DNA of 64,000 nucleotides from Dyella sp. EPa41. GTDB lineage: Bacteria; Pseudomonadota; Gammaproteobacteria; Xanthomonadales; Rhodanobacteraceae. Below are positions 1-64,000 of the stretch, one piece after another (the first letter of the stretch is position 1; every line of letters begins with the position of its first letter). The notes beneath the pieces are model-generated. The model ran no database searches and was not told the DNA's origin. It saw nothing but the letters and a program-made list of their open reading frames with translations. The stretch spans positions 1-64,000 of the forward strand of contig NZ_BCPR01000011.1 in the NCBI RefSeq assembly GCF_016586165.1, given 5' to 3'. A program made the translations under genes and the position numbers.

Positions 1-1102
<1,102 letters not shown>

Positions 1103-1182
1103 CGGCGAAGCCTAACCGAGCCGACACCCGCCGCGCAGCCGGTGGCGGCTCGCCGGCTGTCGGCGCACGCAACCGCGAAGGA

Positions 1183-1566
1183 TCAGTCGAGCACCATGAT
1201 GGCGTCGACTTCCACATCGGCGAGCTTCGGCAGCGCCGACACTTCGATGGTGGAACGCGCCGGGTAGGGAGCCTGGAAATACTCGCCCATCACTTCGTTG
1301 ACCGAAGCGAAGTGGCCGAGGTTGGTCACGTAGATGCCCACGCGCACGATCTTGTCCATCGAACCGCCGGCAGCGGCGACCACCGCCTTGAGGTTGTCGA
1401 ACACGCGACGCGTCTGCAGCGTGATGTCGCCCTCCACCATCTGGCCCGTGGCCGGATCGAGCGGAATCTGGCCCGAGAAGTACACGGTGTTGCCGGCGCG
1501 CACGGCCTGCGAATACGGACCAATGGCGGCGGGCGCCTTGTCGGTGGCGATGATCTGACGGGACAT
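1183..1566 (-). CDS. ridA: RidA family enamine/imine deaminase
   Basis: RidA hydrolyses reactive enamine/imine intermediates such as 2-aminoacrylate released by PLP enzymes. The 127-residue protein from MSRQIIATD has the family's typical length and hallmarks: [10 protein letters not shown] near the N-terminus, [12 protein letters not shown], and a C-terminal R-S-T-x-E-V motif ([12 protein letters not shown]). A start 7 codons upstream is possible, but MSRQ matches the usual N-terminus and has a GAGG ribosome site 8 nt ahead. It sits between spoT and recG on the same strand, probably in one operon. Confidence 0.95.
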
Positions 1567-1651
1567 GGAAAGGCCTCGTGGTTGCACAGGCCGGACAGTC
1601 TAGAGCGAGACGGGGACGAAAAGGAGGGACGGAACGCCTCGGCGCCGCCGT

Positions 1652-3817
1652 TTACAGCGGGTAGCGATAGGCGCCACTGACCACGCCGGTGCGGCGTACG
1701 CGGCGGATCACTTCGGCGAGATGCTTGCGGTTCTTCACTTCCAGCGCGAACAGCAGCGTGGCTGCCGCGGCGTCGCGCTCGACGTATTCCACGTTCTCGA
1801 TGTTCGAGTTGGCCGCGGCGATGGCTGCCGCGACGGTGGCGAGCACGCCCGGGCGATTGATGACCTCGATGCGCAGCTCGGCGCGATAGTCACCCTGCAC
1901 ATCGCGATCCCACTCGATCGCCACGCAGCGCTCCGGCGACTTGCGCAGCTCCACCACGTTGGGGCATTCCACGCGATGCACCACGATGCCCTTGCCCGAG
2001 GACAGGTAGCCGATGATCTCGTCGCCCGGCAGCGGGTGGCAGCAGTTGCCGAAGCTGAGCACGCCGCGCTCGGCACCGGTGATGCGGATCTTTTCCATCG
2101 CATGCGGCGCCGACTGCACGTCGGCCGACTTCTTGCCGCGCGCCGCCACCAGCTGGCTCGCGACCAGATGTGGCATGCGGTTGCCCAAGGCGATGTCGGA
2201 AAGCAGCTCCTCCAGGCGCTTGAGCTTGGCGGTCTCGAGGAAACGGTCCAGCACGGCCGGCGGAATCGCATCCAGGCTGGTGCCCAGCGCGTCCAATGCG
2301 CGGTCGAGCATGCGATGGCCGAAGTCGACCGCGTCCTCGTGCTGCAGGTGCTTCAGGTACTGGCGGATCGCGGTACGCGCCTTGCCCGTGACCACCGATT
2401 CCAGCCACGCCGGATTCGGCACCGCCGACGGCGCGGTGATGATTTCCACCAGTTGGCCCGATTCCAGGCGCGTGCGCAGCGGCACCAGCTTCTTGTCCAC
2501 GCGCGCGGCCACGGCGTGGTCGCCCACGTCGGTGTGCACGGCATAGGCGAAATCCAGCGCCGTCGCGTTGCGCGGCAGCGCCAGGATGTCGCCACGCGGC
2601 GTGAACAGATAGACCTCGTCCGGGAACAGGTCGATCTTGACGTTCTCGATGAACTCCGACGACGAGGCGGTGTGCGCCTGGCTGTCCGCCAGCGACGACA
2701 GCCACTCGCGGGCGCGCGCCTGCGCGCTGTTGGCTGGGCCGGAATCGGTCTTGTAGGCCCAGTGCGCGGCCACGCCACGCTCGGCCACCGAGTCCATCTC
2801 CGCGGTGCGGACCTGTACTTCGATCGGCGCGCCAAACGGCCCCAGCAGCACGGTGTGCAGCGACTGGTAGCCGTTCGCCTTGGGAATGGCGATGAAATCC
2901 TTGAAGCGGCGATCGACCGGCTTGTACAGGCTGTGCACCGAGCCCAGCGCCATGTAGCAGCTCATCGCCGAATCGACCACGACGCGGAAACCGTAGACGT
3001 CCATCAGCTGGGCGAACGTCTTGTGCTCGCTGCGCATCTTCGAATAGATGCTCCACGGCGACTTGATGCGACCCACCACGCGCGCGGCGATGTGCTCGGC
3101 GGCCAGGCGCGCGGACAGCGCCGTCTCGATCTTGCCCATCGCCTCGCGACGGTTGCCCAGCGCCGCGCGAATGCGCTCGCTGATCACGCGGTAGCGATCG
3201 GGATACAGCGCGCGGAAGCCCAGGTCCTGCAGCTCGGCCTTGAATTTGTTCATGCCCAGGCGCTGGGCGATGGGCGCGTAGATTTCCAGCGTTTCGCGCG
3301 CGATGCGGCGGCGCGACGGGGCATCTTTCGCGCCCAGCGTGCGCATGTTGTGCAGGCGGTCGGCCAGCTTGATCAAGATGACGCGCAGGTCGCGCGCCAT
3401 CGCCAACAGCATCTTGCGGAAGCTTTCGGCGTCCGCCTCCTGGCGGCTGGAGAAGCGCATCTTGTCCAGCTTGGTGACGCCGTCGACCAGTTCGGCCACG
3501 GTCTCGCCGAACTCGCCGGACAATTCCGTGCGGCTCAACGCGGTGTCTTCCAGGGTGTCGTGCAGGATCGCCGCGATGATGGTCTCGGCGTCCAGGCCCA
3601 GCTCGGCGAGGATGCCGGCCACGGCCACGGGATGCGTGATGTAGGGCTCGCCGCTCTTGCGGGCCTGGCCCTCGTGGGCCACGGCGCCGACCTGGTAGGC
3701 ACGGATCACGCGCTCGACCTGCGGCTCCGGCAGGTAGGCCACGCGCTCCTTCAAGGCCAATACGTACGGGGGCAGCGTCGACGTATCCAGGGCAGAGGAA
3801 TCCGTGACGGCCGGCAT
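1652..3817 (-). CDS. spoT: Bifunctional (p)ppGpp synthetase/hydrolase SpoT
   Basis: This cytoplasmic enzyme makes and degrades the alarmone (p)ppGpp. The 721-residue protein has the full long-RSH architecture. The HD hydrolase domain has H49 and the HDTLEDT motif at residues 86-92, so hydrolase activity is predicted. The synthetase domain shows RIKSPWSIYSKM and YGFRVVV. A TGS domain (VYLFTPRGDILALP) and a C-terminal ACT domain (EVINRPGVLATVAAAI) follow. Because the HD motif is intact, the call is SpoT rather than RelA. It lies 130 nt downstream of rpoZ on the same strand, as in most gammaproteobacteria. Confidence 0.97.
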   Translation of the reverse strand: MPAVTDSSALDTSTLPPYVLALKERVAYLPEPQVERVIRAYQVGAVAHEGQARKSGEPYITHPVAVAGILAELGLDAETIIAAILHDTLEDTALSRTELSGEFGETVAELVDGVTKLDKMRFSSRQEADAESFRKMLLAMARDLRVILIKLADRLHNMRTLGAKDAPSRRRIARETLEIYAPIAQRLGMNKFKAELQDLGFRALYPDRYRVISERIRAALGNRREAMGKIETALSARLAAEHIAARVVGRIKSPWSIYSKMRSEHKTFAQLMDVYGFRVVVDSAMSCYMALGSVHSLYKPVDRRFKDFIAIPKANGYQSLHTVLLGPFGAPIEVQVRTAEMDSVAERGVAAHWAYKTDSGPANSAQARAREWLSSLADSQAHTASSSEFIENVKIDLFPDEVYLFTPRGDILALPRNATALDFAYAVHTDVGDHAVAARVDKKLVPLRTRLESGQLVEIITAPSAVPNPAWLESVVTGKARTAIRQYLKHLQHEDAVDFGHRMLDRALDALGTSLDAIPPAVLDRFLETAKLKRLEELLSDIALGNRMPHLVASQLVAARGKKSADVQSAPHAMEKIRITGAERGVLSFGNCCHPLPGDEIIGYLSSGKGIVVHRVECPNVVELRKSPERCVAIEWDRDVQGDYRAELRIEVINRPGVLATVAAAIAAANSNIENVEYVERDAAAATLLFALEVKNRKHLAEVIRRVRRTGVVSGAYRYPL

Positions 3818-3947
3818 GGATGTACGGTCCCCGCTCAGGCGACCGCCTCCATGCGTTTGGACATCAGGCTGGCGGCTTCTTCAAGGCAGCGCAAAGCGCC
3901 GGCCATGCCGGCGTCCGGGAAGCGCTGTCTACAGCCGCCACCTTCCA

Positions 3948-4238
3948 TCAGTCGTCACCGCCCTTGGAGAGGTCGTCGTCCACTTCGGCGGCGGCCCATT
4001 CCAGCGCCTCGCGCTCGGCGCGCTCGCGCTCGGCCTTGTCGATCTCGTCGATGGTGGCCTGGTCGATGCGGCGATCGGCGATTTCGCGCAGGGCGAGCAC
4101 GGTCGGCTTGTCGTGGTCGGGATTGACTGCCGGCTCGGCACCCTTGGAGAGCTGGCGGGCGCGCTTGGTCGCCATCAACACCAGTTCGAAGCGGTTGTCG
4201 ACTACCTGCAGGCAGTCTTCGACGGTAATGCGGGCCAT
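3948..4238 (-). CDS. rpoZ: DNA-directed RNA polymerase omega subunit
   Basis: Omega binds the beta-prime C-terminus, helps RNA polymerase assembly, and forms part of a ppGpp site. The 96-residue protein begins [20 protein letters not shown] and continues [13 protein letters not shown], both diagnostic. A good ribosome site (AAGGA) precedes the ATG by 6 nt. It heads the leftward rpoZ-spoT-ridA-recG group, giving the usual coupling of omega with the ppGpp enzyme. gmk, its neighbour in E. coli, is instead 5 kb away with yicC. Confidence 0.97.
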
Positions 4239-4276
4239 CTGAAATCCTTAGAGAATAAAGCGACTTATCGCGTGTC

Positions 4277-4305
4277 AGTGTAGCCAGAGGCTGCTTTGCT
4301 GGCAA
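4277..4305 (-). promoter_or_regulatory. Sigma-70 promoter for rpoZ-spoT
   Basis: On the minus strand, -35 TTGCCA (4305-4300) and -10 TACACT (4282-4277) are separated by exactly 17 nt, about 40 nt upstream of the rpoZ start. This is one of the best sigma-70 matches in the window. It overlaps the opposing mlaA promoter. Confidence 0.65.
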
Positions 4306-4323
4306 TGCAGCAAACCGTAGAAT
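4296..4323 (+). promoter_or_regulatory. Candidate sigma-70 promoter for mlaA
   Basis: -35 TTGCTG (4296-4301) and -10 TAGAAT (4318-4323) are spaced by 16 nt, reading toward mlaA with a leader of about 105 nt. It interleaves with the rpoZ promoter on the other strand, so the two polymerases could compete. An AT-rich stretch at 4378-4409 (TACAAT, TATACT) could hold a second start site. Confidence 0.5.
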
Positions 4324-4432
4324 GCGCGGTTCAGCCGGCCTGCAGCCACCCCCCGAAACACTGCAGGGGGCTATACACAATAAAAAACCAACCAGTACAA
4401 TATTATACTTACCCCTAGGACTGTCGCCACAG

Positions 4433-5269
4433 ATGCCGTCCGCCCTCCTCCCAATCCTCAAGCGCAGCCTCCCCCTGGCTGCGATCACCCTGCTGGCGGG
4501 CTGCACCATCGCCAAGCCGCGTACCGACGATCCCTACGAGAAATTCAACCGGGACATGTACGCGTTCAACGACTCGGTGGACAAGGCGGTCATCCGCCCG
4601 GTCGCGGTGGGTTACCGCAAGGTGACCAATCCGCCCGTGCGACGTGCGGTGAGCGACTTCTTCACCAACATCCGCATGCCGATCACGGTCGCCAACGACC
4701 TGCTGCAGGCGCGGCCGATGCAGGCGGCGCAGAGCACGGGGCGTTTCCTGGTGAACCTGACCCTGGGTATCGGCGGCTTCTTCGACCCCGCCAGCCAGCT
4801 GGGCATCCCGCTGCAGGACACCGATTTCGGCATCACCCTGGCGCGCTGGGGCGTACCGGAGGGCGGCTACCTGGTGCTGCCGTTCGTCGGCCCGACCACG
4901 GTGCGCGACGTGTGGCGCCTGCCGGTGGACAGCTACTTCTTCGACCCGCTGAGCTATTACTCGCGCAACCACAGCTTCAAGTACGGCCAGGAATACCTGC
5001 CCGAGCTGTTCTACCTGGTGACGCTGCGCTCGCGCGGCATCGATGCCGAAAGCTTCCTGCAATCGGCTTACGACCCGTACGTGTTCATCCGCGACGCCTA
5101 CCGCCAGCAGCGCCTGTACGAGCTGTACGACGGCAACCCGCCGGCGGAGATCATCGAGCAGATGCAGGGCCTGAAGGACAAGAACTTCGATCCCGACGAG
5201 CTGCTGGAAGAGCAGCACTCCTGGGAGAACAAGCAGCCCGAGCAGGGACAGCAACCGGTCAAGAACTGA
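4433..5269 (+). CDS. mlaA: Outer-membrane lipoprotein MlaA (VacJ)
   Basis: MlaA sits in the outer membrane beside porins and removes mislocalised phospholipid from the outer leaflet, passing it to MlaC. The 278-residue protein starts MPSALLPILK, with a lipoprotein signal ending in the lipobox LLAGC. The family motif DPYEKFNRDMYAFND comes next, then GVPEGGYLVLPFVGP. Longer in-frame starts upstream lack a signal-peptide character, so 4433 is chosen. It converges on the mlaFEDCB operon, separated only by a shared terminator, so the complete Mla system is here in two opposing units. Confidence 0.95.
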   Translation: MPSALLPILKRSLPLAAITLLAGCTIAKPRTDDPYEKFNRDMYAFNDSVDKAVIRPVAVGYRKVTNPPVRRAVSDFFTNIRMPITVANDLLQARPMQAAQSTGRFLVNLTLGIGGFFDPASQLGIPLQDTDFGITLARWGVPEGGYLVLPFVGPTTVRDVWRLPVDSYFFDPLSYYSRNHSFKYGQEYLPELFYLVTLRSRGIDAESFLQSAYDPYVFIRDAYRQQRLYELYDGNPPAEIIEQMQGLKDKNFDPDELLEEQHSWENKQPEQGQQPVKN

Positions 5270-5293
5270 GCGCCGGCGTTTCGCGGAAGAACC

Positions 5294-5323
5294 AAAAAAG
5301 GGGCCCCGAAGGCCCCTTTTTCC
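5294..5323. terminator. Bidirectional rho-independent terminator between mlaA and mlaB
   Basis: The GC stem GGGGCC/GGCCCC is flanked by an A-run on the left and a T-run on the right, so it can end both converging transcripts. Confidence 0.85.
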
Positions 5324-5346
5324 TTGTGGCCGCCGGTGGCCGAAGG

Positions 5347-5652
5347 TCAGGCCAGCAGGGCTTCCACCTCGCAGACGCTGGCCAGCAGATGCATCCCTTC
5401 AGGCATGTTGCGCACGGTCAACGAGCGTCCCCGCTCCGCTGCGCCCGCGAGCACCGCCAGCAAGCAGGCCAGGCCGGCGCTGTCGCTGCGGGTCACGCCT
5501 GACAGGTCGATCACCTGGCGGCCGTCGCGAGCCACGGCGGCGCCGATCGTGTCCAACGCCCTGGCGGCATTGGCGAAGGTGAGCACGCCCGACACCCGTA
5601 CGGCGTCGGGCGCGATGTCGTCGACCTTCACGGGCGCGGCGGCATCGCTCAT
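5347..5652 (-). CDS. mlaB: MlaB-like STAS domain protein
   Basis: MlaB is the small cytoplasmic STAS subunit that stabilises and activates the MlaFE ABC transporter. This 101-residue protein is one STAS domain, with the core segment VIDLSGVTRSDSAGLACLL. It overlaps mlaC by 4 nt (ATGA) and ends the mlaFEDCB operon. STAS domains diverge strongly, so the name rests on domain plus position; both agree. Confidence 0.88.
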   Translation of the reverse strand: MSDAAAPVKVDDIAPDAVRVSGVLTFANAARALDTIGAAVARDGRQVIDLSGVTRSDSAGLACLLAVLAGAAERGRSLTVRNMPEGMHLLASVCEVEALLA

Positions 5653-6320
5653 GACTTGCCCTTGGTGTCCTTTTCCATCGTTTCCAGTGCCTTGGAGCCC
5701 TGGGTTTCCAGGTTGGTGGTCAGCTGGTCGATGCCGACCTTGCGGATTTCCGCATCCACCTGGTTGCGGTAGTTGGTGACGTAGGAAATGCCTTCGATGA
5801 TCACGTCGTAGGCCTTCCAGCTGCCGTCGCGCGACTTGCGGAAGGCGTAGTCCACGCCGACGGTCTTGCCGTCGTCCAGCACCACCTGCGTGCGTACCAC
5901 GGTGCGCTTGTCGTTGAGGTCGCCGGAGAACGGCAGCACCTTCACGCGGCCACGGGTGTAGTTGAGCAGGCCTTCGGCGTAGCGATGGGTGATGGAGTTG
6001 TAGAACGCCTTGGCGAAGCGCGCGCGCTGCTCCGGCGTAGCTTCGCGGGCATGCTGGCCGAGCACCAGGATCGACGCGTAGTCGATGTCGAAGTGCGGCA
6101 GGAATACATCGTCGATCACCGCGATCAGCTTTTCCTGATCGTTCTTCAGCTGCTGCTGGTGCCCTTCGATGGCGCTGGCGAGCTGGTCGGCGATGACCTG
6201 CACCACCTGCTCCGGCTGCTGCTGGGCACCGGCCGCGGCAGGGGCGTTCTGGGCGAACGCCGGGGCGGCGATCACGCCGCCGAAAGCGATGGCGGTGGCA
6301 AGGGCCAGGCTACGCAACAT
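5649..6320 (-). CDS. mlaC: Periplasmic phospholipid-binding protein MlaC
   Basis: MlaC shuttles phospholipid across the periplasm between MlaA and MlaFEDB. The 223-residue protein from MLRSLALATAIAFGG has a Sec signal cleaved near APAFAQ, a Gln/Ala-rich linker, and the MlaC fold (RARFAKAFYNSI, VDYAFRKSRDGSWKAYDV, GISYVTNYRNQ). A longer start at 6377 is possible but would put 19 residues before the signal; 6320 has AGGAG at a good distance. It lies between mlaD and mlaB. Confidence 0.94.
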   Translation of the reverse strand: MLRSLALATAIAFGGVIAAPAFAQNAPAAAGAQQQPEQVVQVIADQLASAIEGHQQQLKNDQEKLIAVIDDVFLPHFDIDYASILVLGQHAREATPEQRARFAKAFYNSITHRYAEGLLNYTRGRVKVLPFSGDLNDKRTVVRTQVVLDDGKTVGVDYAFRKSRDGSWKAYDVIIEGISYVTNYRNQVDAEIRKVGIDQLTTNLETQGSKALETMEKDTKGKS

Positions 6321-6373
6321 GGGGTAACTCCTGATGATGATCCGTGGGGAATATCGGGACGTGACGCGCTGAC

Positions 6374-7225
6374 TCAATGCTTGTTGTCGCCGTCGGCAGG
6401 CTTCTTGTCGCTGGGCGAACCACTGACCAGGAACTTGCCGATGAGATCCTCGATCTGCAGCGCCGACTGGGTCAGTACGAGCTCGTCACCGTCCTTCAAC
6501 ATGTCCGGCGAACCGCCGGGCTGGATGGCAACGTACTGCGTGCCGATCAAACCACTGGTGAACACGGCGGCGGCCGAATCGTCGGGGATCTGGCTGTATT
6601 TCTTGTCGATGGACAGGCTCACTTCAGCATCCAGCTTGACCGGATCGGCCTGCACCGACTGCACGCTGCCGATGGCCACGCCAGCCATCTTCACCGGGGC
6701 GCCGACCGACAGTGCGCCGATGTTGGTGAAGCGCGCCTTGACCGTATAGCTGCCGGACAGGTTGTCCGCGGCACCGCCGGCGCCGAAGAACTTGCCCAGC
6801 ATCTCTTCCAGTTGCTGCGCCGGGCGGGTCAGTGACAGCGTGCCGCCCTCGGCCAGCGTCTTCTTCGAGCTGCCGTACTGCAGGCCGATGTACTGGTCAC
6901 CCAGCAGGCCGCTGGTGAAGATGGTGGCGACGGTGTCCTCGGGAATCTTGTCGTAGCGCTGGTCGATGGCCAGCTTCACGTCGGCCGTCTCCTTGCCCGC
7001 ATCGAGCGTGATCGACTGCACCTGGCCCACGCGCACGCCCGCGACCTTCACCGGCGCACGCGCCTTGAGCTGGCCGATGTTGGCGAAATGCGCCTCGACG
7101 GTGTAGGTCGGCCCGCGGCTGGTGTTGACCACCGAGGTGGTCTGGGTGGCGAGATAGCCGAGCGTGGCGAAGCCAAGCACGATGAACAGGCCGGTGCCGA
7201 CGGCGTAGGAGGGTCTCTGGCTCAC
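6374..7225 (-). CDS. mlaD: MCE-family lipid transport protein MlaD with two tandem MCE domains
   Basis: MlaD is the inner-membrane-anchored, periplasmic substrate-binding ring of the Mla transporter. The 283-residue protein has one N-terminal TM helix (residues 9-28) and then two clearly homologous MCE domains. The first spans about 41-118 (YTVEAHFANIGQLKARAPVK ... FTSGLLGDQYIGLQYG) and the second about 160-236 (YTVKARFTNIGALSVGAPVK ... FTSGLIGTQYVAIQPG). E. coli MlaD has a single MCE domain in 183 residues. The gene lies between mlaE and mlaC, so it is the operon's only MlaD. The acidic/lysine-rich tail looks disordered. Confidence 0.93.
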   Translation of the reverse strand: MSQRPSYAVGTGLFIVLGFATLGYLATQTTSVVNTSRGPTYTVEAHFANIGQLKARAPVKVAGVRVGQVQSITLDAGKETADVKLAIDQRYDKIPEDTVATIFTSGLLGDQYIGLQYGSSKKTLAEGGTLSLTRPAQQLEEMLGKFFGAGGAADNLSGSYTVKARFTNIGALSVGAPVKMAGVAIGSVQSVQADPVKLDAEVSLSIDKKYSQIPDDSAAAVFTSGLIGTQYVAIQPGGSPDMLKDGDELVLTQSALQIEDLIGKFLVSGSPSDKKPADGDNKH

Positions 7226-7274
7226 GGCACGATCCTCAGTGAAGGGTTGATGGTGAATTCGGTCATGGCGACGC

Positions 7275-8048
7275 TCACATCAGGAAGGCGGTGAGCACGA
7301 AATCGAGCGCCAGGATGGCGATCGACGAGGCGACCACGGTGCGGGTGGTGGCGTAGGCCACGCCCTCGCTGGTGGGCGGCGTGGTGTAGCCCTGGAATAC
7401 GGCGATCAGCGAGACCACGGTGCCGAACACCAGGCTTTTCCACAGCACGCCGTTGATCACGTCCTTGCCCACCTCGACGGTGGCGGTCATGTTCGACCAG
7501 AAGGTGCCGTTGTCGATGCCCAGCCAGGTGACGCCCACCAGGTGGCCGCCGAAGATGCCCATCGCGCAGAACACGCAGGTCAGCAGCGGCATGGCGATCA
7601 TGCCGGCGAGGAAGCGCGGCACCGCGACGTAGGCGATCGGGTCGACCGCCATCATCTCCATCGCGGCGATCTGGTCGGTGGCGCGCATCAGGCCGATCTC
7701 GGCGGTGACCGAGGTACCCGCGCGGCCGGCGAACAGCAAGGCCGTGACCACCGGGCCCAGCTCGCGGTAGATCGCAATGGCCACCACCGTGCCGGTGGCC
7801 GAGGTGCCGCCGAAGATCGACAGCACATCGTAAAGCTGCAGGCCCAGCACCATGCCCACGAACAGGCCGCAGACCATGATGATGATCAGGCTCATCGCGC
7901 CCACGAACCACAGCTGCCGCACCGTCTCGCGGTAGTGGCGCAGGCTCTGCGGAACGGCTGACAGCAGGCGCAGCAGGAACAGGCCGCAGTTGCCGATCTG
8001 CTCGAGCGAGCGAATCACGATGTTGTCGCGACTCATCGACAGGCTCAT
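7275..8048 (-). CDS. mlaE: ABC transporter permease MlaE
   Basis: MlaE is the inner-membrane permease of the phospholipid importer/exporter. The 257-residue protein from MSLSMSRDNIVIRS has the family pattern: an amphipathic N-terminal helix and several TM segments, with YRELGPVVTALLFAGRAGTS and EIGLMRATDQIAAMEMMAVDP, both hallmarks of the MlaE/YrbE permease family. The start codon overlaps the mlaF stop as ATGA, indicating translational coupling. Confidence 0.96.
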   Translation of the reverse strand: MSLSMSRDNIVIRSLEQIGNCGLFLLRLLSAVPQSLRHYRETVRQLWFVGAMSLIIIMVCGLFVGMVLGLQLYDVLSIFGGTSATGTVVAIAIYRELGPVVTALLFAGRAGTSVTAEIGLMRATDQIAAMEMMAVDPIAYVAVPRFLAGMIAMPLLTCVFCAMGIFGGHLVGVTWLGIDNGTFWSNMTATVEVGKDVINGVLWKSLVFGTVVSLIAVFQGYTTPPTSEGVAYATTRTVVASSIAILALDFVLTAFLM

Positions 8049-8881
8049 GCGCCCCTCCGTGGAAAGCCGAGCGCGGTCGCGTAGTCGCCCGCGGGATACT
8101 GGAACGGCACCGGGCCATCGGCCTCGCCACCGAAGAACTGCCGCGTCCATGGCGAACCGTCGTCCGCGATGGTCCTGGGGTCGCCCTGCGCCACGACCTT
8201 GCCGTTGGCGATGAGGTAGATGTGGTCGGCGACCTGCTTGATCGCCTCCAGCTCGTGCGCCACCAGCACGCTGGTGATGCCCAGCGTCTGGTTGAGCGTG
8301 CGGATCAGCTTCAGCACCTGGTTCAACGCGATGGGATCGAGGCCGACGAACGGTTCGTCGTACAGGATCAGCATCGGGTCGAACACGATGGCCCGGGCCA
8401 GCGCCACGCGACGCGCCATGCCGCCCGACAGCTCCGACGGCATCAGCGCGGCGGCGCCGCGCAGGCCCACCGCCTGCAGCTTGGTCAGCACGATGTTGCG
8501 GATCAGCACTTCCGGCAGCTCGGTGTGCTGGCGCAGCGGGAAGGCCACGTTCTCGAACACATCGAAATCGGTGAGCAGCGCGGAGTTCTGGAACAGGTAA
8601 CCGATGCGCTCGCGCAGCTCGAACAGCTTCTCGCGCGACAGCTTCGACACGCTGTGGCCGTCCACCCACACCTCGCCCGCATCGCCGCGCATCTGGCCGG
8701 TGATGTGCTTGAGCAGGGTGGTCTTGCCGGTACCGCTGGGGCCCATGATCGCGGTGATCTTGCCGCGCGGGATATCCATGTCCAGCGCGTCGAACACCTT
8801 CTTGCCATTGAGCACCGTGGTCAGGCCACGGACGCGCACGAGGGCGCTGTCGTCGGGCTTGGCGCTAACGGAGTCGGTCAT
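8045..8881 (-). CDS. mlaF: ABC transporter ATP-binding protein MlaF
   Basis: MlaF powers the Mla phospholipid transporter. In 278 residues it shows Walker A GPSGTGKTT, the signature LSGGMARRVALARA, Walker B LILYDEP with FVGLDP, and the switch-histidine region LVAHELEAI. It is the first gene of the leftward mlaFEDCB operon. The 269 nt upstream hold a REP-like element and no gene. Confidence 0.96.
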   Translation of the reverse strand: MTDSVSAKPDDSALVRVRGLTTVLNGKKVFDALDMDIPRGKITAIMGPSGTGKTTLLKHITGQMRGDAGEVWVDGHSVSKLSREKLFELRERIGYLFQNSALLTDFDVFENVAFPLRQHTELPEVLIRNIVLTKLQAVGLRGAAALMPSELSGGMARRVALARAIVFDPMLILYDEPFVGLDPIALNQVLKLIRTLNQTLGITSVLVAHELEAIKQVADHIYLIANGKVVAQGDPRTIADDGSPWTRQFFGGEADGPVPFQYPAGDYATALGFPRRGA

Positions 8882-9005
8882 GGGCGGGCTACGGGCGGGA
8901 GAAAGCCGCCACGTTAGCTGAATACCGCTATGAAGGCCATGCGCCGCCTCTTCTGCCGCTCAGGAATCGCTAACGAAACAAGACTTTGCGGAACCCGCAC
9001 CTTTC

Positions 9006-9131
9006 TGTAGGAGCGCACCCAGTGCGCGATCGCGGCGTGGCGGTCCGCCTCGGTGCATCGTCCGCGCGACATCCTCAGACTTGCGGCTTCACCGCCCTGT
9101 AGGCTTTTCGCGCACTGGATGCGCTCCTACA
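9006..9131. repeat. REP-like inverted pair between mlaF and gmk
   Basis: Two inverted copies of a conserved 23-bp sequence (TGTAGGAGCGCACCCAGTGC and its reverse complement with one mismatch) flank about 75 nt. Related copies occur at 27269-27291, 32051-32133, 60588-60610 and 61163-61186. This has the look of a bacterial repetitive extragenic palindrome in paired (REPIN-like) form. It fills most of the 269-nt mlaF-gmk gap. Confidence 0.8.
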
Positions 9132-9150
9132 AAAAACGACAGGCGGGGCT

Positions 9151-9792
9151 TCAGGCCAACAGCTCGGCAATCAAGGTTTCATGCCGCTTCCACTGCAGCT
9201 GGCTGCGCTGGCGCACGGCGCGCACGATGGCCTGCAGGTCATCCAGGGCCTCGTCGAAGTTGTCGTTGACGATGATGTAGTCGAACTCGTGGGCGTGCGC
9301 GATTTCCTCGCGCGAATTGTGCAGCCGGCGCGCGATGACCTCGGCGCTGTCCGAACCGCGGCCGCGCAGGCGGCGCTCCAGTTCGGCGCGCGACGGCGGC
9401 AGGATGAAGACGCTCACGCAATCGGGCTTGGTCTTGCGGATCTGCCGGGCGCCCTGCCAGTCGATCTCCAGCAGCACGTCACGCCCCTGCTCCAGCAAGG
9501 TGTTCACCGTCGTGCGCGAGGTGCCATAGAGGTTGCCGTGCACTTCCGCATGCTCGAGGAAGACGCCCTCGGCGATCTCGCGCTCGAACTCTTCGCGTTC
9601 GACGAAGAAGTAGTGCCGACCGTACTGCTCGCCCGGACGCGGCGGACGCGTGGTGTGCGAGATCGACAGCGAGATGGCTGGCTCCCGTTCCAGCAGCGCA
9701 TTGACCAGGGTGGACTTGCCCGCGCCCGAAGGCGCGGCCACCACGAACAAGGTGCACTCGGTGCTGGGCGAGTCGGGCGCGGCGGTATTCAT
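9151..9792 (-). CDS. gmk: Guanylate kinase
   Basis: Guanylate kinase phosphorylates GMP to GDP in purine salvage and GTP synthesis. The 213-residue protein carries the P-loop APSGAGKST, the GMP-binding segment SISHTTRPPRPGEQYGRHYFF, and ILPPSRAELERRLRGRG. The start overlaps the yicC stop by 4 nt (ATGA), so the two are translated as a pair, as in many proteobacteria. Confidence 0.97.
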   Translation of the reverse strand: MNTAAPDSPSTECTLFVVAAPSGAGKSTLVNALLEREPAISLSISHTTRPPRPGEQYGRHYFFVEREEFEREIAEGVFLEHAEVHGNLYGTSRTTVNTLLEQGRDVLLEIDWQGARQIRKTKPDCVSVFILPPSRAELERRLRGRGSDSAEVIARRLHNSREEIAHAHEFDYIIVNDNFDEALDDLQAIVRAVRQRSQLQWKRHETLIAELLA

Positions 9793-10649
9793 TCGATGTT
9801 CTGCACCTGTTCGCGCATCTGCTCGATCAGCACCTTGAGCTCTACCGCCGCATTGGTGCTGCGCACGTCCACGGCCTTGGAGCCCAGCGTGTTCGCCTCG
9901 CGGTTGAATTCCTGCATGAGGAAATCCAGGCGGCGGCCCACCGCCTCCTTGGTGCCCAGCACGCGGCGGGTTTCGGCGATGTGCGCCGTGAGCCGGTCGA
10001 GCTCCTCATCCACGTCGCTGCGGGTGATCTGCAGCACCAGTTCCTGTTCCAGGCGGCCGGGATCGGCGGGTTGCTTGATATCGGCCAGTCGCGATTCCAG
10101 GCGCGTGCGCAGGCCTTCGCGGATCTGCGGCATGAAACTGCGCACGTCGGCCACGATGCGCTCGATCGCATCGAGACGATCCTTCAGCAATTCGGCCAGC
10201 TTGGCGCCCTCGCGCTCGCGGGTGGCGGTAAGCGCATCGAGCGCGCGCTCAAGCACATCCAGCAGGGCGGCCTGCAGCACATCCTGGTCCACCTCGGACT
10301 GCTGCAGCACGCCGGGGAAGCGCAGCAGTTCGGTGAACTCGATGTTCATGCGGGGGAAGCGGGCTTCCAGGTCCATCGCCAGTTCCGACAGGCGCGCCAG
10401 CGTGCCCGCGTTGACCTGCAAGGACTCGCCGCGCGCCTCGCCGCGCAGGCGCACGGTGATGTCCACCTTGCCGCGCGAAAGCCGGGCCGCGATGCGCTCG
10501 CGCAGGGCCGGCTCGAACACGCGCAGTTCATCCGGCAGGCGCGGGCTGAGCTCAAGGTAGCGATGGTTGACCGTGCGCAGCTCGCAGCTGAGCGTGCCGG
10601 CGGGGCCGGCGGCCTCGGCGGAGGCGTAAGCCGTCATGCTGCGGATCAT
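9789..10649 (-). CDS. yicC: YicC family endoribonuclease-like protein
   Basis: YicC-family proteins (YicC_N plus DUF1732) are implicated in sRNA/mRNA decay as endoribonucleases. The 286-residue protein begins MIRSMTAYASAE, the normal N-terminus. It contains ELRTVNHRYLELSPRLPDEL and ends with the conserved GRRLDFLMQEFNREANTLGSK and LKVLIEQMREQVQNIE. The frame stays open farther upstream across rph, but that part is antisense shadow. It overlaps gmk and is divergent from rph with 81 nt between starts. Confidence 0.95.
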   Translation of the reverse strand: MIRSMTAYASAEAAGPAGTLSCELRTVNHRYLELSPRLPDELRVFEPALRERIAARLSRGKVDITVRLRGEARGESLQVNAGTLARLSELAMDLEARFPRMNIEFTELLRFPGVLQQSEVDQDVLQAALLDVLERALDALTATREREGAKLAELLKDRLDAIERIVADVRSFMPQIREGLRTRLESRLADIKQPADPGRLEQELVLQITRSDVDEELDRLTAHIAETRRVLGTKEAVGRRLDFLMQEFNREANTLGSKAVDVRSTNAAVELKVLIEQMREQVQNIE

Positions 10650-10680
10650 GGGTGGCCTTGAGGTGTCAGGAAAGGGCGAA

Positions 10681-10689
10681 TGGTAAACT
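10681..10689 (+). promoter_or_regulatory. Possible extended -10 promoter for rph
   Basis: TGGTAAACT matches TGnTATAAT-type extended -10 elements (TG-n-TAAACT) 42 nt upstream of the rph start. No good -35 is seen at 16-18 nt, which is tolerated for extended -10 promoters. Confidence 0.35.
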
Positions 10690-10730
10690 TTCCGGCCCTG
10701 GCTTGCCCAATCCTTAAGGCCAACGCATCC

Positions 10731-11462
10731 ATGAGCTCCCCCAGCCGCCCCAGTGGCCGCGCCAGCGACCAGCTGCGCACCGTCACCATCGAACGCCATT
10801 ACACCCGCCACGCCGAAGGTTCGGTGCTGGTCAGCTTCGGCGATACCAAGGTGCTGTGCACGGCCAGCATCGAAGACCGCGTGCCGCCGTGGCTGCGCGG
10901 CAAGGGTGAAGGCTGGGTTACCGCCGAGTACGGCATGCTGCCGCGCGCCACCAACACCCGCATGCAGCGCGAAGCCGCGCGCGGCGGCCAGGGTGGCCGC
11001 ACCATGGAAATCCAGCGCCTGATCGGCCGCAGCCTGCGCGCCTGCGTGGACCGCCAGGCCCTGGGCGAGCGCGTCATCACGCTGGATTGCGACGTGATCC
11101 AGGCCGACGGCGGCACCCGCACGGCGGCCATCACGGGCGCCTATGTGGCGCTGGTGGATGCGGTGAACGTGCTGATGAAGCGCGAGAACCTTCGCCGCAA
11201 CCCGGTCGTCGGCGCCGTGGCCGCCATCTCGGTGGGCATCTACCAGGGCGTGCCGGTGCTCGATCTCGACTATGCCGAAGACGCCAACTGCGACACCGAC
11301 ATGAATGTGGTGATGAATGACGGCGGCGGCTTCATCGAAGTGCAAGGCACGGCCGAAGGCCATGCGTTCCGGCGCGATGAGATGGACGCCCTGCTCCTGC
11401 TCGCCGAAAAGGGCATCGGTGAACTCGTCGCCGCCCAGCGTGCGGCGCTGGACCTGCCGTAA
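10731..11462 (+). CDS. rph: Ribonuclease PH
   Basis: RNase PH is a phosphorolytic 3'-5' exoribonuclease trimming tRNA 3' ends. The 243-residue protein from [16 protein letters not shown] is of standard length. It has [14 protein letters not shown], the signature [17 protein letters not shown], and the phosphate-binding [15 protein letters not shown], followed by [18 protein letters not shown]. The in-frame start at 10680 would add 17 atypical residues, so 10731 is preferred. It leads the rph-GNAT-rdgB-hemW run. Confidence 0.96.
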
Positions 11463-11470
11463 GCCTGCGG

Positions 11471-11980
11471 ATGTTCGCGATCCGTCAGCCGCGTACCGAC
11501 GAACTGGCCGCCATCATGGCCGTCCATCGCGCCGCGTTCGGGCGCGATGACGAAGCCGCCCTCGTGCGGCGCCTGCGCGCCGATGGCGACGACGCCTTCG
11601 AACTGCTGGCGGAAGCCAACGGCGACGTCGTTGCGCACGTCGCCTATTCGCGGGTGCGGATCGAGCGCGGCGATGACCGGCGGGCGCTGGGCCTGGCGCC
11701 CGTCGCGGTATTGCCGGCATGGCAGCACCGTGGCGTGGGCAGTACGCTGATCCGCTACTCGCTGGATGCGCTGCGCCAGCGCCCGATGCGCGCCGTGGTC
11801 GTGCTGGGCGAGCCTGGCTACTACGCACGCTTCGGGTTCCAGCCCGCCTCCAACGCGGGCCTGCACGACACCTATGGCGGCGGCGACGCCTTCATGGCGC
11901 TCTCCCTGCAGCCCGGCGGCCTCGACGGCTACCGCGGCCGCGTCGACTACGCCCCCGCCTTCGCCCTGCTCACGGACTAG
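11471..11980 (+). CDS. GNAT family N-acetyltransferase (YhbS-like)
   Basis: This is a single-domain acetyl-CoA-dependent acetyltransferase of 169 residues; the substrate is unknown. The acetyl-CoA pyrophosphate-binding motif A is visible as VAVLPAWQHRGVGSTLIRYSL, followed by VVVLGEPGYYARFGFQPAS, typical of the COG3153/YhbS group. It begins 8 nt after the rph stop and ends 3 nt before rdgB, so it is embedded in the operon. Family identification is firm, function open. Confidence 0.88.
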   Translation: MFAIRQPRTDELAAIMAVHRAAFGRDDEAALVRRLRADGDDAFELLAEANGDVVAHVAYSRVRIERGDDRRALGLAPVAVLPAWQHRGVGSTLIRYSLDALRQRPMRAVVVLGEPGYYARFGFQPASNAGLHDTYGGGDAFMALSLQPGGLDGYRGRVDYAPAFALLTD

Positions 11981-11983
11981 CCC

Positions 11984-12583
11984 ATGACCCGCATCGTTCT
12001 CGCCAGCAGCAATCCCGGCAAGCTGGCCGAATTCAACCACCTGCTCGCCGACAGCGGGCTCAATGTCGTGCCGCAGTCGGCGTACGATGTGGATGACGTT
12101 GAAGAAACCGGTCTCACCTTCGTGGAGAACGCGTTGCTCAAGGCGCGCCACGCATCGCGCATCAGCGGCCTGCCCGCGCTCGCCGACGACTCCGGCCTGT
12201 GCGTGGAATACCTGCGCGGCGCACCCGGCCTGTATTCGGCCCGCTACAGCGGCGTGCACGGCGACAACGCGGCGAACAACGCCAAGCTGCTGCAGGAGAT
12301 AAGCCATGTGCCCATCGAGCAGCGCGGGGCGTTCTTTATCTGCGTGCTCGTGCTGCTGCGGCATGCGGACGACCCGGCCCCGCTGGTCGCCGAAGGCCGC
12401 TGGCATGGCCGCGTGCTGACCGAACAGCGCGGCGTCCATGGCTTCGGCTACGACCCGTTGTTCCTGCCCGATGGCGAGGCGGCGAGCGCCGCCGAACTGC
12501 CGCCGGGGCTGAAGAACCGCATCAGCCACCGCGGCCGCGCGCTGGCCGAGCTGCGCCAGCGCCTTGCCGAGCCGCATGTCTGA
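11984..12583 (+). CDS. rdgB: XTP/dITP diphosphatase (RdgB/HAM1)
   Basis: RdgB hydrolyses non-canonical purine triphosphates (XTP, dITP, ITP) to monophosphates, keeping them out of nucleic acids. The 199-residue protein opens with the nucleotide-binding SSNPGKLAEF. It then shows TFVENALLKARHAS, ADDSGLCVEYLRGAPGLYSA and FGYDPLF, the complete motif set. It overlaps hemW at its 3' end, the usual rdgB-hemW pairing. Confidence 0.96.
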   Translation: MTRIVLASSNPGKLAEFNHLLADSGLNVVPQSAYDVDDVEETGLTFVENALLKARHASRISGLPALADDSGLCVEYLRGAPGLYSARYSGVHGDNAANNAKLLQEISHVPIEQRGAFFICVLVLLRHADDPAPLVAEGRWHGRVLTEQRGVHGFGYDPLFLPDGEAASAAELPPGLKNRISHRGRALAELRQRLAEPHV

Positions 12584-13754
12584 CGCCATGCCGTTGATCG
12601 CGCCGCCGCTGTCGCTTTACGTCCACATGCCGTGGTGCGTGAAGAAGTGCCCGTACTGCGACTTCAATTCGCACGGCGTGAAAGGCGAGCCGCCGCCGTA
12701 CGTTGAATACGTCGACGTCCTGCTCGCCGACCTCGATGCCGACCTGCGCGACTTCGGCAACGCTGCACGCGGTCGCCCGGTGCACAGCATCTTCTTCGGC
12801 GGCGGCACGCCCAGCCTGTTCGCACCGGAGCTGATCGACCGTTTCCTCGATGGCGTGCGCGAACGCTTGCCGCTGGCCGATGGCACCGAGATCACGCTGG
12901 AGACCAATCCGGGTACGGTCGAGCACGGCCGTTTCGACGGCTATCTCGCGGCAGGCGTCAACCGCCTGTCGTTCGGCATCCAGAGCTTCGATGACGACAA
13001 GCTGCGACGCCTGGGCCGCATCCATTCGGCCAGCGAGGCCGAAGCGGCGGTGAAATCGGCGCAGGACGCGGGCTACGCCAACATCAACCTCGACCTGATG
13101 TATGCGCTGCCGCAGCAGACCCTCGATGGCGCGCAGGCCGACGTGACGCGGGCGATCGCGCTGCAGCCGACGCACATCTCGCATTACCAGCTCACGCTGG
13201 AGCCCAACACCGCGTTCGCCGCGAACCCTCCGCCGCTGCCCGACGACGACCACGCCTGGGCCATGCAGGAGGCCTGCGAGCAGCAGCTTGCCGCCGCCGG
13301 CTATGGGCAGTACGAGATCTCCGCCTACGCCCAGGCGGATCGCCGCTGCGTGCACAACCTCAACTACTGGCGCTTCGGCGACTACCTCGGCATCGGCGCC
13401 GGTGCCCACGGCAAGCTGACCCGCACGGACAAGGGCACGATTCATCGCCGCTGGAAAACGCGACACCCCAAGGCCTACCTGGCCGCTGCCGGCGATACCG
13501 GCCGCATCGGGGGCGACGGCCCGGTGGCGGTCGACGAATTGCCGTTCGAATACATGCTCAACGCGCTGCGTTTGATCGACGGCGTGCCGCTTGCCGATTT
13601 TTCCGCGCGCACCGGCGTGCCGATGGAACGCATCGCTTCCGCGCTTGCCTCGGCACGCGAGCGCGGCTGGCTGGTCGAGGATGCCGGGCGCCTGCAGACC
13701 ACGGCGCTCGGTCAACGTTTCCTCAACGACGTGATTTCCAGCTTCCTCGACTGA
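12576..13754 (+). CDS. hemW: Radical SAM heme chaperone HemW
   Basis: HemW is a heme-binding radical-SAM protein that delivers heme to respiratory enzymes. From the start at 12576 (392 residues) the cluster motif C21-x3-C25-x2-C28 sits in MPWCVKKCPYC. FFGGGTPSLF, the SAM-binding ETNPGTVE and LSFGIQSFDDDKLRRLGR follow, then the HemN C-terminal domain. CPYCDFNS with this length separates it from true HemN oxidase. The start overlaps rdgB by 8 nt; ATG at 12588 is an equally plausible start. A heme chaperone next to a nos/cytochrome region may be coincidental, since rdgB-hemW linkage is common. Confidence 0.93.
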   Translation: MSDAMPLIAPPLSLYVHMPWCVKKCPYCDFNSHGVKGEPPPYVEYVDVLLADLDADLRDFGNAARGRPVHSIFFGGGTPSLFAPELIDRFLDGVRERLPLADGTEITLETNPGTVEHGRFDGYLAAGVNRLSFGIQSFDDDKLRRLGRIHSASEAEAAVKSAQDAGYANINLDLMYALPQQTLDGAQADVTRAIALQPTHISHYQLTLEPNTAFAANPPPLPDDDHAWAMQEACEQQLAAAGYGQYEISAYAQADRRCVHNLNYWRFGDYLGIGAGAHGKLTRTDKGTIHRRWKTRHPKAYLAAAGDTGRIGGDGPVAVDELPFEYMLNALRLIDGVPLADFSARTGVPMERIASALASARERGWLVEDAGRLQTTALGQRFLNDVISSFLD

Positions 13755-13766
13755 GCGGTCGCCGGC

Positions 13767-14414
13767 TCAGTCCAGGCCAAGCGTCGGCGAGTGGGCCAGC
13801 GCCTGCAGGAAGGCCAGCACCACTGCCGGGGTTTCGCCCATCAAGGGCAGCGATATCGGGTTGGCGACCACCGAGCCGTCCGGTCGATGCACGTGCGCCA
13901 CGCTGTCGACACCCGGATGGGTGACCGGTGCGGTATCGAGGCGCCAGGCCTCACCGGCCCAATGCCACTCGAATGACCAGGCCTGCGGCGTCAACGCGCG
14001 CACCAGCACCTGGATGCCCGATTCGCCACTGAAGGAGATCGCATCCGGGTGCAGGCGCATGCCACCCGCGAATACGGGCGGCAGCATCGGCCGCATCGCG
14101 TACGCCAGCGCGGCCAGGCCGGAACGCGGCGGCGGCAAGCGCTTTCCGCCGTTCGCGATCAGGCAACGCCACTGCAAGGTAGCTTGCAGGGCGCGCTCGC
14201 GGTCGCCGAGCAGCCTCGCCGCCAGCCAGGCGTCGTAGCCGGGATGCTCGGGCAGGCTGCCCTCGCGCACCGCCGCCAGGATCTCATCGGCCTCGCCGCA
14301 GCCCGTCTCCCCAAGCAGCCGCTTGCACCGTTCGCGCAGGTCGAACATCCGTCGCGACACATCGGAAATCGCCGTAGCGGCCCGCGGATCCACGTTCTCG
14401 AAAAAAGCTCTCAT
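13767..14414 (-). CDS. Unrecognised protein, last gene of the nos operon
   Basis: I do not recognise this 215-residue soluble protein. No signal peptide or TM segment is seen. The N-terminal half is helical and charged (MRAFFENVDPRAATAISDVS); the C-terminal half includes PPVFAGGMRLHPDAISFSGE and HRPDGSVVANPISLPLMGE. It has GAGGA 7 nt before the ATG and begins 10 nt after the nosL stop, so it is almost certainly co-transcribed with nosCRDFYL. A role in NosZ maturation or regulation is only inferred from position. Its 3' end faces hemW, 12 nt away. Confidence 0.75.
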   Translation of the reverse strand: MRAFFENVDPRAATAISDVSRRMFDLRERCKRLLGETGCGEADEILAAVREGSLPEHPGYDAWLAARLLGDRERALQATLQWRCLIANGGKRLPPPRSGLAALAYAMRPMLPPVFAGGMRLHPDAISFSGESGIQVLVRALTPQAWSFEWHWAGEAWRLDTAPVTHPGVDSVAHVHRPDGSVVANPISLPLMGETPAVVLAFLQALAHSPTLGLD

Positions 14415-14424
14415 ACGCTCGTCC

Positions 14425-14931
14425 TCACATGCCCATGTCGCCGCCGGCGCCGCCATCCAGGCGCACCATGTCCGGCGTGATCTGCGTGTAGCCCAGCACC
14501 TCGCCGCCGTACTGGCGCGCGAACGCCTCGGCGTCGGCACGCTCGGTGAAGCTGGCCAGCGAGGGGCCCATGCTTCCACCGCGACGCGAACCGCGCACGT
14601 AGTAGGCCTTGGTCGCGTCGATCCAGTGCCCTTGAGGGTGATCCCAGTCGGCATGCGCCATGTCCTGGGTGTAGGCACCGGCCACGGCACGCACCTGTTC
14701 GGGACGAAGCAGCATCGAGAGCAACTCCAGCGTGTCGCAGAAGTACGCCGTCTTGCCGTCCGCATAATGGATCTGCCCCTTGGGACCGGGGTAATCGGCC
14801 AGCGTCATGCCGTCGAGCTCGCAGTGCGCATCGGCACGCGGTTCGACCGGCCCCACCGTGGCAGCCTGCTGCGCGCACGCGGCGAGCAGCAGCACGAGCA
14901 GGCCAGGCATCCAACGTCGCATCGAACTCAT
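14425..14931 (-). CDS. nosL: NosL copper chaperone lipoprotein
   Basis: NosL is an outer-membrane-anchored lipoprotein that binds Cu(I) and supplies it for NosZ cluster assembly. The 168-residue protein has a signal peptide with lipobox LLAAC. The mature part includes GPKGQIHYADGKTAYFCDTLELL, matching the NosL pattern with a likely copper-binding Cys and a downstream Met-rich tail (GGDMGM). It overlaps nosY by 4 nt. Confidence 0.9.
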   Translation of the reverse strand: MSSMRRWMPGLLVLLLAACAQQAATVGPVEPRADAHCELDGMTLADYPGPKGQIHYADGKTAYFCDTLELLSMLLRPEQVRAVAGAYTQDMAHADWDHPQGHWIDATKAYYVRGSRRGGSMGPSLASFTERADAEAFARQYGGEVLGYTQITPDMVRLDGGAGGDMGM

Positions 14932-15764
14932 CGAAACCTCCAAAGTGCCACGCCGAGCGGCGCGGCGATCCAGGCAAGCAAGACGCCATAGAGCGTGGCC
15001 GGCGCGTTCCACCCCTGGGCCATCAGGGTGCCCAGGCCGAACGAGCTGCGCAGCGCCTCGGCGCCGAACACGTTGATGACGCGAAACACGTCCGCGGGAT
15101 TGAGCAGCAAGGCATACGGCGCCCAGGTCGACGCATGGCTCCCCGCCGATGCCACCAGCGCGCCGAGCAGCGAGAGGTCGAACACCAGCACGAAGCCGAA
15201 CCACAGCGCGATGGCGGCACCGGTGGCCCGCGTGCGATCACGCGCTACCGTCGACACCAGCACGGCGAGACTGAGAAAGGCCAGGCCGAGCATCAACGCG
15301 CTGCCCACGAAGCGCAGGTAGATCACCAGCGCGGCGAGGTCCATTGACGGCGCCAGCGGCACCAGCGCGGCGCCGAAACCGACCAGCGTCGCCATCGACA
15401 AGGCCGCTGCGAGGCCGAGGTACTTGCCCGCGAGCAACTCGGCGCGCGTGATCGGCTGCGACAGCAGGAGATCCAGCACGCCGCGTTCGCGTTCGCCGAC
15501 CACCGCATCGAACCCGAGCAGCAAGGCAATCAAGGGCACCAGGTAGATGGCCAGGCTGGTCAGGCTGGCGACCGTCGCTGCCGCGCTGCGCAAGCCCACC
15601 ACGCCCGATGGCGCACCGCCGAAATAAGCGATCAGCAAGGCAAAGGCGCCAAACACCACGGCCACCGCCAGTACCCAGCGGTTACGCAGGCGATCACGCC
15701 ACTCCTTGGCCGCGATCGCGGCGACCAGGCGCCACTGCCAGCACGACGTCGCCGATCGACTCAT
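14928..15764 (-). CDS. nosY: ABC transporter permease NosY
   Basis: NosY is the membrane subunit of the NosFY ABC exporter, which works with NosD to deliver a sulphur species for the CuZ site. The 278-residue protein has about six TM helices and the ABC-2 family segment VVGERERGVLDLLLSQPITRAE before a hydrophobic core. It is translationally coupled to nosF upstream (ATGA overlap) and nosL downstream. Confidence 0.92.
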   Translation of the reverse strand: MSRSATSCWQWRLVAAIAAKEWRDRLRNRWVLAVAVVFGAFALLIAYFGGAPSGVVGLRSAAATVASLTSLAIYLVPLIALLLGFDAVVGERERGVLDLLLSQPITRAELLAGKYLGLAAALSMATLVGFGAALVPLAPSMDLAALVIYLRFVGSALMLGLAFLSLAVLVSTVARDRTRATGAAIALWFGFVLVFDLSLLGALVASAGSHASTWAPYALLLNPADVFRVINVFGAEALRSSFGLGTLMAQGWNAPATLYGVLLAWIAAPLGVALWRFR

Positions 15765-16720
15765 GCCGCTCGCTCCACCCAGGTGGTGCCACGCTGGTGA
15801 CTGAGGAAGACGTCTTCGAGCGTGGGCTCGGTGATCGTGTATTCCAGCAGTTCGTCAGAGAGCGATGCCAGCACGCGCAGCAGCGCCATGCGAAGGGGCG
15901 CCCGCACGGCCGCCCGCACCGCGCCGTCGCCTGCCTCCTGCGGAACAAAGCCGGCAGCGAGCAAGGCACGGCTCACGCGAGCGCGAGCGCCCTCGCGGGG
16001 CGTTACCATTAGTCGTGCCGGCAGGCCCGACGCGGTGGCCAGCGCGGTTACCGTGCCTTCCGCCACCAGCTTGCCGCTCGCCATGATCACCAGGCGGTCC
16101 ACGCGCGACTGGATCTCGGCCAGCAGATGCGAGCTGAGGACGATGGTGGTCCCGGCCGCCCTCAACTCCTGCAGCATGCCGTAGAAACCGTGGATGGCTT
16201 CCGGATCGAGGCCGTTGGTGGGTTCGTCGAGCAACAGCAGGCGAGGCTCGCCTATCAGCGCCTGCGCGAAACCCAGGCGCTGGCGCATGCCCTTGGAGTA
16301 TTCGCGAACGGCGCGATGCATCGCCTCGCCCAGGCCCACGCATTCGAGCAGGCCCTTGCAGCGCGCGGGATCGGCGGATTTCAGGCGCGCGAAGAAGCGC
16401 AGCGTTTCCAGCCCCGAGAGGTTGTCGTACAGCGCCACATGTTCCGGCAGGTAGCCGATGGCGCGGCGCACCTCGCGGAACCGGCGTCCACGCACCGGCT
16501 CGCCGAACAGGAGGATGTCGCCCTCGTCCGCGGCGATGATGCCAAGCATCATCTTGAACAAGGTGCTCTTGCCGGCGCCGTTGTGGCCCGCCAGCCCGAT
16601 CATTTCGCCCTCCCTGCAGGCAAAACCGACGCCGCGTACCACGGGCATCGCGCCGTAACGCTTCACCACGTCCTTGATTTCAACGACCACTGCGTTCAAG
16701 CCACTGGCTCCAGTCGACAT
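15761..16720 (-). CDS. nosF: ABC transporter ATP-binding protein NosF
   Basis: NosF is the ATPase of NosDFY. From the ATG at 16720 (319 residues) it shows Walker A GHNGAGKS, signature YSKGMRQRLGFAQAL, and Walker B LLLLDEPTNGLDPEA, with an H-switch at LSSHLLAE. The start lies inside the 3' end of nosD (41-nt overlap); an ATG 9 codons further upstream also exists. The tight overlap implies coupled expression. Confidence 0.93.
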   Translation of the reverse strand: MSTGASGLNAVVVEIKDVVKRYGAMPVVRGVGFACREGEMIGLAGHNGAGKSTLFKMMLGIIAADEGDILLFGEPVRGRRFREVRRAIGYLPEHVALYDNLSGLETLRFFARLKSADPARCKGLLECVGLGEAMHRAVREYSKGMRQRLGFAQALIGEPRLLLLDEPTNGLDPEAIHGFYGMLQELRAAGTTIVLSSHLLAEIQSRVDRLVIMASGKLVAEGTVTALATASGLPARLMVTPREGARARVSRALLAAGFVPQEAGDGAVRAAVRAPLRMALLRVLASLSDELLEYTITEPTLEDVFLSHQRGTTWVERAA

Positions 16721-17936
16721 GATGGGGGCGCATCGCCGGATGCGCATCGATGATGGTGGCCACGCGAAGGACCGGGAACTGGCGCGCCGCCAGGCCCAGC
16801 GCCTGCAATGCGGGACTGCTGTCGAGCAACTTGACGAAGGGGTAGCGCGAGACCAGCCGGTCGGTCAGCTCGTTGGCCTCGAACGGCACGTCGCCGTAGC
16901 CGTCGGCGTCGGCGTCCCAGCCGAGGTAGTTGCTCCAGTAGTTGCCTTCGCGCCTGCCCCAAGCCACGTCGCGCGTGGCGACGTAAGTGACCTGCTCGGT
17001 GTTGCCGATGAAGTCGTTGCCGTCCACCTCGTTATTGTACGAGCCCGCCCACAGATGCACGCCGACCGCGTTGCCGACCACGAGGTTGTTGCGCAGGGTG
17101 ACGTACTCGGCGTCGTAGACGAACAGGCCTTCGCCGTTGCCCGCCGAGACATTGCCGGTGATGGTCGAATCCTGGATGGTCCGCAGCATGATGCCGTGGC
17201 TCTCGTTGTCCCATGCCACGTTGTTGTGCACGTCCAGGTCCCTCACTTCCATCAGCGCCAGCCCGCCGAGGTTGTGGAAGCTCTCGTTGCCTTCCCACAG
17301 GTTGTGGTAGGAGTTCATGTAGTGCGTGCCATAGCGCACGTCGTGGATGCGGTTGCCGACGAAGCGCGCGTGATGCGATACGTCCACATAGATGCCATCG
17401 CGGGCGAAGCTGATGTGGTTGCGCTCGATCGATGCGCCTTCGGTGTTGTACAGCTGGATGGCGTTGCCGCGCTGCGAGGAGAACTTCTCGCGCATGCCGG
17501 TGATCAGGTTGTCTTCCACCGACACCTGGTTGCTCTTTTCGATCCACAGGCCAAACAGCACGTGGGCGAAATCGCAGTGACTGACCACGGCGCGATCCGA
17601 CCCCGGCTGGATGTAGACACCGGCGTTCTGCGCGCCGAGATCGTCGCCGCTGTCACGCACGATCAGCCCTTCGATGCGCACGTCGGGCGATGCGATGCGT
17701 ATGACATCGCCCTTCCCTTCGCCGCTGATGGTGGGTCGCCCCACGCCGACCAGCGCCAACGGCTTGTCGATGCGCAGGCCGCCCGGGTACTGCCCGCGCT
17801 CGACTTCGACCGTGTCGCCGGCTGACGCCCGCGCGATCGCCATGTCGATCCGTTCACCGGGATGCACGCGAATCGTCGCCGCATCCACGGGAAGCACGGC
17901 CAGGCCAAGCAGCAGTAGCGTCGCCAGGTGCTTCAT
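16680..17936 (-). CDS. nosD: Periplasmic NosD, copper-site maturation protein
   Basis: NosD is a periplasmic right-handed beta-helix protein of the CASH family that partners NosFY in building the CuZ [4Cu:2S] cluster. The 418-residue protein has a Sec signal (MKHLATLLLLGLAVLPVDA) and then repeating N/D/G-rich beta-helix rungs (for example NNVAWDNESHGIMLR, NNLVVGNAVGVHLWAGS). It overlaps the nosR stop by 4 nt (ATGA) and nosF by 41 nt. Confidence 0.94.
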   Translation of the reverse strand: MKHLATLLLLGLAVLPVDAATIRVHPGERIDMAIARASAGDTVEVERGQYPGGLRIDKPLALVGVGRPTISGEGKGDVIRIASPDVRIEGLIVRDSGDDLGAQNAGVYIQPGSDRAVVSHCDFAHVLFGLWIEKSNQVSVEDNLITGMREKFSSQRGNAIQLYNTEGASIERNHISFARDGIYVDVSHHARFVGNRIHDVRYGTHYMNSYHNLWEGNESFHNLGGLALMEVRDLDVHNNVAWDNESHGIMLRTIQDSTITGNVSAGNGEGLFVYDAEYVTLRNNLVVGNAVGVHLWAGSYNNEVDGNDFIGNTEQVTYVATRDVAWGRREGNYWSNYLGWDADADGYGDVPFEANELTDRLVSRYPFVKLLDSSPALQALGLAARQFPVLRVATIIDAHPAMRPHHVDWSQWLERSGR

Positions 17937-20125
17937 TCGACCAGCTTGATCGGGATGAAGTGGCCGTCACGACCGATCGGCGTGAGCGGCAGGCCCGCCT
18001 TGGCGCGCCGCTTGCGCTCGGCACTGAGCGGTGGGCAGGCATGGTCGTCGTGGTAGAGCACCAGGCAATCGAGGCACTGCATGCACTCGGAAGGGTCGAT
18101 GCGCCCCTGCGCATCGATGGCCTGCGAACCACAGCCGACCGCGCACGCCTTGCAGGTGGTGCATTCGGCCTTGCGCTTCAGGCCGAACAGGCGGAACCGC
18201 GACGGCAGCGCCAGTGCCGCTCCCAGCGGGCACAGGTACTTGCAGAACGGCCGCTCGACGAACAGGGAGAGCGCCACCAGCGCCGACCAGAACAGCACGA
18301 ACGGCCAGCTGCGGTTCCACACGTGGACCATGAAGGTGGTCTTGAACGGCTCCACCTCCGCCATGCGTTCGGCCAGCGCCATGGAGTGGAACGAGGCCGC
18401 CACCAGCACCAGCAGCACGACGTATTTCATCCAGCGCAGGCGATGGTGCCAGCGCGAGGGCAGCGCGAACTGCCAACGCCCGAGGCCGAGACGCCGCGCA
18501 CCGCGGAACAGCAGCTCGCTCATCGAGCCATACGGGCACAGCCAGCCGCAGAACACGCCGCGCCCCCACAAGGCAATGGTGACGGCGATGAAGATCCAGA
18601 ACAGGAAGATCAACGGGTCGCTGAGGAACAGGTCCCAGCGCCAGCCATCGAAAGGCGCATGGATCAGCGTGAGCACCTGCACGATCGAAGGCTGTGCCAG
18701 CTGCACGGCGCCGATGAAGCCTACGGCCACGACCCAGGCGGCGATGTGCGGCCATAGTATCCAGCGCTTGTCGTTACGCCGGGACCGTGCGGCCCACCGC
18801 ATGCGCAGGGCGTAGAACACGCCGACGGACAGCAGGAAGGCCACGAAGCCCGCGATGGTGACCGCCTTTGCCTTCCACAGTTTCACCCACGCCGGCGTCG
18901 GCGTCTCGATGGCCGGACGCCCGCCTTCGAGATAGCGTGCCGGCAGCCAGTATTCCGCGTTGAAGTTGGCGAAGTCCGCGGTGCCATGGTCGTCGGCATG
19001 CTTGGACAGGAACGCGAGCCGCCACGGATACGCCGCGGAAAACGACTTGCCGCGCAGGATGAAGATGCCTGACTCGTCGTACGGCGGTGCGCCCGCCACA
19101 TCGACGTGATAGAGATTGCGGTAGTCGCCGTCACCGAACTGGTAGGTGTCGGCGTCCTGGGTGACCTGGATGCGGTCATACACGCCGCCGCGCACGAAGG
19201 CCGAGCCCTTGAACGAGCTGCTGCCGCTGTTGATGATGAAGATGGCGTGCTCACCCGGCTTGAGGTCGCTCATCAGGCGCTGGTAACCCGCTTCACCGAG
19301 CACGGCCTTGCCCACGGCCGGTGCATCGAGATAGCCGAACCACAGGTCGATGAAGGGCTGCCCGGCGCGCGGCTCGCCTACCTGTTCGGGCATCACCTTG
19401 AGATGACCGATGCTTCCCTCCGCAACCAGCCCCTCCCAGTCGGACGGGCCAGCCACGGCGGTGAAACGGGCCTGGGGACGTTCCACGGCATGGATCAACC
19501 CGACCTGTCGCGCCACGGCGTAGCTGCCCCGCCCCACCATCTGGTTCTCCGCCAGCACCGTGACGGTGGCACCGCTGATGGCGGCCATCGGCACGTTGGT
19601 GCCATCGGCGCGGCCGAGCTCGAAGTGGGCACCGGCAGGCTTGCCGGTGTACTGGGCCACATAGCCCATGAGCTTTTCTTCGGGTATGCCCGCCAGCAGG
19701 ATCGGTTCGCTGTGGCGGAGGATGCGCACGCCCGTGATGCGGCCCTGTGCATCCATGCCGACCAGGGTGACGATGGGCTTGCCGGAATAGCCGACGACAT
19801 CGGGCGTGGTGTCGGTGGACAGGAACACGTAGCCGACGACTTCATCATGGCCGTTGCGCTGGCGAATGCCTTCCACGTACGCCGGCTGGCCTTTGCGCAG
19901 CGAGAAGCGCTCGGCTGCCGGCAACACGCTGCCGCACGGCGCGTAACGGCACAGCTCGGGGCTGGCGAACATCGCCGCCGGCAGCTCCGCCTCGTAGGCA
20001 CCGGCCAGTGCCTGGCTGCTTCCGAGCAGCACCCAGGCGAACAGGATCAAGACGCATGGCCATCCAAACCGACGGCCATGCCGGGCAGCGGCGCCTCGAT
20101 CATGGCGCAAGCCTTCCATGCCCAT
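17933..20125 (-). CDS. nosR: NosR, membrane flavo/iron-sulfur protein for N2O reduction
   Basis: NosR supports nosZ expression and electron delivery to NosZ from the quinol pool. The 730-residue protein starts MGMEGLRHDR with a signal/TM at about 20-40. A periplasmic FMN-binding domain follows (AISGATVTVLAENQM; the Thr for covalent FMN is plausible there). Several TM helices come next, with the paired motifs FCGWLCPYGS and FCKYLCPLGA. A cytoplasmic two-cluster ferredoxin-like tail ends the protein (CTTCKACAVGC, CMQCLDC). The frame stays open over 1,100 codons upstream, but the upstream part is antisense to nosZ; 20125 gives the family's normal length. NosR presence marks a clade I nos system. 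Confidence 0.95.
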   Translation of the reverse strand: MGMEGLRHDRGAAARHGRRFGWPCVLILFAWVLLGSSQALAGAYEAELPAAMFASPELCRYAPCGSVLPAAERFSLRKGQPAYVEGIRQRNGHDEVVGYVFLSTDTTPDVVGYSGKPIVTLVGMDAQGRITGVRILRHSEPILLAGIPEEKLMGYVAQYTGKPAGAHFELGRADGTNVPMAAISGATVTVLAENQMVGRGSYAVARQVGLIHAVERPQARFTAVAGPSDWEGLVAEGSIGHLKVMPEQVGEPRAGQPFIDLWFGYLDAPAVGKAVLGEAGYQRLMSDLKPGEHAIFIINSGSSSFKGSAFVRGGVYDRIQVTQDADTYQFGDGDYRNLYHVDVAGAPPYDESGIFILRGKSFSAAYPWRLAFLSKHADDHGTADFANFNAEYWLPARYLEGGRPAIETPTPAWVKLWKAKAVTIAGFVAFLLSVGVFYALRMRWAARSRRNDKRWILWPHIAAWVVAVGFIGAVQLAQPSIVQVLTLIHAPFDGWRWDLFLSDPLIFLFWIFIAVTIALWGRGVFCGWLCPYGSMSELLFRGARRLGLGRWQFALPSRWHHRLRWMKYVVLLVLVAASFHSMALAERMAEVEPFKTTFMVHVWNRSWPFVLFWSALVALSLFVERPFCKYLCPLGAALALPSRFRLFGLKRKAECTTCKACAVGCGSQAIDAQGRIDPSECMQCLDCLVLYHDDHACPPLSAERKRRAKAGLPLTPIGRDGHFIPIKLVE

Positions 20126-20139
20126 GACGCGCTTCCGCC

Positions 20140-20562
20140 CTATTGCACCTTGCCAACCATGTAATCGACGGCCGCCTTTATCGCGGTCTCGTCGAGGCTC
20201 GGGTTGCCGCCATGCGCTGGCATGGCGCCCTTCTCGCCCGTGAAGCCGTCGAGGGCATGCTTGTAGAGCACATCCTTGCCTTGCGCGATGCGCGGAGCCC
20301 AGTCGTCCTTGTTGCCAAGCACGGGGGCACCGACGGCCGGACTGCCGTGGCACATCACGCACGTACCCTGGTACACCTTTTCTCCCGGCGAAGGCTCGGT
20401 CGCCACCGGTTCGGCGGCGGGCTGGCTGGCAGTGGCCTCGACAGCCGCCGCGGGTGGCGGCGTTGCATCGCCGGAAGACGCGCTCTTGTCGCCACCACCA
20501 CACGCAGCAAGAAGCATGGCCGCCGCGACCATCAGCGGGCCAGCAAGAAATCTGACTTTCAT
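20140..20562 (-). CDS. c-type cytochrome lipoprotein, probable electron donor in the nos operon
   Basis: The 140-residue protein from MKVRFLAGPL has a lipoprotein signal with lipobox LLAAC, a Ser/Pro/Ala-rich linker, and one cytochrome c domain with heme motif C-V-M-C-H and a distal axial Met at GAMPAHGG. It resembles the cytochrome c5/CycB group. Being first in the operon before nosR suggests it passes electrons to NosZ, as nosC-type cytochromes do. That role is an inference from position. ATG at 20628 would precede the signal by 22 residues and is less likely. Confidence 0.88.
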   Translation of the reverse strand: MKVRFLAGPLMVAAAMLLAACGGGDKSASSGDATPPPAAAVEATASQPAAEPVATEPSPGEKVYQGTCVMCHGSPAVGAPVLGNKDDWAPRIAQGKDVLYKHALDGFTGEKGAMPAHGGNPSLDETAIKAAVDYMVGKVQ

Positions 20563-20660
20563 CGATTGAATTCCCTGGGTACGGATGCGGGTCGTGCACG
20601 TGCAAACGCTGACTGCATCGGACGACACGAAGATGAGAGCAGCGGGGTGCAGATTTCACC

Positions 20661-20674
20661 TTGACATGCGTCAG
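20661..20674. promoter_or_regulatory. FNR/DNR-like box upstream of the nosC-nosR operon
   Basis: TTGAC-ATGC-GTCAG is a near-palindromic 5-4-5 site resembling the FNR/DNR consensus TTGAT-N4-ATCAA. Its centre (20667.5) is about 105 nt upstream of the leftward cytochrome start, which would leave a leader of about 65 nt if it acts at -41.5. The match to consensus is partial. Confidence 0.45.
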
Positions 20675-20722
20675 CCCTGTGGCAATCGATACCGCACGCA
20701 ACGCGTGCAATTTCCGCTCCAA

Positions 20723-20764
20723 GTGACCTGCATCAATTGCTTGGCGCGTAGCGAATCCTAGAGT
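20723..20764 (+). promoter_or_regulatory. FNR/DNR-type activated promoter of nosZ
   Basis: GTGAC-CTGC-ATCAA at 20723-20736 matches TTGAT-N4-ATCAA at 8 of 10 positions. A -10-like TAGAGT lies at 20759-20764, placing the box centre near -41.5 of a start site around 20771, the class II arrangement. nosZ begins 36 nt after that. Activation under low oxygen and/or NO by a CRP/FNR-family regulator is therefore likely; the specific regulator is not in the window. Confidence 0.6.
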
Positions 20765-20806
20765 CCGCGTCGTCTTAAACCGACGCAACCAAAGAGGGAT
20801 GCGCAG

Positions 20807-22750
20807 ATGAGCGGTAACGAAACGAAGGACGACTATTCGGCGATCGATCCGAGCCGAAGGAAATTTCTTGGCACGACTGCGATGGCCGGTCTCGCCGGTA
20901 CCGGCGCGGCCCTGGGTTTGACGGCATGCGGCGCCTCGCAGCCAGCGGGTGACAAGGCTGCCGCCGGTCTGGCGCCCGCCGCCGCACCTGCCGAGCACGG
21001 CGCTTACGATGTGCCGCCAGGCAAGCTGGACAGCTACTACATCATTTCGTCCGGCGGCCATTCCGGCGAAGTGCGCATCTACGGCTGCCCGTCCGGTCGC
21101 ACGATCAAGCGCATTCCGGTGTTCAACATCGACCCGATGGTGGGCTGGGGCATCACCAACGAATCGCGCGCCATCATCGGCACGCGCCCGGGCGGCCAGC
21201 TCAAATACTGGACGGGCGATACGCACCACGTGCACGGCTCCTACAAGGACGGCACGTATGACGGCAAGCACTTCTGGGTCAACGACAAGTTGAACGCCCG
21301 CGTGGCGCGCATCCGCGGCGACACGTTCGAAGTGGACAAGATCACCGAGCTGCCGAACGTGCAGGGCCACCACGGCATTTTTCCCGACAAGCGCGACCCG
21401 GTGGATGCGTCGATCAATCACACCACGCGCATCTTTGCCGGCGCGGAATTCCACATTCCGCTTCCCAACGACGGTCGCGACGAAACCTCACCGGACAAGT
21501 ACGGCTGCCTGTTCAGCTGCCTCGACGCGGAAAGCATGGACGTGCGCTGGCAGTGCCGCATCGACGGCAACATGGACCTGGTCGCCACCAGCTACGACGG
21601 CAAGCTCGCCGCGTCCAACCAGTACAACACCGAGAACGGCATCCACTACGAGGACATGATGTCGGCGGAGCAGGACGCCTGCGTGTTCTTCAACATCGCG
21701 CGCATCGAAGCGGCGGTGGCGGCGGGCAAGACCACCACCATCGGCGATTCCAAGGTGCCGGTGGTGGATGGCCGCAAGGAAGCCAATGCGGACCCCAAGA
21801 CGGCATTGACGTGCTATGTGCCGATTCCGAAGAACCCGCACGGCGTCAACGCCAGCCCGGACGGCAAGTATTTCGTCTGCTCCGGCAAGCTGTCGCCGAC
21901 CTGTTCGGTGATCGACCTGGCGCTGGTGAACAAGTGGTTCGACGGCGAGCTGGCCAAGCCGCGCGATGCCGTGATCGCCGAGCCCAACGTCGGCCTGGGG
22001 CCCTTGCACACCGGCTTCGACGGCCGCGGCAATGCGTATACGACGTTGTTCCTGGACAGCAAGATCGTGAAGTGGAGCGTCGACGCCGCCATCGCGCAAT
22101 TCAAGGGCGATGCCAAGGCCAAGGTGATCCTCGATACCGTCGACGTGCATTACCAGCCGGGTCATGGCTACACCTCGATGGGCGAGACCAAGGAGCCGGA
22201 CGGCAAGTTCTACAACTCGGGCAACAAGTTCTCTAAGGATCGCTTCCTGCCCGTGGGTCCGCTGCACGTGGAAACCGAACAGCTCATCGACATCTCCGGC
22301 GACAAGATGAAGCTGATCCACGACCACACGGCGTACCCGGAGCCGCATGACGCGATCATCGTGCGCGCCGACATCATCAAGACACGCCAGATCTACGACC
22401 TCAACGAGTTCCCCAATGCCGTCAAGAGCAAGGAGGAGAGCACGATCGAACGCAACGGCAACAAGGTGCACATCAGGCTGATGTCGCAGGCGCCGGCGTA
22501 CTCGATGCGCGAGTTCAACGTGAAGAAGGGCGACATCGTCACCATCACGCTGACCAACCACGACAAGGTCGAGGACCTGACCCACGGCTTCGGTATCCCG
22601 AAGTACAACATCAACTTCATCGTCAATCCGCAGGAGACGAAGTCGGTGACGTTCGTGGCGGACAAGCCGGGCATCTTCTGGTGCTACTGCACGCACTTCT
22701 GCCATGCACTGCATCTGGAAATGCGTTCGCGACTGATCGTGGAAGGTTGA
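20807..22750 (+). CDS. nosZ: Nitrous-oxide reductase NosZ (clade I, Tat-exported)
   Basis: NosZ is the periplasmic copper enzyme reducing N2O to N2. The 647-residue protein has a Tat signal SRRKFLG (residues 16-22), which together with nosR marks clade I. A seven-bladed propeller holding CuZ follows (GDTHHVHGS, HTAYPEPHDA), then a C-terminal cupredoxin with the CuA motif C628-x3-C632-x3-H636-x2-M639. The residue at 626 is Cys where the well-studied enzymes have Tyr, giving W-C-Y-C. It is divergent from the nosC-nosR operon and followed by nosX. No nitrite or NO reductase genes lie nearby. Confidence 0.97.
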   Translation: MSGNETKDDYSAIDPSRRKFLGTTAMAGLAGTGAALGLTACGASQPAGDKAAAGLAPAAAPAEHGAYDVPPGKLDSYYIISSGGHSGEVRIYGCPSGRTIKRIPVFNIDPMVGWGITNESRAIIGTRPGGQLKYWTGDTHHVHGSYKDGTYDGKHFWVNDKLNARVARIRGDTFEVDKITELPNVQGHHGIFPDKRDPVDASINHTTRIFAGAEFHIPLPNDGRDETSPDKYGCLFSCLDAESMDVRWQCRIDGNMDLVATSYDGKLAASNQYNTENGIHYEDMMSAEQDACVFFNIARIEAAVAAGKTTTIGDSKVPVVDGRKEANADPKTALTCYVPIPKNPHGVNASPDGKYFVCSGKLSPTCSVIDLALVNKWFDGELAKPRDAVIAEPNVGLGPLHTGFDGRGNAYTTLFLDSKIVKWSVDAAIAQFKGDAKAKVILDTVDVHYQPGHGYTSMGETKEPDGKFYNSGNKFSKDRFLPVGPLHVETEQLIDISGDKMKLIHDHTAYPEPHDAIIVRADIIKTRQIYDLNEFPNAVKSKEESTIERNGNKVHIRLMSQAPAYSMREFNVKKGDIVTITLTNHDKVEDLTHGFGIPKYNINFIVNPQETKSVTFVADKPGIFWCYCTHFCHALHLEMRSRLIVEG

Positions 22751-22763
22751 ACCTGCACCATCC

Positions 22764-22791
22764 GAGGGGCGGCGCCACGACGTCGCCCCTC
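22764..22791 (+). terminator. Hairpin after nosZ, possible attenuator or terminator
   Basis: GAGGGGCG (22764-22771) pairs with CGCCCCTC (22784-22791), 13 nt downstream of the nosZ stop. There is no strong T-run, so it may only stabilise nosZ mRNA or partly reduce nosX expression. Confidence 0.45.
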
Positions 22792-22833
22792 CCGTCTTTC
22801 AGGCGGCGCGTCTTGCCGCCTCCGGGAGCAGCC

Positions 22834-23958
22834 ATGACATCCCGCCCGCCCAGGCCGGCGATTCGCGCGGGCATCGTTCTCGCGACGTTCGTCCTGCTTG
22901 CCGGCCTGTTCCTTTGGCTACGCCCCTTGCAGCCGGTGCAGGGCGAGTTCCTGGTGTTCGGCACGCGCGCGCGCATCGAGTTGCTGGCGGCCAATCGCGA
23001 CGATGCGGACGCGGCGCTGCAGGACATCGGGCGTCTCTTCATCCATGACCACCACACCTGGCACCCGTGGGAACCGAGCGAACTGACCCGGCTCAACGCT
23101 GCCTTGGCGCATGGCCAGTCCTATCGCGTACCGGCGGACGTTGCCGACCTGATTCGCCGTGCGCAGACCGGCTTTGCCCAGACCGACGGATTGTTCAACG
23201 CCGCGGCCGGGCGCCTGATCGGCGCATGGGGGTTCCATACCAGCCGCTATCCCGTGCAGACGGCCGCGCCCTCCGACGTTGAGGTGAAAACCCTGCTCGA
23301 CCAACGGCCGGGCATGGACGATGTCCACATCGCGGCCGATGGCACCATCAGCGCCGGCAATCCGGCCGTGTCGCTGGATATCAATGGGCTCTCCGAGGGC
23401 TACGCCTCCGCCCAGGTCAAGCAGTTGCTCGCCAGGCATGGCATCGACCATGCCCTGATCTACCTCGGCGGCTTCGTCATGGCGGTCGGGCGCCACGAGG
23501 GCCAGGCCTGGCGCGTCGGCGTGAGCGCGCCGGCGGGCGTACTGGGGAGCATCGACCTGGACGGCGGCGAATCGCTGGCGTCCTCCGGCGACTATCAACG
23601 CCATCGCGCCTCGTCGGCCGACCTCGGCCATATCGTCGATACGCGCACCGGCTGGCCGCAGCGGGCGAGCGCGGCGACCAGCGTGCTCAGCGACGACCCG
23701 GTGTATGCGGACATCGCCGCCACGGCGCTCATGGTGGCTGGCCCGGCCGGGTTCCAGCACATGGCCGACCACATGCACCTCGACTGCGCCCTGCTGCTGG
23801 GGCATGACGGCAAGCTCTACATCACGCCCGGCATGCGGGCACGCCTGCATACGACCTTCCCGGCCGGAGACATCCGGGTCGTGCCACGCCCGACCCGGAG
23901 CTGCACATCGGACGGACCGGCAGGCGGGAAGGCCGTGGTCGTTCCCGTCGGCGTGTAG
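22834..23958 (+). CDS. nosX: FAD:protein FMN transferase, ApbE/NosX family
   Basis: ApbE/NosX enzymes attach FMN covalently to a Thr in target flavoproteins; in nos loci the target is the periplasmic domain of NosR. The 374-residue protein has an N-terminal membrane anchor (GIVLATFVLLAGLFLW). It has the family motifs SLDINGLSEGYA (where many homologues have AKGYA), IYLGGFVMAVG, ASSGDYQRH and HIVDTRTGWP. It lies 83 nt after nosZ on the same strand. An in-frame start inside nosZ is ignored, because GGGAG precedes the ATG at 22834. Confidence 0.9.
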   Translation: MTSRPPRPAIRAGIVLATFVLLAGLFLWLRPLQPVQGEFLVFGTRARIELLAANRDDADAALQDIGRLFIHDHHTWHPWEPSELTRLNAALAHGQSYRVPADVADLIRRAQTGFAQTDGLFNAAAGRLIGAWGFHTSRYPVQTAAPSDVEVKTLLDQRPGMDDVHIAADGTISAGNPAVSLDINGLSEGYASAQVKQLLARHGIDHALIYLGGFVMAVGRHEGQAWRVGVSAPAGVLGSIDLDGGESLASSGDYQRHRASSADLGHIVDTRTGWPQRASAATSVLSDDPVYADIAATALMVAGPAGFQHMADHMHLDCALLLGHDGKLYITPGMRARLHTTFPAGDIRVVPRPTRSCTSDGPAGGKAVVVPVGV

Positions 23959-24116
23959 CGGCCAGCTGTCCGCCGAACCGGCGTTTCTCCCAACGCGTCA
24001 CGTTCCGGCAGTCCGGCCGGCTACGCCGCCCGGCCTCCCCCATCCAGCCGATGGCGGCGCCGAGGGGAGAGCCCCTACACTGGCCTCATTCCGGGGGGAA
24101 ATTCACAAGGTCAGCC

Positions 24117-26414
24117 ATGGATGTCGAACAGCAGGGTCGACGTCAGCCGCTTGCATTTGATCGGGACGCCCGCCCCGACAATGCCCAGTGGTCGCCGCGC
24201 GCGCGCCGCTTGATCGAAGAAACCCATGCACTGTGCGTCAGCTGGCTCGAAGCGCCGCTGCGGGCATGCCTGTTCGACATCGAGCAACGCCTTTATTCGC
24301 GCGCCGAGCGCTCGCGCAACAACATGGAGCAGCAGCGGTGCCTGTTCAGCCGCCAACTGCTGCAGCAGCAGCGCCCCTCGCTGGAGCGCCGCTTCCTGGA
24401 AGGAGTGCGCAGGCATTTCAGCCGGCTGGGCGCGCCCGGCGGCTCGACGCAGGAGCAGGAACCCGCCCACCGCCCCCTTGAGCTGCTCGACCAGGCGGAG
24501 CACGAGCAGCACGTTGCCGTGCAGACCCTGGTTGCGCGTGGCGAAGCCCGCCATGGCCCGCCCTTGTTCGAACTCGGCTACCGCTTTGCCGTGCTGGTGA
24601 GCCAGCCCCCACTGGAAGGCGAGCTTCTGCCGCTGGGTCCCCAGGCGCTGGCGTCGGCGTTTCGCGAGGGCGGAGAGACCTTGCAGGATTTCCCCTCGGA
24701 GCATCACGTACTGATGCTGCAGAGCTTCGACACGGCCGTGGTCAGCGCGTTGGGGTCGCTGTACGACACGGTCAACGAGCACCTGCGCGCCGACGGCATC
24801 CTGCCCCAGCTGCGCGCCTTCCCCACCACGCCACGCACGCAGCCCGAACGGCAGCCGCGCGCCAACCCGGCAGACCATGCGCCAGGCAACGCCGCGCGCC
24901 AAGCGCCCGCGCCGGCAGCGGGCGCATCGCCCCATCCGGCTTCCGGTCGCAGCGACAGCATCGCGGTGCTGGACAACCTGCGCGAAATGCTGGCCCAGCA
25001 TCGCGCCGGCCAGGGTGCACTGAGCTACCACCCGAGCGGTCGGCCCGCCACGCCGGAGGAACTGCAACTCGCCCTCGATGCGTTGCAGCTGCACGTGTCC
25101 GACGTGGCCGACCAGGCGCGACGCGAACTTCGCAGCGCGCATGCCCTACGCGAAGAACTGCTCACCCAGCTCAACACCGGCAAGCCGGCCGGGGCGCACC
25201 AGACCCACCTCTCCGACGAACAGGGCGACACGGTGGAACTGGTCGCCATGCTGTTCGAGCAGCTGGGCCACCAGTTGCAGCACGACGGCAGTGCGCATTC
25301 GCTGCTCGGCGACCTGCAGCTGCCGTTGCTGCGCATGGCGGTCGCCGACAAGGGTTTCTTCAACCAGCACGAGCACCCCGCGCGCAAGTTGCTGGGGATG
25401 GTTACCGAAGCGGCCAACGACTGGCTCGATGTGCCCGATGGCGATGTGGATCGCTCGCTGGCCGCCAAACTCAACCAACTGGTGGACCGCGCACGGCGCG
25501 AGCCGCCGAGCACCGGCCTCTATACCAGCCTGCTGGCCGACATCGAACACCACCTGGGCCTGCTCAACCGCAAGGCGCAGATCGCCGAGCGCCGCCAGGT
25601 GGAAGCGATGCAGGGCCGCGAGCGGCTGGAGCAGGCGCGCCGGCGCGCGGCCGACCTGATGACCGAACGCTTCGAGCGCTGCAATCCTCGCGGCCTGCTG
25701 CGCACGCTGCTGGAGCGCGCATGGTCCGACGTGCTGGCCTTGACCCTGCTGCGCCATGGCGAGGACAGCGAAGCGTTCGCTCTGCGCCTGCGCATCACCG
25801 ACCAGCTGCTCGGCCAGCAGCCGGTGGCCGACCAGGGCCTGCTGCAATCGGAGGTGGAGTCGGGCCTGCAGCAGATCGGCATGCATGCCGAGGAAGCCGT
25901 GCAGGTCGCGCAACGCCTGCTGGGCATTTCCGCCACCACGCCGACCGCCAACCACGCCAACGACAACACCGCCACGACGACGGAACTCGCGCTCAAGCTC
26001 AAGCAGCACCAGCGACTGGGTGAACACGTCGCGCCGGAAACGCCCGTTGCCGCACCGACGCCTCCGCCCGTGCCTGCTTCACCCGAATCGCCCGAGCGCC
26101 GCATTTACCAGCGCCTGCGCCAGCTGCCATTCGGCACCTGGTTTGAATTCATCGATCCCAACAGCGGTCGCGTTACCCAGCGCAAGCTCGCCTGGTATTC
26201 GCCGGTGTCTGGCAACGGCCTGTTCGTGACGCGCCGCGGCCTGCGCGACGAGGAAGTGTCCTTGCAGCATCTGGCCCATGAAATGGCCTGCGGGCGCGTA
26301 CGCGAGATGGCCCACGTACGAGACAACCTGCTCGATCGCGCGTGGCAGGCGCTGACCAGCCACCTGCGACAGGTCACCCGCCCGATGGCGACGCCGCCAC
26401 GGCAGGGGGCGTAA
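24117..26414 (+). CDS. DUF1631 family protein
   Basis: This 765-residue cytoplasmic protein matches the DUF1631 family pattern: a long, mostly helical protein whose C-terminal module is LPFGTWFEF...KLAWYSPVSGNGLFVTRRG, followed by LQHLAHEMACGRVR. Low-complexity Pro/Ala linkers occur near residues 250-290 and 640-670. No enzymatic motif is apparent; databases sometimes mislabel the family as thymidine phosphorylase. It is followed 5 nt later by a PilZ-domain gene, and the C-terminal module itself resembles a PilZ-like beta-barrel, so a link to c-di-GMP signalling is an inference worth testing. Confidence 0.8.
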   Translation: MDVEQQGRRQPLAFDRDARPDNAQWSPRARRLIEETHALCVSWLEAPLRACLFDIEQRLYSRAERSRNNMEQQRCLFSRQLLQQQRPSLERRFLEGVRRHFSRLGAPGGSTQEQEPAHRPLELLDQAEHEQHVAVQTLVARGEARHGPPLFELGYRFAVLVSQPPLEGELLPLGPQALASAFREGGETLQDFPSEHHVLMLQSFDTAVVSALGSLYDTVNEHLRADGILPQLRAFPTTPRTQPERQPRANPADHAPGNAARQAPAPAAGASPHPASGRSDSIAVLDNLREMLAQHRAGQGALSYHPSGRPATPEELQLALDALQLHVSDVADQARRELRSAHALREELLTQLNTGKPAGAHQTHLSDEQGDTVELVAMLFEQLGHQLQHDGSAHSLLGDLQLPLLRMAVADKGFFNQHEHPARKLLGMVTEAANDWLDVPDGDVDRSLAAKLNQLVDRARREPPSTGLYTSLLADIEHHLGLLNRKAQIAERRQVEAMQGRERLEQARRRAADLMTERFERCNPRGLLRTLLERAWSDVLALTLLRHGEDSEAFALRLRITDQLLGQQPVADQGLLQSEVESGLQQIGMHAEEAVQVAQRLLGISATTPTANHANDNTATTTELALKLKQHQRLGEHVAPETPVAAPTPPPVPASPESPERRIYQRLRQLPFGTWFEFIDPNSGRVTQRKLAWYSPVSGNGLFVTRRGLRDEEVSLQHLAHEMACGRVREMAHVRDNLLDRAWQALTSHLRQVTRPMATPPRQGA

Positions 26415-26419
26415 CCGGC

Positions 26420-26779
26420 ATGAGCGAAAACATCGCCTCCATCGACCAGCGTCGCGCGCAACGCAAGCGCGCCAACTTCACCGCCATCGTCACCGACGTG
26501 ATCAGTGGCCAGCCGATCGGCCACCTCGGCAATCTCTCCGCCAACGGCATGCTGCTGATCAGCGCCCACCCGCCACGCAGCGAAGCGATCTACCAGGTCA
26601 GCCTCTCGTTGCCCGGCCTGGGCAGCACACCGCAGAGCATCGAAGTCGGCATCCAGGAGCAATGGCACGAAGCCGCCGCCAGCCCCGGACAGATCTGGGC
26701 CGGCTACCGCATCGTGGCCATCGATGAATCCGATGCCGCGTTGCTGGACGCGTGGCTGGAGCAGCCGGACCGGTCGTGA
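26420..26779 (+). CDS. PilZ domain protein
   Basis: The 119-residue protein is a single PilZ domain, usually a c-di-GMP receptor. It has the basic N-terminal motif in RRAQRKRANF and a second motif N-L-S-A-N-G-M, where the consensus is D/N-x-S-x-x-G. Both ligand motifs are therefore present, with Asn replacing Asp. It follows the DUF1631 gene after 5 nt and is probably co-translated. Confidence 0.85.
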   Translation: MSENIASIDQRRAQRKRANFTAIVTDVISGQPIGHLGNLSANGMLLISAHPPRSEAIYQVSLSLPGLGSTPQSIEVGIQEQWHEAAASPGQIWAGYRIVAIDESDAALLDAWLEQPDRS

Positions 26780-26940
26780 GATTGGGGTTTCTTTCTGCCG
26801 CTACGCAACGCGCCAAAATGGTGGGGACTTAAAGAGGGTTGGCGCGCGTTCTGGCGCTTTCGCAAGATTGACCCTCACCCCAACCCTCTCCCCGGAGGGG
26901 AGAGGGAGAAAAAAAGCGGCGGTGCGGCGCGATTAGATCC

Positions 26941-27291
26941 CCTCACGGCTCAACCACGTTGCCTTAAGTCCTCTTCGTTAGGACGCGTTGCGGTGTAGCC
27001 GCGCCGTTCGAGGTAGTTACGGGTGTATCCGGCTGGCCTCGGTCGTCCGACGCTCCTATCCCGCATATCGCTATGAGCCTTGGCTCTGAAGGCCATTTTC
27101 TTTGGGTTACTTTTCTTTTGGGCCAGCAAAAGAAAAGTGACTCGAGCGCCGGCAGGGGATCGAAACGCCCGCCGCGTAGGCGGCAACCTGGCGGTAGCGG
27201 GGCGACCGAAGGCAGCACCCGCGCTCTAACAAAAAGCGACAAACGTGCAGACCGGCGCGAAAGGCTGTCGCGCACTGGGTGCGCTCCTACA
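26941..27291. repeat. Dispersed ~350-bp intergenic repeat, copy 1
   Basis: Together with the preceding GC-rich stretch this fills the 673-nt gap between the PilZ gene and pepQ. It shares long near-identical segments with 60750-61186, including GACGCGTTGCGGTGTAGCC, ATATCGCTATGAGCCTTGGC and GGGATCGAAACGCCCGCCGC. Its core is a hairpin: GTTACTTTTCTTTT (27106-27119), an 8-nt loop, then AAAAGAAAAGTGAC (27128-27141), pairing over 14 positions. It ends in a REP-like half site (27269-27291). No convincing ORF lies within it. Confidence 0.85.
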
Positions 27292-27452
27292 GGGGTGGGG
27301 GCGGCAACCGGAGTGACCAGCGGCATGCCGTGGCCACCTGCAAAGGCGCGCCGCATCGCGCCGCGACTGGCACCCACGCCACCCAGGCGCCATCATGTAC
27401 CACCCTGTCCTTGCGCAGCCGCACTCCACCGCAGCCGCCACACGGAGCTCCC

Positions 27453-28775
27453 ATGCAAGACCGCCTCGCCTCGCTCTATCCCCAGCACCTCGCCACGCTG
27501 TGCGAACGCGCCGACAAGGCGCTCGCGCTCGGCGGGTTCGATCACCTGGTGATCGCCGCCAGCCTGCCGCTGCGCAAATTCCTGGACGACCAGGACTACC
27601 CCTTCGTCGCCAATCCGCACTTTCGCCACTGGCTCCCGCTCACCGACACGCCGGGCAGCTGGGTCGTCTATACGCCCGGCAACAAGCCCAAGCTGATCTT
27701 CCTGCAGCCCAAGGATTACTGGCACGTGGTGCCGGCGGCGCCCAGCGGTTACTGGGTCGAGCATTTCGACATCGACATCGTGCGCAATGCCACCGATGCC
27801 GTGGCGCTGTTGCCGGGCGCGAACCAGCGTCGCGCCATCCTGGGCCCCGAGTGCCCCGCCGTACCCGGCGCTGAAGCGAACAACCCGCAGGCGGTGGTCG
27901 ACTACCTGCATTGGCACCGCTCGTACAAGACGCCTTACGAACGGGAGCTGATGCGCGAAGCCAGCCGCATCGGCACACGCGCGCACCGCGCGGCCGAGCG
28001 TGCGTTCCGCGCCGGCGAAAGCGAGTTCGGCATCCAGATGGCCTACCTCGCCGCGGCCCGGCAGATGGAAGCAGAGCTGCCCTACGCCAATATCGTCGGC
28101 CTCAACGAACACGGCGCCGTGCTGCACTACACCCATTTCGATCGCCAGGCGCCGGCGCAGAGCCGCTCTTTCCTGATCGATGCCGGCGCAAGCGCGGCGG
28201 GCTACGCCAGCGACATCACGCGCACGTATGCCGCACACGGGCACAGCGAGTTTCAGGCGCTGATCGACAGCGTCGACGCCGCGCAACAGGGCTTTGCCGC
28301 CAAGGTGCGCGCGGGGCAGAGCTATCCGGAGCTGCACATCCATGCGCATCACGTGCTGGCGGAGGTGCTTCGCGAACACGGCGTGATCCGCATGAGCGCG
28401 GAAAGCGCGGTGGCGTCGGGTGTCACTTCGGCGTTCTTCCCGCACGGCCTGGGCCATCCCATCGGCCTGCAGGTGCATGACGTGGCCGGGTTCCAGCAGA
28501 ACGAGCGCGGCGGCACCATCGCGCGTCCGCAAGGCCACCCGTACCTGCGCATGACGCGCGCGTTGGAGCCTGGCATGGTGGTTACCATCGAGCCCGGGCT
28601 GTATTTCATCGACATGCTGCTGGACGAACTGCGCGCCAAGCCGCTGGCCGGCGAGATCGACTGGAAGAAGGTCGACTTCTTCCGGCCGTACGGCGGCATC
28701 CGCATCGAGGACGACGTGGCCTGCACCGACGGCGCGCCGGAAAACCTCACCCGCGACGCCTTCGCGTTGGCCTGA
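27453..28775 (+). CDS. pepQ: Xaa-Pro dipeptidase PepQ
   Basis: PepQ is a dinuclear-metal (usually Mn) pita-bread peptidase cleaving Xaa-Pro dipeptides. The 440-residue protein has the creatinase-like N-terminal domain and then the metal ligands in LIDAGASAAGYASDITRT, the HGLGHPIGLQVHD histidine loop, VVTIEPGLYF and GGIRIEDD. ATG at 27453 has GGAG upstream and gives the normal PepQ length; earlier starts enter the repeat. Confidence 0.95.
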   Translation: MQDRLASLYPQHLATLCERADKALALGGFDHLVIAASLPLRKFLDDQDYPFVANPHFRHWLPLTDTPGSWVVYTPGNKPKLIFLQPKDYWHVVPAAPSGYWVEHFDIDIVRNATDAVALLPGANQRRAILGPECPAVPGAEANNPQAVVDYLHWHRSYKTPYERELMREASRIGTRAHRAAERAFRAGESEFGIQMAYLAAARQMEAELPYANIVGLNEHGAVLHYTHFDRQAPAQSRSFLIDAGASAAGYASDITRTYAAHGHSEFQALIDSVDAAQQGFAAKVRAGQSYPELHIHAHHVLAEVLREHGVIRMSAESAVASGVTSAFFPHGLGHPIGLQVHDVAGFQQNERGGTIARPQGHPYLRMTRALEPGMVVTIEPGLYFIDMLLDELRAKPLAGEIDWKKVDFFRPYGGIRIEDDVACTDGAPENLTRDAFALA

Positions 28776-28945
28776 GGCTCCCCTGGCGGCGGCGCCCAGG
28801 GCCGCCGCCCGGCCTGCCCCCCATGCGCAGCGTCGCCGCTGCGCATTTTTCATGTCTGCGTCCTTCCGCCGCTGCGGCAACCCTCCGCACGACAGCTTCA
28901 CACGGGTTGCGTATGCTCGCCCCGACACAGCAAGGGGCTGTTTGC

Positions 28946-29173
28946 ATGTCCATGTGGCACATCAACCCGAACCGCGTCGAGTTGCCGCGGCGCCCGCTGC
29001 GCCGCCTGGGGCGCGAGCTGGTCCTGCTGGTACTCGCCAAGATCGCGTTGCTCACCCTCATCTGGTGGGTGGCGATGGCCTCGTACGAACGTCCCGATAC
29101 CCGACCCGCCGCCATCGAGCACCTGCTCGCGCCGGCATCCGCATCATCCACTTCGCCAACGGACAACCCATGA
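28946..29173 (+). CDS. cydP: Putative small subunit of cytochrome bd oxidase, CydP
   Basis: This 75-residue single-TM protein has a basic N-terminus (RRPLRRLGRELVLL), one hydrophobic helix (VLAKIALLTLIWWVAMA), and a Pro/Ser/Ala-rich tail. This matches the CydP-type small protein found just upstream of cydA in Xanthomonadales. Its stop overlaps the cydA start as ATGA, so it is co-translated with cydA. ATG at 28952 is an alternative start. The function in the oxidase is not established here. Confidence 0.75.
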   Translation: MSMWHINPNRVELPRRPLRRLGRELVLLVLAKIALLTLIWWVAMASYERPDTRPAAIEHLLAPASASSTSPTDNP

Positions 29174-30756
29174 TCATCGATCCCGAGGTCGTCACGCTCT
29201 CTCGCATGCAGTTCGCGCTGACTGCGCTCTATCACTTCCTGTTCGTGCCGCTCACGCTTGGCCTCGTGTGGATCCTCGCCATCATGGAGAGCGTCTACGT
29301 CATGACCGGGCGCGAGGTCTGGAAGCGCATGGTGCAGTTCTGGGGCGTGCTGTTCGGCATCAATTTCGCCATGGGCGTCGCCACCGGCGTCACCATGGAG
29401 TTCCAGTTCGGCATGAACTGGGCGTATTACGCGCACTACGTGGGCGACGTGTTCGGCACGCCGCTGGCGATCGAAGGCCTGATGGCGTTCTTCCTCGAGG
29501 CCACGCTGGTCGGCCTGTTCTTCATGGGCTGGGATCGCGTCTCGCGCGTGGCGCACCTGCTGGTGACCTGGTTCCTCGCGCTGGCCACCAGCCTCTCCGC
29601 GCTGTGGATCCTGATCGCGAACGGCTGGATGCAGAACCCGGTCGGTTCGGCGTTCAACGCCGACACCATGCGCATGGAAGTCACCTCGTTTGCCGAGGTG
29701 ATGTTCAACCCGGTCGCGCAGGCCAAGTTCGTGCACACGGTGAGTGCGGGCTACGTGCTCGGCTCGATGTTCGTGCTGTCGATCAGTGCGTGGTACCTGC
29801 TGCACAACCGCAATGTGGACTTCGCCAAGCGCTCGATGACGGTGGCCGCGAGTTTCGGCCTGGCCGCCGCGCTTTCGGTGGTGGTGCTGGGCGACGAATC
29901 CGGTTACGCGGTGTCGGAAAACCAGAAGATGAAGATGGCCGCCATCGAGGCCATGTGGGAGACCGAGCCGGCGCCGGCGTCGTTCACGCTGTTCGGCATT
30001 CCCGACGTGGAGAACCGCACCACGCATTACGCCCTGCGCATCCCCTGGGTGATGGGCCTGATCGGCACGCGCTCGATCGACAAGCCGATCCCGGGCATCG
30101 CGAACCTGGTGGAAGACACCAAGGGGCGCATCCACAACGGCATCCTGGCCTATGACGCCATGCTGGTGCTGCGCGAGGACAGGAACAACGCGCAGGCCAA
30201 GGCCATCCTTGCCGCGCACGACAGGGACATGGGCTACGCGCTGCTGCTCAAGCGTTTCATGGACGATCCGCGCCATGCCACGCCGGCGGACATCCAGAAG
30301 GCCGCCGACAGCACGATCCCGAACGTGCCGGTGCTGTTCTGGTCGTTCCGCATCATGGTGGCGTGCGGCTTCTACTTCATCGCGCTGTTCGCGGTCATGT
30401 TCTGGCAGGCGAGCAAGCGCCAGCTCGACAAGCGCCGGTGGCTGTTGAAGCTTGCGTTCTGGAGCCTGCCGTTGCCGTGGCTTGCCGCCGAACTGGGCTG
30501 GATCGTGGCCGAATATGGTCGCCAGCCCTGGGCGATCGAGGGCGTGCTGCCCACGGCGCTGGGCGTGTCCAGCGTGACCACGGGCCAGGTGTGGACGTCG
30601 CTGGGCGGCTTCGTGTTGTTCTACAGCGCGCTGGCGATCGTCGACGCGGCGCTGATGCTCAAGTACGCGAGGAAGGGACCGGAAGGCCTGGGATTGTGGC
30701 CTGCCGCCGCGCCTGAACCGCCCGTCGCCACCGTCGCCGCGCACGCGGGCGTCTGA
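29170..30756 (+). CDS. cydA: Cytochrome bd ubiquinol oxidase subunit I
   Basis: CydA carries hemes b558, b595 and d and oxidises quinol while reducing O2 with high affinity. The 528-residue protein has SRMQFALTALYHFLFVPLTLGL with the N-terminal heme-ligand His, and the GRQPW motif before the C-terminal helices. The Q-loop is the long, insertion-containing type (KMKMAAIEAMWETEP and onward). It is coupled to cydP (ATGA) and followed 11 nt later by cydB. Confidence 0.96.
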   Translation: MIIDPEVVTLSRMQFALTALYHFLFVPLTLGLVWILAIMESVYVMTGREVWKRMVQFWGVLFGINFAMGVATGVTMEFQFGMNWAYYAHYVGDVFGTPLAIEGLMAFFLEATLVGLFFMGWDRVSRVAHLLVTWFLALATSLSALWILIANGWMQNPVGSAFNADTMRMEVTSFAEVMFNPVAQAKFVHTVSAGYVLGSMFVLSISAWYLLHNRNVDFAKRSMTVAASFGLAAALSVVVLGDESGYAVSENQKMKMAAIEAMWETEPAPASFTLFGIPDVENRTTHYALRIPWVMGLIGTRSIDKPIPGIANLVEDTKGRIHNGILAYDAMLVLREDRNNAQAKAILAAHDRDMGYALLLKRFMDDPRHATPADIQKAADSTIPNVPVLFWSFRIMVACGFYFIALFAVMFWQASKRQLDKRRWLLKLAFWSLPLPWLAAELGWIVAEYGRQPWAIEGVLPTALGVSSVTTGQVWTSLGGFVLFYSALAIVDAALMLKYARKGPEGLGLWPAAAPEPPVATVAAHAGV

Positions 30757-30767
30757 AGGAGCACGCC

Positions 30768-31898
30768 ATGTTCGATTACGAAACCTTGCGGGTGATCTGG
30801 TGGGCGCTGCTCGGCACGCTGCTGATCGGCTTCGCCGTCATGGACGGCTTCGACTTCGGCATTGCCGCCCTGTTGCGGGTGCTGGCACGCACCGACGATG
30901 AACGCCTGGTGCTGCTGGAGACCATCGAGCCCACCTGGGAGGGCAACCAGGTGTGGTTCGTCCTCGGTGGTGGCGCGGCGTTCGCCGCCTGGCCGCAGCT
31001 TTACGCCGTCTCGTTCTCAGGCATGTACCTGGCGATCTTCGTCGTGCTGCTCGCCTTCATCATGCGGCCGGTGGGCTTCAACTTTCGCGGCAAGGTCCAC
31101 GACGCGCGCTGGCGCAACCTGTGGGACTGGGTGCTCGCGGCATCGGGCGTCGTGGTGATGCTGGTGTCGGGCGTGGCCTTCGGCAACCTCTTCCTCGGCG
31201 TGCCGTTCCAGTTCGACGACAACCTGCGCATGACCTGGCAGGGCGGCTTCTTCGACCTGCTGCATCCGTTCGCCCTGGTCGCCGGCCTCGTCTCGCTCAC
31301 CATGCTGCTGACGCATGGCGCCTGCTGGGCCGCGTACAAGGCCGACCACGTCGTCGCCGATCGCGCGGTGCGCATCGCACGCTGGACCACGCTCGCCTAC
31401 GTGGTGTTCTACGTGCTCGCCGGCATCTGGCTGGCCTACGGCGTGGCGGGCTACGCCATCGTTGGCCCCGCGGTGACCGATGGCGTGTCCAATCCGTTGC
31501 ACAAGGAAGTCGTCCACGGCAGCAGCTGGTTCGCCAGCTATATGCGTTATCCGTGGTTCTGGGTGGCGCCGGTGCTTGGCGTAGCGGGTGCCCTGGGCGT
31601 GCAGGTGAGCGTCGGCAAGAAGCAGCTCGGCTGCTTCATCGCGAGCACTGTGATGGTCGCCGGCACGATCCTTTCCGCCGGTTTTGCCCTGTTTCCCTTC
31701 CTGCTGCCGTCCAGCCTCGACCCGCGCTCCAGCCTCACCGTGTGGGACGCCTCCTCCAGCAAGGGCACGTTGGGGCTGATGCTGGCGATGACGCTGATCT
31801 TCCTGCCGCTGGTCATCATCTACACCAGCTGGGTATACCGCGTGCTGCGCGGCCGCGTCACGCTGGAACACGTGCGCCAGTCCGGCCACACCTACTGA
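30768..31898 (+). CDS. cydB: Cytochrome bd ubiquinol oxidase subunit II
   Basis: CydB is the structural partner of CydA. The 376-residue protein begins MFDYETLRVIWWALLG and carries the conserved DGFDFGIAALL and EPTWEGNQVWFVLGGGAAFAAWP motifs, with about eight TM helices. GGAG lies ahead of the ATG. It lies between cydA and cydX in a cydPABX operon. Confidence 0.97.
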   Translation: MFDYETLRVIWWALLGTLLIGFAVMDGFDFGIAALLRVLARTDDERLVLLETIEPTWEGNQVWFVLGGGAAFAAWPQLYAVSFSGMYLAIFVVLLAFIMRPVGFNFRGKVHDARWRNLWDWVLAASGVVVMLVSGVAFGNLFLGVPFQFDDNLRMTWQGGFFDLLHPFALVAGLVSLTMLLTHGACWAAYKADHVVADRAVRIARWTTLAYVVFYVLAGIWLAYGVAGYAIVGPAVTDGVSNPLHKEVVHGSSWFASYMRYPWFWVAPVLGVAGALGVQVSVGKKQLGCFIASTVMVAGTILSAGFALFPFLLPSSLDPRSSLTVWDASSSKGTLGLMLAMTLIFLPLVIIYTSWVYRVLRGRVTLEHVRQSGHTY

Positions 31899-31913
31899 GA
31901 GAGGAACGCAGCC

Positions 31914-32039
31914 ATGTGGTATTTCTCCTGGATCCTCGGCCTCGGCCTGGCCTGCGCGTTCGGCATCCTCAACGCGATGTGGTACGAGGTGCACGCGACC
32001 GATGAAGCGCACGAGCGCAAGGAGCCGCGCGATCGTTGA
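31914..32039 (+). CDS. cydX: Cytochrome bd small subunit CydX
   Basis: This 41-residue protein begins MWYFSWILGLGLACAFG and continues ILNAMWYE, which is the CydX signature: one TM helix and a charged tail. CydX is needed for heme retention and activity in bd-I. It starts 15 nt after cydB with a GAGAGGAAC ribosome site and closes the operon. It is too short for most automatic gene calls. Confidence 0.93.
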   Translation: MWYFSWILGLGLACAFGILNAMWYEVHATDEAHERKEPRDR

Positions 32040-32050
32040 AGCAAACTCCC

Positions 32051-32133
32051 TGTAGGAGCGCACCCAGTGCGCGATAAGCCAACGGAGCGGTGAAGCCGTC
32101 AGGTCGCGGTCGCGCACTGGGTGCGCTCCTACA
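32051..32133. repeat. REP-like inverted pair after cydX
   Basis: TGTAGGAGCGCACCCAGTGC at 32051 and its inverted copy ending at 32133 form a large potential hairpin between the convergent cydX and pepP. This is the cleanest paired copy in the window. Confidence 0.85.
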
Positions 32134-32145
32134 AGGGAAACGATC

Positions 32146-33495
32146 TCAACGAGAGGCCAGCACGGCCTCGATCTCCTCGGCATCCTTGGGCACGCCACTG
32201 GTCAACACGTCATGGCCATCGCGGGTGACCGCCACGTCGTCCTCGATGCGGATGCCGATGCCGCGCCAACGCTCCGCCACGCTGAAATCGCCCGGCGGCA
32301 CGTAGATGCCCGGCTCCACCGTCACCACCATGCCGGGTTCGAGCATGCGCGGCTCGCCATCCACGCGGTAGTCGCCCACGTCGTGCACGTCCAGGCCCAG
32401 CCAGTGACCGGTCTTTGCCGGGAAGAAACGCTTGTAGCTGCCTTCGGCGATCGCATCATCCGCGCTGCCCTGGATCAGGCCCAGCGCGCACAGGCCTTCG
32501 GCAATCACCCGCACCGCCGCCTCATGCGCGGCGCTGAACGCGCGCCCGGGCATCACCTCGTCGATGGCCGCCAGCTGCGCGGCATGCACCACTTCGTACA
32601 GCGCGCGCTGCTCCCTGCTGTAGCGACCGCTGACCGGGAACGTGCGCGTGATGTCGGACGCATAGCAGTCCATTTCCGCGCCCGCATCGACCAGCAGCAG
32701 GTCGCCGTCGCGCAGCACGGCGCGATTGGCGGTGTAGTGCATCACGCAGGCGTTGTGTCCGCCGGCCACGATCGGCGGGAACGCCGGCACCGCGCCGCGA
32801 CTGCGCATCACGCGCAGGATCTCCGCTTCCACTTCGTATTCGTGGCGCCCGGCCACGGCCGCCTGCATGGCGGCCAGGTGCGCTTCGGCCGCGATGGATG
32901 CGGACGTCTTCATCAGCTTCAGCTCACCACGCGACTTGTACAGGCGCAGGTCGTGCAGCAGGTGCCCGAGCGCGACGAATTCCTTGGGCACCACGCCGCC
33001 ACCGCGCAACTGGCGCAGGCGGCGCATCCAGCCAAGCAGGCGTGCATCGAACTCGGGTTCGCTGCCGAAATGGCAGTAGACGCGCGCCCGGCCTTCGATC
33101 ATGCCGGGCAGGATGTCGTCGATGTCGTCGATCGGGAACGCATCGTCCATGGCGTGTTCGCTCACGGCGCGATCGGTACCGATCGTCTCGCCGTGCCAGC
33201 GCTCGTGTTCCTCGTCGCGCTCGCGGCAGAACAGCACGGCCTCGCCATGCTTGCGTCCCGGCAACAGGGCCAGCACGGCTTCCGGCTCGGGAAAGCCCGA
33301 GAGGTAGTGCAGGTCCGAATCCTGGCGGTAGGGCCAGTTCGCGTCCGCATTGCGCACGCGCTCCGGCGCGGCCGCGATGAGCAGCACGGCGTCCTCGCCG
33401 GCCATGCGCATCAGCTGGCGGCGGCGACGCGCGTATTCCTCGGGCGAAATGCTCAATGCAGGGTGTCGTTCTGGCTGGCGGGGCGCTTTGCGCAT
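32146..33495 (-). CDS. pepP: Xaa-Pro aminopeptidase (PepP, aminopeptidase P)
   Basis: PepP removes N-terminal residues preceding proline using a two-Mn site. The 449-residue protein has ARRRRQLMRMAGEDAVLLIAAAPE, LVDAGAEMDCYASDITRTFPVSG, GHWLGLDVHDVGDY, VVTVEPGIY and GIGIRIEDDV. The ATG at 33495 lies inside ygfB and lacks a clear ribosome site. A TTG at 33456 forms a TTGA overlap with the ygfB stop and begins LSISPEEYARR, close to the usual PepP N-terminus, so the true start may be there. The ygfB-pepP order is the same as in E. coli. Confidence 0.94.
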   Translation of the reverse strand: MRKAPRQPERHPALSISPEEYARRRRQLMRMAGEDAVLLIAAAPERVRNADANWPYRQDSDLHYLSGFPEPEAVLALLPGRKHGEAVLFCRERDEEHERWHGETIGTDRAVSEHAMDDAFPIDDIDDILPGMIEGRARVYCHFGSEPEFDARLLGWMRRLRQLRGGGVVPKEFVALGHLLHDLRLYKSRGELKLMKTSASIAAEAHLAAMQAAVAGRHEYEVEAEILRVMRSRGAVPAFPPIVAGGHNACVMHYTANRAVLRDGDLLLVDAGAEMDCYASDITRTFPVSGRYSREQRALYEVVHAAQLAAIDEVMPGRAFSAAHEAAVRVIAEGLCALGLIQGSADDAIAEGSYKRFFPAKTGHWLGLDVHDVGDYRVDGEPRMLEPGMVVTVEPGIYVPPGDFSVAERWRGIGIRIEDDVAVTRDGHDVLTSGVPKDAEEIEAVLASR

Positions 33496-34019
33496 TCGGC
33501 GAACAACAGCATGGCGCCCATGCGCACGAATTCATGCACCTCAATCAGTGCATCCTCGTCCTCGCCCTCGTCACCGAAGTCGAACGAGGAAGCGGCGATG
33601 GTGCCCAGGTCACGAAGGATCTCCTGCGCCTCCTCGGACAGCTTGCCGTGGGTTTCGGCGCCGGCGAGGCCGAAGCCGCCGAGGAAACCGCGGCACCAAT
33701 CCACCAGCGCCTCGGCCCGCTCGGGTAGCGGGCGATCGTCGGCGGGCAGCAAGGGTTCGAAGCCAAGCTCGGGGTCGGCCAGTTCGGCCTCGCTCTGGCT
33801 GACGAGGCGCTCGAGCAGGGCCTGGTCGCGGCCGGCCGGCGTCACTTCCGTGTCCATATGGAGCGCCTCGATCAGCGACTGCTTGCCGACACGGGCGCCG
33901 CCCGACAGGAATCCGCACAGGGAACCGTGCAGTTCGCTGGCGGGGACGGCCAGCTTGAGATGGACCACGGTGTCGTCCAGTTCGTCGTAGCCAATGAGCT
34001 CATCGGGGGCCATGGCCAT
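33453..34019 (-). CDS. ygfB: YgfB/YecA (UPF0149) family protein
   Basis: The 188-residue acidic protein belongs to UPF0149: ELHGSLCGFLSGG near the N-terminus, WCRGFLGGFGLAG in the middle, and EDALIEVHEFVRMGAMLLF at the end. In Pseudomonas, YgfB modulates regulators of beta-lactamase expression; here only the family is certain. It overlaps pepP downstream and is divergent from the cell-division genes. Confidence 0.9.
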   Translation of the reverse strand: MAMAPDELIGYDELDDTVVHLKLAVPASELHGSLCGFLSGGARVGKQSLIEALHMDTEVTPAGRDQALLERLVSQSEAELADPELGFEPLLPADDRPLPERAEALVDWCRGFLGGFGLAGAETHGKLSEEAQEILRDLGTIAASSFDFGDEGEDEDALIEVHEFVRMGAMLLFAECAKRPASQNDTLH

Positions 34020-34114
34020 ACTCCATTCAGGGCAAGCGGCCAGTTTAATGCACCACCCCCGGAACGTGGCGGAGCCTGCTGTTTTGTCCGGACGGCCTGC
34101 TATAGTTCCGGGCC

Positions 34115-34354
34115 ATGAGCGCGCCCGAATCCGTCAAGCCAGATCCCGTCAAGCGAGAGCTAGCTGCCCTCGGCGAACAGGTCGATCGCCTGCTCGACAC
34201 CGTGCGTCGTCTCAACGAGGAAAACCGCAGCCTGCGACACAGCCAGGAACAACTGGCGAGTGAGCGCGCGGGCCTGATGGCGCGCAACGAACAGGCGCGC
34301 AGCCGCGTCGAGGCGATGATCCAGCGACTGAAGGCGCTCGAAAACAATGGCTGA
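34115..34354 (+). CDS. Small coiled-coil protein, TIGR02449/ZapB-like
   Basis: This 79-residue, highly charged protein is almost entirely coiled coil (ALGEQVDRLLDTVRRLNEEN, with leucine heptads). It directly precedes and overlaps zapA by 8 nt. Proteins of this size and position form the TIGR02449 family and are thought to be cell-division accessory proteins. There is no catalytic motif. Confidence 0.8.
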   Translation: MSAPESVKPDPVKRELAALGEQVDRLLDTVRRLNEENRSLRHSQEQLASERAGLMARNEQARSRVEAMIQRLKALENNG

Positions 34355-34670
34355 AAGCAGCGTGAGCAACACCGCCAGCGAACCGGTCGCCCTGCGGCTG
34401 GTCGATCGCGAATTCCTCATCGCCTGCGCGCCGGAAGAACGCGAGGGCCTGCTGGAATCGGCCGCCTACCTCGACCGCAAGATGCGCGAATTGCGTGCCA
34501 ACGCCAAGGCTCCCGGCTTCGACCGGCTGGCCGTGCTGGCCGCGATCAGCGTCACGCACGAATTCCTTGCCCTGCGCAAGCAGCACGGCGGATCCGACCA
34601 GGGCGTGGCCGATGGCCTGGCCGCATTGCGACAGAAGCTTGAAGCGGCACTGGACGCCCACATAAAATAG
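34347..34670 (+). CDS. zapA: Cell division protein ZapA
   Basis: ZapA cross-links FtsZ protofilaments at the division ring. The 107-residue protein shows the ZapA fold: VALRLVDREFLIACAPEEREGLLESA, LDRKMRELR, and a helical C-terminal coiled coil. It sits directly upstream of 6S RNA and fau, the classical gammaproteobacterial arrangement. Confidence 0.93.
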   Translation: MAESSVSNTASEPVALRLVDREFLIACAPEEREGLLESAAYLDRKMRELRANAKAPGFDRLAVLAAISVTHEFLALRKQHGGSDQGVADGLAALRQKLEAALDAHIK

Positions 34671-34679
34671 CCACGGCGT

Positions 34680-34862
34680 TTTCTGCGGTGTGCGCCAGCA
34701 CACTCTTACATTTGCCTTGTTCCTAAATACGGCCCCGGGTCGGCTTTTCATCGGTCGTTGTGCATGTCCGCCGCGTGCGGAAAGCCTTGAGACCATGTCG
34801 CCCTCCCACCTGATCCATCGTGGATCAAGGTCGTTCGGTGGGCAGCGGCATCGCGGTTAACG
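34680..34862 (+). ncRNA. ssrS: 6S RNA
   Basis: 6S RNA mimics an open promoter and sequesters the sigma-70 holoenzyme. Position between zapA and fau is diagnostic. The terminal stem is GCGGTGT (34685-34691) with GCATCGC (34848-34854). The 3' half contains GGAAAGCCTTGAGACC and CACCTGATCCATCGTGGATC, paralleling the E. coli segments AGAAGCCTTAAAAC and CACCTTGAACCAAGGGTTC. Exact ends are estimated. Confidence 0.82.
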
Positions 34863-34946
34863 CCACCTCATTCCCCTCGCATGGCGCCCATGGCGCCGTG
34901 CGTTCAGGGCGCCGTCCGCGGGCCCGCACTGGCAGGAGACGCGAAC

Positions 34947-35567
34947 GTGGACGCCAACGCCCAGCGACGCGAACTACGCCGGCAACTGGCCGAACAACGC
35001 CGCGCACTGACGCCGCCGCAGCGCATCGCCGCTGCGCAGGGCCTGCGCCGTAGCCTGGAGCAGTTGCCTGAATACCTCACCGACGCCCGCGTGGCCGGCT
35101 ATTGGGCCTGCGACGGCGAATTGCCTCTGAACCTCGTGATACCGCCGCTGGCCGCGCGCGGCCAGCAGTTCCTGCTGCCGGTGATCGGCTCCGGCCGCCA
35201 GCTGCGCTTTGCCCCCTGGCAGTCCGGCGAGGACGTCCAGCCCAACCGGCACGGCATTCCTGAACCGGTATCGCCCCGTGAACTGCTGGAGCCGTTCCAG
35301 CTGGACCTGGTGCTGGTTCCCTTGCTGGCCTTCGACCGTCGCGGCCACCGCCTGGGCACGGGCGGTGGCTATTACGACCGCGCCTTCGCCTTCCTCAACG
35401 AGCAGGTCCGCCCGACCGAGCCGCTGCTGGTCGGCGTTGCCTATGCGTTCCAGGAGCTGCCGGACATCGACGAAGAACCCTGGGACGTGCCGCTGGATTT
35501 CATCGCCACCGACCACGAACTGATCGACTGCCACGCCACCGGCGAGGATGGAGAAGCCCACGCATGA
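34947..35567 (+). CDS. fau: 5-formyltetrahydrofolate cyclo-ligase
   Basis: This enzyme converts 5-formyl-THF to 5,10-methenyl-THF using ATP. The 206-residue protein has RRELRRQLAEQRRAL at the start and the family core LVPLLAFDRRGHRLGTGGGYYDRAF. A GTG at 34947 with AGGAG 9 nt upstream is preferred over the ATG at 34881, which would add a Pro/Ala-rich stretch overlapping the end of 6S RNA processing. The next gene starts in an ATGA overlap. Confidence 0.93.
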   Translation: MDANAQRRELRRQLAEQRRALTPPQRIAAAQGLRRSLEQLPEYLTDARVAGYWACDGELPLNLVIPPLAARGQQFLLPVIGSGRQLRFAPWQSGEDVQPNRHGIPEPVSPRELLEPFQLDLVLVPLLAFDRRGHRLGTGGGYYDRAFAFLNEQVRPTEPLLVGVAYAFQELPDIDEEPWDVPLDFIATDHELIDCHATGEDGEAHA

Positions 35568-36031
35568 CCAAGCGCGCCACCCATTACTGGTTGATGAAGT
35601 CGGAGCCGGACGCGTTCTCCATCGACGACCTCAAGCGCAAGGGCCAGGAGGCCTGGGACGGCGTGCGCAACTACCAGGCGCGCAATTTCATGCGCGACGG
35701 CATGCGCATCGGCGACAAGGTGTTCTTCTATCACTCCAATTGCGACGAACCCGGCATCGTGGGCGTCGCCGAAGTGGCTACCGACGCTTACCCGGACCCC
35801 TCCCAGTTCGATCCCAAGAGCAAGTACTTCGATGCCTCCGCGTCGCGCGACAACCCGCGCTGGATGCTGGTGGAGGTGAAGTTCGTGAAGAAGCTCAAGC
35901 GCACCATCACGCTGAAGGAACTTCAGGCGGATCCGGCGCTGGTCGAGATGCCGCTGGTGCGCAAGGGCAACCGCCTGTCGGTGATGCCCGTGGGCGCCGC
36001 CGAATGGCGGCACGTCCTGGCGATGGAATAA
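35564..36031 (+). CDS. EVE domain protein
   Basis: This 155-residue single-domain protein has the EVE fold motifs: [38 protein letters not shown] and [21 protein letters not shown] domains belong to the PUA-like superfamily that recognises modified bases. The standalone form next to fau is common in proteobacteria and its substrate is unknown. It overlaps fau by 4 nt. Confidence 0.92.
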
Positions 36032-36059
36032 CGCTTACTCCCTTATCGGAACCAGCCCC

Positions 36060-36698
36060 ATGAGCACCAACGAAAAACGCCAGGCCGGCGAAGCCGCCAT
36101 CCGCTACGTGGAGGACGGCGCCATCATCGGCGTCGGTACCGGTTCCACCGTCGCCTACTTCATCGACGCGCTGGCCGATCTGAAGGATCGCATCCAGGGC
36201 GCGGTCTCCAGCTCGGAGCAATCCACCGCGCATCTCAAGCGCGTGGGCATTCCGGTGCTCGACCTCAACGCCACCGGCAAGCTCACGCTCTATGTGGACG
36301 GCGCCGACGAGTGCGACTCGCACAAGCGCCTGATCAAGGGCGGCGGCGCGGCGCTCACGCGCGAGAAGATCATCGCCGAAGCCAGCGACCAGTTCGTCTG
36401 CATCATCGATTCCAGCAAGCTGGTGAACCTGCTCGGCAAGTTTCCGCTGCCGATCGAGGTGATCCCGATGGCGCGCAGCCTGGTGGGACGCGAGATCGTC
36501 AAGCGCGGTGGCAACCCGGTGTGGCGCGATGGCGTGGTGACCGACAACGGCAACTGGGTCATCGACGTGCACGGCTGGCAGATCGCCGATCCGGTGGGCC
36601 TCGAAAACGATCTCAACCAGATCCCCGGCATCGTGACGGTGGGCCTGTTCGCTCGCCGCCCGGCCAACGTGGTGCTGGTGGGCGACAAGGTGCTTTAA
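36060..36698 (+). CDS. rpiA: Ribose-5-phosphate isomerase A
   Basis: RpiA interconverts ribose-5-P and ribulose-5-P in the pentose phosphate pathway. The 212-residue protein carries [13 protein letters not shown] (phosphate loop), VSSSEQST, the catalytic YVDGADECD, and [14 protein letters not shown]. It follows the EVE gene by 28 nt and is the end of the rightward run. Confidence 0.96.
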
Positions 36699-36726
36699 GC
36701 GCCGGCGTACCGGCACGGCGCCGCCG

Positions 36727-38382
36727 TCACTGCACGTCGTTGCCGTGCTCGAGCGACTCGTAGCTTACGCCCAGGCTGATCCGTGGCGGCGCCTCGCCCT
36801 TGTGCAGCGCCTTCACGTGATCGATCAGCGCCTTGTCGGACAACGTCATGCGATCGAGCATGCGCAGGTGCTGCAACCAGCTTTCGACCAGCAGCACTTC
36901 ACGCCAGATTTCCTCGTCGCGCACGTCGCGAAACATTCCCCAGTAGCGCCCGCCGTTGCGCAGCCGCAGGCGTCGCAGCGCGTCGGCGGTCGCCATGAAC
37001 TCGGCGGTGCGCTCAAGGGGGATGATGTATTCGATGGACATCACCACGTCGCCGCGTTCGTGGTCGAACGTCAGCTGCGGCGGTGTCGTCTTGCCTCGCG
37101 TGGCCAGGCGAAGACCGCCGGCGTCGGGCTGCGGAAACTGCGAGTGATAGAGCAGGAAGGTGGATATGGCCATCACGATCGCCGCCGTGAGGATCGCACC
37201 TGGCACGCTCATGGTTTCGGCAAGGTGTCCCCACAGGAAGGAACCGATCGCCAGGCCGGCATACAGCGCCGTCTGGTAGAGCGCGAGCGCACGGCCCTTC
37301 ACCCAATCGGGCACCAGGATCTGCACATTGGCGTTGTATTCGGTGAGCGCCGCGATCCAGCACGCGCCTGCCACGCACAGGGCCGGCATCAGCATGGGCA
37401 AGGACTGTGCGTAAGCCAGCGGCACCAGCATCACCGCCAGCGTGCCGGCCGCCGCGCTGATCAACCGGCTGGTGCCCAGCCATCGCCGAAGTGAAGGCAC
37501 CAGCACGCTGCCGAGGATCGCACCGACACCCAGCATGCCGAGCATGTATCCATACAGGGCCGCGCTGCCATCGGGAAAGTCGCGCGCCACCAGCGGCAGC
37601 AACGCCCAGATCACGCTGGCGGTAAAGCCGAACATGAAGGAACGAAGCATGGCCAGGCGCGTCACCGTGGAATTCCAGGTGAACCGCAAGGCCGCCACCA
37701 TGCCTTCGCGGATGCCTTCCGGCGGCAGGCTGCGCGCGGGCGTCTCCCGGCGCCAATACCACAGCGCGGCGAGCAGGCCCACGTAGCTCAGCGTATTGAC
37801 CAGGAACACCCAGCTAGGCGCCAGCACGCTGAGCATCAGGCCGCCCAACGCGGGGCCGAGCGCCCGCGCGGCGTTGTAGTTGACGCCATTGAGCAGCACG
37901 GCCGAACTCACCATCGGGCGCGGCACCTGCTCGCTCACGGCCGATTGCCACGCCGGCACGGTGATGGCGCTGCCCAACGAAATCCACAGCACGGCCAGGA
38001 TCAGCACCAGCGGATCGAGATAGCCCAGGAAGGCCAGCGCGGTCAGGAAGATCGCGCCCGCCATTTCCACCACCTGCCCCACCAGCATGATGATGCGCTT
38101 GTCGTAGTTGTCCGCCAGTACGCCGGTGGCGATCGACAGCAGCACCAGCGGCGCGGCTGACGCCACCTGCACCATCGCGACCATGATGGGGCCGGCATGC
38201 GCGGCGGTGATCACCCAGGCCACTGCCACCGACTGGGCCCAGGTGCCAAGATTGCCGACCAGGTTGGCCGTCCAGATACGCCGGAACGCCGCGACGCCGA
38301 GCGGCGCCAGGATGCCGGATTCGCGCGGTGCCGGCTCCGCATGCAGCCGGGCATCCACTTGCGGCGTGGTCGATTGCAGCAT
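36727..38382 (-). CDS. MFS exporter of the EntS/MFS_3 family with C-terminal cytoplasmic domain
   Basis: The 551-residue protein has about 12 TM helices (first at FRRIWTANLVGNLGTWAQS, typical of PF05977/DUF894), then from about residue 430 a soluble domain (DVVMSIEYIIPLERTAEF, RNGGRYWGMFRDV, SWLQHLRMLDRMT) that resembles a dimeric alpha-beta barrel monooxygenase fold. This two-part layout is typical of the family, whose members include the enterobactin exporter EntS. The substrate is not predictable. It is encoded opposite rpiA. Confidence 0.85.
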   Translation of the reverse strand: MLQSTTPQVDARLHAEPAPRESGILAPLGVAAFRRIWTANLVGNLGTWAQSVAVAWVITAAHAGPIMVAMVQVASAAPLVLLSIATGVLADNYDKRIIMLVGQVVEMAGAIFLTALAFLGYLDPLVLILAVLWISLGSAITVPAWQSAVSEQVPRPMVSSAVLLNGVNYNAARALGPALGGLMLSVLAPSWVFLVNTLSYVGLLAALWYWRRETPARSLPPEGIREGMVAALRFTWNSTVTRLAMLRSFMFGFTASVIWALLPLVARDFPDGSAALYGYMLGMLGVGAILGSVLVPSLRRWLGTSRLISAAAGTLAVMLVPLAYAQSLPMLMPALCVAGACWIAALTEYNANVQILVPDWVKGRALALYQTALYAGLAIGSFLWGHLAETMSVPGAILTAAIVMAISTFLLYHSQFPQPDAGGLRLATRGKTTPPQLTFDHERGDVVMSIEYIIPLERTAEFMATADALRRLRLRNGGRYWGMFRDVRDEEIWREVLLVESWLQHLRMLDRMTLSDKALIDHVKALHKGEAPPRISLGVSYESLEHGNDVQ

Positions 38383-38649
38383 GCTGGCGACTGGCTGGCC
38401 CGTGGGTCGGCCAAGATTCGGTGTTCACCCGTCCTCGGTGCGTGAACGCGTAGATCCCCTGCCCCGGCCCATCTTGTGACGTAGCACACACCGGTTTAGG
38501 CTGCCCCCGGGGAGCCAGGAACCGTGCCTTGGATCACCGGCCGCGCGCCGTACGCGCGGTCGGCGCCGATCGATGGCACCTCGCCCCATGACATCGGGTC
38601 TGCCCGCGCATGCACGGGTGGATTGATCAACCGCGAAGAGGAAAGGGAT

Positions 38650-39495
38650 ATGTCCGACGGCGAGAAAATATGGGTGGCACAGAACGGCGAGCGCAGCGGA
38701 CCGTTTCCCGAGGGCGACGTTCGCCAGTGGCTGACGGAGGGCCGCTACGACGCACAGACGCTGGCCTGGCGCAAGGGCATGGCGGAATGGGCGCCGCTGT
38801 TCTCGCTGTTTTCCGAACGCCCCGCGGCCGCCACGCCGCCATCGCCCCCACCGGCTGCCGTGTTCGAAGCGATGGATCGTCCAGGGTTCACCCACGTGCT
38901 GGATGAGCCCACCTCCGCCTATCGTCCGCCCGCCGAGGCACCGGACGCGGACCTGCCGCCAGCACCTTCCATGCATTGGGGGCTGGTGCTGCTGCTGGGC
39001 ATCGTCACCATGGGCATCTTCACCCTGGTCTGGCCTTTCATCCAGGCCAACTGGGTGCGCAAGATCGACAGCGAGAGCAAGGCGACGCTCTGGCTGGGTA
39101 TCGGCGTCGGTTGCCTGGTGGTCGGTGAAGGGATGTCGGTCGGCAACCCGGGGTCGGCCCTCGGCGGCCTGCTTGTCCTGGCCTACGTCGTGCTCTTCAT
39201 CGTGGCCTACTTCGCGATGGCCGGTTCGATCCGTCGCAAGCTCGCGGACCATGGCCTGCCCGTGGAGATCGGCGGCGTCACGCTGTTCTTCTTCAATACC
39301 CTCTACCTGCAGGGCCAACTCCGCTGGATCTCGCGCTGGCAGCAAACCGGCACGAGCCATCCCAAGGCGCCCAAGGGCGTATTCTGGTTGCTGTGGTTGC
39401 CGATCGTCCTGCTGGCGATACTCGCGGCCATCGCCATTCCTTCCTACCAGAATTACGTACATCGCGTGCAGGCGATGCAGCAGCCAAGCGAATAA
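38650..39495 (+). CDS. GYF_2 (DUF4339) membrane protein with a pilin-like C-terminal helix
   Basis: This 281-residue protein starts at an ATG behind GAGGAAAGGG. Residues about 5-58 form a GYF_2/DUF4339 domain (WVAQNGERSGPFPEGDV, LAWRKGMAEWAPL). A Pro-rich linker and several TM helices follow (LGIVTMGIFTLVWPFIQANW onward). The last helix reads VLLAILAAIAIPSYQNYV, strikingly like the N-terminal helix of type IV pilins but at the wrong end of the protein. Function unknown. Confidence 0.8.
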   Translation: MSDGEKIWVAQNGERSGPFPEGDVRQWLTEGRYDAQTLAWRKGMAEWAPLFSLFSERPAAATPPSPPPAAVFEAMDRPGFTHVLDEPTSAYRPPAEAPDADLPPAPSMHWGLVLLLGIVTMGIFTLVWPFIQANWVRKIDSESKATLWLGIGVGCLVVGEGMSVGNPGSALGGLLVLAYVVLFIVAYFAMAGSIRRKLADHGLPVEIGGVTLFFFNTLYLQGQLRWISRWQQTGTSHPKAPKGVFWLLWLPIVLLAILAAIAIPSYQNYVHRVQAMQQPSE

Positions 39496-39514
39496 GCCGG
39501 CCACCGCGTAACGA

Positions 39515-39545
39515 CGAAGCCCGCCGCGATGGCGGGCTTCTCTTT
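39515..39545 (+). terminator. Rho-independent terminator after the DUF4339 gene
   Basis: GAAGCCCGCC-GCGAT-GGCGGGCTTC is followed by TCTTTT. This is a perfect 10-bp stem with a T-rich tail. Confidence 0.88.
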
Positions 39546-39598
39546 TGCGGCCGCGCGGCTACCGCTTTCGCCGCATGCCGCGGCCCAATGGGAGCGCT

Positions 39599-40030
39599 TT
39601 ACGCCGCGGATGATGGGCCGACACGCGGCCATCGCCATGCCTGCCATGCGATCAGCAGCGACAGCATGGCCTCGATCACGCCGAGGAACTGGTAGAACAG
39701 CCATGCACCCGGCATCGAGACCAGGATGATGACGGCGTAGGCCACGCCCAGCACGACGTTGACCCATCGACTCAGCACCGCCGACAGCGCCAGCGTAAGA
39801 AAAACCATCAGGCTCGGAACCGCCATGAGGGCGGCCGTGCCCAGGAGGACACCCTGCGTGGTCGGGCCCAGCGGCCCCATCTGCCCGTTCAACATGTCCC
39901 GCAGGTTGCCGGGCTGGTAGAGCCCGAAATAGTCGCCGTAGATGTAGCAGAACATCAGGCTGGCCCAGAGCGCGGACAGCTTCAGCCTGATGGGTATCTT
40001 GATGTCTTCGAGCGAAGGGGATGAGGCCAT
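39599..40030 (-). CDS. DUF6326-like four-helix membrane protein
   Basis: This 143-residue integral membrane protein of four TM helices has N-terminal IKIPIRLKLSALWASLMFCYIYGDYFGLY and then GPTTQGVLLGTAALMAVPSLMVFL. The pattern fits the DUF6326 family. No catalytic motif is seen. It follows the DUF4386 gene by 19 nt on the same strand, likely one operon. Confidence 0.75.
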   Translation of the reverse strand: MASSPSLEDIKIPIRLKLSALWASLMFCYIYGDYFGLYQPGNLRDMLNGQMGPLGPTTQGVLLGTAALMAVPSLMVFLTLALSAVLSRWVNVVLGVAYAVIILVSMPGAWLFYQFLGVIEAMLSLLIAWQAWRWPRVGPSSAA

Positions 40031-40049
40031 GGCGATTCCACGCGTCGGG

Positions 40050-40760
40050 TCAAAGGGGACGGACCGGCGGCACAGGCAGCCCGGTCACGCGACGAATGCC
40101 TGCGAGCAACAACCACAGGCAGCTTCCGATCTCGCCGATGGCCGCAGGCAAGGTCATGTAGTTGGACATGGCCATGTCGCCATAGCCAGGCAAGACGATG
40201 CTGCACACCACGTCGACGACATACCCGGCGCAACCGATCATCAGGAATACTCCGAGGACCCGCGGCAACAGCCCGGAACGCATGACCAGGAAGCCGAAGG
40301 GAAACAGCCACAGCCCCCAGAACAGGCTCGTGACCAGCAGCCCGTGGCTGTATGCGTCGAACGACGAGCGCGCCAGCGCCAGCAGCTCACCGGAAGCATG
40401 CGTTGCATCACTGCGCTCGAGCAGCGAGAGCAGGTTCAACCGCTCTACCACCGTCATCAAGGCAAGCGGCACGCTGGCAACCACCAGCAGCACCATGACC
40501 GCCGCCACGACCTGATCGACCGCGCGCAAGAGGCGGTAGAGCGCGAAGGCGAGAAAGAGGAACGCCACCTGCTCCACCAGGAAGCTCGCCACGCCGTATC
40601 GGAGCAGCATTTCGGACGCGGCCATGCGTTCGAGCGTCGCCTGCGGATCGCCGTGGACAACGAGCCGCGAGGGCACGTAGGCCAGGCTGAAGAAGCCCGT
40701 GAGCACCACGATCAGATAGAGCAAGCCGGCCACACGGGCCAGCCGTGATTCCGCATTCAT
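40050..40760 (-). CDS. DUF4386 family membrane protein
   Basis: The 236-residue protein from MNAESRLARVAGLLYLIVV has six or more TM helices and the DUF4386 pattern: RVAGLLYLIVVLTGFFSL at the start, then LLALARSSFDAYSHGLLVTSLFWGLWLFPFG. The family is uncharacterised. It is first in a two-gene leftward unit. Confidence 0.8.
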   Translation of the reverse strand: MNAESRLARVAGLLYLIVVLTGFFSLAYVPSRLVVHGDPQATLERMAASEMLLRYGVASFLVEQVAFLFLAFALYRLLRAVDQVVAAVMVLLVVASVPLALMTVVERLNLLSLLERSDATHASGELLALARSSFDAYSHGLLVTSLFWGLWLFPFGFLVMRSGLLPRVLGVFLMIGCAGYVVDVVCSIVLPGYGDMAMSNYMTLPAAIGEIGSCLWLLLAGIRRVTGLPVPPVRPL

Positions 40761-40934
40761 TGAACGCTTCCTTGTAGCCCGGTCAGCCAGCGGCCGGCCC
40801 GCGGAAACACACCCGCTGCCGGTGTGGAAGTGCAGCCTGCAACGACACGTTATGACGCCCTGCGTTTCGGCAGCTTGTGCCATTTGGCATGGCGGTGGGC
40901 TTGGCGCCATGTCGACGATCCAACCAACAACAAA

Positions 40935-41310
40935 AGGCCCGCCATGAAGGCGGGTGTACAAGGGACTCAGTCGCGTGGCGCCCAGGATGGTTCGCCCCAT
41001 CCATGGGGCTCACTCCTCCGCGCTGCGCGCTCCGGGGCCAGCGCTGCGCGCTGTCCAAATTCGTTCCAGACGAATTTGTCGAACGAGGCTCGTCTCCCGA
41101 CCCTCCCAGCCAAAAACAAAAGGCCCGCCATCGAGGCGGACTTGTGTACAAGGGACTCAGTCGTGTGGCGCCTAGGATGGTTCGCCCCATCCATGGGGCT
41201 CACCCCTCCGCGCTGCGCGCTCCGGGGCCAGCGCTGCGCGCTGTCCAAATTCGTTCCAGACGAATTTGTCGAACGAGGCTCGTCTCCCGACCCTCCCAGC
41301 CAAAAACAAA
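40935..41310. repeat. Tandem duplication of a ~188-bp unit beside attL
   Basis: Two near-identical units (40935-41120, 186 bp; 41121-41310, 190 bp) each start with AGGCCCGCCAT and end with the tRNA-end-like CTCCCAGCCAAAAACAAA. Inside each is the hairpin CAAATTCGT...ACGAATTTG and alternating GCTGCGCGCT motifs. A third partial start lies at 41311. They fill most of the 756-nt gap between the DUF4386 gene and the tRNA-like gene. No gene is supported inside them. Confidence 0.9.
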
Positions 41311-41353
41311 AGGCCCGCCATCGAGGCGGGCCTTTTGTTTTTTGGCTGGGAGA
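41294..41353. terminator. 60-bp near-perfect palindrome, native terminator of the tRNA-Gln locus
   Basis: The left arm (41294-41320) begins CTCCCAGCCAAAAACAAAAG; the right arm (41326-41353) is its reverse complement with one extra T. They pair over 27 positions with the loop ATCGA. The inner part is a strong terminator (GGCCCGCC/GGCGGGCC plus T-run) readable in both directions. The outer arm reproduces the tRNA-Gln acceptor 3' end, so the element's left junction lies in this palindrome. Confidence 0.8.
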
Positions 41354-41355
41354 CT
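41341..41355. other. attL of the integrated element
   Basis: TTTGGCTGGGAGACT is identical to 57566-57580. It is preceded by the native terminator palindrome and followed by sequence unlike a tRNA, as expected for the distal att site. Confidence 0.8.
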
Positions 41356-41516
41356 TACCCACCCTGTAACAGGGCCTAAGCCATTGACCGATAAGTCCCT
41401 GATGCGCGAGGCAACTCGGTGGGTTTGACCTCCGAAGTTGACCGAGGGTGGGAACGCTATCAGGGCGCCAGTCTGCAGCCAAGAGCCACGCCGCCCATGG
41501 CTTCCAATAAGTAAGG

Positions 41517-41636
41517 GAGCGGTGCCTGGATTTGAACCAGGACCTGTCACGTTTTAGGATGAACTTGCCCGTTCACTCCCAGACCGCCTCCGCGGCGACC
41601 ATTGCGTGACCGCTCTATCCATTGAGCTACACCGCT
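41517..41636 (-). tRNA. Atypical tRNA-like gene with a 55-nt anticodon loop
   Basis: Read on the minus strand, three of four tRNA arms are canonical. Acceptor AGCGGTG pairs with CACCGCT; U8-A9; D arm is GCTC-AATGGATA-GAGC with the conserved GG; T arm is CCTGG-TTCAAAT-CCAGG; the variable loop is 4 nt. The anticodon stem GTCAC/GTGAC is present but encloses 55 nt instead of 7. The insert can fold into two hairpins (GTCGCC/GGCGGT and GTGAAC/GTTCAT), and the loop's 3' end reads TCCTAAAAC, reminiscent of an Arg(CCT) loop. CCA is not encoded. It begins 4 nt after the stop codon of the HTH gene, on the same strand. It may be an intron-like or non-decoding tRNA, or a decayed one. Confidence 0.55.
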
Positions 41637-41640
41637 TTTT

Positions 41641-42165
41641 TCATTTCACAACTTTTAGCTGAGGCTTCCGGCGTTTTGCGCGTTCGGTTGCCTCGGCCAT
41701 ACGCCGCTTCTTTTCCTCAATGCGTTCCAAGGCGAAGGGGGTGGCGGCTTCAATCAAGCCAGCAAACGAATACTGGTTGGTGGTGGTGCCACCTTTCTTT
41801 GTGCTGCGCCGTGTTCGGGTGATGAACCCTGCTCCACTAAGTTTGGTAATCCGACGCTGGATAGTGCGAGGGTGCACGCCAATCGCAGCAGCAATCGTGG
41901 CTTTCGAAGGATGGGGCGCATTGCCTGCTTTCCACCAGTAGCCAGCCAAATGAAGAATGATATTGATGTCCAGCGGATCCAGCCCTAGGGCGTTCTGCCG
42001 TTCAAAAATGACCGACGGGATCGCCGTCCAGCCAGCATCTGTCAGCGGCTTCGACCACTTTTTCTCGACCTCAGAAATGTCTTCTGCGTTTTGCTCTTTG
42101 GTGTCTGCCATGGTCGCGTCGTCGTGATGCTTGTTCGTTGGATCAATGGTGATCCTGGTCTCCAT
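41641..42165 (-). CDS. Winged-helix/HTH protein, possible replication or regulatory protein of the element
   Basis: This 174-residue basic protein has a helix-turn-helix at about residues 85-125 (SKATIAAAIGVHPRTIQRRITKLSGAGFITRTRR) and a Lys/Arg-rich tail. It resembles HTH_36-type proteins found in phage and element replication or regulation modules. Its stop codon lies 4 nt before the tRNA-like gene, so the two may share a transcript. Upstream is a 393-nt intergenic region with a 10-bp inverted repeat that could be its target. Exact function unknown. Confidence 0.7.
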   Translation of the reverse strand: METRITIDPTNKHHDDATMADTKEQNAEDISEVEKKWSKPLTDAGWTAIPSVIFERQNALGLDPLDINIILHLAGYWWKAGNAPHPSKATIAAAIGVHPRTIQRRITKLSGAGFITRTRRSTKKGGTTTNQYSFAGLIEAATPFALERIEEKKRRMAEATERAKRRKPQLKVVK

Positions 42166-42370
42166 CGCAAAACAATACTTTTGCCCCTACCCCCCAGCGA
42201 CAGCAGCGCCTCCCTCTCATAGGTCTAATGGGTGTGGTTTCAAATGGGCGTCTGCTTACACCAAGGGGTCTACTTTGGGAGACAACAGCACCCCTAGGCT
42301 ACCGGACACATCTGCCTCCCCCTAGAGGCACTGATGCCCCCGGCATGGGAGATCAGACGTTGCAAATCAC

Positions 42371-42414
42371 GGCCAATATCTGGTGCCGGTCACGTCCAGC
42401 GCTCGATATTGGCC
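42371..42414. repeat. 10-bp perfect inverted repeat, possible operator or origin
   Basis: GGCCAATATC (42371-42380) and GATATTGGCC (42405-42414) are separated by 24 nt. It lies in the 393-nt divergent region between the HTH gene and the 42559 operon, which otherwise shows only a C/T-rich stretch near 42180-42215 and one promoter candidate. Confidence 0.6.
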
Positions 42415-42497
42415 CGCCCGCGTGGGCATATTTAGGCAGGCGTGACACCAAGCTGGGCACCATTGGGGCAATCACACGCGCCGAACTTCGGATTCTA

Positions 42498-42527
42498 TTG
42501 ACACGCGCAACTTTTAAGTGATGAAAT
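42498..42527 (+). promoter_or_regulatory. Candidate promoter of the 42559-44408 operon
   Basis: TTGACA (42498-42503) is a perfect -35, and TGAAAT (42522-42527) lies 18 nt further. The gene starts 31 nt downstream. Confidence 0.5.
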
Positions 42528-42558
42528 CCGCCTCAACGCAACTCTACAGGCGTAGTCC

Positions 42559-43191
42559 TTGGATAAGCCCACCATTCAGCAGTTACTCCTGGCCCACCTG
42601 TCCCGCGATTTGGTGCTCAACGTCGAGGAGCTGCTGGAAACCGGTGCGCAGCGTGCCTTTGGCAAGGCCAAAGGGATGAATGATGGGCATCTCCCCAGCG
42701 TGGTCGGCCAGCTTCGTCACTTCCACATGAACGAAGGGTTTGCCGCCGCCCTGGAAGGATCGGGCGCCTTCCCCACGCCGATCAAGGGCAATTCGCTGGT
42801 TACGGGCCGGGCGGGCATCTTCCAGCTCGGCCGTTTCAACCTCCGGCAGGGGCCTTGGTACAACGCTCGTCGCAGTGCCAAACGGCGTGTGATGGCGCAG
42901 GCCAACGCTGCCATTGAACCTCTGGTGCAGGGTGGCCTCTTTGACAGCCAGAAGCCCATCGCCACCGGGTCCGTATTCTTTGTCTGCATTTTCAGTGCAT
43001 CGCTCGAACATGGCGAGAAGCCCATGTCGATCGAGATCGCCGTGCCCAATCAGCATATGACTGACTGGCTTTTCCACGAGCCTGTTTCGCTGTTTGTTCA
43101 ACGTTACAACGATGTCGCCGTTCAAGATGACCGCGCAGTACCGATGTTGAAGACCCAACAGAAGACGGGCTCAAACCCAGAAGGGACGTAG
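42559..43191 (+). CDS. Unrecognised protein upstream of the XRE-ImmA/IrrE protease
   Basis: This is a 210-residue soluble protein with a TTG start. I do not recognise a family. Visible features are NVEELLETGAQRAFGKAKGMNDGHLPS near the N-terminus, a basic segment WYNARRSAKRRVM, and a beta-rich C-terminal half (VFFVCIFSASLEHGEKPMSIEIAVPN). Its stop is 2 nt before the next ATG, so the two are co-translated. By analogy with other protease-regulator pairs it may be a toxin, a substrate or a DNA-binding partner; this is inference only. Confidence 0.7.
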   Translation: MDKPTIQQLLLAHLSRDLVLNVEELLETGAQRAFGKAKGMNDGHLPSVVGQLRHFHMNEGFAAALEGSGAFPTPIKGNSLVTGRAGIFQLGRFNLRQGPWYNARRSAKRRVMAQANAAIEPLVQGGLFDSQKPIATGSVFFVCIFSASLEHGEKPMSIEIAVPNQHMTDWLFHEPVSLFVQRYNDVAVQDDRAVPMLKTQQKTGSNPEGT

Positions 43192-43193
43192 CC

Positions 43194-44408
43194 ATGACGC
43201 GGGGAATTAACGGGTTTCAGCCAGGGCGCTTAGCGCAAATCCTGGCCATAAGGCGTTTGTCGCAGGTGCAGGTCGCCACCATGGTTGGCGTGTCCCCCTC
43301 CACCATCAGCAAGTGGCGGGTGGGGCCCCAAGCCCCCGAAGCGGACAAGCTGGAAAGGCTGGCCTCGGTGGTCAATGTCCAGCCCGAATGGTTTACGCGG
43401 CCAATCCAAGAAAAGACAACCACCCCGCTCTTTCGCAGCAATGCCTCTGCGCACAAAGCTGCGCGTGAAATGCTGGAAGGTCGGTTGGAGTGGGCTCAGG
43501 AGATCGCTGCCAGCCTGGAAGAGTTCGTGGACTTCCCCGCAGTGCATTTTCCCGAGAAAACGTTTACAAACCCGGAAGAAATCACCCCGGAAGACATTGA
43601 GGCTGCTGCTCAGGACTGCCGTGACCTCTGGCGCCTTGGCTCGGGCCCCATCCCAGATGTCGCCCTTGCGCTTGAGAACGCCGGCGCCATCCTTATCCGG
43701 GAGGAAACGGGGGTCGCGCAGATTGAAGGACTTTCCGCGTGGAGCCGCAGGCTTCAACGGCCACTCGTTCTTCTTGCTGCCGACAAAGACAACGGTTTTC
43801 GCAGTCGCTTTGACGCCGCCCACGAATTGGGGCATGTGGTCCTCCACAAGCACATCCCAAGGGCCACCGAAAGGCTCCGCCACAATGAAATGGAGAAGCA
43901 AGCTCACCGGTTCGCCGGAGCATTTCTCCTACCGGCGGAAAGTTTTTCCGCTGAGATCCGGCTGCCAGTGACACTGGATAGCCTGCTTCTCCTCAAACAG
44001 CGTTGGGGGGTCTCTGTTGCTGCCTTGGTGATGCGGCTGGATGCCCTTGGGTTAATTTCAGAAGAGGACAAACTGTCTCTGTTCAAGCGCCGTTCTGCTC
44101 GTTGGGGCGTCAAGTCGGAACCAGGTGATGACGGCCGCATCCCAGAAAAACCCAGGCTGCTCAAAAGAACCATCGAACTCTTGCTGTCCTCCAACACGAT
44201 GCCCGCAGATGGGATTGCTCGCCATTTTGGGCTCTCAGCGCAAGACATCGAAATGCTCGCTGGCTTACCCGAGGGCTTTTTGAGCAACGACAAGGCAGAC
44301 GTGATCCCGTTGTCGGGCTTGCGCATCAGACAGCAACCCGAGACTGCGGAAGCTGGCATTTCCACTGGAACCGTGCTCGCCTTCCAACGGCGAAGTAAAG
44401 GCCGCTAG
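43194..44408 (+). CDS. XRE-type HTH plus ImmA/IrrE metallopeptidase
   Basis: This 404-residue two-domain protein has an HTH_XRE at about residues 10-65 (LSQVQVATMVGVSPSTISKW) and an ImmA/IrrE-type zinc protease with H210-E-L-G-H214 in FDAAHELGHVVLH. The downstream AHRFAGAFLLPAESF typical of the family follows, and then a further helical C-terminal region. ImmA-like proteases cleave repressors or antitoxins in response to a signal. Fusion with XRE often makes a stand-alone stress or defence regulator. It forms a two-gene unit with the preceding unknown gene. Confidence 0.88.
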   Translation: MTRGINGFQPGRLAQILAIRRLSQVQVATMVGVSPSTISKWRVGPQAPEADKLERLASVVNVQPEWFTRPIQEKTTTPLFRSNASAHKAAREMLEGRLEWAQEIAASLEEFVDFPAVHFPEKTFTNPEEITPEDIEAAAQDCRDLWRLGSGPIPDVALALENAGAILIREETGVAQIEGLSAWSRRLQRPLVLLAADKDNGFRSRFDAAHELGHVVLHKHIPRATERLRHNEMEKQAHRFAGAFLLPAESFSAEIRLPVTLDSLLLLKQRWGVSVAALVMRLDALGLISEEDKLSLFKRRSARWGVKSEPGDDGRIPEKPRLLKRTIELLLSSNTMPADGIARHFGLSAQDIEMLAGLPEGFLSNDKADVIPLSGLRIRQQPETAEAGISTGTVLAFQRRSKGR

Positions 44409-44419
44409 TCGTAATGATC

Positions 44420-44446
44420 GGGCCGCCTAGTTAGGCGGCCTTTTTA
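44420..44446 (+). terminator. Rho-independent terminator after the ImmA/IrrE gene
   Basis: GGGCCGCC-TAGTTA-GGCGGCC is followed by TTTTT. A readthrough-proof end to the two-gene unit, just before the convergent gene. Confidence 0.88.
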
Positions 44447-44475
44447 TCTGGTTTTAGCGGCACCACTGCCTTGGT

Positions 44476-45222
44476 TCATGGCAGGTGTTGCGCGTGGGCC
44501 TCCGCGAGCTCCCCTCGTAGAAGCTCCACCATTTCCAGATATTCCTTCCCAGGCTCCTCGCCTCGAAGCACTTGGAGTTGCCCCTGCAAGATGGACATGC
44601 GGATATCACTCAACGCAGCCGCGTATAGCTCCGATGGCGGCGATAACGTGGTCCAGAACGCTCGATCCAAACGCACCACACTGTCCTGTTGGATGATGCC
44701 GCCACTGCGTGGCAAGAAGACCAACTGGGGATACACCAGGCACTCAGCCCGCGCGGCGATTGTCACCGTCATGGCTCTCGGCTCCGTCGGTGTCGAAACG
44801 GAGTAAGCGGGTGCCACAAGATATGACGGCCGCTGAAAAGCGTTCCTGGCTCTGTCTCTCTCACTCGACGGCAGGTGGTTGTCAGGTATGCCATCGGCCA
44901 CCGCCAGGACCACACACCTACGGGCCTTTGCCCGAATAGCCAAAAGCTCCTCGCATTCACCGAGCTTCAATTTCAAAATCGGGAGCCGATTTTTGGGCCG
45001 GAAATCCTTGGAGGCGTCAATCGGCCGGATTTCCCCTCCCACCGCAGCGTGACTGTTTTGATCGGCACGCGCAGCATCGAAGAGGTGTAGCGGATGGCCA
45101 AATTCGGGAGTAACGGTCAGGACAAGCTGGCCGACAACGGGAGGGCCCACGGTCGAGATTGATGGGCCCGAGTGATAGACCGGCAAGATGTCGTGGATGT
45201 CCGTTCCGTTGCCGAAGCCCAC
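44476..45222 (-). CDS. Unrecognised protein paired with the Panacea-like gene
   Basis: This 248-residue soluble protein belongs to no family I recognise. It has no TM segments. The middle carries RLPILKLKLGECEELLAIRAKARRCVV (a beta-strand/helix region), and the C-terminus is an acidic helix (EYLEMVELLRGELAEAHAQ). It begins 10 nt after the stop of the Panacea-like gene. In Panacea toxin-antitoxin operons the partner gene encodes the toxin and varies widely, so this is a candidate toxin or effector. No lethal motif is visible to prove it. Confidence 0.7.
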   Translation of the reverse strand: MGFGNGTDIHDILPVYHSGPSISTVGPPVVGQLVLTVTPEFGHPLHLFDAARADQNSHAAVGGEIRPIDASKDFRPKNRLPILKLKLGECEELLAIRAKARRCVVLAVADGIPDNHLPSSERDRARNAFQRPSYLVAPAYSVSTPTEPRAMTVTIAARAECLVYPQLVFLPRSGGIIQQDSVVRLDRAFWTTLSPPSELYAAALSDIRMSILQGQLQVLRGEEPGKEYLEMVELLRGELAEAHAQHLP

Positions 45223-45232
45223 GACAGCCTCC

Positions 45233-45955
45233 TCAGATCAAACGGGCGTCAAATGGGATATGGCCGTTGCTGGTCACATCTTCGGCATCCGCCTCAGCCA
45301 TGGCACGGGAAAAGGCGCCGTCATAAATCGGACGATGGGCAGCCATGGCCCGATCCGAGGCCCTACCCACCTCGAATTTCTTTCTCATGGCCTCGCTCAA
45401 CTCTAAAAGGCGCATGATCTTGGCTGGGTCTTTGATGTGCGTATGACGGTGAGGGGTTTGCTCGCCCTCGATCGCCAATCCCTGAAAATCAAGCTGATCC
45501 CCGGGAGACGCATCCCGCATGGGCGTCGTTTTGAAATAGACGTAGTCCAGCAGTTTGCCCAAATCATTGGCGTATTTGCTGATGTAGCCCGCAAACCGAG
45601 ACGCCAAAGAGCCCGACAACCCCAGATCGGTCACTCTCGGTCCGATCGGATATTCCCCGAGCCAAAAGAGGGCGAACTCCTTGTTTTTCGACTCGCCCGC
45701 CTTGGACTGAATAACCCCCTGGACACCAAGCTCATCAATGGCCGAAGCCAAATCTGTCGCAAATGGCCCATAGTGGTGCAGATACCAATGGGCACCACTG
45801 AGGGTCTGCCCGCCGTGTCCCTCGGCATACAGGCAGTCCAACAGATACACCAACTTGGTCAAACTGGTTTTAGAAATGCCGCGCACACCCGCCTGTTTGG
45901 CCTCCTGTAAGACGGCCAAGACGGCGGAACGCATCGTGGGGCTGACGGCAGGCAT
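45233..45955 (-). CDS. Panacea/SocA-like domain protein, candidate antitoxin
   Basis: The 240-residue protein has at residues about 28-75 the pattern of the Panacea (DUF4065/SocA) domain: SLTKLVYLLDCLYAEGHGG, HWYLHHYGPFATDLASAIDEL. The region after about 110 is unassigned. Panacea domains act as neutralising antitoxins (PanA) or as the proteolytic adaptor SocA. It precedes the unknown 248-residue gene by 10 nt and has an extended -10 promoter of its own. Confidence 0.75.
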   Translation of the reverse strand: MPAVSPTMRSAVLAVLQEAKQAGVRGISKTSLTKLVYLLDCLYAEGHGGQTLSGAHWYLHHYGPFATDLASAIDELGVQGVIQSKAGESKNKEFALFWLGEYPIGPRVTDLGLSGSLASRFAGYISKYANDLGKLLDYVYFKTTPMRDASPGDQLDFQGLAIEGEQTPHRHTHIKDPAKIMRLLELSEAMRKKFEVGRASDRAMAAHRPIYDGAFSRAMAEADAEDVTSNGHIPFDARLI

Positions 45956-45983
45956 AGGCGGCAGCTAGGGAATAGAACTCAAC

Positions 45984-45992
45984 ATTATAGCA
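45984..45992 (-). promoter_or_regulatory. Extended -10 promoter of the Panacea-like operon
   Basis: On the minus strand TGCTATAAT is a perfect extended -10 (TGn plus TATAAT), 29 nt upstream of the start codon. Two direct copies of GTTTGA at 46000-46016 (plus strand) lie in the -35 region and could be operator half sites. Confidence 0.6.
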
Positions 45993-46064
45993 AGCCCATG
46001 TTTGAGGGGAGTTTGACCGTCTCTACCCAACCATAAAGCGCAAATAGCGCAAGCCCTGGTCCAA

Positions 46065-46385
46065 CTATGGTTTTGGCTTCATGAGGGCCTTGGCCGGGGT
46101 CAGACCGGCCGCGATCCGGCGATCCAGTTCGACGATCACGGCAGGCCAGTCCGCACCGTACAAGTTCACCAAGTCTCGGACCACCAGCAGATCCAGGCCC
46201 CTGGCACCGTTTTCCATTTCAGAGATCCCGGCCTGGGTGATGCCCACGGCTGCGGCGGCTTGCGCTTGGGTCAGGCCGGCCGCCAGCCGGAGCTCCCTGA
46301 GCAACTGAGCCACCACCCGGTGCTCCGGTCGGTGAACGGAGGTGGGTTTGGGCTTCGACTTCGGCGTTTTGGGCGGGCTGACCAT
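46065..46385 (-). CDS. XRE family transcriptional regulator
   Basis: This 106-residue protein has a Lys/Pro-rich N-terminal tail and one HTH_3 domain at residues about 25-80 (LRLAAGLTQAQAAAAVGITQAGISEMENG). Its gene is 109 nt upstream of the Panacea-like gene on the same strand. It is divergent from the lipoprotein gene across an AT-rich region with repeated TTCATTT, a plausible autoregulatory operator. Confidence 0.88.
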   Translation of the reverse strand: MVSPPKTPKSKPKPTSVHRPEHRVVAQLLRELRLAAGLTQAQAAAAVGITQAGISEMENGARGLDLLVVRDLVNLYGADWPAVIVELDRRIAAGLTPAKALMKPKP

Positions 46386-46561
46386 ACCGCCACGCTACGC
46401 ATCAGGCGTAGATATTCATTTTTACTATGTTCATTTGTTTTTCGTATATTTGGCGTAACGGAATGAGCGGCTGCATGTGGCATCCCCTCTTCCCGACGCC
46501 AACGCCGGGCAGGTGACGTTTGGCGCCCCTTCTCCACCTGCCTCGATACAGGGACCGACAC

Positions 46562-46909
46562 ATGAAGTTCGGATGGAAAACCGCTTTGACGTTGTTCGCG
46601 GCGGTGCTACTGGCTGGTTGCGCCACCACCATGGGACGTGACTACGACCAGAGCAAGGTCGCGCAGTTTGTGCCGCATCAAACGACGATGAATCAAGTCA
46701 TCGCAGCCCTGGGGCAGCCGCAAGAACGGGAAACCGAAAGCGACGGCACCACGCGCCTCCACTATCAGGTCATCGTCAGCAAGTCGTCCGTGGGCGATTA
46801 CATCCCCTTTGCCCCGGTCAAAGCAAACGTTTCCGACAAAGATACCTACCTCTTTTTCGACCGCAACGGGACATTCCTGCGGGCTGAAAACACCCAGTCA
46901 AACGAGTGA
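46562..46909 (+). CDS. Small lipoprotein of the SmpA/OmlA (BamE-like) type
   Basis: The 115-residue protein from MKFGWKTALTLFAAVLLAGC has a clear lipoprotein signal with lipobox LLAGC. The mature part follows the SmpA/OmlA pattern: a helix with PHQTTMNQVIAALGQPQERE, then strands ending YLFFDRNGTFLRAEN. Such domains bind envelope proteins or surface ligands. It is followed 11 nt later by a membrane-protein gene, forming an envelope pair carried by the element; an exclusion or phage-resistance role is conceivable but untested. Confidence 0.82.
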   Translation: MKFGWKTALTLFAAVLLAGCATTMGRDYDQSKVAQFVPHQTTMNQVIAALGQPQERETESDGTTRLHYQVIVSKSSVGDYIPFAPVKANVSDKDTYLFFDRNGTFLRAENTQSNE

Positions 46910-46920
46910 AGGGAATCAGC

Positions 46921-47448
46921 ATGGGCATCCTGATCCAGATCGCGCGCATCGCCGTGGCCATTGCGGCTGGCTTCATTGCCGGATGGCTCCTGTTTTTTGT
47001 GGTGGGGCTTCGTTTCCTGCCGCCTGGTTTGCTGGTGCCCGGCTGCATGGTCGCGGCGTGGTTCCTGTTGCCTCGGCTCTTTCCGGTCTTCAAACCCCAC
47101 CCCAAGACCGAGAACGCTGGGCCAATCACGCTGCACGCGAACGGCCATTCTTTCGAAGCCACGCACCACACCAAAAACGTTGCGATCAACGCCGTGACTA
47201 GGCAGGTCTGGTTCCGCGACACAAAGGGTAAGGAATGGATTCTCTCCCCTGGGGATATTCGCAGTTGGAACCACGAGTGGACGGACCGTTCCAATGCCCA
47301 TGGGATGGTCGCGCACAACGACAACCGCCTGGTCATCACGACGAACGACCTCAACCACCCGACACACAAGATCAAGATGGGCGGTCACTTCAAGCACGAC
47401 CTGGCGAAGGAATGGCACGCGCGCCTGACGGCGATGCTGAAATCCTGA
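46921..47448 (+). CDS. Unrecognised inner-membrane protein
   Basis: This 175-residue protein from MGILIQIARIAVAIAAGF has AAGGGA 9 nt ahead of the ATG. Two adjacent TM helices occupy residues 5-60. The remainder is a soluble His-rich domain (TLHANGHSFEATHHTKNVAIN, EWILSPGDIRSWNHEW), with a PH-like beta pattern. No family recognised. It is co-transcribed with the lipoprotein and ended by a good terminator. Confidence 0.72.
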   Translation: MGILIQIARIAVAIAAGFIAGWLLFFVVGLRFLPPGLLVPGCMVAAWFLLPRLFPVFKPHPKTENAGPITLHANGHSFEATHHTKNVAINAVTRQVWFRDTKGKEWILSPGDIRSWNHEWTDRSNAHGMVAHNDNRLVITTNDLNHPTHKIKMGGHFKHDLAKEWHARLTAMLKS

Positions 47449-47521
47449 CCGCTGCGCTGCTTACCAGGCTTGGGTGACCTAGGGAAGTCAGGCGTTCTCG
47501 CCGATGCACCAGGTGACCTAG

Positions 47522-47555
47522 GAGGCCGCTTCCATCGGAGGCGGCCTTTTTCTTT
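47522..47555 (+). terminator. Rho-independent terminator after the envelope pair
   Basis: GGCCGCTTCC and GGAGGCGGCC form a 10-bp stem (one wobble) followed by TTTTTCTTT. Confidence 0.85.
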
Positions 47556-47727
47556 GAACCTTGAAACAAGGACCAAGGGAGCCGTAGGCATCACCTCGAC
47601 CGCGTCACACTCATGGCGTGATCAAAATCTGCTTCTGGCCGAGCGGTTCCACACTTCTGGCCAGCGCGTTCAATCACAGCGGCCAACTCCGGCAAGCGTG
47701 GACATCATGGCTATTCTGGTCCACCTG

Positions 47728-47977
47728 ACCACCCGTGCTTGAACACGCTGGCCACACAAGGCGTAACAGGCTGAAAGGATTGATTTCCCTCCTGGCCACT
47801 GGCGGCAATGCCCTGTGGGCTAAAAGATGCGCCTCCGACATCGGGGCCACAACCATGCTTGAACCAACTGGCCACATGATGGATCCCGCTGGCCACCTGA
47901 AAACGGCTTGTTTTCAGGGCTAACGTGCGTGTGGCATGCGTCCACACAACCGGCCAGATTGTTCAAGCACGGGTGGT
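47728..47977. repeat. Cluster of CTGGCCAC/TTGAAC boxes flanking the IS21 element
   Basis: The 610-nt gap between the membrane-protein gene and istB has no supported gene. It contains an 18-bp perfect inverted repeat (ACCACCCGTGCTTGAACA at 47728-47745, reverse complement at 47960-47977). There are also repeated GCTTGAAC-n-CTGGCCAC boxes (around 47738 and 47859) and further GGCCAC/GTCCAC copies. IS21 ends are known for multiple transposase-binding repeats, so this is probably the IS left end or a remnant of a related end. Confidence 0.55.
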
Positions 47978-48018
47978 CACGTGGTCCACAAACATCACCT
48001 CACCTGGATCAGGCCAAA

Positions 48019-48047
48019 AAGAAACGCGCCTCGTGGGCGCGTTTCTA
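48019..48047 (-). terminator. Terminator after istB
   Basis: AGAAACGCGCC-TCGT-GGGCGCGTTTCT is a near-perfect long stem 12 nt past the istB stop, flanked by an A-run that reads as a T-run on the minus strand. Confidence 0.8.
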
Positions 48048-48058
48048 GGCGGGCATGG

Positions 48059-48784
48059 TCATGCGCTTCTCGTTGGTGGCTTGGGCCGTTGTAACTCGAT
48101 CACTTGGACCTTTTCGGCCAGGCGGCTACACACGGCGTCTGCCGTGGTTGTGTCGTCGAAATAGGTTTCCCAATCCTGCAAATGGTTGGGCGACACCACC
48201 AGGGTGGCCCTACCGTGGCGACGGCGACTGTCCAGCACCTTCAACAGGTCATAGCCCTGGGACATCGTGGTTTTCTGGGCCGCGAAGTCATCGAGGATCA
48301 ACAAGGGCACGCGGCTCAACGACCGAAACTGTTTGGTGCGTGCCGCTCCTGCTGGGGTATCCCCCAGCGTTTCCAACAGGTCCGGTGTGCGCCAATACGT
48401 CACGCCGAGTTTCAACAGCATCGCTTCACGTCCCAGGGCGCTGGCCACAAACGTCTTGCCTGCACCACTCGGCCCCATGATGACCACCTGGTGCCCCTGC
48501 CGCACCCAATCGCAGCTGGCCAACTGGCACAACACCCGGGGCGGCAACCCGCGCTGGGTGGTCGTGCGCACGTCTGCCACGCAAGCCACCGGCAAATCTG
48601 CTTCCCGGAAGAACCGTTCCACACGATGATCCGCCGCGTCCTGCTTCTGGGCCAGCACGAGGGCTTCGACACACTCCAACGAGGGCCGGTCATGATTGGC
48701 CGGTTGATCCATCCATTCCTGCAAACACGCCGCCATCGCGCCCAGTCGAAGGGCGCGCAAATCTTTCAGGGTCTCGGTCAGCAT
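48059..48784 (-). CDS. istB: IS21-family helper ATPase IstB
   Basis: IstB is the AAA+ helper that remodels target DNA for IstA. The 241-residue protein has Walker A MGPSGAGKT and Walker B LLILDDFAAQ, both within the DnaC-like AAA+ core, and an N-terminal helical region. It overlaps the istA 3' end by 7 nt. It appears intact. Confidence 0.93.
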   Translation of the reverse strand: MLTETLKDLRALRLGAMAACLQEWMDQPANHDRPSLECVEALVLAQKQDAADHRVERFFREADLPVACVADVRTTTQRGLPPRVLCQLASCDWVRQGHQVVIMGPSGAGKTFVASALGREAMLLKLGVTYWRTPDLLETLGDTPAGAARTKQFRSLSRVPLLILDDFAAQKTTMSQGYDLLKVLDSRRRHGRATLVVSPNHLQDWETYFDDTTTADAVCSRLAEKVQVIELQRPKPPTRSA

Positions 48785-50310
48785 GCGGCCTCCTTGACCT
48801 GTCTAGCGAAGGCCTTGGAGCCCTGCGCATACCGATGGCGAGGCCGGGTGGTCTTGGCCGGTGCATTGGCCTGGGATTGCTTGCTCAGGATCCGGCGAAG
48901 TGTCCCGAGTGAAACGGTGTTGAGGTGAAGCGTCTCACCTGCCGCCTGGTTCAGCGCCAGCGTGCCATGTTTTTCGGCCAAGGCCTTCACTTCATCGCAG
49001 GCAGGCAACGCGGCGAGGGGGTGGGATTTGCCGATGAGGTTGCGCACGAACTGCGCCACGTGCGGGCCGGCTTTCTTGGCCCATGCCACCATGTGTTCCG
49101 GCGTGCGTTCCGACCAGGCACGGTGATCGTCGCTGAGGTGGGCCGGATCCGTGGTATGCCCACCCCGCTCGAAACTGCGCGCGTGGCTGGTGACCTGCTC
49201 GGTTTCCTTGAAAATCTCCACGCGGTCCGCCGTCAACCTGGCGGTCAGGCGTTGTCCCGTCAGTGCATGCGGCACGGAATAATGGTGATGGTCCACACGC
49301 ACGTGGTAGTCCTTGGGCACCCGTGGGATCGCCACCCACTTGGCATACACAAACGGCTCGGTGGGCAACGGCTGCAAGGCTTGGCGTTCCGAGGCCTCGA
49401 ACCGTTCCCATCGGCTCTTCCGATACTCGGTCATGGGCCGCCGGTTCAGTTCGTCGAGCAGTTCCGCCAGGGATGCGTTGAGCTCTTCGATCGAATGATG
49501 GGTGCGCTGGTGCAAGCGGGCCACGATGTGGTCCTGGACGATGCGAACCGACGTCTCCACAGTTGCCTTGTCCCGGGGCCGAAACGGCCGGGCCGGGTTG
49601 ATCGCAATGCGATAGTGCCGGGCAAACTCCTTGTAGTCCGCCTGAAGCACAGCTTGGCGGCCGGCCTTGATCACCGCTGACTTCAGGTTGTCGCACACGA
49701 TCGTGAGCGGTGCGCCTCCGAAATACACCAGCATGTCGATATGGGCCTGGATGAAGTCCGGCACCTTCTGGCTGGGCACGCACCTGGCGAAGATAAGCGA
49801 GGACGCCGGCAGCACGGCCACGAAAAGCTGGACGGTCACTGGCTTTCCTGTGGTCGCATCCAGGTATGTGGGCAGTGGAATGCGCTTGAACCCGGCGAAG
49901 TCGACGTAGGCCTTGAAGCCCGGCTCATGGGACATCCGCATCCCTGTGGGCAGCGTTTTCCGGTAGCGGCGCATCCGTGCCGCCAGCTGGGAATAAGACA
50001 GCGTGCCGTGGGGGTCTTCACGCCGGTAGTCCTCCCACAGCACCTGCAACGTGGCCCCCTCATCCAGGCGCTGCTGGAACTCTGCGAAATCCGGTGCCCG
50101 TCGGGTCTTGTTGCCATTGGGATCCCGGTTGAACCGTTGGGTCAGTTTGGAGGGCGTCAGGTGCGCCAGATCGGACCATCGCAAATGTTTGGCATCGGCC
50201 AACCGTCGGTAGCGCCCCACCGTGGTCTTCGACACACCCACAGCGTCAGCGATCTCCCGATCGGACAAAGGGGTGGTGAGCACCAGGCGGACGGTGTCGT
50301 GGATTTTCAT
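48778..50310 (-). CDS. istA: IS21-family transposase IstA
   Basis: IstA is the DDE transposase. The 510-residue protein has an N-terminal HTH (LSDREIADAVGVSKTTVGRYRR). The rve core has its acidic residues in YVDFAGFK, IVCDNLKSAV and RDKATVETSVRIVQ, and a Mu-transposase-like C-terminal domain follows. Full length with no frameshift, so the element may be active. Confidence 0.95.
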   Translation of the reverse strand: MKIHDTVRLVLTTPLSDREIADAVGVSKTTVGRYRRLADAKHLRWSDLAHLTPSKLTQRFNRDPNGNKTRRAPDFAEFQQRLDEGATLQVLWEDYRREDPHGTLSYSQLAARMRRYRKTLPTGMRMSHEPGFKAYVDFAGFKRIPLPTYLDATTGKPVTVQLFVAVLPASSLIFARCVPSQKVPDFIQAHIDMLVYFGGAPLTIVCDNLKSAVIKAGRQAVLQADYKEFARHYRIAINPARPFRPRDKATVETSVRIVQDHIVARLHQRTHHSIEELNASLAELLDELNRRPMTEYRKSRWERFEASERQALQPLPTEPFVYAKWVAIPRVPKDYHVRVDHHHYSVPHALTGQRLTARLTADRVEIFKETEQVTSHARSFERGGHTTDPAHLSDDHRAWSERTPEHMVAWAKKAGPHVAQFVRNLIGKSHPLAALPACDEVKALAEKHGTLALNQAAGETLHLNTVSLGTLRRILSKQSQANAPAKTTRPRHRYAQGSKAFARQVKEAAC

Positions 50311-50808
50311 TCGGACAAACTCCTTTCACCGGCGGTGTCCCAACCGCCGGGGGCTGTTTCAGGCAAAGGGGAATCGAGACGGCGCCCCGGGTCTCGGGGC
50401 GTCGACTTGACAGTCGTGGGGGACGGGCCTAGAACAGTCGGCGCAGTGTTGGGACCAACCGCACCGCACCTAGAAGGGTCGAGAGTTCACGCTCTCGGCC
50501 TTTCGCGTTTCTGGCCAGGGGGCATCAGTGATGGGGGTGCATGGGTGGGCTCCTCTGGAATAGGGTCACCCTGCGGCGCAGGGTTCCAGAGTTCTAGCCT
50601 CGGCGGCCGTTTTGTCAATCGACACCTGGCCGGGCGCCGGGAGCCCCTCCGGCGCGGCGAGATGAGATGAGGCCCTCCCTGCCTGATGGCCCTGGCGAGC
50701 CTATAAGCTTTGGTCAGGACAAATGGCGCCTTCGGCACCCGGTGCCTCCTGGTCCTTGTTTTGCTCCGCTATCTGATCCGAAACCTGGAAGGAACCACGG
50801 GGGGAACC
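50311..50808. other. Intergenic region: IS21 right end and leader of the RloC-like gene
   Basis: This 498-nt GC-rich stretch has no supported gene. It contains short inverted repeats (for example CCGGCGGTGTCCCAACCGCCGG at about 50331-50352 and CCCTGCGGCGCAGGG at 50570-50584) and must hold the right IS end and the promoter of the downstream ATPase gene. I could not identify either with confidence. Confidence 0.5.
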
Positions 50809-53043
50809 ATGATCAAGAGCATCTCTATCCAGGGTTACAAGAGTTTCGCCCGCGAACGGGCCACGTCCATTGAGTTCGATGCAACCAAGCGGGTGGCCCT
50901 GCTTTATGGCGTCAACGGCGCCGGCAAGTCTGCGATCGGCCAAGTGATCCATCACAACGGCAACAGCACCAACCCCATCGCCAACTGTTCTCTTACGCTC
51001 ACGCGGGACGAACCCTACCAATACCTGGTCTACAACGAAGAGTTCATAGACGAAACGTTCCGCAATCGGACCAACATGCCGGGCATCTTCACCATCGGCA
51101 AACCCGAGGCCGCCGCCCTGGAACAAGCGGAACGATTGGAGCAGCAAACGAACCAATGGCGAGACGACATCGAGCGTCTGAATGAGCAGAAAGAAGCACG
51201 TGAGGCGGAGGCCAACCGCGCCTACACGGCGGTCCTCGATGGCGTGTGGCCTGCCTACACATCCCACAAAACCGGCGCCATGAAGGAATGGCTGGAAGGT
51301 TTTGGAGGAGCCAAGCGCAAGTTGTTTGAAGAACTGAGCCGCATCTCCTTCGATGCCACTGTCGTCCCGCCGACCATCGAGGCACTTACCACCCGGATGG
51401 CGGACGTGGCCGACCGAACGGCAACCGCTCGATCAGAATGTTCCCTGGACCTGACCGAGTTCGAAAGCCTCGAAAGCAACGCGCTGTGGGGCCAGGCCAT
51501 CCTTGGATCTGGCGACAGTTCCTTGGCGGCCCAGATCCAAGCCCTCGGCAACATGGATTGGGTGAGGCAAGGCAAACCCTATGTGGAACACAGCACCAGT
51601 TGCCCCTTCTGCCAGCAGGATTTGCCGCACGATTTTTCCACCCAACTGGCCCGCCTGTTCGACACGTCTTACGAAAACCGCATCGCCGAGATCAACCAGT
51701 TGGTGGAGGACTACCAGTCCGAGGTGACCCGCCTATCTGACACGATGGACCAGTTGCTGGCCGATGAGCCCTTTGCGAAAGATCACCCAGACCTTTCGCG
51801 CACCTGGGCCGAACTGAACTTGGTGCTGTCCGCCAACATCGGTCTCATCGAGAAGAAACAACAGTCGCCGGGTGAAGTGGTTGCTCTCCAAGCGTCCAAG
51901 GATGCTCGCCAGGCAGTTTTGGATGCGGTCACGCAGGTGAATGAACGCATCCGGCAGTTCAACGCGCGCATTGCCGATCGTGACAATGAGCGCACCCGCA
52001 TCAAGAAAGGTTTCTGGCTCCGGTTGCGCCATGACTACGAGGGCGTTCTCTCGGTCTACAAGGCTTCAAAGACTTCAACGGACAGCGCCATCGCCACCAT
52101 CACCGCTGAGGTCAATGGTCTCCGTCAAAACCTCATCACCGCCGAAGGGCAGCTGGTCCAGTTACGCGCCAGCACCACGGGAACCGACAAAGCCATCGAA
52201 GCCATCAATGGTCGCCTGGTTTCTCTCGGGATTGATGCCTTCAAGATCAAGAAGGAGGGAACCGGCCATCTTTACCACTTGGAGCGCAGGGATGGTGGCG
52301 TGGATGACTATCGCTCGCTCAGTGAAGGCGAGAAAACGCTGATCACATTTTTGTATTTCGTCGAGCTGATCAACGGCTCGGCTGTCGCGGACAGCACCAT
52401 TCCACTGAACCGAAAAATCGTGGTCATAGATGACCCCATTTCGAGCCTCTCCCACAACTACGTCTACGACATTGCCTCCATCATCGTCCACGACATCGTT
52501 GCCTTGAAGGACGATGAAGGACACCAGCTCAAACAGGTCATCATCCTGACGCATAGCCTGTTCTTTCATCACGAACTGGTCTCCGTCCACGGCAAAGCGA
52601 AGCAGCTGGATTTCAAGCGTGTCTTGAAGCATAGCCACACCGTGGTGGTGCCGATGAACAGTGATGAGTTGCTCAACGATTACGAGGCCTATTGGCAGGT
52701 TGTGCGAGATGCCAAGGAAGGCAATGCCACCCGGATCATGCTCGCCAACGCCATGCGCTGCATCTGCGAACGGTTTTTCTACTTCACCCGCCGACAAGAC
52801 GATTTCAAGGCGGCCCTGAAAAAGATCAGCGAGCAAGAACACCGGTTCACCCCGTTGGCGCGCTACCTGGACCGCCAATCCCACGCCGATGGCGTCAATC
52901 ACACCGATTTTGGCGATTACGATGTGGGCTACTACCTGGAAAAGTTTCGGCTGGTCTTTCAAGAGACCGACCAAATGGCCCATTACACAGCCATGCTTCG
53001 TGAAGAGGGGGCTCCTGGCGAGGGAACCGCAGACGCAGCCTGA
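50809..53043 (+). CDS. RloC/PrrC-like AAA_13 ATPase with zinc hook and putative anticodon-nuclease motif
   Basis: This is a 744-residue SMC/Rad50-like ATPase. Walker A GVNGAGKS is at residues 34-41. Long coiled coils enclose C265-P-F-C268, the zinc-hook CxxC of RloC. The ABC signature LSEGEKTL is at about 504, and Walker B VIDDP has Asp541/542 followed by the SSL D-loop. In the C-terminal part R650-x3-E654 and H692 (in RQSHADG) reproduce the R-x3-E...H layout of the PrrC/RloC tRNA-nuclease (HEPN-like) active site. RloC cuts tRNA anticodon loops after DNA damage or phage attack. No restriction-modification genes are adjacent, so it is an orphan. GGGGGAAC precedes the ATG; the frame is open 33 codons upstream. 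Confidence 0.82.
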   Translation: MIKSISIQGYKSFARERATSIEFDATKRVALLYGVNGAGKSAIGQVIHHNGNSTNPIANCSLTLTRDEPYQYLVYNEEFIDETFRNRTNMPGIFTIGKPEAAALEQAERLEQQTNQWRDDIERLNEQKEAREAEANRAYTAVLDGVWPAYTSHKTGAMKEWLEGFGGAKRKLFEELSRISFDATVVPPTIEALTTRMADVADRTATARSECSLDLTEFESLESNALWGQAILGSGDSSLAAQIQALGNMDWVRQGKPYVEHSTSCPFCQQDLPHDFSTQLARLFDTSYENRIAEINQLVEDYQSEVTRLSDTMDQLLADEPFAKDHPDLSRTWAELNLVLSANIGLIEKKQQSPGEVVALQASKDARQAVLDAVTQVNERIRQFNARIADRDNERTRIKKGFWLRLRHDYEGVLSVYKASKTSTDSAIATITAEVNGLRQNLITAEGQLVQLRASTTGTDKAIEAINGRLVSLGIDAFKIKKEGTGHLYHLERRDGGVDDYRSLSEGEKTLITFLYFVELINGSAVADSTIPLNRKIVVIDDPISSLSHNYVYDIASIIVHDIVALKDDEGHQLKQVIILTHSLFFHHELVSVHGKAKQLDFKRVLKHSHTVVVPMNSDELLNDYEAYWQVVRDAKEGNATRIMLANAMRCICERFFYFTRRQDDFKAALKKISEQEHRFTPLARYLDRQSHADGVNHTDFGDYDVGYYLEKFRLVFQETDQMAHYTAMLREEGAPGEGTADAA

Positions 53044-54675
53044 TCACCCCACCAGCCGAGGCGCAGGCCGCAACCGTGGCTGTGGTGGCACTTCTTCCAA
53101 CGGCACAACCGGCGCAGGTGCAGGTGCAGGCCTAACCGCCTCAATCCAGACCCGCTCTTCTTCATTGGTAGCCGACATCAACTTGTCAGCAAGCACCTGG
53201 CTCAATGCCTGCACACGGTTCAATGCTTGATCGAGCCGGCTCTTGTTTTCGACCTCTTCCTGTTTCAACACCTGCGCTTCCTGGTCGAAAGCATCGAGGT
53301 GCACCTGATGGTGTCGCCGTGTCCCTTTGATCTCCTGCACCCGACACTCCTGGACTTCAACGGCATTGCGCAGTGTCCGCCAAGCGGCGGGTTTGCCCTC
53401 GTCGTTCCCAGCCTTCTTCGCCAAGAACATCAACAACGGGTGGACATCTTCCCAGTCCGTCAGCCGCTGTCTTGTCGCTGCACGCATGGCTCGGGCTTGG
53501 TCCAGCTGGAAATCTGTATCGAGCTTCGCGGCCATCCGCCGTTCCCGGCCTTCGCCGTGAATTCGGAACCGATCCGCCAGCTCAGCCAAGGCGCCCAGCA
53601 CCCGCTGGATCACCTGAACCAATCGGAGCACGCGGGCCAACACCTGGTGGGCCTCCGGCGTTTCCGGGATGGGAGCGGCGGCCTGGAACCGGGCGACCAA
53701 TGATCCGGGCTCGCCATCGAGAAGCGGCATCAAGACCACCGGGGCAAGGGTGGCTGGCGGAATGATTTCGCCAGGCCCGACCGTCTCAGGCTCGGGGTTG
53801 GCCTCCCGGACTGTTTCCCTCTCCCGCGCCACATCTTCCATGGCGCGCCGGTGCTGTTCGTCGAGCACCACGGCATGGGCGGCCTCGTAGACCTTCGCCG
53901 GGAGCATGATGTCGCCGCGCAAGGCATCGCCGCGCCGGGTGAAGAAGCCCCGGCGTTCCATCGCCGTCACAGCGGCGCCAAGGGTCGGTTGCGGCGTGAT
54001 GGGCAAGTCCTGGCGGGCATAGCTGAGGTGGGTGTAGTCCGCGGGCAGGTTGTTGGCCGCCGTATAACGGTTGGCCAGTTCTGCCCACTTTTCATTGAGG
54101 CGTTCCACGAACGCCCCGGACGTGTTCTTGTTCGAGAGCAGCACCAGCTTGGCGCCCAGCCCCCAGTTGGAGGCGCCGTCCTCCCCCTGGATCTCTTCCA
54201 GCCGGCGGGTCGGGAAATAGATATGAGCATGAAAGCCCTGCCTATCAGGTGGCTTCACATTGCCAAGGGCGTCCACGTCTGCATCGCGGTGCAGACCCAA
54301 CGAAACCGCCGTATGCAGTTCTCGGCAGATGAACCGAGCCATCTCCTCGGCCAAGTCGCCGGCCTGCTGATCCGTCAAACCAATGGGCACCGGGATCCTG
54401 TAATCCCTGGCCACCTGGGCATCTTTCCGCTTCTCGGCGGCTTCCACGCGGTTCCAGAGCTCTCCCGGATCCGTCGCCCAGACCGGGGCGCCCTCGGGGG
54501 CCACCGTGAGCGCCCTGACGATTTCCTCGCCGATCTTCCGCCGGCGGTAGTCGTGCCAAACGCCAGTGCGGCGGTCGTAAAGACGCAAGCCGAGGCGGTA
54601 AGCGACCCCTGCGATGGCGGAGTGGCCCGCGCCGCGAGAGTGAGTTTCAAGGTGGGGGCGGGCATGCAAAGCCAT
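53044..54675 (-). CDS. MobQ-type (MobA/MobL) relaxase
   Basis: The relaxase nicks oriT and pilots DNA during mobilisation. From MALHARPHLE (543 residues) the N-terminal domain shows SRGAGHSAIAGVAYRLG with a likely catalytic Tyr26, RTGVWHDYRRRK, and the metal-binding HxH at H149-A-H151 followed by PTRRL. The C-terminal half is helical with long Gln/Arg coiled coils, and it ends in a Pro-rich tail. An ATG 35 codons upstream exists, but the MobA_MobL domain begins at this Met. Its 3' end meets the RloC-like gene tail to tail. Confidence 0.92.
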   Translation of the reverse strand: MALHARPHLETHSRGAGHSAIAGVAYRLGLRLYDRRTGVWHDYRRRKIGEEIVRALTVAPEGAPVWATDPGELWNRVEAAEKRKDAQVARDYRIPVPIGLTDQQAGDLAEEMARFICRELHTAVSLGLHRDADVDALGNVKPPDRQGFHAHIYFPTRRLEEIQGEDGASNWGLGAKLVLLSNKNTSGAFVERLNEKWAELANRYTAANNLPADYTHLSYARQDLPITPQPTLGAAVTAMERRGFFTRRGDALRGDIMLPAKVYEAAHAVVLDEQHRRAMEDVARERETVREANPEPETVGPGEIIPPATLAPVVLMPLLDGEPGSLVARFQAAAPIPETPEAHQVLARVLRLVQVIQRVLGALAELADRFRIHGEGRERRMAAKLDTDFQLDQARAMRAATRQRLTDWEDVHPLLMFLAKKAGNDEGKPAAWRTLRNAVEVQECRVQEIKGTRRHHQVHLDAFDQEAQVLKQEEVENKSRLDQALNRVQALSQVLADKLMSATNEEERVWIEAVRPAPAPAPVVPLEEVPPQPRLRPAPRLVG

Positions 54676-54793
54676 GTCGTCGTCCTTGTCGTAGGCCACC
54701 CTTGCGGATGGCGGTCGGTCATCCTGACCATGAAGAAGCGGAGCGCCGGCTGTGCATGCCCGCCCCACGCCAACATCCAAGCAAAGGCGGCCA

Positions 54794-54817
54794 ATATGTC
54801 AAGCATGCTTGACATAT
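54794..54817. promoter_or_regulatory. 24-bp perfect palindrome upstream of the relaxase
   Basis: ATATGTCAAGCA is followed directly by its reverse complement TGCTTGACATAT. It also presents a TTGACA -35-like hexamer on each strand. Its position about 120 nt ahead of the relaxase start suggests an operator for mobilisation or part of the relaxosome site. Confidence 0.7.
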
Positions 54818-54912
54818 CTGAGTCGGGATTTGTGATGGCGGGCGGGGTGGTCGCGCCTAGCTTGGCGGGTGCTCTGGCTCGACGCTTAGCGTTGGCCTTG
54901 GCTCTGAGCGTC

Positions 54913-54943
54913 GTGTTCGCAGAACACTAAGACGCGCTCTGCG
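54913..54943. other. Candidate oriT: inverted repeat plus nic-like sequence
   Basis: GTGTTC-GCA-GAACAC (54913-54927) is a perfect 6-bp hairpin followed at once by TAAGACGCGCTCTG. This resembles the RSF1010/R1162 nic region TAAGTGCGCCCT, which likewise follows an inverted repeat. Further inverted sequence (CGACGCT...AGCGTCG) lies just upstream. The 463-nt gap between relaxase and membrane-protein gene otherwise shows no gene. Confidence 0.5.
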
Positions 54944-55138
54944 CCTTTTATTTGGACGTCTATATGACGCGTCTTGACAGACCTTCGGCTTCGGCTAGAA
55001 CTGGCGCCAACCCGTTTGCCCAGGATTGCTCATGCAACGCACACAGCGGAAACCAACCCTGTCGAATTGGATTTTTTGGCTGGTGATCTGCTCATCAGGC
55101 TGCTATTTCCTATCGATCTTTTTTCTAGCGATTGCTCA

Positions 55139-56002
55139 TCAATGAGGTGGTGGCGGCAAACACTGATTTTGGTTAACCACCTTAACGAAGAGCGCATCCC
55201 AAAAGGCCCATGAAAAAATGGCAACAACGAGGACCATGGCGAGTAGAAAATAGGGCGATAGACCTGCGAAATATAATCTAAAAGCCCCTTCGTCTCCATG
55301 AAAACAAACTACGCGCCAAAGCAACAGGATCACCGATAGCACTGCGGATAAAAGGCAAATGAGGACGATAATTGCCGAACCACAAGGGTGGACGTAAGCG
55401 TTGGAAAGAACCCCCAAAAACAGAAAGAAGACGGCCCCTTCATACATACCAAGGTCGGAAACCTTATCTTTCAAATAAAGCTTTCCGCCGACGAGAGCTG
55501 CCGCCAGGCACGGCAACACATAGCCAAGGAAGTCAGCCACCGGGCCATAGCCAACAGTGTAGTGGCTTAGCATGATTGCTGAGAGCACAATGATAACGAA
55601 GAAACCAGAAACCAAGAACTTAACTTGATTTACTGAAAAAACCGTCAAAGGCACCTCAGACTTTGTCTCTGGATGCCTCTTCGAAAATGCAACGAAGTCC
55701 TCTTGGTCGCCCACATGCTCAACGAACACCTGCTCACCCGCATTGGCGCGAAATGAAGCAGGGTCTCGCAGCACTTTTCCTTCATCCCGAACCACAGTGT
55801 AGGGTTTGACAAGAACCCACGGCTCCGCCTCTTCCCTTATTACAAGAAAGCCATTCACCAGCTCGCCACCATTCTTACTGATGTAATCGCAGGCGATCTT
55901 GCCGGCCGGAACGGGCAAAAGCTCCGCACACTGATCGGGCATACGCGACCGAGCAATCACATCATCAAGAATTTTCTTGTCCCTCTTTGCTACCTCGTCC
56001 AT
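55139..56002 (-). CDS. Unrecognised multi-pass membrane protein of the element
   Basis: This 287-residue protein has an N-terminal cytosolic domain (about 1-125, with ACDYISKNGGELVNGFLVI and WVLVKPYTVVRDEGKVL) followed by about five to six TM helices (VKFLVSGFFVIIVLSAIML, FLGYVLPCLAAALVG, AVFFLFLGVLSNAYV and two more), then a PPPPH end. No family recognised. Lower GC and less biased codons than the core genes mark it as acquired. It lies between oriT and the integrase, 10 nt past which it starts. Abortive-infection or entry-exclusion roles are possible but unsupported by motif. Confidence 0.7.
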   Translation of the reverse strand: MDEVAKRDKKILDDVIARSRMPDQCAELLPVPAGKIACDYISKNGGELVNGFLVIREEAEPWVLVKPYTVVRDEGKVLRDPASFRANAGEQVFVEHVGDQEDFVAFSKRHPETKSEVPLTVFSVNQVKFLVSGFFVIIVLSAIMLSHYTVGYGPVADFLGYVLPCLAAALVGGKLYLKDKVSDLGMYEGAVFFLFLGVLSNAYVHPCGSAIIVLICLLSAVLSVILLLWRVVCFHGDEGAFRLYFAGLSPYFLLAMVLVVAIFSWAFWDALFVKVVNQNQCLPPPPH

Positions 56003-56012
56003 CAGCGGCCCC

Positions 56013-57488
56013 TTAATTCAAATTTTCCGCATGGTTGTCGGAAGGCAATAACAGCAGACCTTTCAACTCGCCAATATTGATCCATTCGTTCCACGGTAAC
56101 GCCGGGTGATAGGCCGCCAGTTCCTTCGGTGTCCACGCGCGCATGTAAGCCGTGGCATGGGTGTCCGGCGCAGGATCCCCAGCCTCATGCCCAACCAATG
56201 CGCGCCGGCGCTCCGCTGATAGGGATGAACCTTGGAGTGTCTGTATAACCGTCTTGCGCAATGAGTGGATGCCCAAGATGCCATGCGCACGCCGCGGTGT
56301 GATGCCCAGACCTTTCAGGTAATACCCGAAACCTTTGGTGATGGAGTTGCCCCGACCCGCCGCGCTGTCAATGCGCATATCAGGGAACAGGCGCTCAGCA
56401 CCTGCGGCCCGCAACGCCTCCACACGCTCCATCAAACCCAGACGGATCAAATCCGGATGCAAAGGGATCAGACGTTCGCCCCCTTCGCCCGTCTTGATCC
56501 CCTGGCCGTCACTGTCGGCACAGATCTTCAAGCATGGCGTGTCACCGTGGGTCACGAAATCCCGCAGGAAAATCTGGGCAATCTCACCGACACGGGCACC
56601 CGTGTAGAGCGCGATGACGGCACCCCACCGCACGTGCTCCATCTTGGTTCGCACCAGATTGGCCGGATCAAAGATGCGTTGGAGTTGTTCAACCTCGAAC
56701 GGCTCCCACTCGTGTCCCTCGGAACGGCGCGCCGCCTTTTCCTTCTTCTTGACGACGACCAGCCCTTTCACCGGATTGGTGGTGAGGTGGCCCTTGGTGA
56801 CAAGAGCCTCGAAGAGTTGCGCGACGTGGCTGACGCAGTTGGCCACGTAAACCTTGCTCTTGCCGGAGCGGAGCAGTCCATCACTCCACACGCTGGCCAT
56901 GGTGCGCGAAATGGTGGAGACCTGCCGGCGGCCGCCGATCACGTCCACGAACCCCTGCAAGGCGCGGGCGCGCTGAGCCCAAGTGTTGGGTTTAAGGGAG
57001 ACGGCTTCCACCTCGGAGTAGTCCTTGATGGCGGCGTCCAAAGTCAGCCACCTGGAACCGGGGGATGTCGCGGACCCGGATGATGGGTCACGCCTTTCCA
57101 AGATGGCGCGCAAGGCAGCCATTCCATTCTCATGGTCGCCTTGGCTGCCATCCGTGCGCACCTTGTGACCGTCAGGCGTTTCGACCTCCCATTTGCGAAC
57201 GGTCAGACCGAGACGCTGGGTCAGATCGTCCCCCTCGTCCGGCTCGTCGGCATCGCCGCCCCACGACACACCGCCCATGCCCCGTCCTCCCTGCCCGGCC
57301 ATGGCGAAGATTTGAGCACACTTGGCACTGAGGACATAAGACCAGGCCCGAGCCTGGATGGGATCCCGCGTGCGCAGGGATTGCTTGATCAGGCTGCGCC
57401 CCAGGGCTTCCCGGAGCCGTCGAGGAACCACCACCCGGAAATACCAGATACCCGACGTGTCCCGCCAAAGATGATGTGCCAAGCGCAT
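56013..57488 (-). CDS. Tyrosine recombinase (DUF6538-type integrase)
   Basis: The integrase catalyses site-specific insertion at the tRNA-Gln 3' end. From MRLAHHLWRD (491 residues) it has an N-terminal DUF6538-like arm-binding part (GIWYFRVVVPRRLREALGR) and a core-binding domain. The catalytic domain shows Arg in YTGARVGEIAQI, H-x-L-R in GIHSLRKT, His in VGHEAGD, and a Tyr in the ATAYMRAW region near the C-terminus. ATG at 57548 would add 20 residues that overlap the tRNA terminator. Its gene starts 78 nt from attR, the usual position. Confidence 0.92.
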   Translation of the reverse strand: MRLAHHLWRDTSGIWYFRVVVPRRLREALGRSLIKQSLRTRDPIQARAWSYVLSAKCAQIFAMAGQGGRGMGGVSWGGDADEPDEGDDLTQRLGLTVRKWEVETPDGHKVRTDGSQGDHENGMAALRAILERRDPSSGSATSPGSRWLTLDAAIKDYSEVEAVSLKPNTWAQRARALQGFVDVIGGRRQVSTISRTMASVWSDGLLRSGKSKVYVANCVSHVAQLFEALVTKGHLTTNPVKGLVVVKKKEKAARRSEGHEWEPFEVEQLQRIFDPANLVRTKMEHVRWGAVIALYTGARVGEIAQIFLRDFVTHGDTPCLKICADSDGQGIKTGEGGERLIPLHPDLIRLGLMERVEALRAAGAERLFPDMRIDSAAGRGNSITKGFGYYLKGLGITPRRAHGILGIHSLRKTVIQTLQGSSLSAERRRALVGHEAGDPAPDTHATAYMRAWTPKELAAYHPALPWNEWINIGELKGLLLLPSDNHAENLN

Positions 57489-57534
57489 GACTTGTACCGA
57501 CCAAGCCGCCCGAGCACCCAAAACGCAGGCATAA

Positions 57535-57564
57535 AAAAAGCCCTGCATTCGCAGGGCTTTTTCA
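57535..57564. terminator. Terminator just downstream of tRNA-Gln, inside the element
   Basis: AAAAAGCCCTGC-ATTC-GCAGGGCTTTTT is a perfect hairpin usable in both directions. It replaces the native tRNA terminator that was displaced to 41.3 kb by the insertion. Confidence 0.88.
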
Positions 57565-57565
57565 G

Positions 57566-57580
57566 TTTGGCTGGGAGACT
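57566..57580. other. attR of the integrated element
   Basis: TTTGGCTGGGAGACT covers the acceptor/T-arm junction and CCA end of tRNA-Gln and is repeated exactly at 41341-41355. Confidence 0.82.
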
Positions 57581-57641
57581 AGGATTCGAACCTAGATAAA
57601 CGGAGTCAGAGTCCGTTGTCCTACCGTTAGACGATCTCCCA
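57568..57641 (-). tRNA. tRNA-Gln (CTG anticodon)
   Basis: On the minus strand the acceptor TGGGAGA/TCTCCCA has discriminator G and encoded CCA. The anticodon arm ACGGA-CTCTGAC-TCCGT gives CTG, and the T arm is CTAGG-TTCGAAT-CCTAG. T at position 1 fits tRNA-Gln. It is intact because the element restores its 3' end. Confidence 0.95.
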
Positions 57642-57695
57642 AAACCCGGCTGGGCGGTACGCTCTGACTTGATGTACCGGCCAGTCGAAGCGCGA

Positions 57696-58088
57696 TTAGC
57701 GCTTCGAGAACTGGGTAGCGCGGCGGGCCTTGTGCAGACCGACCTTCTTGCGCTCGACCTCGCGGGCGTCGCGGGTCACGAAGCCAGCCTTGCGGAGCTG
57801 GGACTTCAGGCTTTCGTCGTATTCGATCAGGGCGCGAGCGATGCCGAGGCGAATCGCACCGGCCTGGCCGGTGATGCCGCCGCCAGCGACGGTCACGTTG
57901 ACGTCAAACTTGTCGGTGGCTTCGATCAGTTCGAGCGGCTGGCGCACGATCATGCGCGAGGTCTCGCGACCGAAGAACTGGTCGAGGGTCTTGCCGTTGA
58001 CCGTGATCGCGCCGGTGCCCTTGCGCAGGAACACGCGAGCGGCGGAGGTCTTGCGGCGGCCGGTGCCGTAATTCTGCTGGATCGCCAT
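57696..58088 (-). CDS. rpsI: Small-subunit ribosomal protein S9 (uS9)
   Basis: The 130-residue protein begins [21 protein letters not shown] and ends ATQFSKR, the S9 tail that reaches the ribosomal P-site t[22 protein letters not shown] is conserved. It follows rplM by 9 nt, the universal rplM-rpsI operon. Confidence 0.97.
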
Positions 58089-58097
58089 GATGATTCC

Positions 58098-58526
58098 TTA
58101 GATTTCCAGCGCCTGCGGCTGCTGAGCGGTATGCGGATGTTCGGCGCCGCCGTACACCTTGAGCTTGCGGTACATCGCGCGGCCGAGCGGGTTCTTCGGC
58201 AGCATGCCCTTGACGGCGATTTCGATGACGCGCTCCGGGTGGGTCGCCAGCATGTCCTTGAGACTCGTGGTCTTCAGGTTGCCGACGTAACCGGTGAAGC
58301 GGTGGTACATCTTGTCGTCCAGCTTGGCACCCGTGACGGCCACCTTCTCGGCGTTGACCACGACGATGTAATCGCCGGTGTCGACGTGCGGGGTGAATTC
58401 CGGCTTGTGCTTGCCACGCAGACGGCGGGCGATCTCGGTCGACAGACGACCGAGCGTCTTGTCCGTGGCGTCAATCACGAACCAATCGCGCTTGACGCTT
58501 TCCGGCTTGGCGCTGAACGTTTTCAT
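58098..58526 (-). CDS. rplM: Large-subunit ribosomal protein L13 (uL13)
   Basis: The 142-residue protein begins [20 protein letters not shown] and contains [12 protein letters not shown] and [19 protein letters not shown]13 in E. coli represses its own operon at the mRNA leader. A leader hairpin is visible here too. Confidence 0.97.
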
Positions 58527-58543
58527 TTCAGAATACCTGGTCT

Positions 58544-58560
58544 GCCGCCACTAGGGCGGT
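58544..58560 (-). promoter_or_regulatory. Leader hairpin of rplM, possible L13 autoregulatory site
   Basis: CCGCC (58545-58549) pairs with GGCGG (58555-58559) around a 5-nt loop in the transcribed rplM leader, about 18 nt ahead of the start. Short hairpins near the start are used by L13 for feedback in E. coli; whether this is homologous is not shown. Confidence 0.45.
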
Positions 58561-58590
58561 ACACGTAATCGGTGGAACAAAGGCGCGAGA

Positions 58591-58619
58591 TGATAACGGA
58601 GTTTTCATCAATCGCGCAA
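58591..58619 (-). promoter_or_regulatory. Promoter of rplM-rpsI
   Basis: -35 TTGCGC (58619-58614) and -10 TTATCA (58596-58591) on the minus strand are spaced exactly 17 nt, about 65 nt upstream of rplM. Confidence 0.6.
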
Positions 58620-58657
58620 GCCCACCGACCGGTGGGATGCGAGCTGACAATGATAGC

Positions 58658-59875
58658 ATGACCCGCATGGCGCTTGAAAAGCCCCCCTATACCCGAGAAC
58701 AGAAGATCGCCGCCCTTGCCGACCAGTGCGTGCAATGCGGCCTGTGCCTGCCCACCTGCCCGACCTACGGCCTGGATGGCAACGAAGCGGAGTCTCCACG
58801 CGGGCGCATCGCGATCGCCGCGGCCCTGGCCCGGGGAGACGCCGAGCCCACCGAGTCCCTGAGGATCCATCTCGACCATTGCCTCGGCTGCCTCAACTGC
58901 GAGCGCGTCTGCCCGGCCAACGTGAAATACGGCGAGCTGCTGGTGGAAACGCGGGCGATGATCGGCCCCATGAAGCATCGCCCACGCGGGCTACTGACCT
59001 TGCTGAAGCAGCCTACGCTGCTGCGCCTGGCGGCCCGCCTCGGCGGTGCGACGGGCCTGGCGCACTGGAAACGAAGCCTCGCGGCGCGCCTCCCCGCGCA
59101 ATCGGCCTGGCGGGCGGCACTCGAGACACTGCCCGACGCGTCCGACGCGCCGAAACCTGCGCCATCGGCCGCCACCTCTCCCGAGGCGACCACGGTCGCG
59201 CTGTTTCCCGGCTGCGTAGCCAGCGTCGAAGATGCCGATGCCGAAGTGTCGGCCGTGACGCTCTTGCGCGCCGCGGGCTATCGCGTCATCCGCTTGCCGG
59301 CCTTCTGTTGTGGCGCCATCGATCTGCATGGTGGCGAGATGCCGGCTGCCGAGGCGCTGGCCGAACGCACACGCGAGACGTGGCAAGCGTCGGGCGCGGC
59401 ATACCTGGTTACGGTCACGCCCGGCTGCCTCGGTACGTTGCGGCGCGCGCTGCCGGGCGTGGCGGTGGATGATCCGATCAGCCTGCTCGCGGCGCGCATC
59501 GATCGCTTGCACTTTCGCCCGCTGGCCCGGCGCATGGCGTTGCACCTGCCTTGTACCCAGGTGAACGTCGCGCGCAACGAAGCGGCGCTGCAAAAGCTGT
59601 TGCGCGCGATTCCCGAACTCGACCTGCACGCGGTACCGCGTGCACCTTACTGCTGCGGTGCGGCCGGAACGCACATGCTGGAATTCCCCGAGCGCGCGGC
59701 GCGCCTGCGCGAAGCCACGCTGGGACAAATCGCCACCGTAGCGCCACAGCAGCTGTTGTCGTCCAATATCGGATGCCGCCTGCACCTCGCCGCAGGCATG
59801 GATGCCGAAGGCCGGCGCTGGCCGCACATGCATCCGCTGACCCTGCTGGCGCAGCAACTGGAGGATTCGCCATGA
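58658..59875 (+). CDS. Two-[4Fe-4S] (Fe-S)-binding oxidoreductase subunit, GlcF-like
   Basis: From [11 protein letters not shown] (405 residues) there are two ferredoxin-type cluster motifs, [15 protein letters not shown] and [15 protein letters not shown]. Two CCG domains follow: [13 protein letters not shown] with [11 protein letters not shown], and [11 protein letters not shown] with YCCGAAGTH. This is the GlcF/heterodisulfide reductase HdrD-like layout, but no GlcD or GlcE partner is adjacent. The stop overlaps the coq7 start (ATGA), which suggests a tie to quinone biosynthesis or quinone-linked oxidation; the substrate is unknown. Confidence 0.85.
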
Positions 59876-60513
59876 ACGCACGCACGCTTTCCCCGCTCGA
59901 TCGCCTGCTGGCCGGCGTCGAACGCGCACTGGAAACCGTGGCCGGCGCACCGGAGGCCGCCCGCCCCTCGCCTGCCGATACGTTCGACGAAGCCGACATG
60001 GACGACGCCGAGCGCCGCCACGCCGCCGGCCTCATGCGCATCAACCACACGGGCGAAGTCTGCGCACAGGCGCTCTACGACGGCCAGGCCGCGCTGGCGC
60101 GCACCGAAGAGAACCGCGCCCACCTGCAGCACGCCGCCGCCGAAGAAACCGACCACCTGGCCTGGTGTGCCGATCGCCTGAAAGAACTCGACAGCCGCCC
60201 CAGCCTGCTCAATCCCCTGTGGTACGCAGGCAGCTACGCCATCGGTGCGCTGGCCGCATTGGCGGGCGACCCGGTAAGCCTGGGGTTCGTGGTGGAAACC
60301 GAGCGCCAGGTCGAAGCGCATCTGGAAGAACACCTCGACAAGCTGCCCGCGCAGGACGAGCGTTCGCGCGCCGTGCTGATGCAGATGCAGGCGGACGAGA
60401 TCCGCCATGCGCACAACGCCCGCGAACTGGGCGGCGTGGACTTGCCGTTCCCCATCCCGGGCCTGATGCATCTGTCGTCGATGGTGATGAAGGCGGTGGC
60501 GTATCGGATTTAG
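59872..60513 (+). CDS. coq7: 3-demethoxyubiquinol 3-hydroxylase (Coq7)
   Basis: Coq7 is a membrane-associated di-iron hydroxylase for the penultimate step of ubiquinone synthesis, used by many bacteria instead of UbiF. From [15 protein letters not shown] (213 residues) the di-iron motifs are [41 protein letters not shown] and [10 protein letters not shown]. Coupled by ATGA to the Fe-S gene. Confidence 0.95.
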
Positions 60514-60587
60514 CGGGTTGCCTCAGCTGCAGGAGTGCACCTGGTGGGTGTCTGCAGCGTTACGGGGTCGCCGCTTCGTGGGCTTTT

Positions 60588-60610
60588 CGCGCACTGGGTG
60601 CGCTCCTACA
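60588..60610. repeat. REP-like half element
   Basis: TCGCGCACTGGGTGCGCTCC plus TACA continues the family seen at 9 kb and 32 kb. A degenerate opposite arm (GCAGGAGTGCACCTGG) lies at about 60528. Confidence 0.7.
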
Positions 60611-60749
60611 GAGGTAGGGAGGAATTTCGCGAGCACCCACCCCTCACCCCAGCCCTCTCCTCGCTCCTCAAAGCCTCGGCCATCCATGGCCTCTCCCCGC
60701 GTGCCCCGGAGGGGAGAGGGAGGAAGAGCGTGGCAGCCCATAGGCTTCA

Positions 60750-61186
60750 TCACGGCTCAGCGAAGATGCTTTGAGTCCTCTTCGCATCGACGCGTTGCGG
60801 TGTAGCCGCTTCGTTCGAGGTAGTAACGAACCCATCCGGTTCGCCTCAGTCGTCCGACGCTCCTATCCCCATATCGCTATGAGCCTTGGCTCTCAAGGCC
60901 ATTTTCTTTGGGTTACTTTTCTTTGACTCCGGGCATCCTGCCCTCCGCCCTACGGGCCGGCTTCGCCGTTCGCACGCGCTCCTGCGCGTGCGTGGGCCAG
61001 CAAAAGAAAAGTGACTCGAGCGTCCCACGGGACTAGCTTCGCGTCGCCGGCAGGGGATCGAAACGCCCGCCGCGTAGGCGGCAACCTGGCGGAAGCGGGG
61101 CTACCGAAGGCAATAGCCCGCTCTCACAAGAGAAAAACCATGCAGCCCACCGCGAAAGGCTGTCGCGCACAGGGTGCGCTCCTACA
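60750..61186. repeat. Dispersed intergenic repeat, copy 2
   Basis: This is homologous to 26941-27291. Its hairpin arms (GTTACTTTTCTTT and AAAAGAAAAGTGAC) are separated by an inserted block of about 70 nt (60925-60993) that has its own GCACGCGC...GCGCGTGC hairpin, and a second short insertion follows (GTCCCACGGGACTAGC region). It ends in a REP-like half site at 61163-61186. It occupies most of the 735-nt coq7-speD gap; a common CCCTCACCCCAGCCCTCTCC stretch at about 60643 fills the rest. No gene seen. Confidence 0.85.
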
Positions 61187-61214
61187 AGGGTGGTGGGGTG
61201 AGGTGGCCCGGGTA

Positions 61215-61244
61215 TAAAAAAACCCGCCTTTCGGCGGGTTTTCG
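61215..61244 (-). terminator. Terminator after speD
   Basis: AAAACCCGCC-TTTC-GGCGGGTTTT forms a perfect stem with a T-run on the minus strand, directly after the speD stop. Confidence 0.9.
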
Positions 61245-61248
61245 TGGA

Positions 61249-62034
61249 TTACATCAGGTTGCGGCCGTGGAACAACTCCTCGATCTCGCGGCGCAGCAGC
61301 GATTCGATGCGCTGGCGCTCCTTGAACGAGAGGTCGTCGGCATGCGCCTCGAACAGATACGTATCAAGGTCGAAGTCCTTGATGTGCATCTTCGTGTGGA
61401 ACATGTTCTCCTGGTAGACGTTCACGTCGAACATCTCGTACTTCTGGCGGATGTGCTTGGCCAGGTAGTCCTGCACCGAGTTGATCTTGTGGTCGATGAA
61501 GTGCTTCTTGCCCTTCACGTCGCGGGTGAAGCCGCGCACGCGGTAGTCGGCGATGACGATGTCCGACTCGAAGCTGTCGATCAGGTAGTTCAGGGCCTTC
61601 AGCGGGGAAATCACGCCGCAGGTGGCCACGTCGATGTCCGCGCGGAAGGTCGCGATGCCGTTGTGCGGGTGCGTTTCCGGATAGGTGTGGACGGTGATGT
61701 GGCTCTTGTCCAGGTGCGCGACCACCGCGTCGGAGATGGTGTCGCGGCCGAGCTTCTCCACCACCGGCTCCTCGGAAATGAGGATGGTGACGGAGGCACC
61801 TTGCGGATCGTAATCCTGGCGTGCGATGTTGAGGATGTTGGCGCCGATGATCTCGGCCACATCCGTCAGGATCTGGGTCAGGCGGTCGGCGTCGTACTGC
61901 TCATCGATGTATTCGATGTAGCGCTGGCGCTGCTCTTCGGACACCGCGTAGCAGATGTCGTAGATGTTGAAGCTCAGTGCCTTGGTCAAATTGTTGAAGC
62001 CCTGCAGACGCAGGCGCGGAAGCGGTTTCACCAC
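61249..62034 (-). CDS. speD: S-adenosylmethionine decarboxylase proenzyme (SpeD)
   Basis: SpeD self-cleaves to a pyruvoyl enzyme that makes decarboxylated SAM for spermidine. The protein aligns along its length with the E. coli-type (class 1A) enzyme: [56 protein letters not shown]. The cleavage Ser is in STRATUM-like context here replaced by the [17 protein letters not shown] stretch typical of this class. A GTG at 62034 with GGAGA 7 nt upstream gives 261 residues, matching E. coli; an ATG ten codons earlier is possible. Confidence 0.94.
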
Positions 62035-62084
62035 AGCGACTCTCCAGGCCGGAATTGAGGCCATCAGCAGAGGGCGGGTTAGCT

Positions 62085-62141
62085 ACAAGGGTCCCCGCTA
62101 GATAATTGAACGTGAAGGCAGGAAGCTTCCACGACCCTTGT
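62085..62141. repeat. 9-bp inverted repeat in the speD leader
   Basis: ACAAGGGTC (62085-62093) and GACCCTTGT (62133-62141) face each other across 39 nt upstream of speD. They could pair in the mRNA or be a protein-binding site around the promoter. Confidence 0.4.
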
Positions 62142-62213
62142 GACCGGAGCGCGACAGGACTGCCGCGTCCGAAAGACCGTGAAGTATGCGGCAAAAAAAG
62201 GGAAAACTGAACC

Positions 62214-62242
62214 TTCGGCAGGTCAGGTTAGTTTGCCATAAT
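62214..62242 (+). promoter_or_regulatory. Candidate promoter of clp
   Basis: The -10 element CATAAT (62237-62242) is good. The -35 element TTCGGC (62214-62219) at 17-nt spacing is weak, consistent with an activator-dependent or modest promoter. The gene starts about 70 nt downstream. Confidence 0.4.
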
Positions 62243-62313
62243 GCCCGGAGGGGAAAGGATTGGACTGTCGGGGGACGCTTGCGAGCCCCCGGATTGACTC
62301 GACGGGACTCAAC

Positions 62314-63009
62314 GTGGCGCAACTCAAATACCAGCTACAGCAAGCTTTCGAACGTTCCCAGGCGCCGGCCAGCTTCGCTCCGGACCCGGCCTCGATGGAG
62401 CGCTTCCTGGCGCTTTGCCACCGGCGCCGCTATCCGGGCAAGACGGCCATCATCCGGCCCGGCGACCCGGCCAATACCCTGTACTACATCGTCGACGGCT
62501 CGCTGGCCGTCTGCACGGAAGATGAACAGGGGCGCGAGCTGATCCTGGCGTACCTGAGCCGTGGCCAGTTCATCGGCGAGATGGGCCTGTTCGTGGAGCA
62601 GGCACAGCGCGAGTCGATGGTGCGCACCCGCACGGCGTGCGAAATGGCCGAAATCAGCTACGAGCGCCTGTTCCAGCTGATGGAAGGCCCGCTGCGCGAG
62701 GAGTGCCCGAAGATCCTGTTCGCGATCGGCTCCCAGCTCACGCACCGCCTGCTGCGCACCTCGCGCCAGGTGAGCCGCATGGCCTTCATGGACGTGACCA
62801 ACCGCATCTCCAAGACGCTGCTGGACCTGTGCCAGGAGCCGGACGCGATGACCCACCCGGACGGCACCCAGATCCGCATCTCGCGCCAGGAAGTGAGCCG
62901 CATCGTGGGCTGCTCCCGCGAAATGGTCGGCCGCGTGCTCAAGCAGCTGGAAGAGCAGCGCATGATCGACGTGGCCGGCAAGACCATCGTGGTGCGCGGC
63001 ACGCGCTGA
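62314..63009 (+). CDS. clp: CRP/FNR-family global regulator Clp
   Basis: Clp is the Xanthomonadales CRP-like regulator whose DNA binding is inhibited by c-di-GMP in Xanthomonas. The 231-residue protein from the GTG at 62314 has the cNMP-fold core (RPGDPANTLYYIVDGSLAV, GQFIGEMGLFVEQAQRES). The C-terminal HTH (ISRQEVSRIVGCSREMVGRVLKQLEE) follows. The length equals Xanthomonas Clp (230). An earlier ATG would add 18 unrelated residues. It may be one of the FNR-family regulators acting on the nos and cyd operons, but that is not shown. Confidence 0.92.
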   Translation: MAQLKYQLQQAFERSQAPASFAPDPASMERFLALCHRRRYPGKTAIIRPGDPANTLYYIVDGSLAVCTEDEQGRELILAYLSRGQFIGEMGLFVEQAQRESMVRTRTACEMAEISYERLFQLMEGPLREECPKILFAIGSQLTHRLLRTSRQVSRMAFMDVTNRISKTLLDLCQEPDAMTHPDGTQIRISRQEVSRIVGCSREMVGRVLKQLEEQRMIDVAGKTIVVRGTR

Positions 63010-63056
63010 GCACCGCTTTGGCCTGTCCCGGCATGGCCGGGGCGCGCGAGCCCGAG

Positions 63057-63093
63057 CACGCCGCCCGGCCCATGGCCCGGCGGCGTTTTCGTT
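63057..63093 (+). terminator. Terminator after clp
   Basis: ACGCCGCCCGGCC-CAT-GGCCCGGCGGCGT is a 13-position stem with one mismatch, followed by TTTTCGTTT, between the convergent clp and MarR-GNAT genes. Confidence 0.8.
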
Positions 63094-64000
63094 TCAGGCC
63101 TTCGCGGTGCCCGACCGGGTTGGGCCCTTGGCCGGCTGGTAGACCATGTACACGTCCGCCCGCTCGTAGTGCGAGCCGGGCCGGACCGCCGGCTGCATCA
63201 CGAAACCCGCCTGCTCGTACATGCGCAGCGCGGTCTTCAGGCGGCTGTTGGATTCAAGGAACAGTTCCTTGCCGCCGCGACGGTGGAACTCGGCGATGGC
63301 CGCCGCCAGCAGGCTGCGGCCCGCGCCCATGCCGCGGAAGGTTTCGTCCACGCCCATCTTGGAAAGTTCGTAGACGCCCGGCGCCTCCTGCAGCAGCGCG
63401 CAGGTGCCGATGACCTCGCCGGCCAGGCGGGCGAAGAAGATGGCCCCGCCCGGCGCCAGCACGTAACGGTCCGGGTCGCCCAGCAGTTCGCGATCGATGT
63501 CCTCGATGCGGAAGTGGCGCTCCAGCCATTGGGCGTTGAGGCGGTAGAAGTGCTCTTTCAGTGCCGGGTCGTATGGCACGACCTCCAGCGTGGCGTGGGT
63601 CAGCACGGCGTGCTCCGCCAGCATGGCCTCGACCACGGGGCGCTCCTGCAACGCCTGCTCGGTGGCCGAAAGAGCCGCCAGCAGGGACTGGAGCCCCTCC
63701 TCGCCGAGCGACTGGATGATGCCCCGCCTCACCGCCACCCAGATCGGGCCGAGCGCGGACAAGGCCTGGCGGCCCTTGGCGGTCAGCGCCAGCAGGCTGC
63801 GGCGGCCGTCCTGGACATCCTTGCGGCGCTCGACCAGGCCGGCGTCCACCAGCTTGTCGGCCAGCTGGCTGACCGCCGAGTGGGTCTGGCCGATCGCCAT
63901 GGCGACGTCGCTCACGGTGGTTTCGCCGTGCTCCCACAGGAAGCGCAGCACCGGAAACCAGCGCGATTCCACGCCGGCGCCGCAGGCCCGGTAGACCTCG
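63094..64000 (-). CDS. MarR-GNAT fusion: transcriptional regulator with acetyltransferase domain (5' end outside window)
   Basis: At least 302 residues are visible; the frame continues to the right edge (EVYRACGAGVESRW). The N-terminal half is a MarR winged helix (VSDVAMAIGQTHSAVSQLADKLVDAGLVERR, DGRRSLLALTAKG). The C-terminal half is a GNAT domain (YELSKMGVDETFRGMGAGRSLL). MarR-GNAT fusions of this type are common in Xanthomonadales; ligand and substrate are unknown. Start codon unseen. Confidence 0.88.
   Translation of the reverse strand, partial: EVYRACGAGVESRWFPVLRFLWEHGETTVSDVAMAIGQTHSAVSQLADKLVDAGLVERRKDVQDGRRSLLALTAKGRQALSALGPIWVAVRRGIIQSLGEEGLQSLLAALSATEQALQERPVVEAMLAEHAVLTHATLEVVPYDPALKEHFYRLNAQWLERHFRIEDIDRELLGDPDRYVLAPGGAIFFARLAGEVIGTCALLQEAPGVYELSKMGVDETFRGMGAGRSLLAAAIAEFHRRGGKELFLESNSRLKTALRMYEQAGFVMQPAVRPGSHYERADVYMVYQPAKGPTRSGTAKA

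Follow-up and report, generated by a model that had tools for sequence, protein, structure and literature searches.

The gene at positions 41517..41636 of the window, i.e. of the whole 64,000-nt stretch of Dyella sp. EPa41 DNA that was analysed, is located on the minus strand and specifies a tRNA-like RNA of 120 nt (subtype A, see below), identified by its match to the Rfam family RF00005, the stability of its fold and its homologues. The comparison with these homologues demonstrated that the members keep the body of a tRNA, that the anticodon arm is replaced by a covarying structure and that the 5' end abuts a stop codon. The best explanation, to which we assign an even chance of being right, is that they constitute a family of tRNA-shaped, probably non-decoding RNAs that would probably serve as the RNA effector of a regulator-effector cassette. 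The family occurs on plasmids, integrated elements and some chromosomes, and the gene upstream most often encodes a winged-helix (HTH) protein of the regulator or replication type. No description of these RNAs was found in the literature searched, including the accessible part of PMC9897764, and the statement is limited to that literature; the new Acinetobacter replicon reported in PMC11142715 proved, as far as the available text goes, to be unrelated to the tRNA-like RNA.

Structure of the tRNA-like RNA gene

Read on the minus strand (41636..41517), the window RNA is closed by the 7-bp acceptor stem AGCGGTG/CACCGCT, followed by TA, and contains the D arm GCTC-AATGGATA-GAGC with G18, G19 and A20 (41612..41627, minus strand) as well as the T arm CCTGG-TTCAAAT-CCAGG (41525..41541, minus strand). 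G26 is present 3' of the D arm, the variable region reads AGGT and the discriminator is C73, such that the cloverleaf body of a canonical tRNA is present. A cmscan search of 501 bases returned RF00005 with 48.2 bits (gathering threshold 29) and an E-value of 2.4e-9, the alignment marking the anticodon loop as '[55]', i.e. as bypassed. The acceptor, D and T arms, which an earlier reading of the sequence alone had called textbook, were hence confirmed by their sequences and by the Infernal check proposed in that reading.

The canonical 5-bp anticodon stem with its 7-nt loop is absent from the window gene, and the arm is also enlarged in 13 other members. Positions 41546..41610 (minus strand) form a rebuilt arm with two hairpins inside, as deduced from the minimum free energy (MFE) fold and stem covariation. 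Its stem GTCACG/CGTGAC, in which 41610-41605 pairs with 41551-41546, covaries in comparison with three subtype-A relatives. Inside GTCAC/GTGAC lie 55 nt, compared with 7 nt in the canonical loop, which yields the excess of 48 nt noted in the sequence-only reading. The two extra hairpins of that reading were likewise recovered in the MFE fold: insert hairpin 1 (41582..41600, minus strand) has the apical motif CGCGGA that is common to the four subtype-A members, and insert hairpin 2 (41555..41581, minus strand) reads TGGGA.GTGAAC...GTTCATCCTA. A hairpin is present at the same place as the latter in the relatives, in a register other than that of the window and with weak conservation. The insert ends with TCCTAAAAC on its 3' side. 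The complete fold, which comprises the tRNA arms and the two insert hairpins, has an MFE of -49.6 kcal/mol and a z-score of -3.74, and none of 200 shuffled sequences was equally stable.

The gene is readily overlooked by standard annotation tools. A cmscan of the whole window with the Rfam fast filters listed only a 6S RNA and tRNA-Gln, ARAGORN reported only tRNA-Gln in the window, and it detected none of the tRNA-like RNAs of the family across the loci scanned. RNAs of a conserved family that follow mobile-element genes at their 3' ends can thus escape notice.

Like canonical tRNAs (RF00005), the members of the family possess acceptor, D and T arms, G18, G19 and A20, and a T-loop, and CCA is encoded at positions 74-76 in 7 of 18. 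They differ from canonical tRNAs by an anticodon arm that is extended by 30-54 nt and contains hairpins, by the missing 7-nt decoding loop, by a stop codon just upstream and by irregular acceptor ends, since the pair 1-72 is absent in 6 of 18 members and C73 is found in 13 of 18. The latter nucleotide is unusual in ordinary tRNAs. Unusual arm lengths, including some 6-bp anticodon stems, are known from the non-canonical selC-like tRNA-Cys, allo-tRNA and tRNA-Pyl (PMC7609411), and odd arm lengths and a 6-bp anticodon stem in some cases are shared with the RNAs considered here; a branched anticodon arm of the present kind is not described in the accessible sections of that paper.

Relatives of the RNA and conservation of the anticodon arm

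Relatives were collected by means of the HTH protein encoded upstream and, additionally, by means of the RNA itself. A tblastn search of plasmids with the HTH protein yielded 278 records at 1e-8, of which 21 were examined for what stands behind the HTH gene, and genome searches covered 299, 398, 347 and 4 genomes, supplemented by single matches from scans of viral and genome contigs. With near-copies (L007, L044/L050) and repeats (L057, L059) excluded from the count and the marginal match L006 (E 7e-4) dropped, 36 distinct HTH loci were obtained. A tRNA-like RNA with an enlarged anticodon arm is located directly behind the HTH homologue in 13 of them, from alpha-, beta- and gamma-proteobacteria: the window, Burkholderia cenocepacia (two tandem copies), Methylocaldum, Paraburkholderia, Spongiibacter, Bradyrhizobium, Caulobacter, Xanthobacter and the loci G035, G499, G829, G727 and G864. 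In the other 23 loci, no tRNA-like RNA was found with the RNA model R1 at E-values up to 0.1. Among 347 genomes of the order of G499, the HTH gene was detected in nine and the RNA in four of these nine. The scan of viral contigs with the HTH protein gave 25 pattern stretches and no relative when a single sequence was the query; one relative each was identified with an HTH profile in the viral contigs and by the HTH scan of genome contigs, both without a tRNA-like RNA behind, and tblastn in phages produced one partial match. A 5.7-kb Vibrio plasmid carrying the HTH gene (L012) also contains two PAGEV RNAs (RF03037) at 836-1054 and 3590-3808.

Model R1 was built from ten members of subtype B and models this subtype only. 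It assigned 73-109 bits to its ten building members and 66-109 bits to all 14 subtype-B members, and the best ordinary tRNAs among 299 genomes scored at most 62.3 bits. This value was exceeded at four places in the 299 genomes, namely G829 and G499, which are part of the model, as well as the new members G545 and G374. Two further searches, in sets of 289 and 100 genomes that overlap with the 299, added G1123 (66.1 bits) and G1295 (74.7 bits); R1 searches of more than 40 genomes were run with stricter filters, by which weak matches are lost. Accordingly, four members (G374, G1123, G545 and G1295) were found without the HTH gene as a guide. A remote HTH homologue (E 1.5e-15) is encoded upstream of the RNA in G374 and a DndB-like protein (PF14072, 5.2e-17) in G1123, and neither type of gene was found upstream in G545 and G1295, where ORFs of 61 and 125 aa, possibly due to chance, precede the RNA. 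The latter two RNAs seem to occupy the same locus, beside what we take to be a DUF1489 gene. In two genomes of one family, tRNA-like RNAs without an HTH gene (L095:7967-8070 and L098:1501-1613) were observed apparently at the same chromosomal locus. Moreover, the member on an Acidisoma plasmid is located behind an unrelated ORF of 102 aa. Blastn searches with single tRNA-like RNAs retrieved two and three plasmid records, the query's own included; a third query retrieved no plasmid record, and blastn against phages retrieved none.

In the commoner subtype B, an anticodon stem of 6-7 pairs is followed by a bulge with the triplet KCK and then by a hairpin that closes back on the stem. The sixth stem pair is present in all ten aligned members. 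The bulge triplet is TCT, TCG or GCG in 12 of 14 members and GCT in G374 and G545, usually with A as the next nucleotide. The idea that the bulge always represents an Arg anticodon was weakened by these two GCT members and by the different triplet (often TTC) that results when counting from a 5-bp stem; since the triplet varies and depends on position counting, only KCK is claimed. Moreover, the 26 ordinary tRNA loci scoring best with R1 matched genes for Arg (12), Met (9), Ile (3) and Pro (2), and because of this mixture no isotype is claimed. Three members, G499, G727 and Bradyrhizobium, deviate in the inner part, which contains GAAATC and GAGAGTA, and pair poorly in the outer hairpin; the G035 sequence folded by itself did not surpass shuffled sequences in stability (z -0.54).

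The unfitted alignment A4 of subtype B showed pairing in 93.5% of 276 cells and changes on both sides in 16 pairs, compared with 4.9 in shuffled alignments, none of 500 of which reached this number. In slid controls 38-56% of the cells were paired, the tested structure having been derived from a single row of the alignment, a circumstance that gives it an advantage over the slid versions. At the base of the insert hairpin, 80% of the cells are paired and three of five pairs show two-sided changes. Subtype A comprises the window, both Burkholderia copies and Paraburkholderia and lacks the KCK bulge; its stem columns contain compensatory changes, including G-C versus C-G at two pairs. R1 gave low scores to this subtype (window 49.7, Burkholderia 44.1 and 49.7, Paraburkholderia 43.1 bits); ordinary and other odd phage tRNAs reached 56.7 bits in the same run. 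Covariation, for which a check in related elements had been suggested, was detected in both subtypes, in subtype A in the stem columns, and the converse expectation, homologues with an uninterrupted loop and random decay in the window copy, was contradicted by the enlarged arms of the homologues. Homologues, covariation and placement together uphold the earlier assumption of a selected tRNA-like RNA, and its presumed non-decoding character, for which the missing 7-nt decoding loop is the reason, may be regarded as probable.

Upstream gene, downstream slot and mobile element

The gene upstream of the window RNA (41641..42165, minus strand) encodes a winged-helix protein with an HTH_36 domain (Pfam, 6.9e-11) and a DnaD-N-like fold; an alignment of homologues suggests that translation starts at 42111 rather than at the start of the ORF. 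The distance between its stop codon and the RNA is 4 nt, in agreement with the sequence-only reading. In a structure model built from three sequences (mean pLDDT 66.9), the best match was the N-terminal winged helix of DnaD (Z 10.4, 84 residues, rmsd 2.7), with many other winged helices matching at Z 7-9, and an NCBIfam search of the protein gave no informative name. The region upstream of the gene (42210..42351, minus strand) contains four GGGAG/CTCCC half-sites, candidate operators or iterons, compared with 1.1 expected, a number reached in 5 of 200 shuffles. In total, 56 such half-sites were counted upstream of 17 close HTH members versus 19.9 in shuffles, with an uneven distribution, as the half-sites are absent from two regions and do not exceed the chance level in several. 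The protein may be a replication initiator or an autoregulator. A 3.0-kb plasmid carries the HTH homologue and one short annotated gene, and pMSMB1471 of B. ubonensis encodes the homologue alongside a separately annotated replication initiation protein.

The position relative to the preceding gene is a common property of the family. Eighteen of 19 tRNA-like RNAs start -10 to +19 nt from the stop of a co-directional ORF of at least 60 aa, compared with 6 of 26 ordinary tRNA loci under the same mechanical rule (-15 to +25), three of the latter only via a TAG inside the tRNA; the rows of this comparison are related by descent, so that a Fisher value is not a true probability, and the ORFs in G545 and G1295 are perhaps due to chance. 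The exception is the second Burkholderia tandem copy (Bcen2), which follows the first copy at a distance of 57 nt with no ORF before it. In two loci, G035 and G374, the HTH stop codon and the RNA overlap, and processing would consequently remove this codon.

The slot behind the HTH gene is filled differently in loci without the RNA. It encodes MazF/PemK in two Sphingobium loci, a RelE-type protein in Aeromonas and Marinobacter and, in L015, L018, L054 and L055, a HEPN-like protein behind a hairpin RNA, with a weak Pfam match to Abi_2 (0.0012, L015) and, in our own reading, an RNR-x-AHH motif. The hairpin between the HTH gene and this Abi_2-type gene, CCCCGG...ACCGGGG, is conserved (L015:3474-3644, L018:3474-3637, L054, L055) and is perhaps an RNA antitoxin. 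The slot genes of L046 and L049 are presumably DUF3800-like, those of L011, L017, L019 and L023 specify proteins of 171-177 aa without known relation, and nothing nameable was found in the remaining loci. Two adjacent co-directional genes, one of them encoding a DNA-binding protein, as in toxin-antitoxin systems, are present in the window and at the other HTH loci with the RNA; this layout was not found at G1123, G545, G1295 and Acidisoma. When mapped by parsimony onto a tree built from 35 HTH proteins, the RNA label required 10 changes, at least five of which are forced by well-supported branches. Its clustering did not exceed that of shuffled labels, 206 of 500 shuffles giving a count as low, and 15 of the 32 inner branches are poorly supported. 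Sister pairs include Caulobacter (RNA) and two MazF loci, G829 (RNA) and Methylobacterium (protein), and Spongiibacter (RNA) and Vibrio (none). This scattering is compatible with an effector that is swapped between loci and, to the same degree, with a hot spot at which unrelated genes insert.

The window RNA lies about 160 bp inside one end of an element that extends from roughly 41341 to 57567, as deduced from the recurrence of a 15-nt repeat, 13 nt of which represent the 3' end of tRNA-Gln. The attachment repeat at 41341..41355 marks the end nearest the tRNA-like RNA and that at 57566..57580, overlapping the 3' end of tRNA-Gln, the other end. Together with a putative integrase gene (56013-57548) that adjoins tRNA-Gln and whose product matches only DUF6538 in Pfam, the repeat supports the location at the edge of a mobile element that had been proposed. 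The element also carries a MobA/MobL relaxase gene (53044-54780) and an IS21-type pair (48059-50310). DNA of the tRNA-like gene was found in one of 20 genomes of the genus, that is, its own. A tRNA fragment left at the attachment site was rejected as its origin, since the attachment repeat is the end of tRNA-Gln, about 160 bp off, and the body of the tRNA-like RNA is complete. Upstream of the HTH gene, the element also carries a pair of RmrT- and RmrA-like genes (PADLOC, 42559-44408), and two direct repeats of 186 nt (98% identical, spacing 190) are located just beyond the element end at 40954-41329.

Proposed pathway and alternative explanations

According to the best explanation, the HTH gene and the RNA would be transcribed together, RNase P would cut just 3' of the stop codon and the 3' enzymes of the host would complete the RNA to about 103-126 nt with a CCA end. 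Its rebuilt arm would block decoding and display a bulge or loop, such that a tRNA-handling factor might be engaged. Once processed out of the 3' part of the HTH transcript, the RNA would become the effector of the cassette, a role to which the RNA-targeting toxin-type genes in the same slot of sister loci point. Since a ribosome at the end of the upstream ORF would occlude the 5' portion of the tRNA-like RNA, translation and RNA maturation might be mutually exclusive. Arguments against the best explanation are the absence of an upstream HTH gene in two of the four RNA-only finds (G545 and G1295), the scattering of the RNA label on the HTH tree as if at random, by which the slot could be a mere hot spot, the irregular acceptor ends (pair 1-72, C73) and the position of Bcen2 behind a tRNA-like RNA rather than an ORF. 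The small RNA toxin CreT, derived from a mini-ORF, sequesters rare tRNAs and is repressed through CRISPR (PMC8501985). To judge from the part of that report available, it would resemble the present RNAs as a small RNA effector on translation if the effector reading holds; it differs in that it is not a tRNA mimic and in its CRISPR-based repression. The more far-reaching assumption of widespread mobile tRNA-mimic effectors that are cut by RNase P from regulator mRNAs, are swappable on plasmids with MazF, HEPN or RelE proteins and act in trans on translation or the tRNA machinery is tentative and rather doubtful. An action in trans would introduce a tRNA-mimic effector into mobile-element biology.

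A serious rival, with a clearly lower probability than the best explanation, is a cis function in 3'-end control, by which the RNA would serve as a tail setting a regulated 3' end of the upstream mRNA through RNase P or tRNA-binding factors, with no role in trans; translation termination would then be coupled to tRNA processing. The tight spacing between stop codon and RNA despite unrelated upstream genes (HTH, DndB-like, 102-aa plasmid protein) and the overlap with the HTH stop codon in G035 and G374 are in line with this function, whereas the second Burkholderia copy, located 57 nt behind the first copy and not behind a gene, argues against it, and an encoded CCA and an elaborate anticodon arm would be superfluous for a processing site.

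It is improbable that the RNA is a decoy shielding host tRNAs from a PrrC/RloC-like anticodon nuclease of the AAA_13 type or a similar enzyme. An AAA_13 gene (50710-53043, PF13166 9.3e-116) is indeed present on the window element about 9 kb from the tRNA-like RNA, the Bradyrhizobium plasmid carries another at a distance of about 5 kb from its RNA, and subtype B shows an anticodon-like KCK triplet in its bulge. PF13166 was however detected in only 2 of 17 carrier genomes or records (none at E 1e-10 in the other 15), and the subtype of the window lacks the bulge, so that the decoy proposed in the sequence-only reading was not confirmed as a general function, although such a use might occur locally on the window element.

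An interrupted tRNA that decodes after removal of the insert, also considered earlier, is very unlikely. The insert is positioned in the anticodon loop, in the window it contains TCCTAA, which we assume to resemble an Arg-CCU loop, and the bulge triplet corresponds to Arg anticodons (TCT, TCG or GCG) in 12 of 14 subtype-B members. Against this explanation, a triplet of this kind is missing from the 5' side in subtype A, the triplet of two members is GCT (Ser), the extension is conserved, measures merely 30-54 nt and covaries in its stems as part of a fixed arm, and the sixth stem pair is present in each of the ten aligned subtype-B members; moreover, no Rfam intron family was among the matches up to E 1 at the window gene (501-base search). 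A protein-spliced (BHB) intron would, upon excision, leave a 5-bp stem with a 7-nt loop, and the sixth pair is what the aligned subtype-B members show in this respect. Group I introns that interrupt the anticodon loop are described for the bacterial tRNAs fMet and Ile2 in the accessible part of PMC8450103. The location of the interruption is the same in the present RNAs, and the difference is an extension that is far below the size of a group I core and covaries as a permanent arm. Group I introns are also found in the anticodon loop of bacterial tRNA-Arg. With 53-55 nt, the insert is too short for a group I intron, as had been pointed out in the first reading, and such an intron was rejected on size and the absence of an Rfam match. 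A degenerate tRNA pseudogene carried by the element, which the irregular first pair and discriminator of several members might suggest, was rejected as extremely improbable, since compensatory changes accompany the conservation of body, arm and placement over three classes of proteobacteria.

When viral contigs were scanned with a tRNA pattern, 14 stretches were obtained, which were taken as other kinds of odd tRNA; none had an HTH homologue directly upstream, and two weak HTH-profile matches were located elsewhere on L036 and L042. Nine viral contigs (L031, L032, L033, L034, L036, L037, L039, L041 and L042) encode a near-identical tRNA-like RNA in which a hairpin with a 7-nt loop is separated from the T arm by a very long stretch. 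In two tRNAs of phage contigs (L035:2316-2433 and L040:9782-9901), the anticodon loop is longer by about 44-46 nt. Removal of these nucleotides could, by eye, give a normal Arg(UCU)-type loop, and the two tRNAs are better candidates for a short intron than the window gene.
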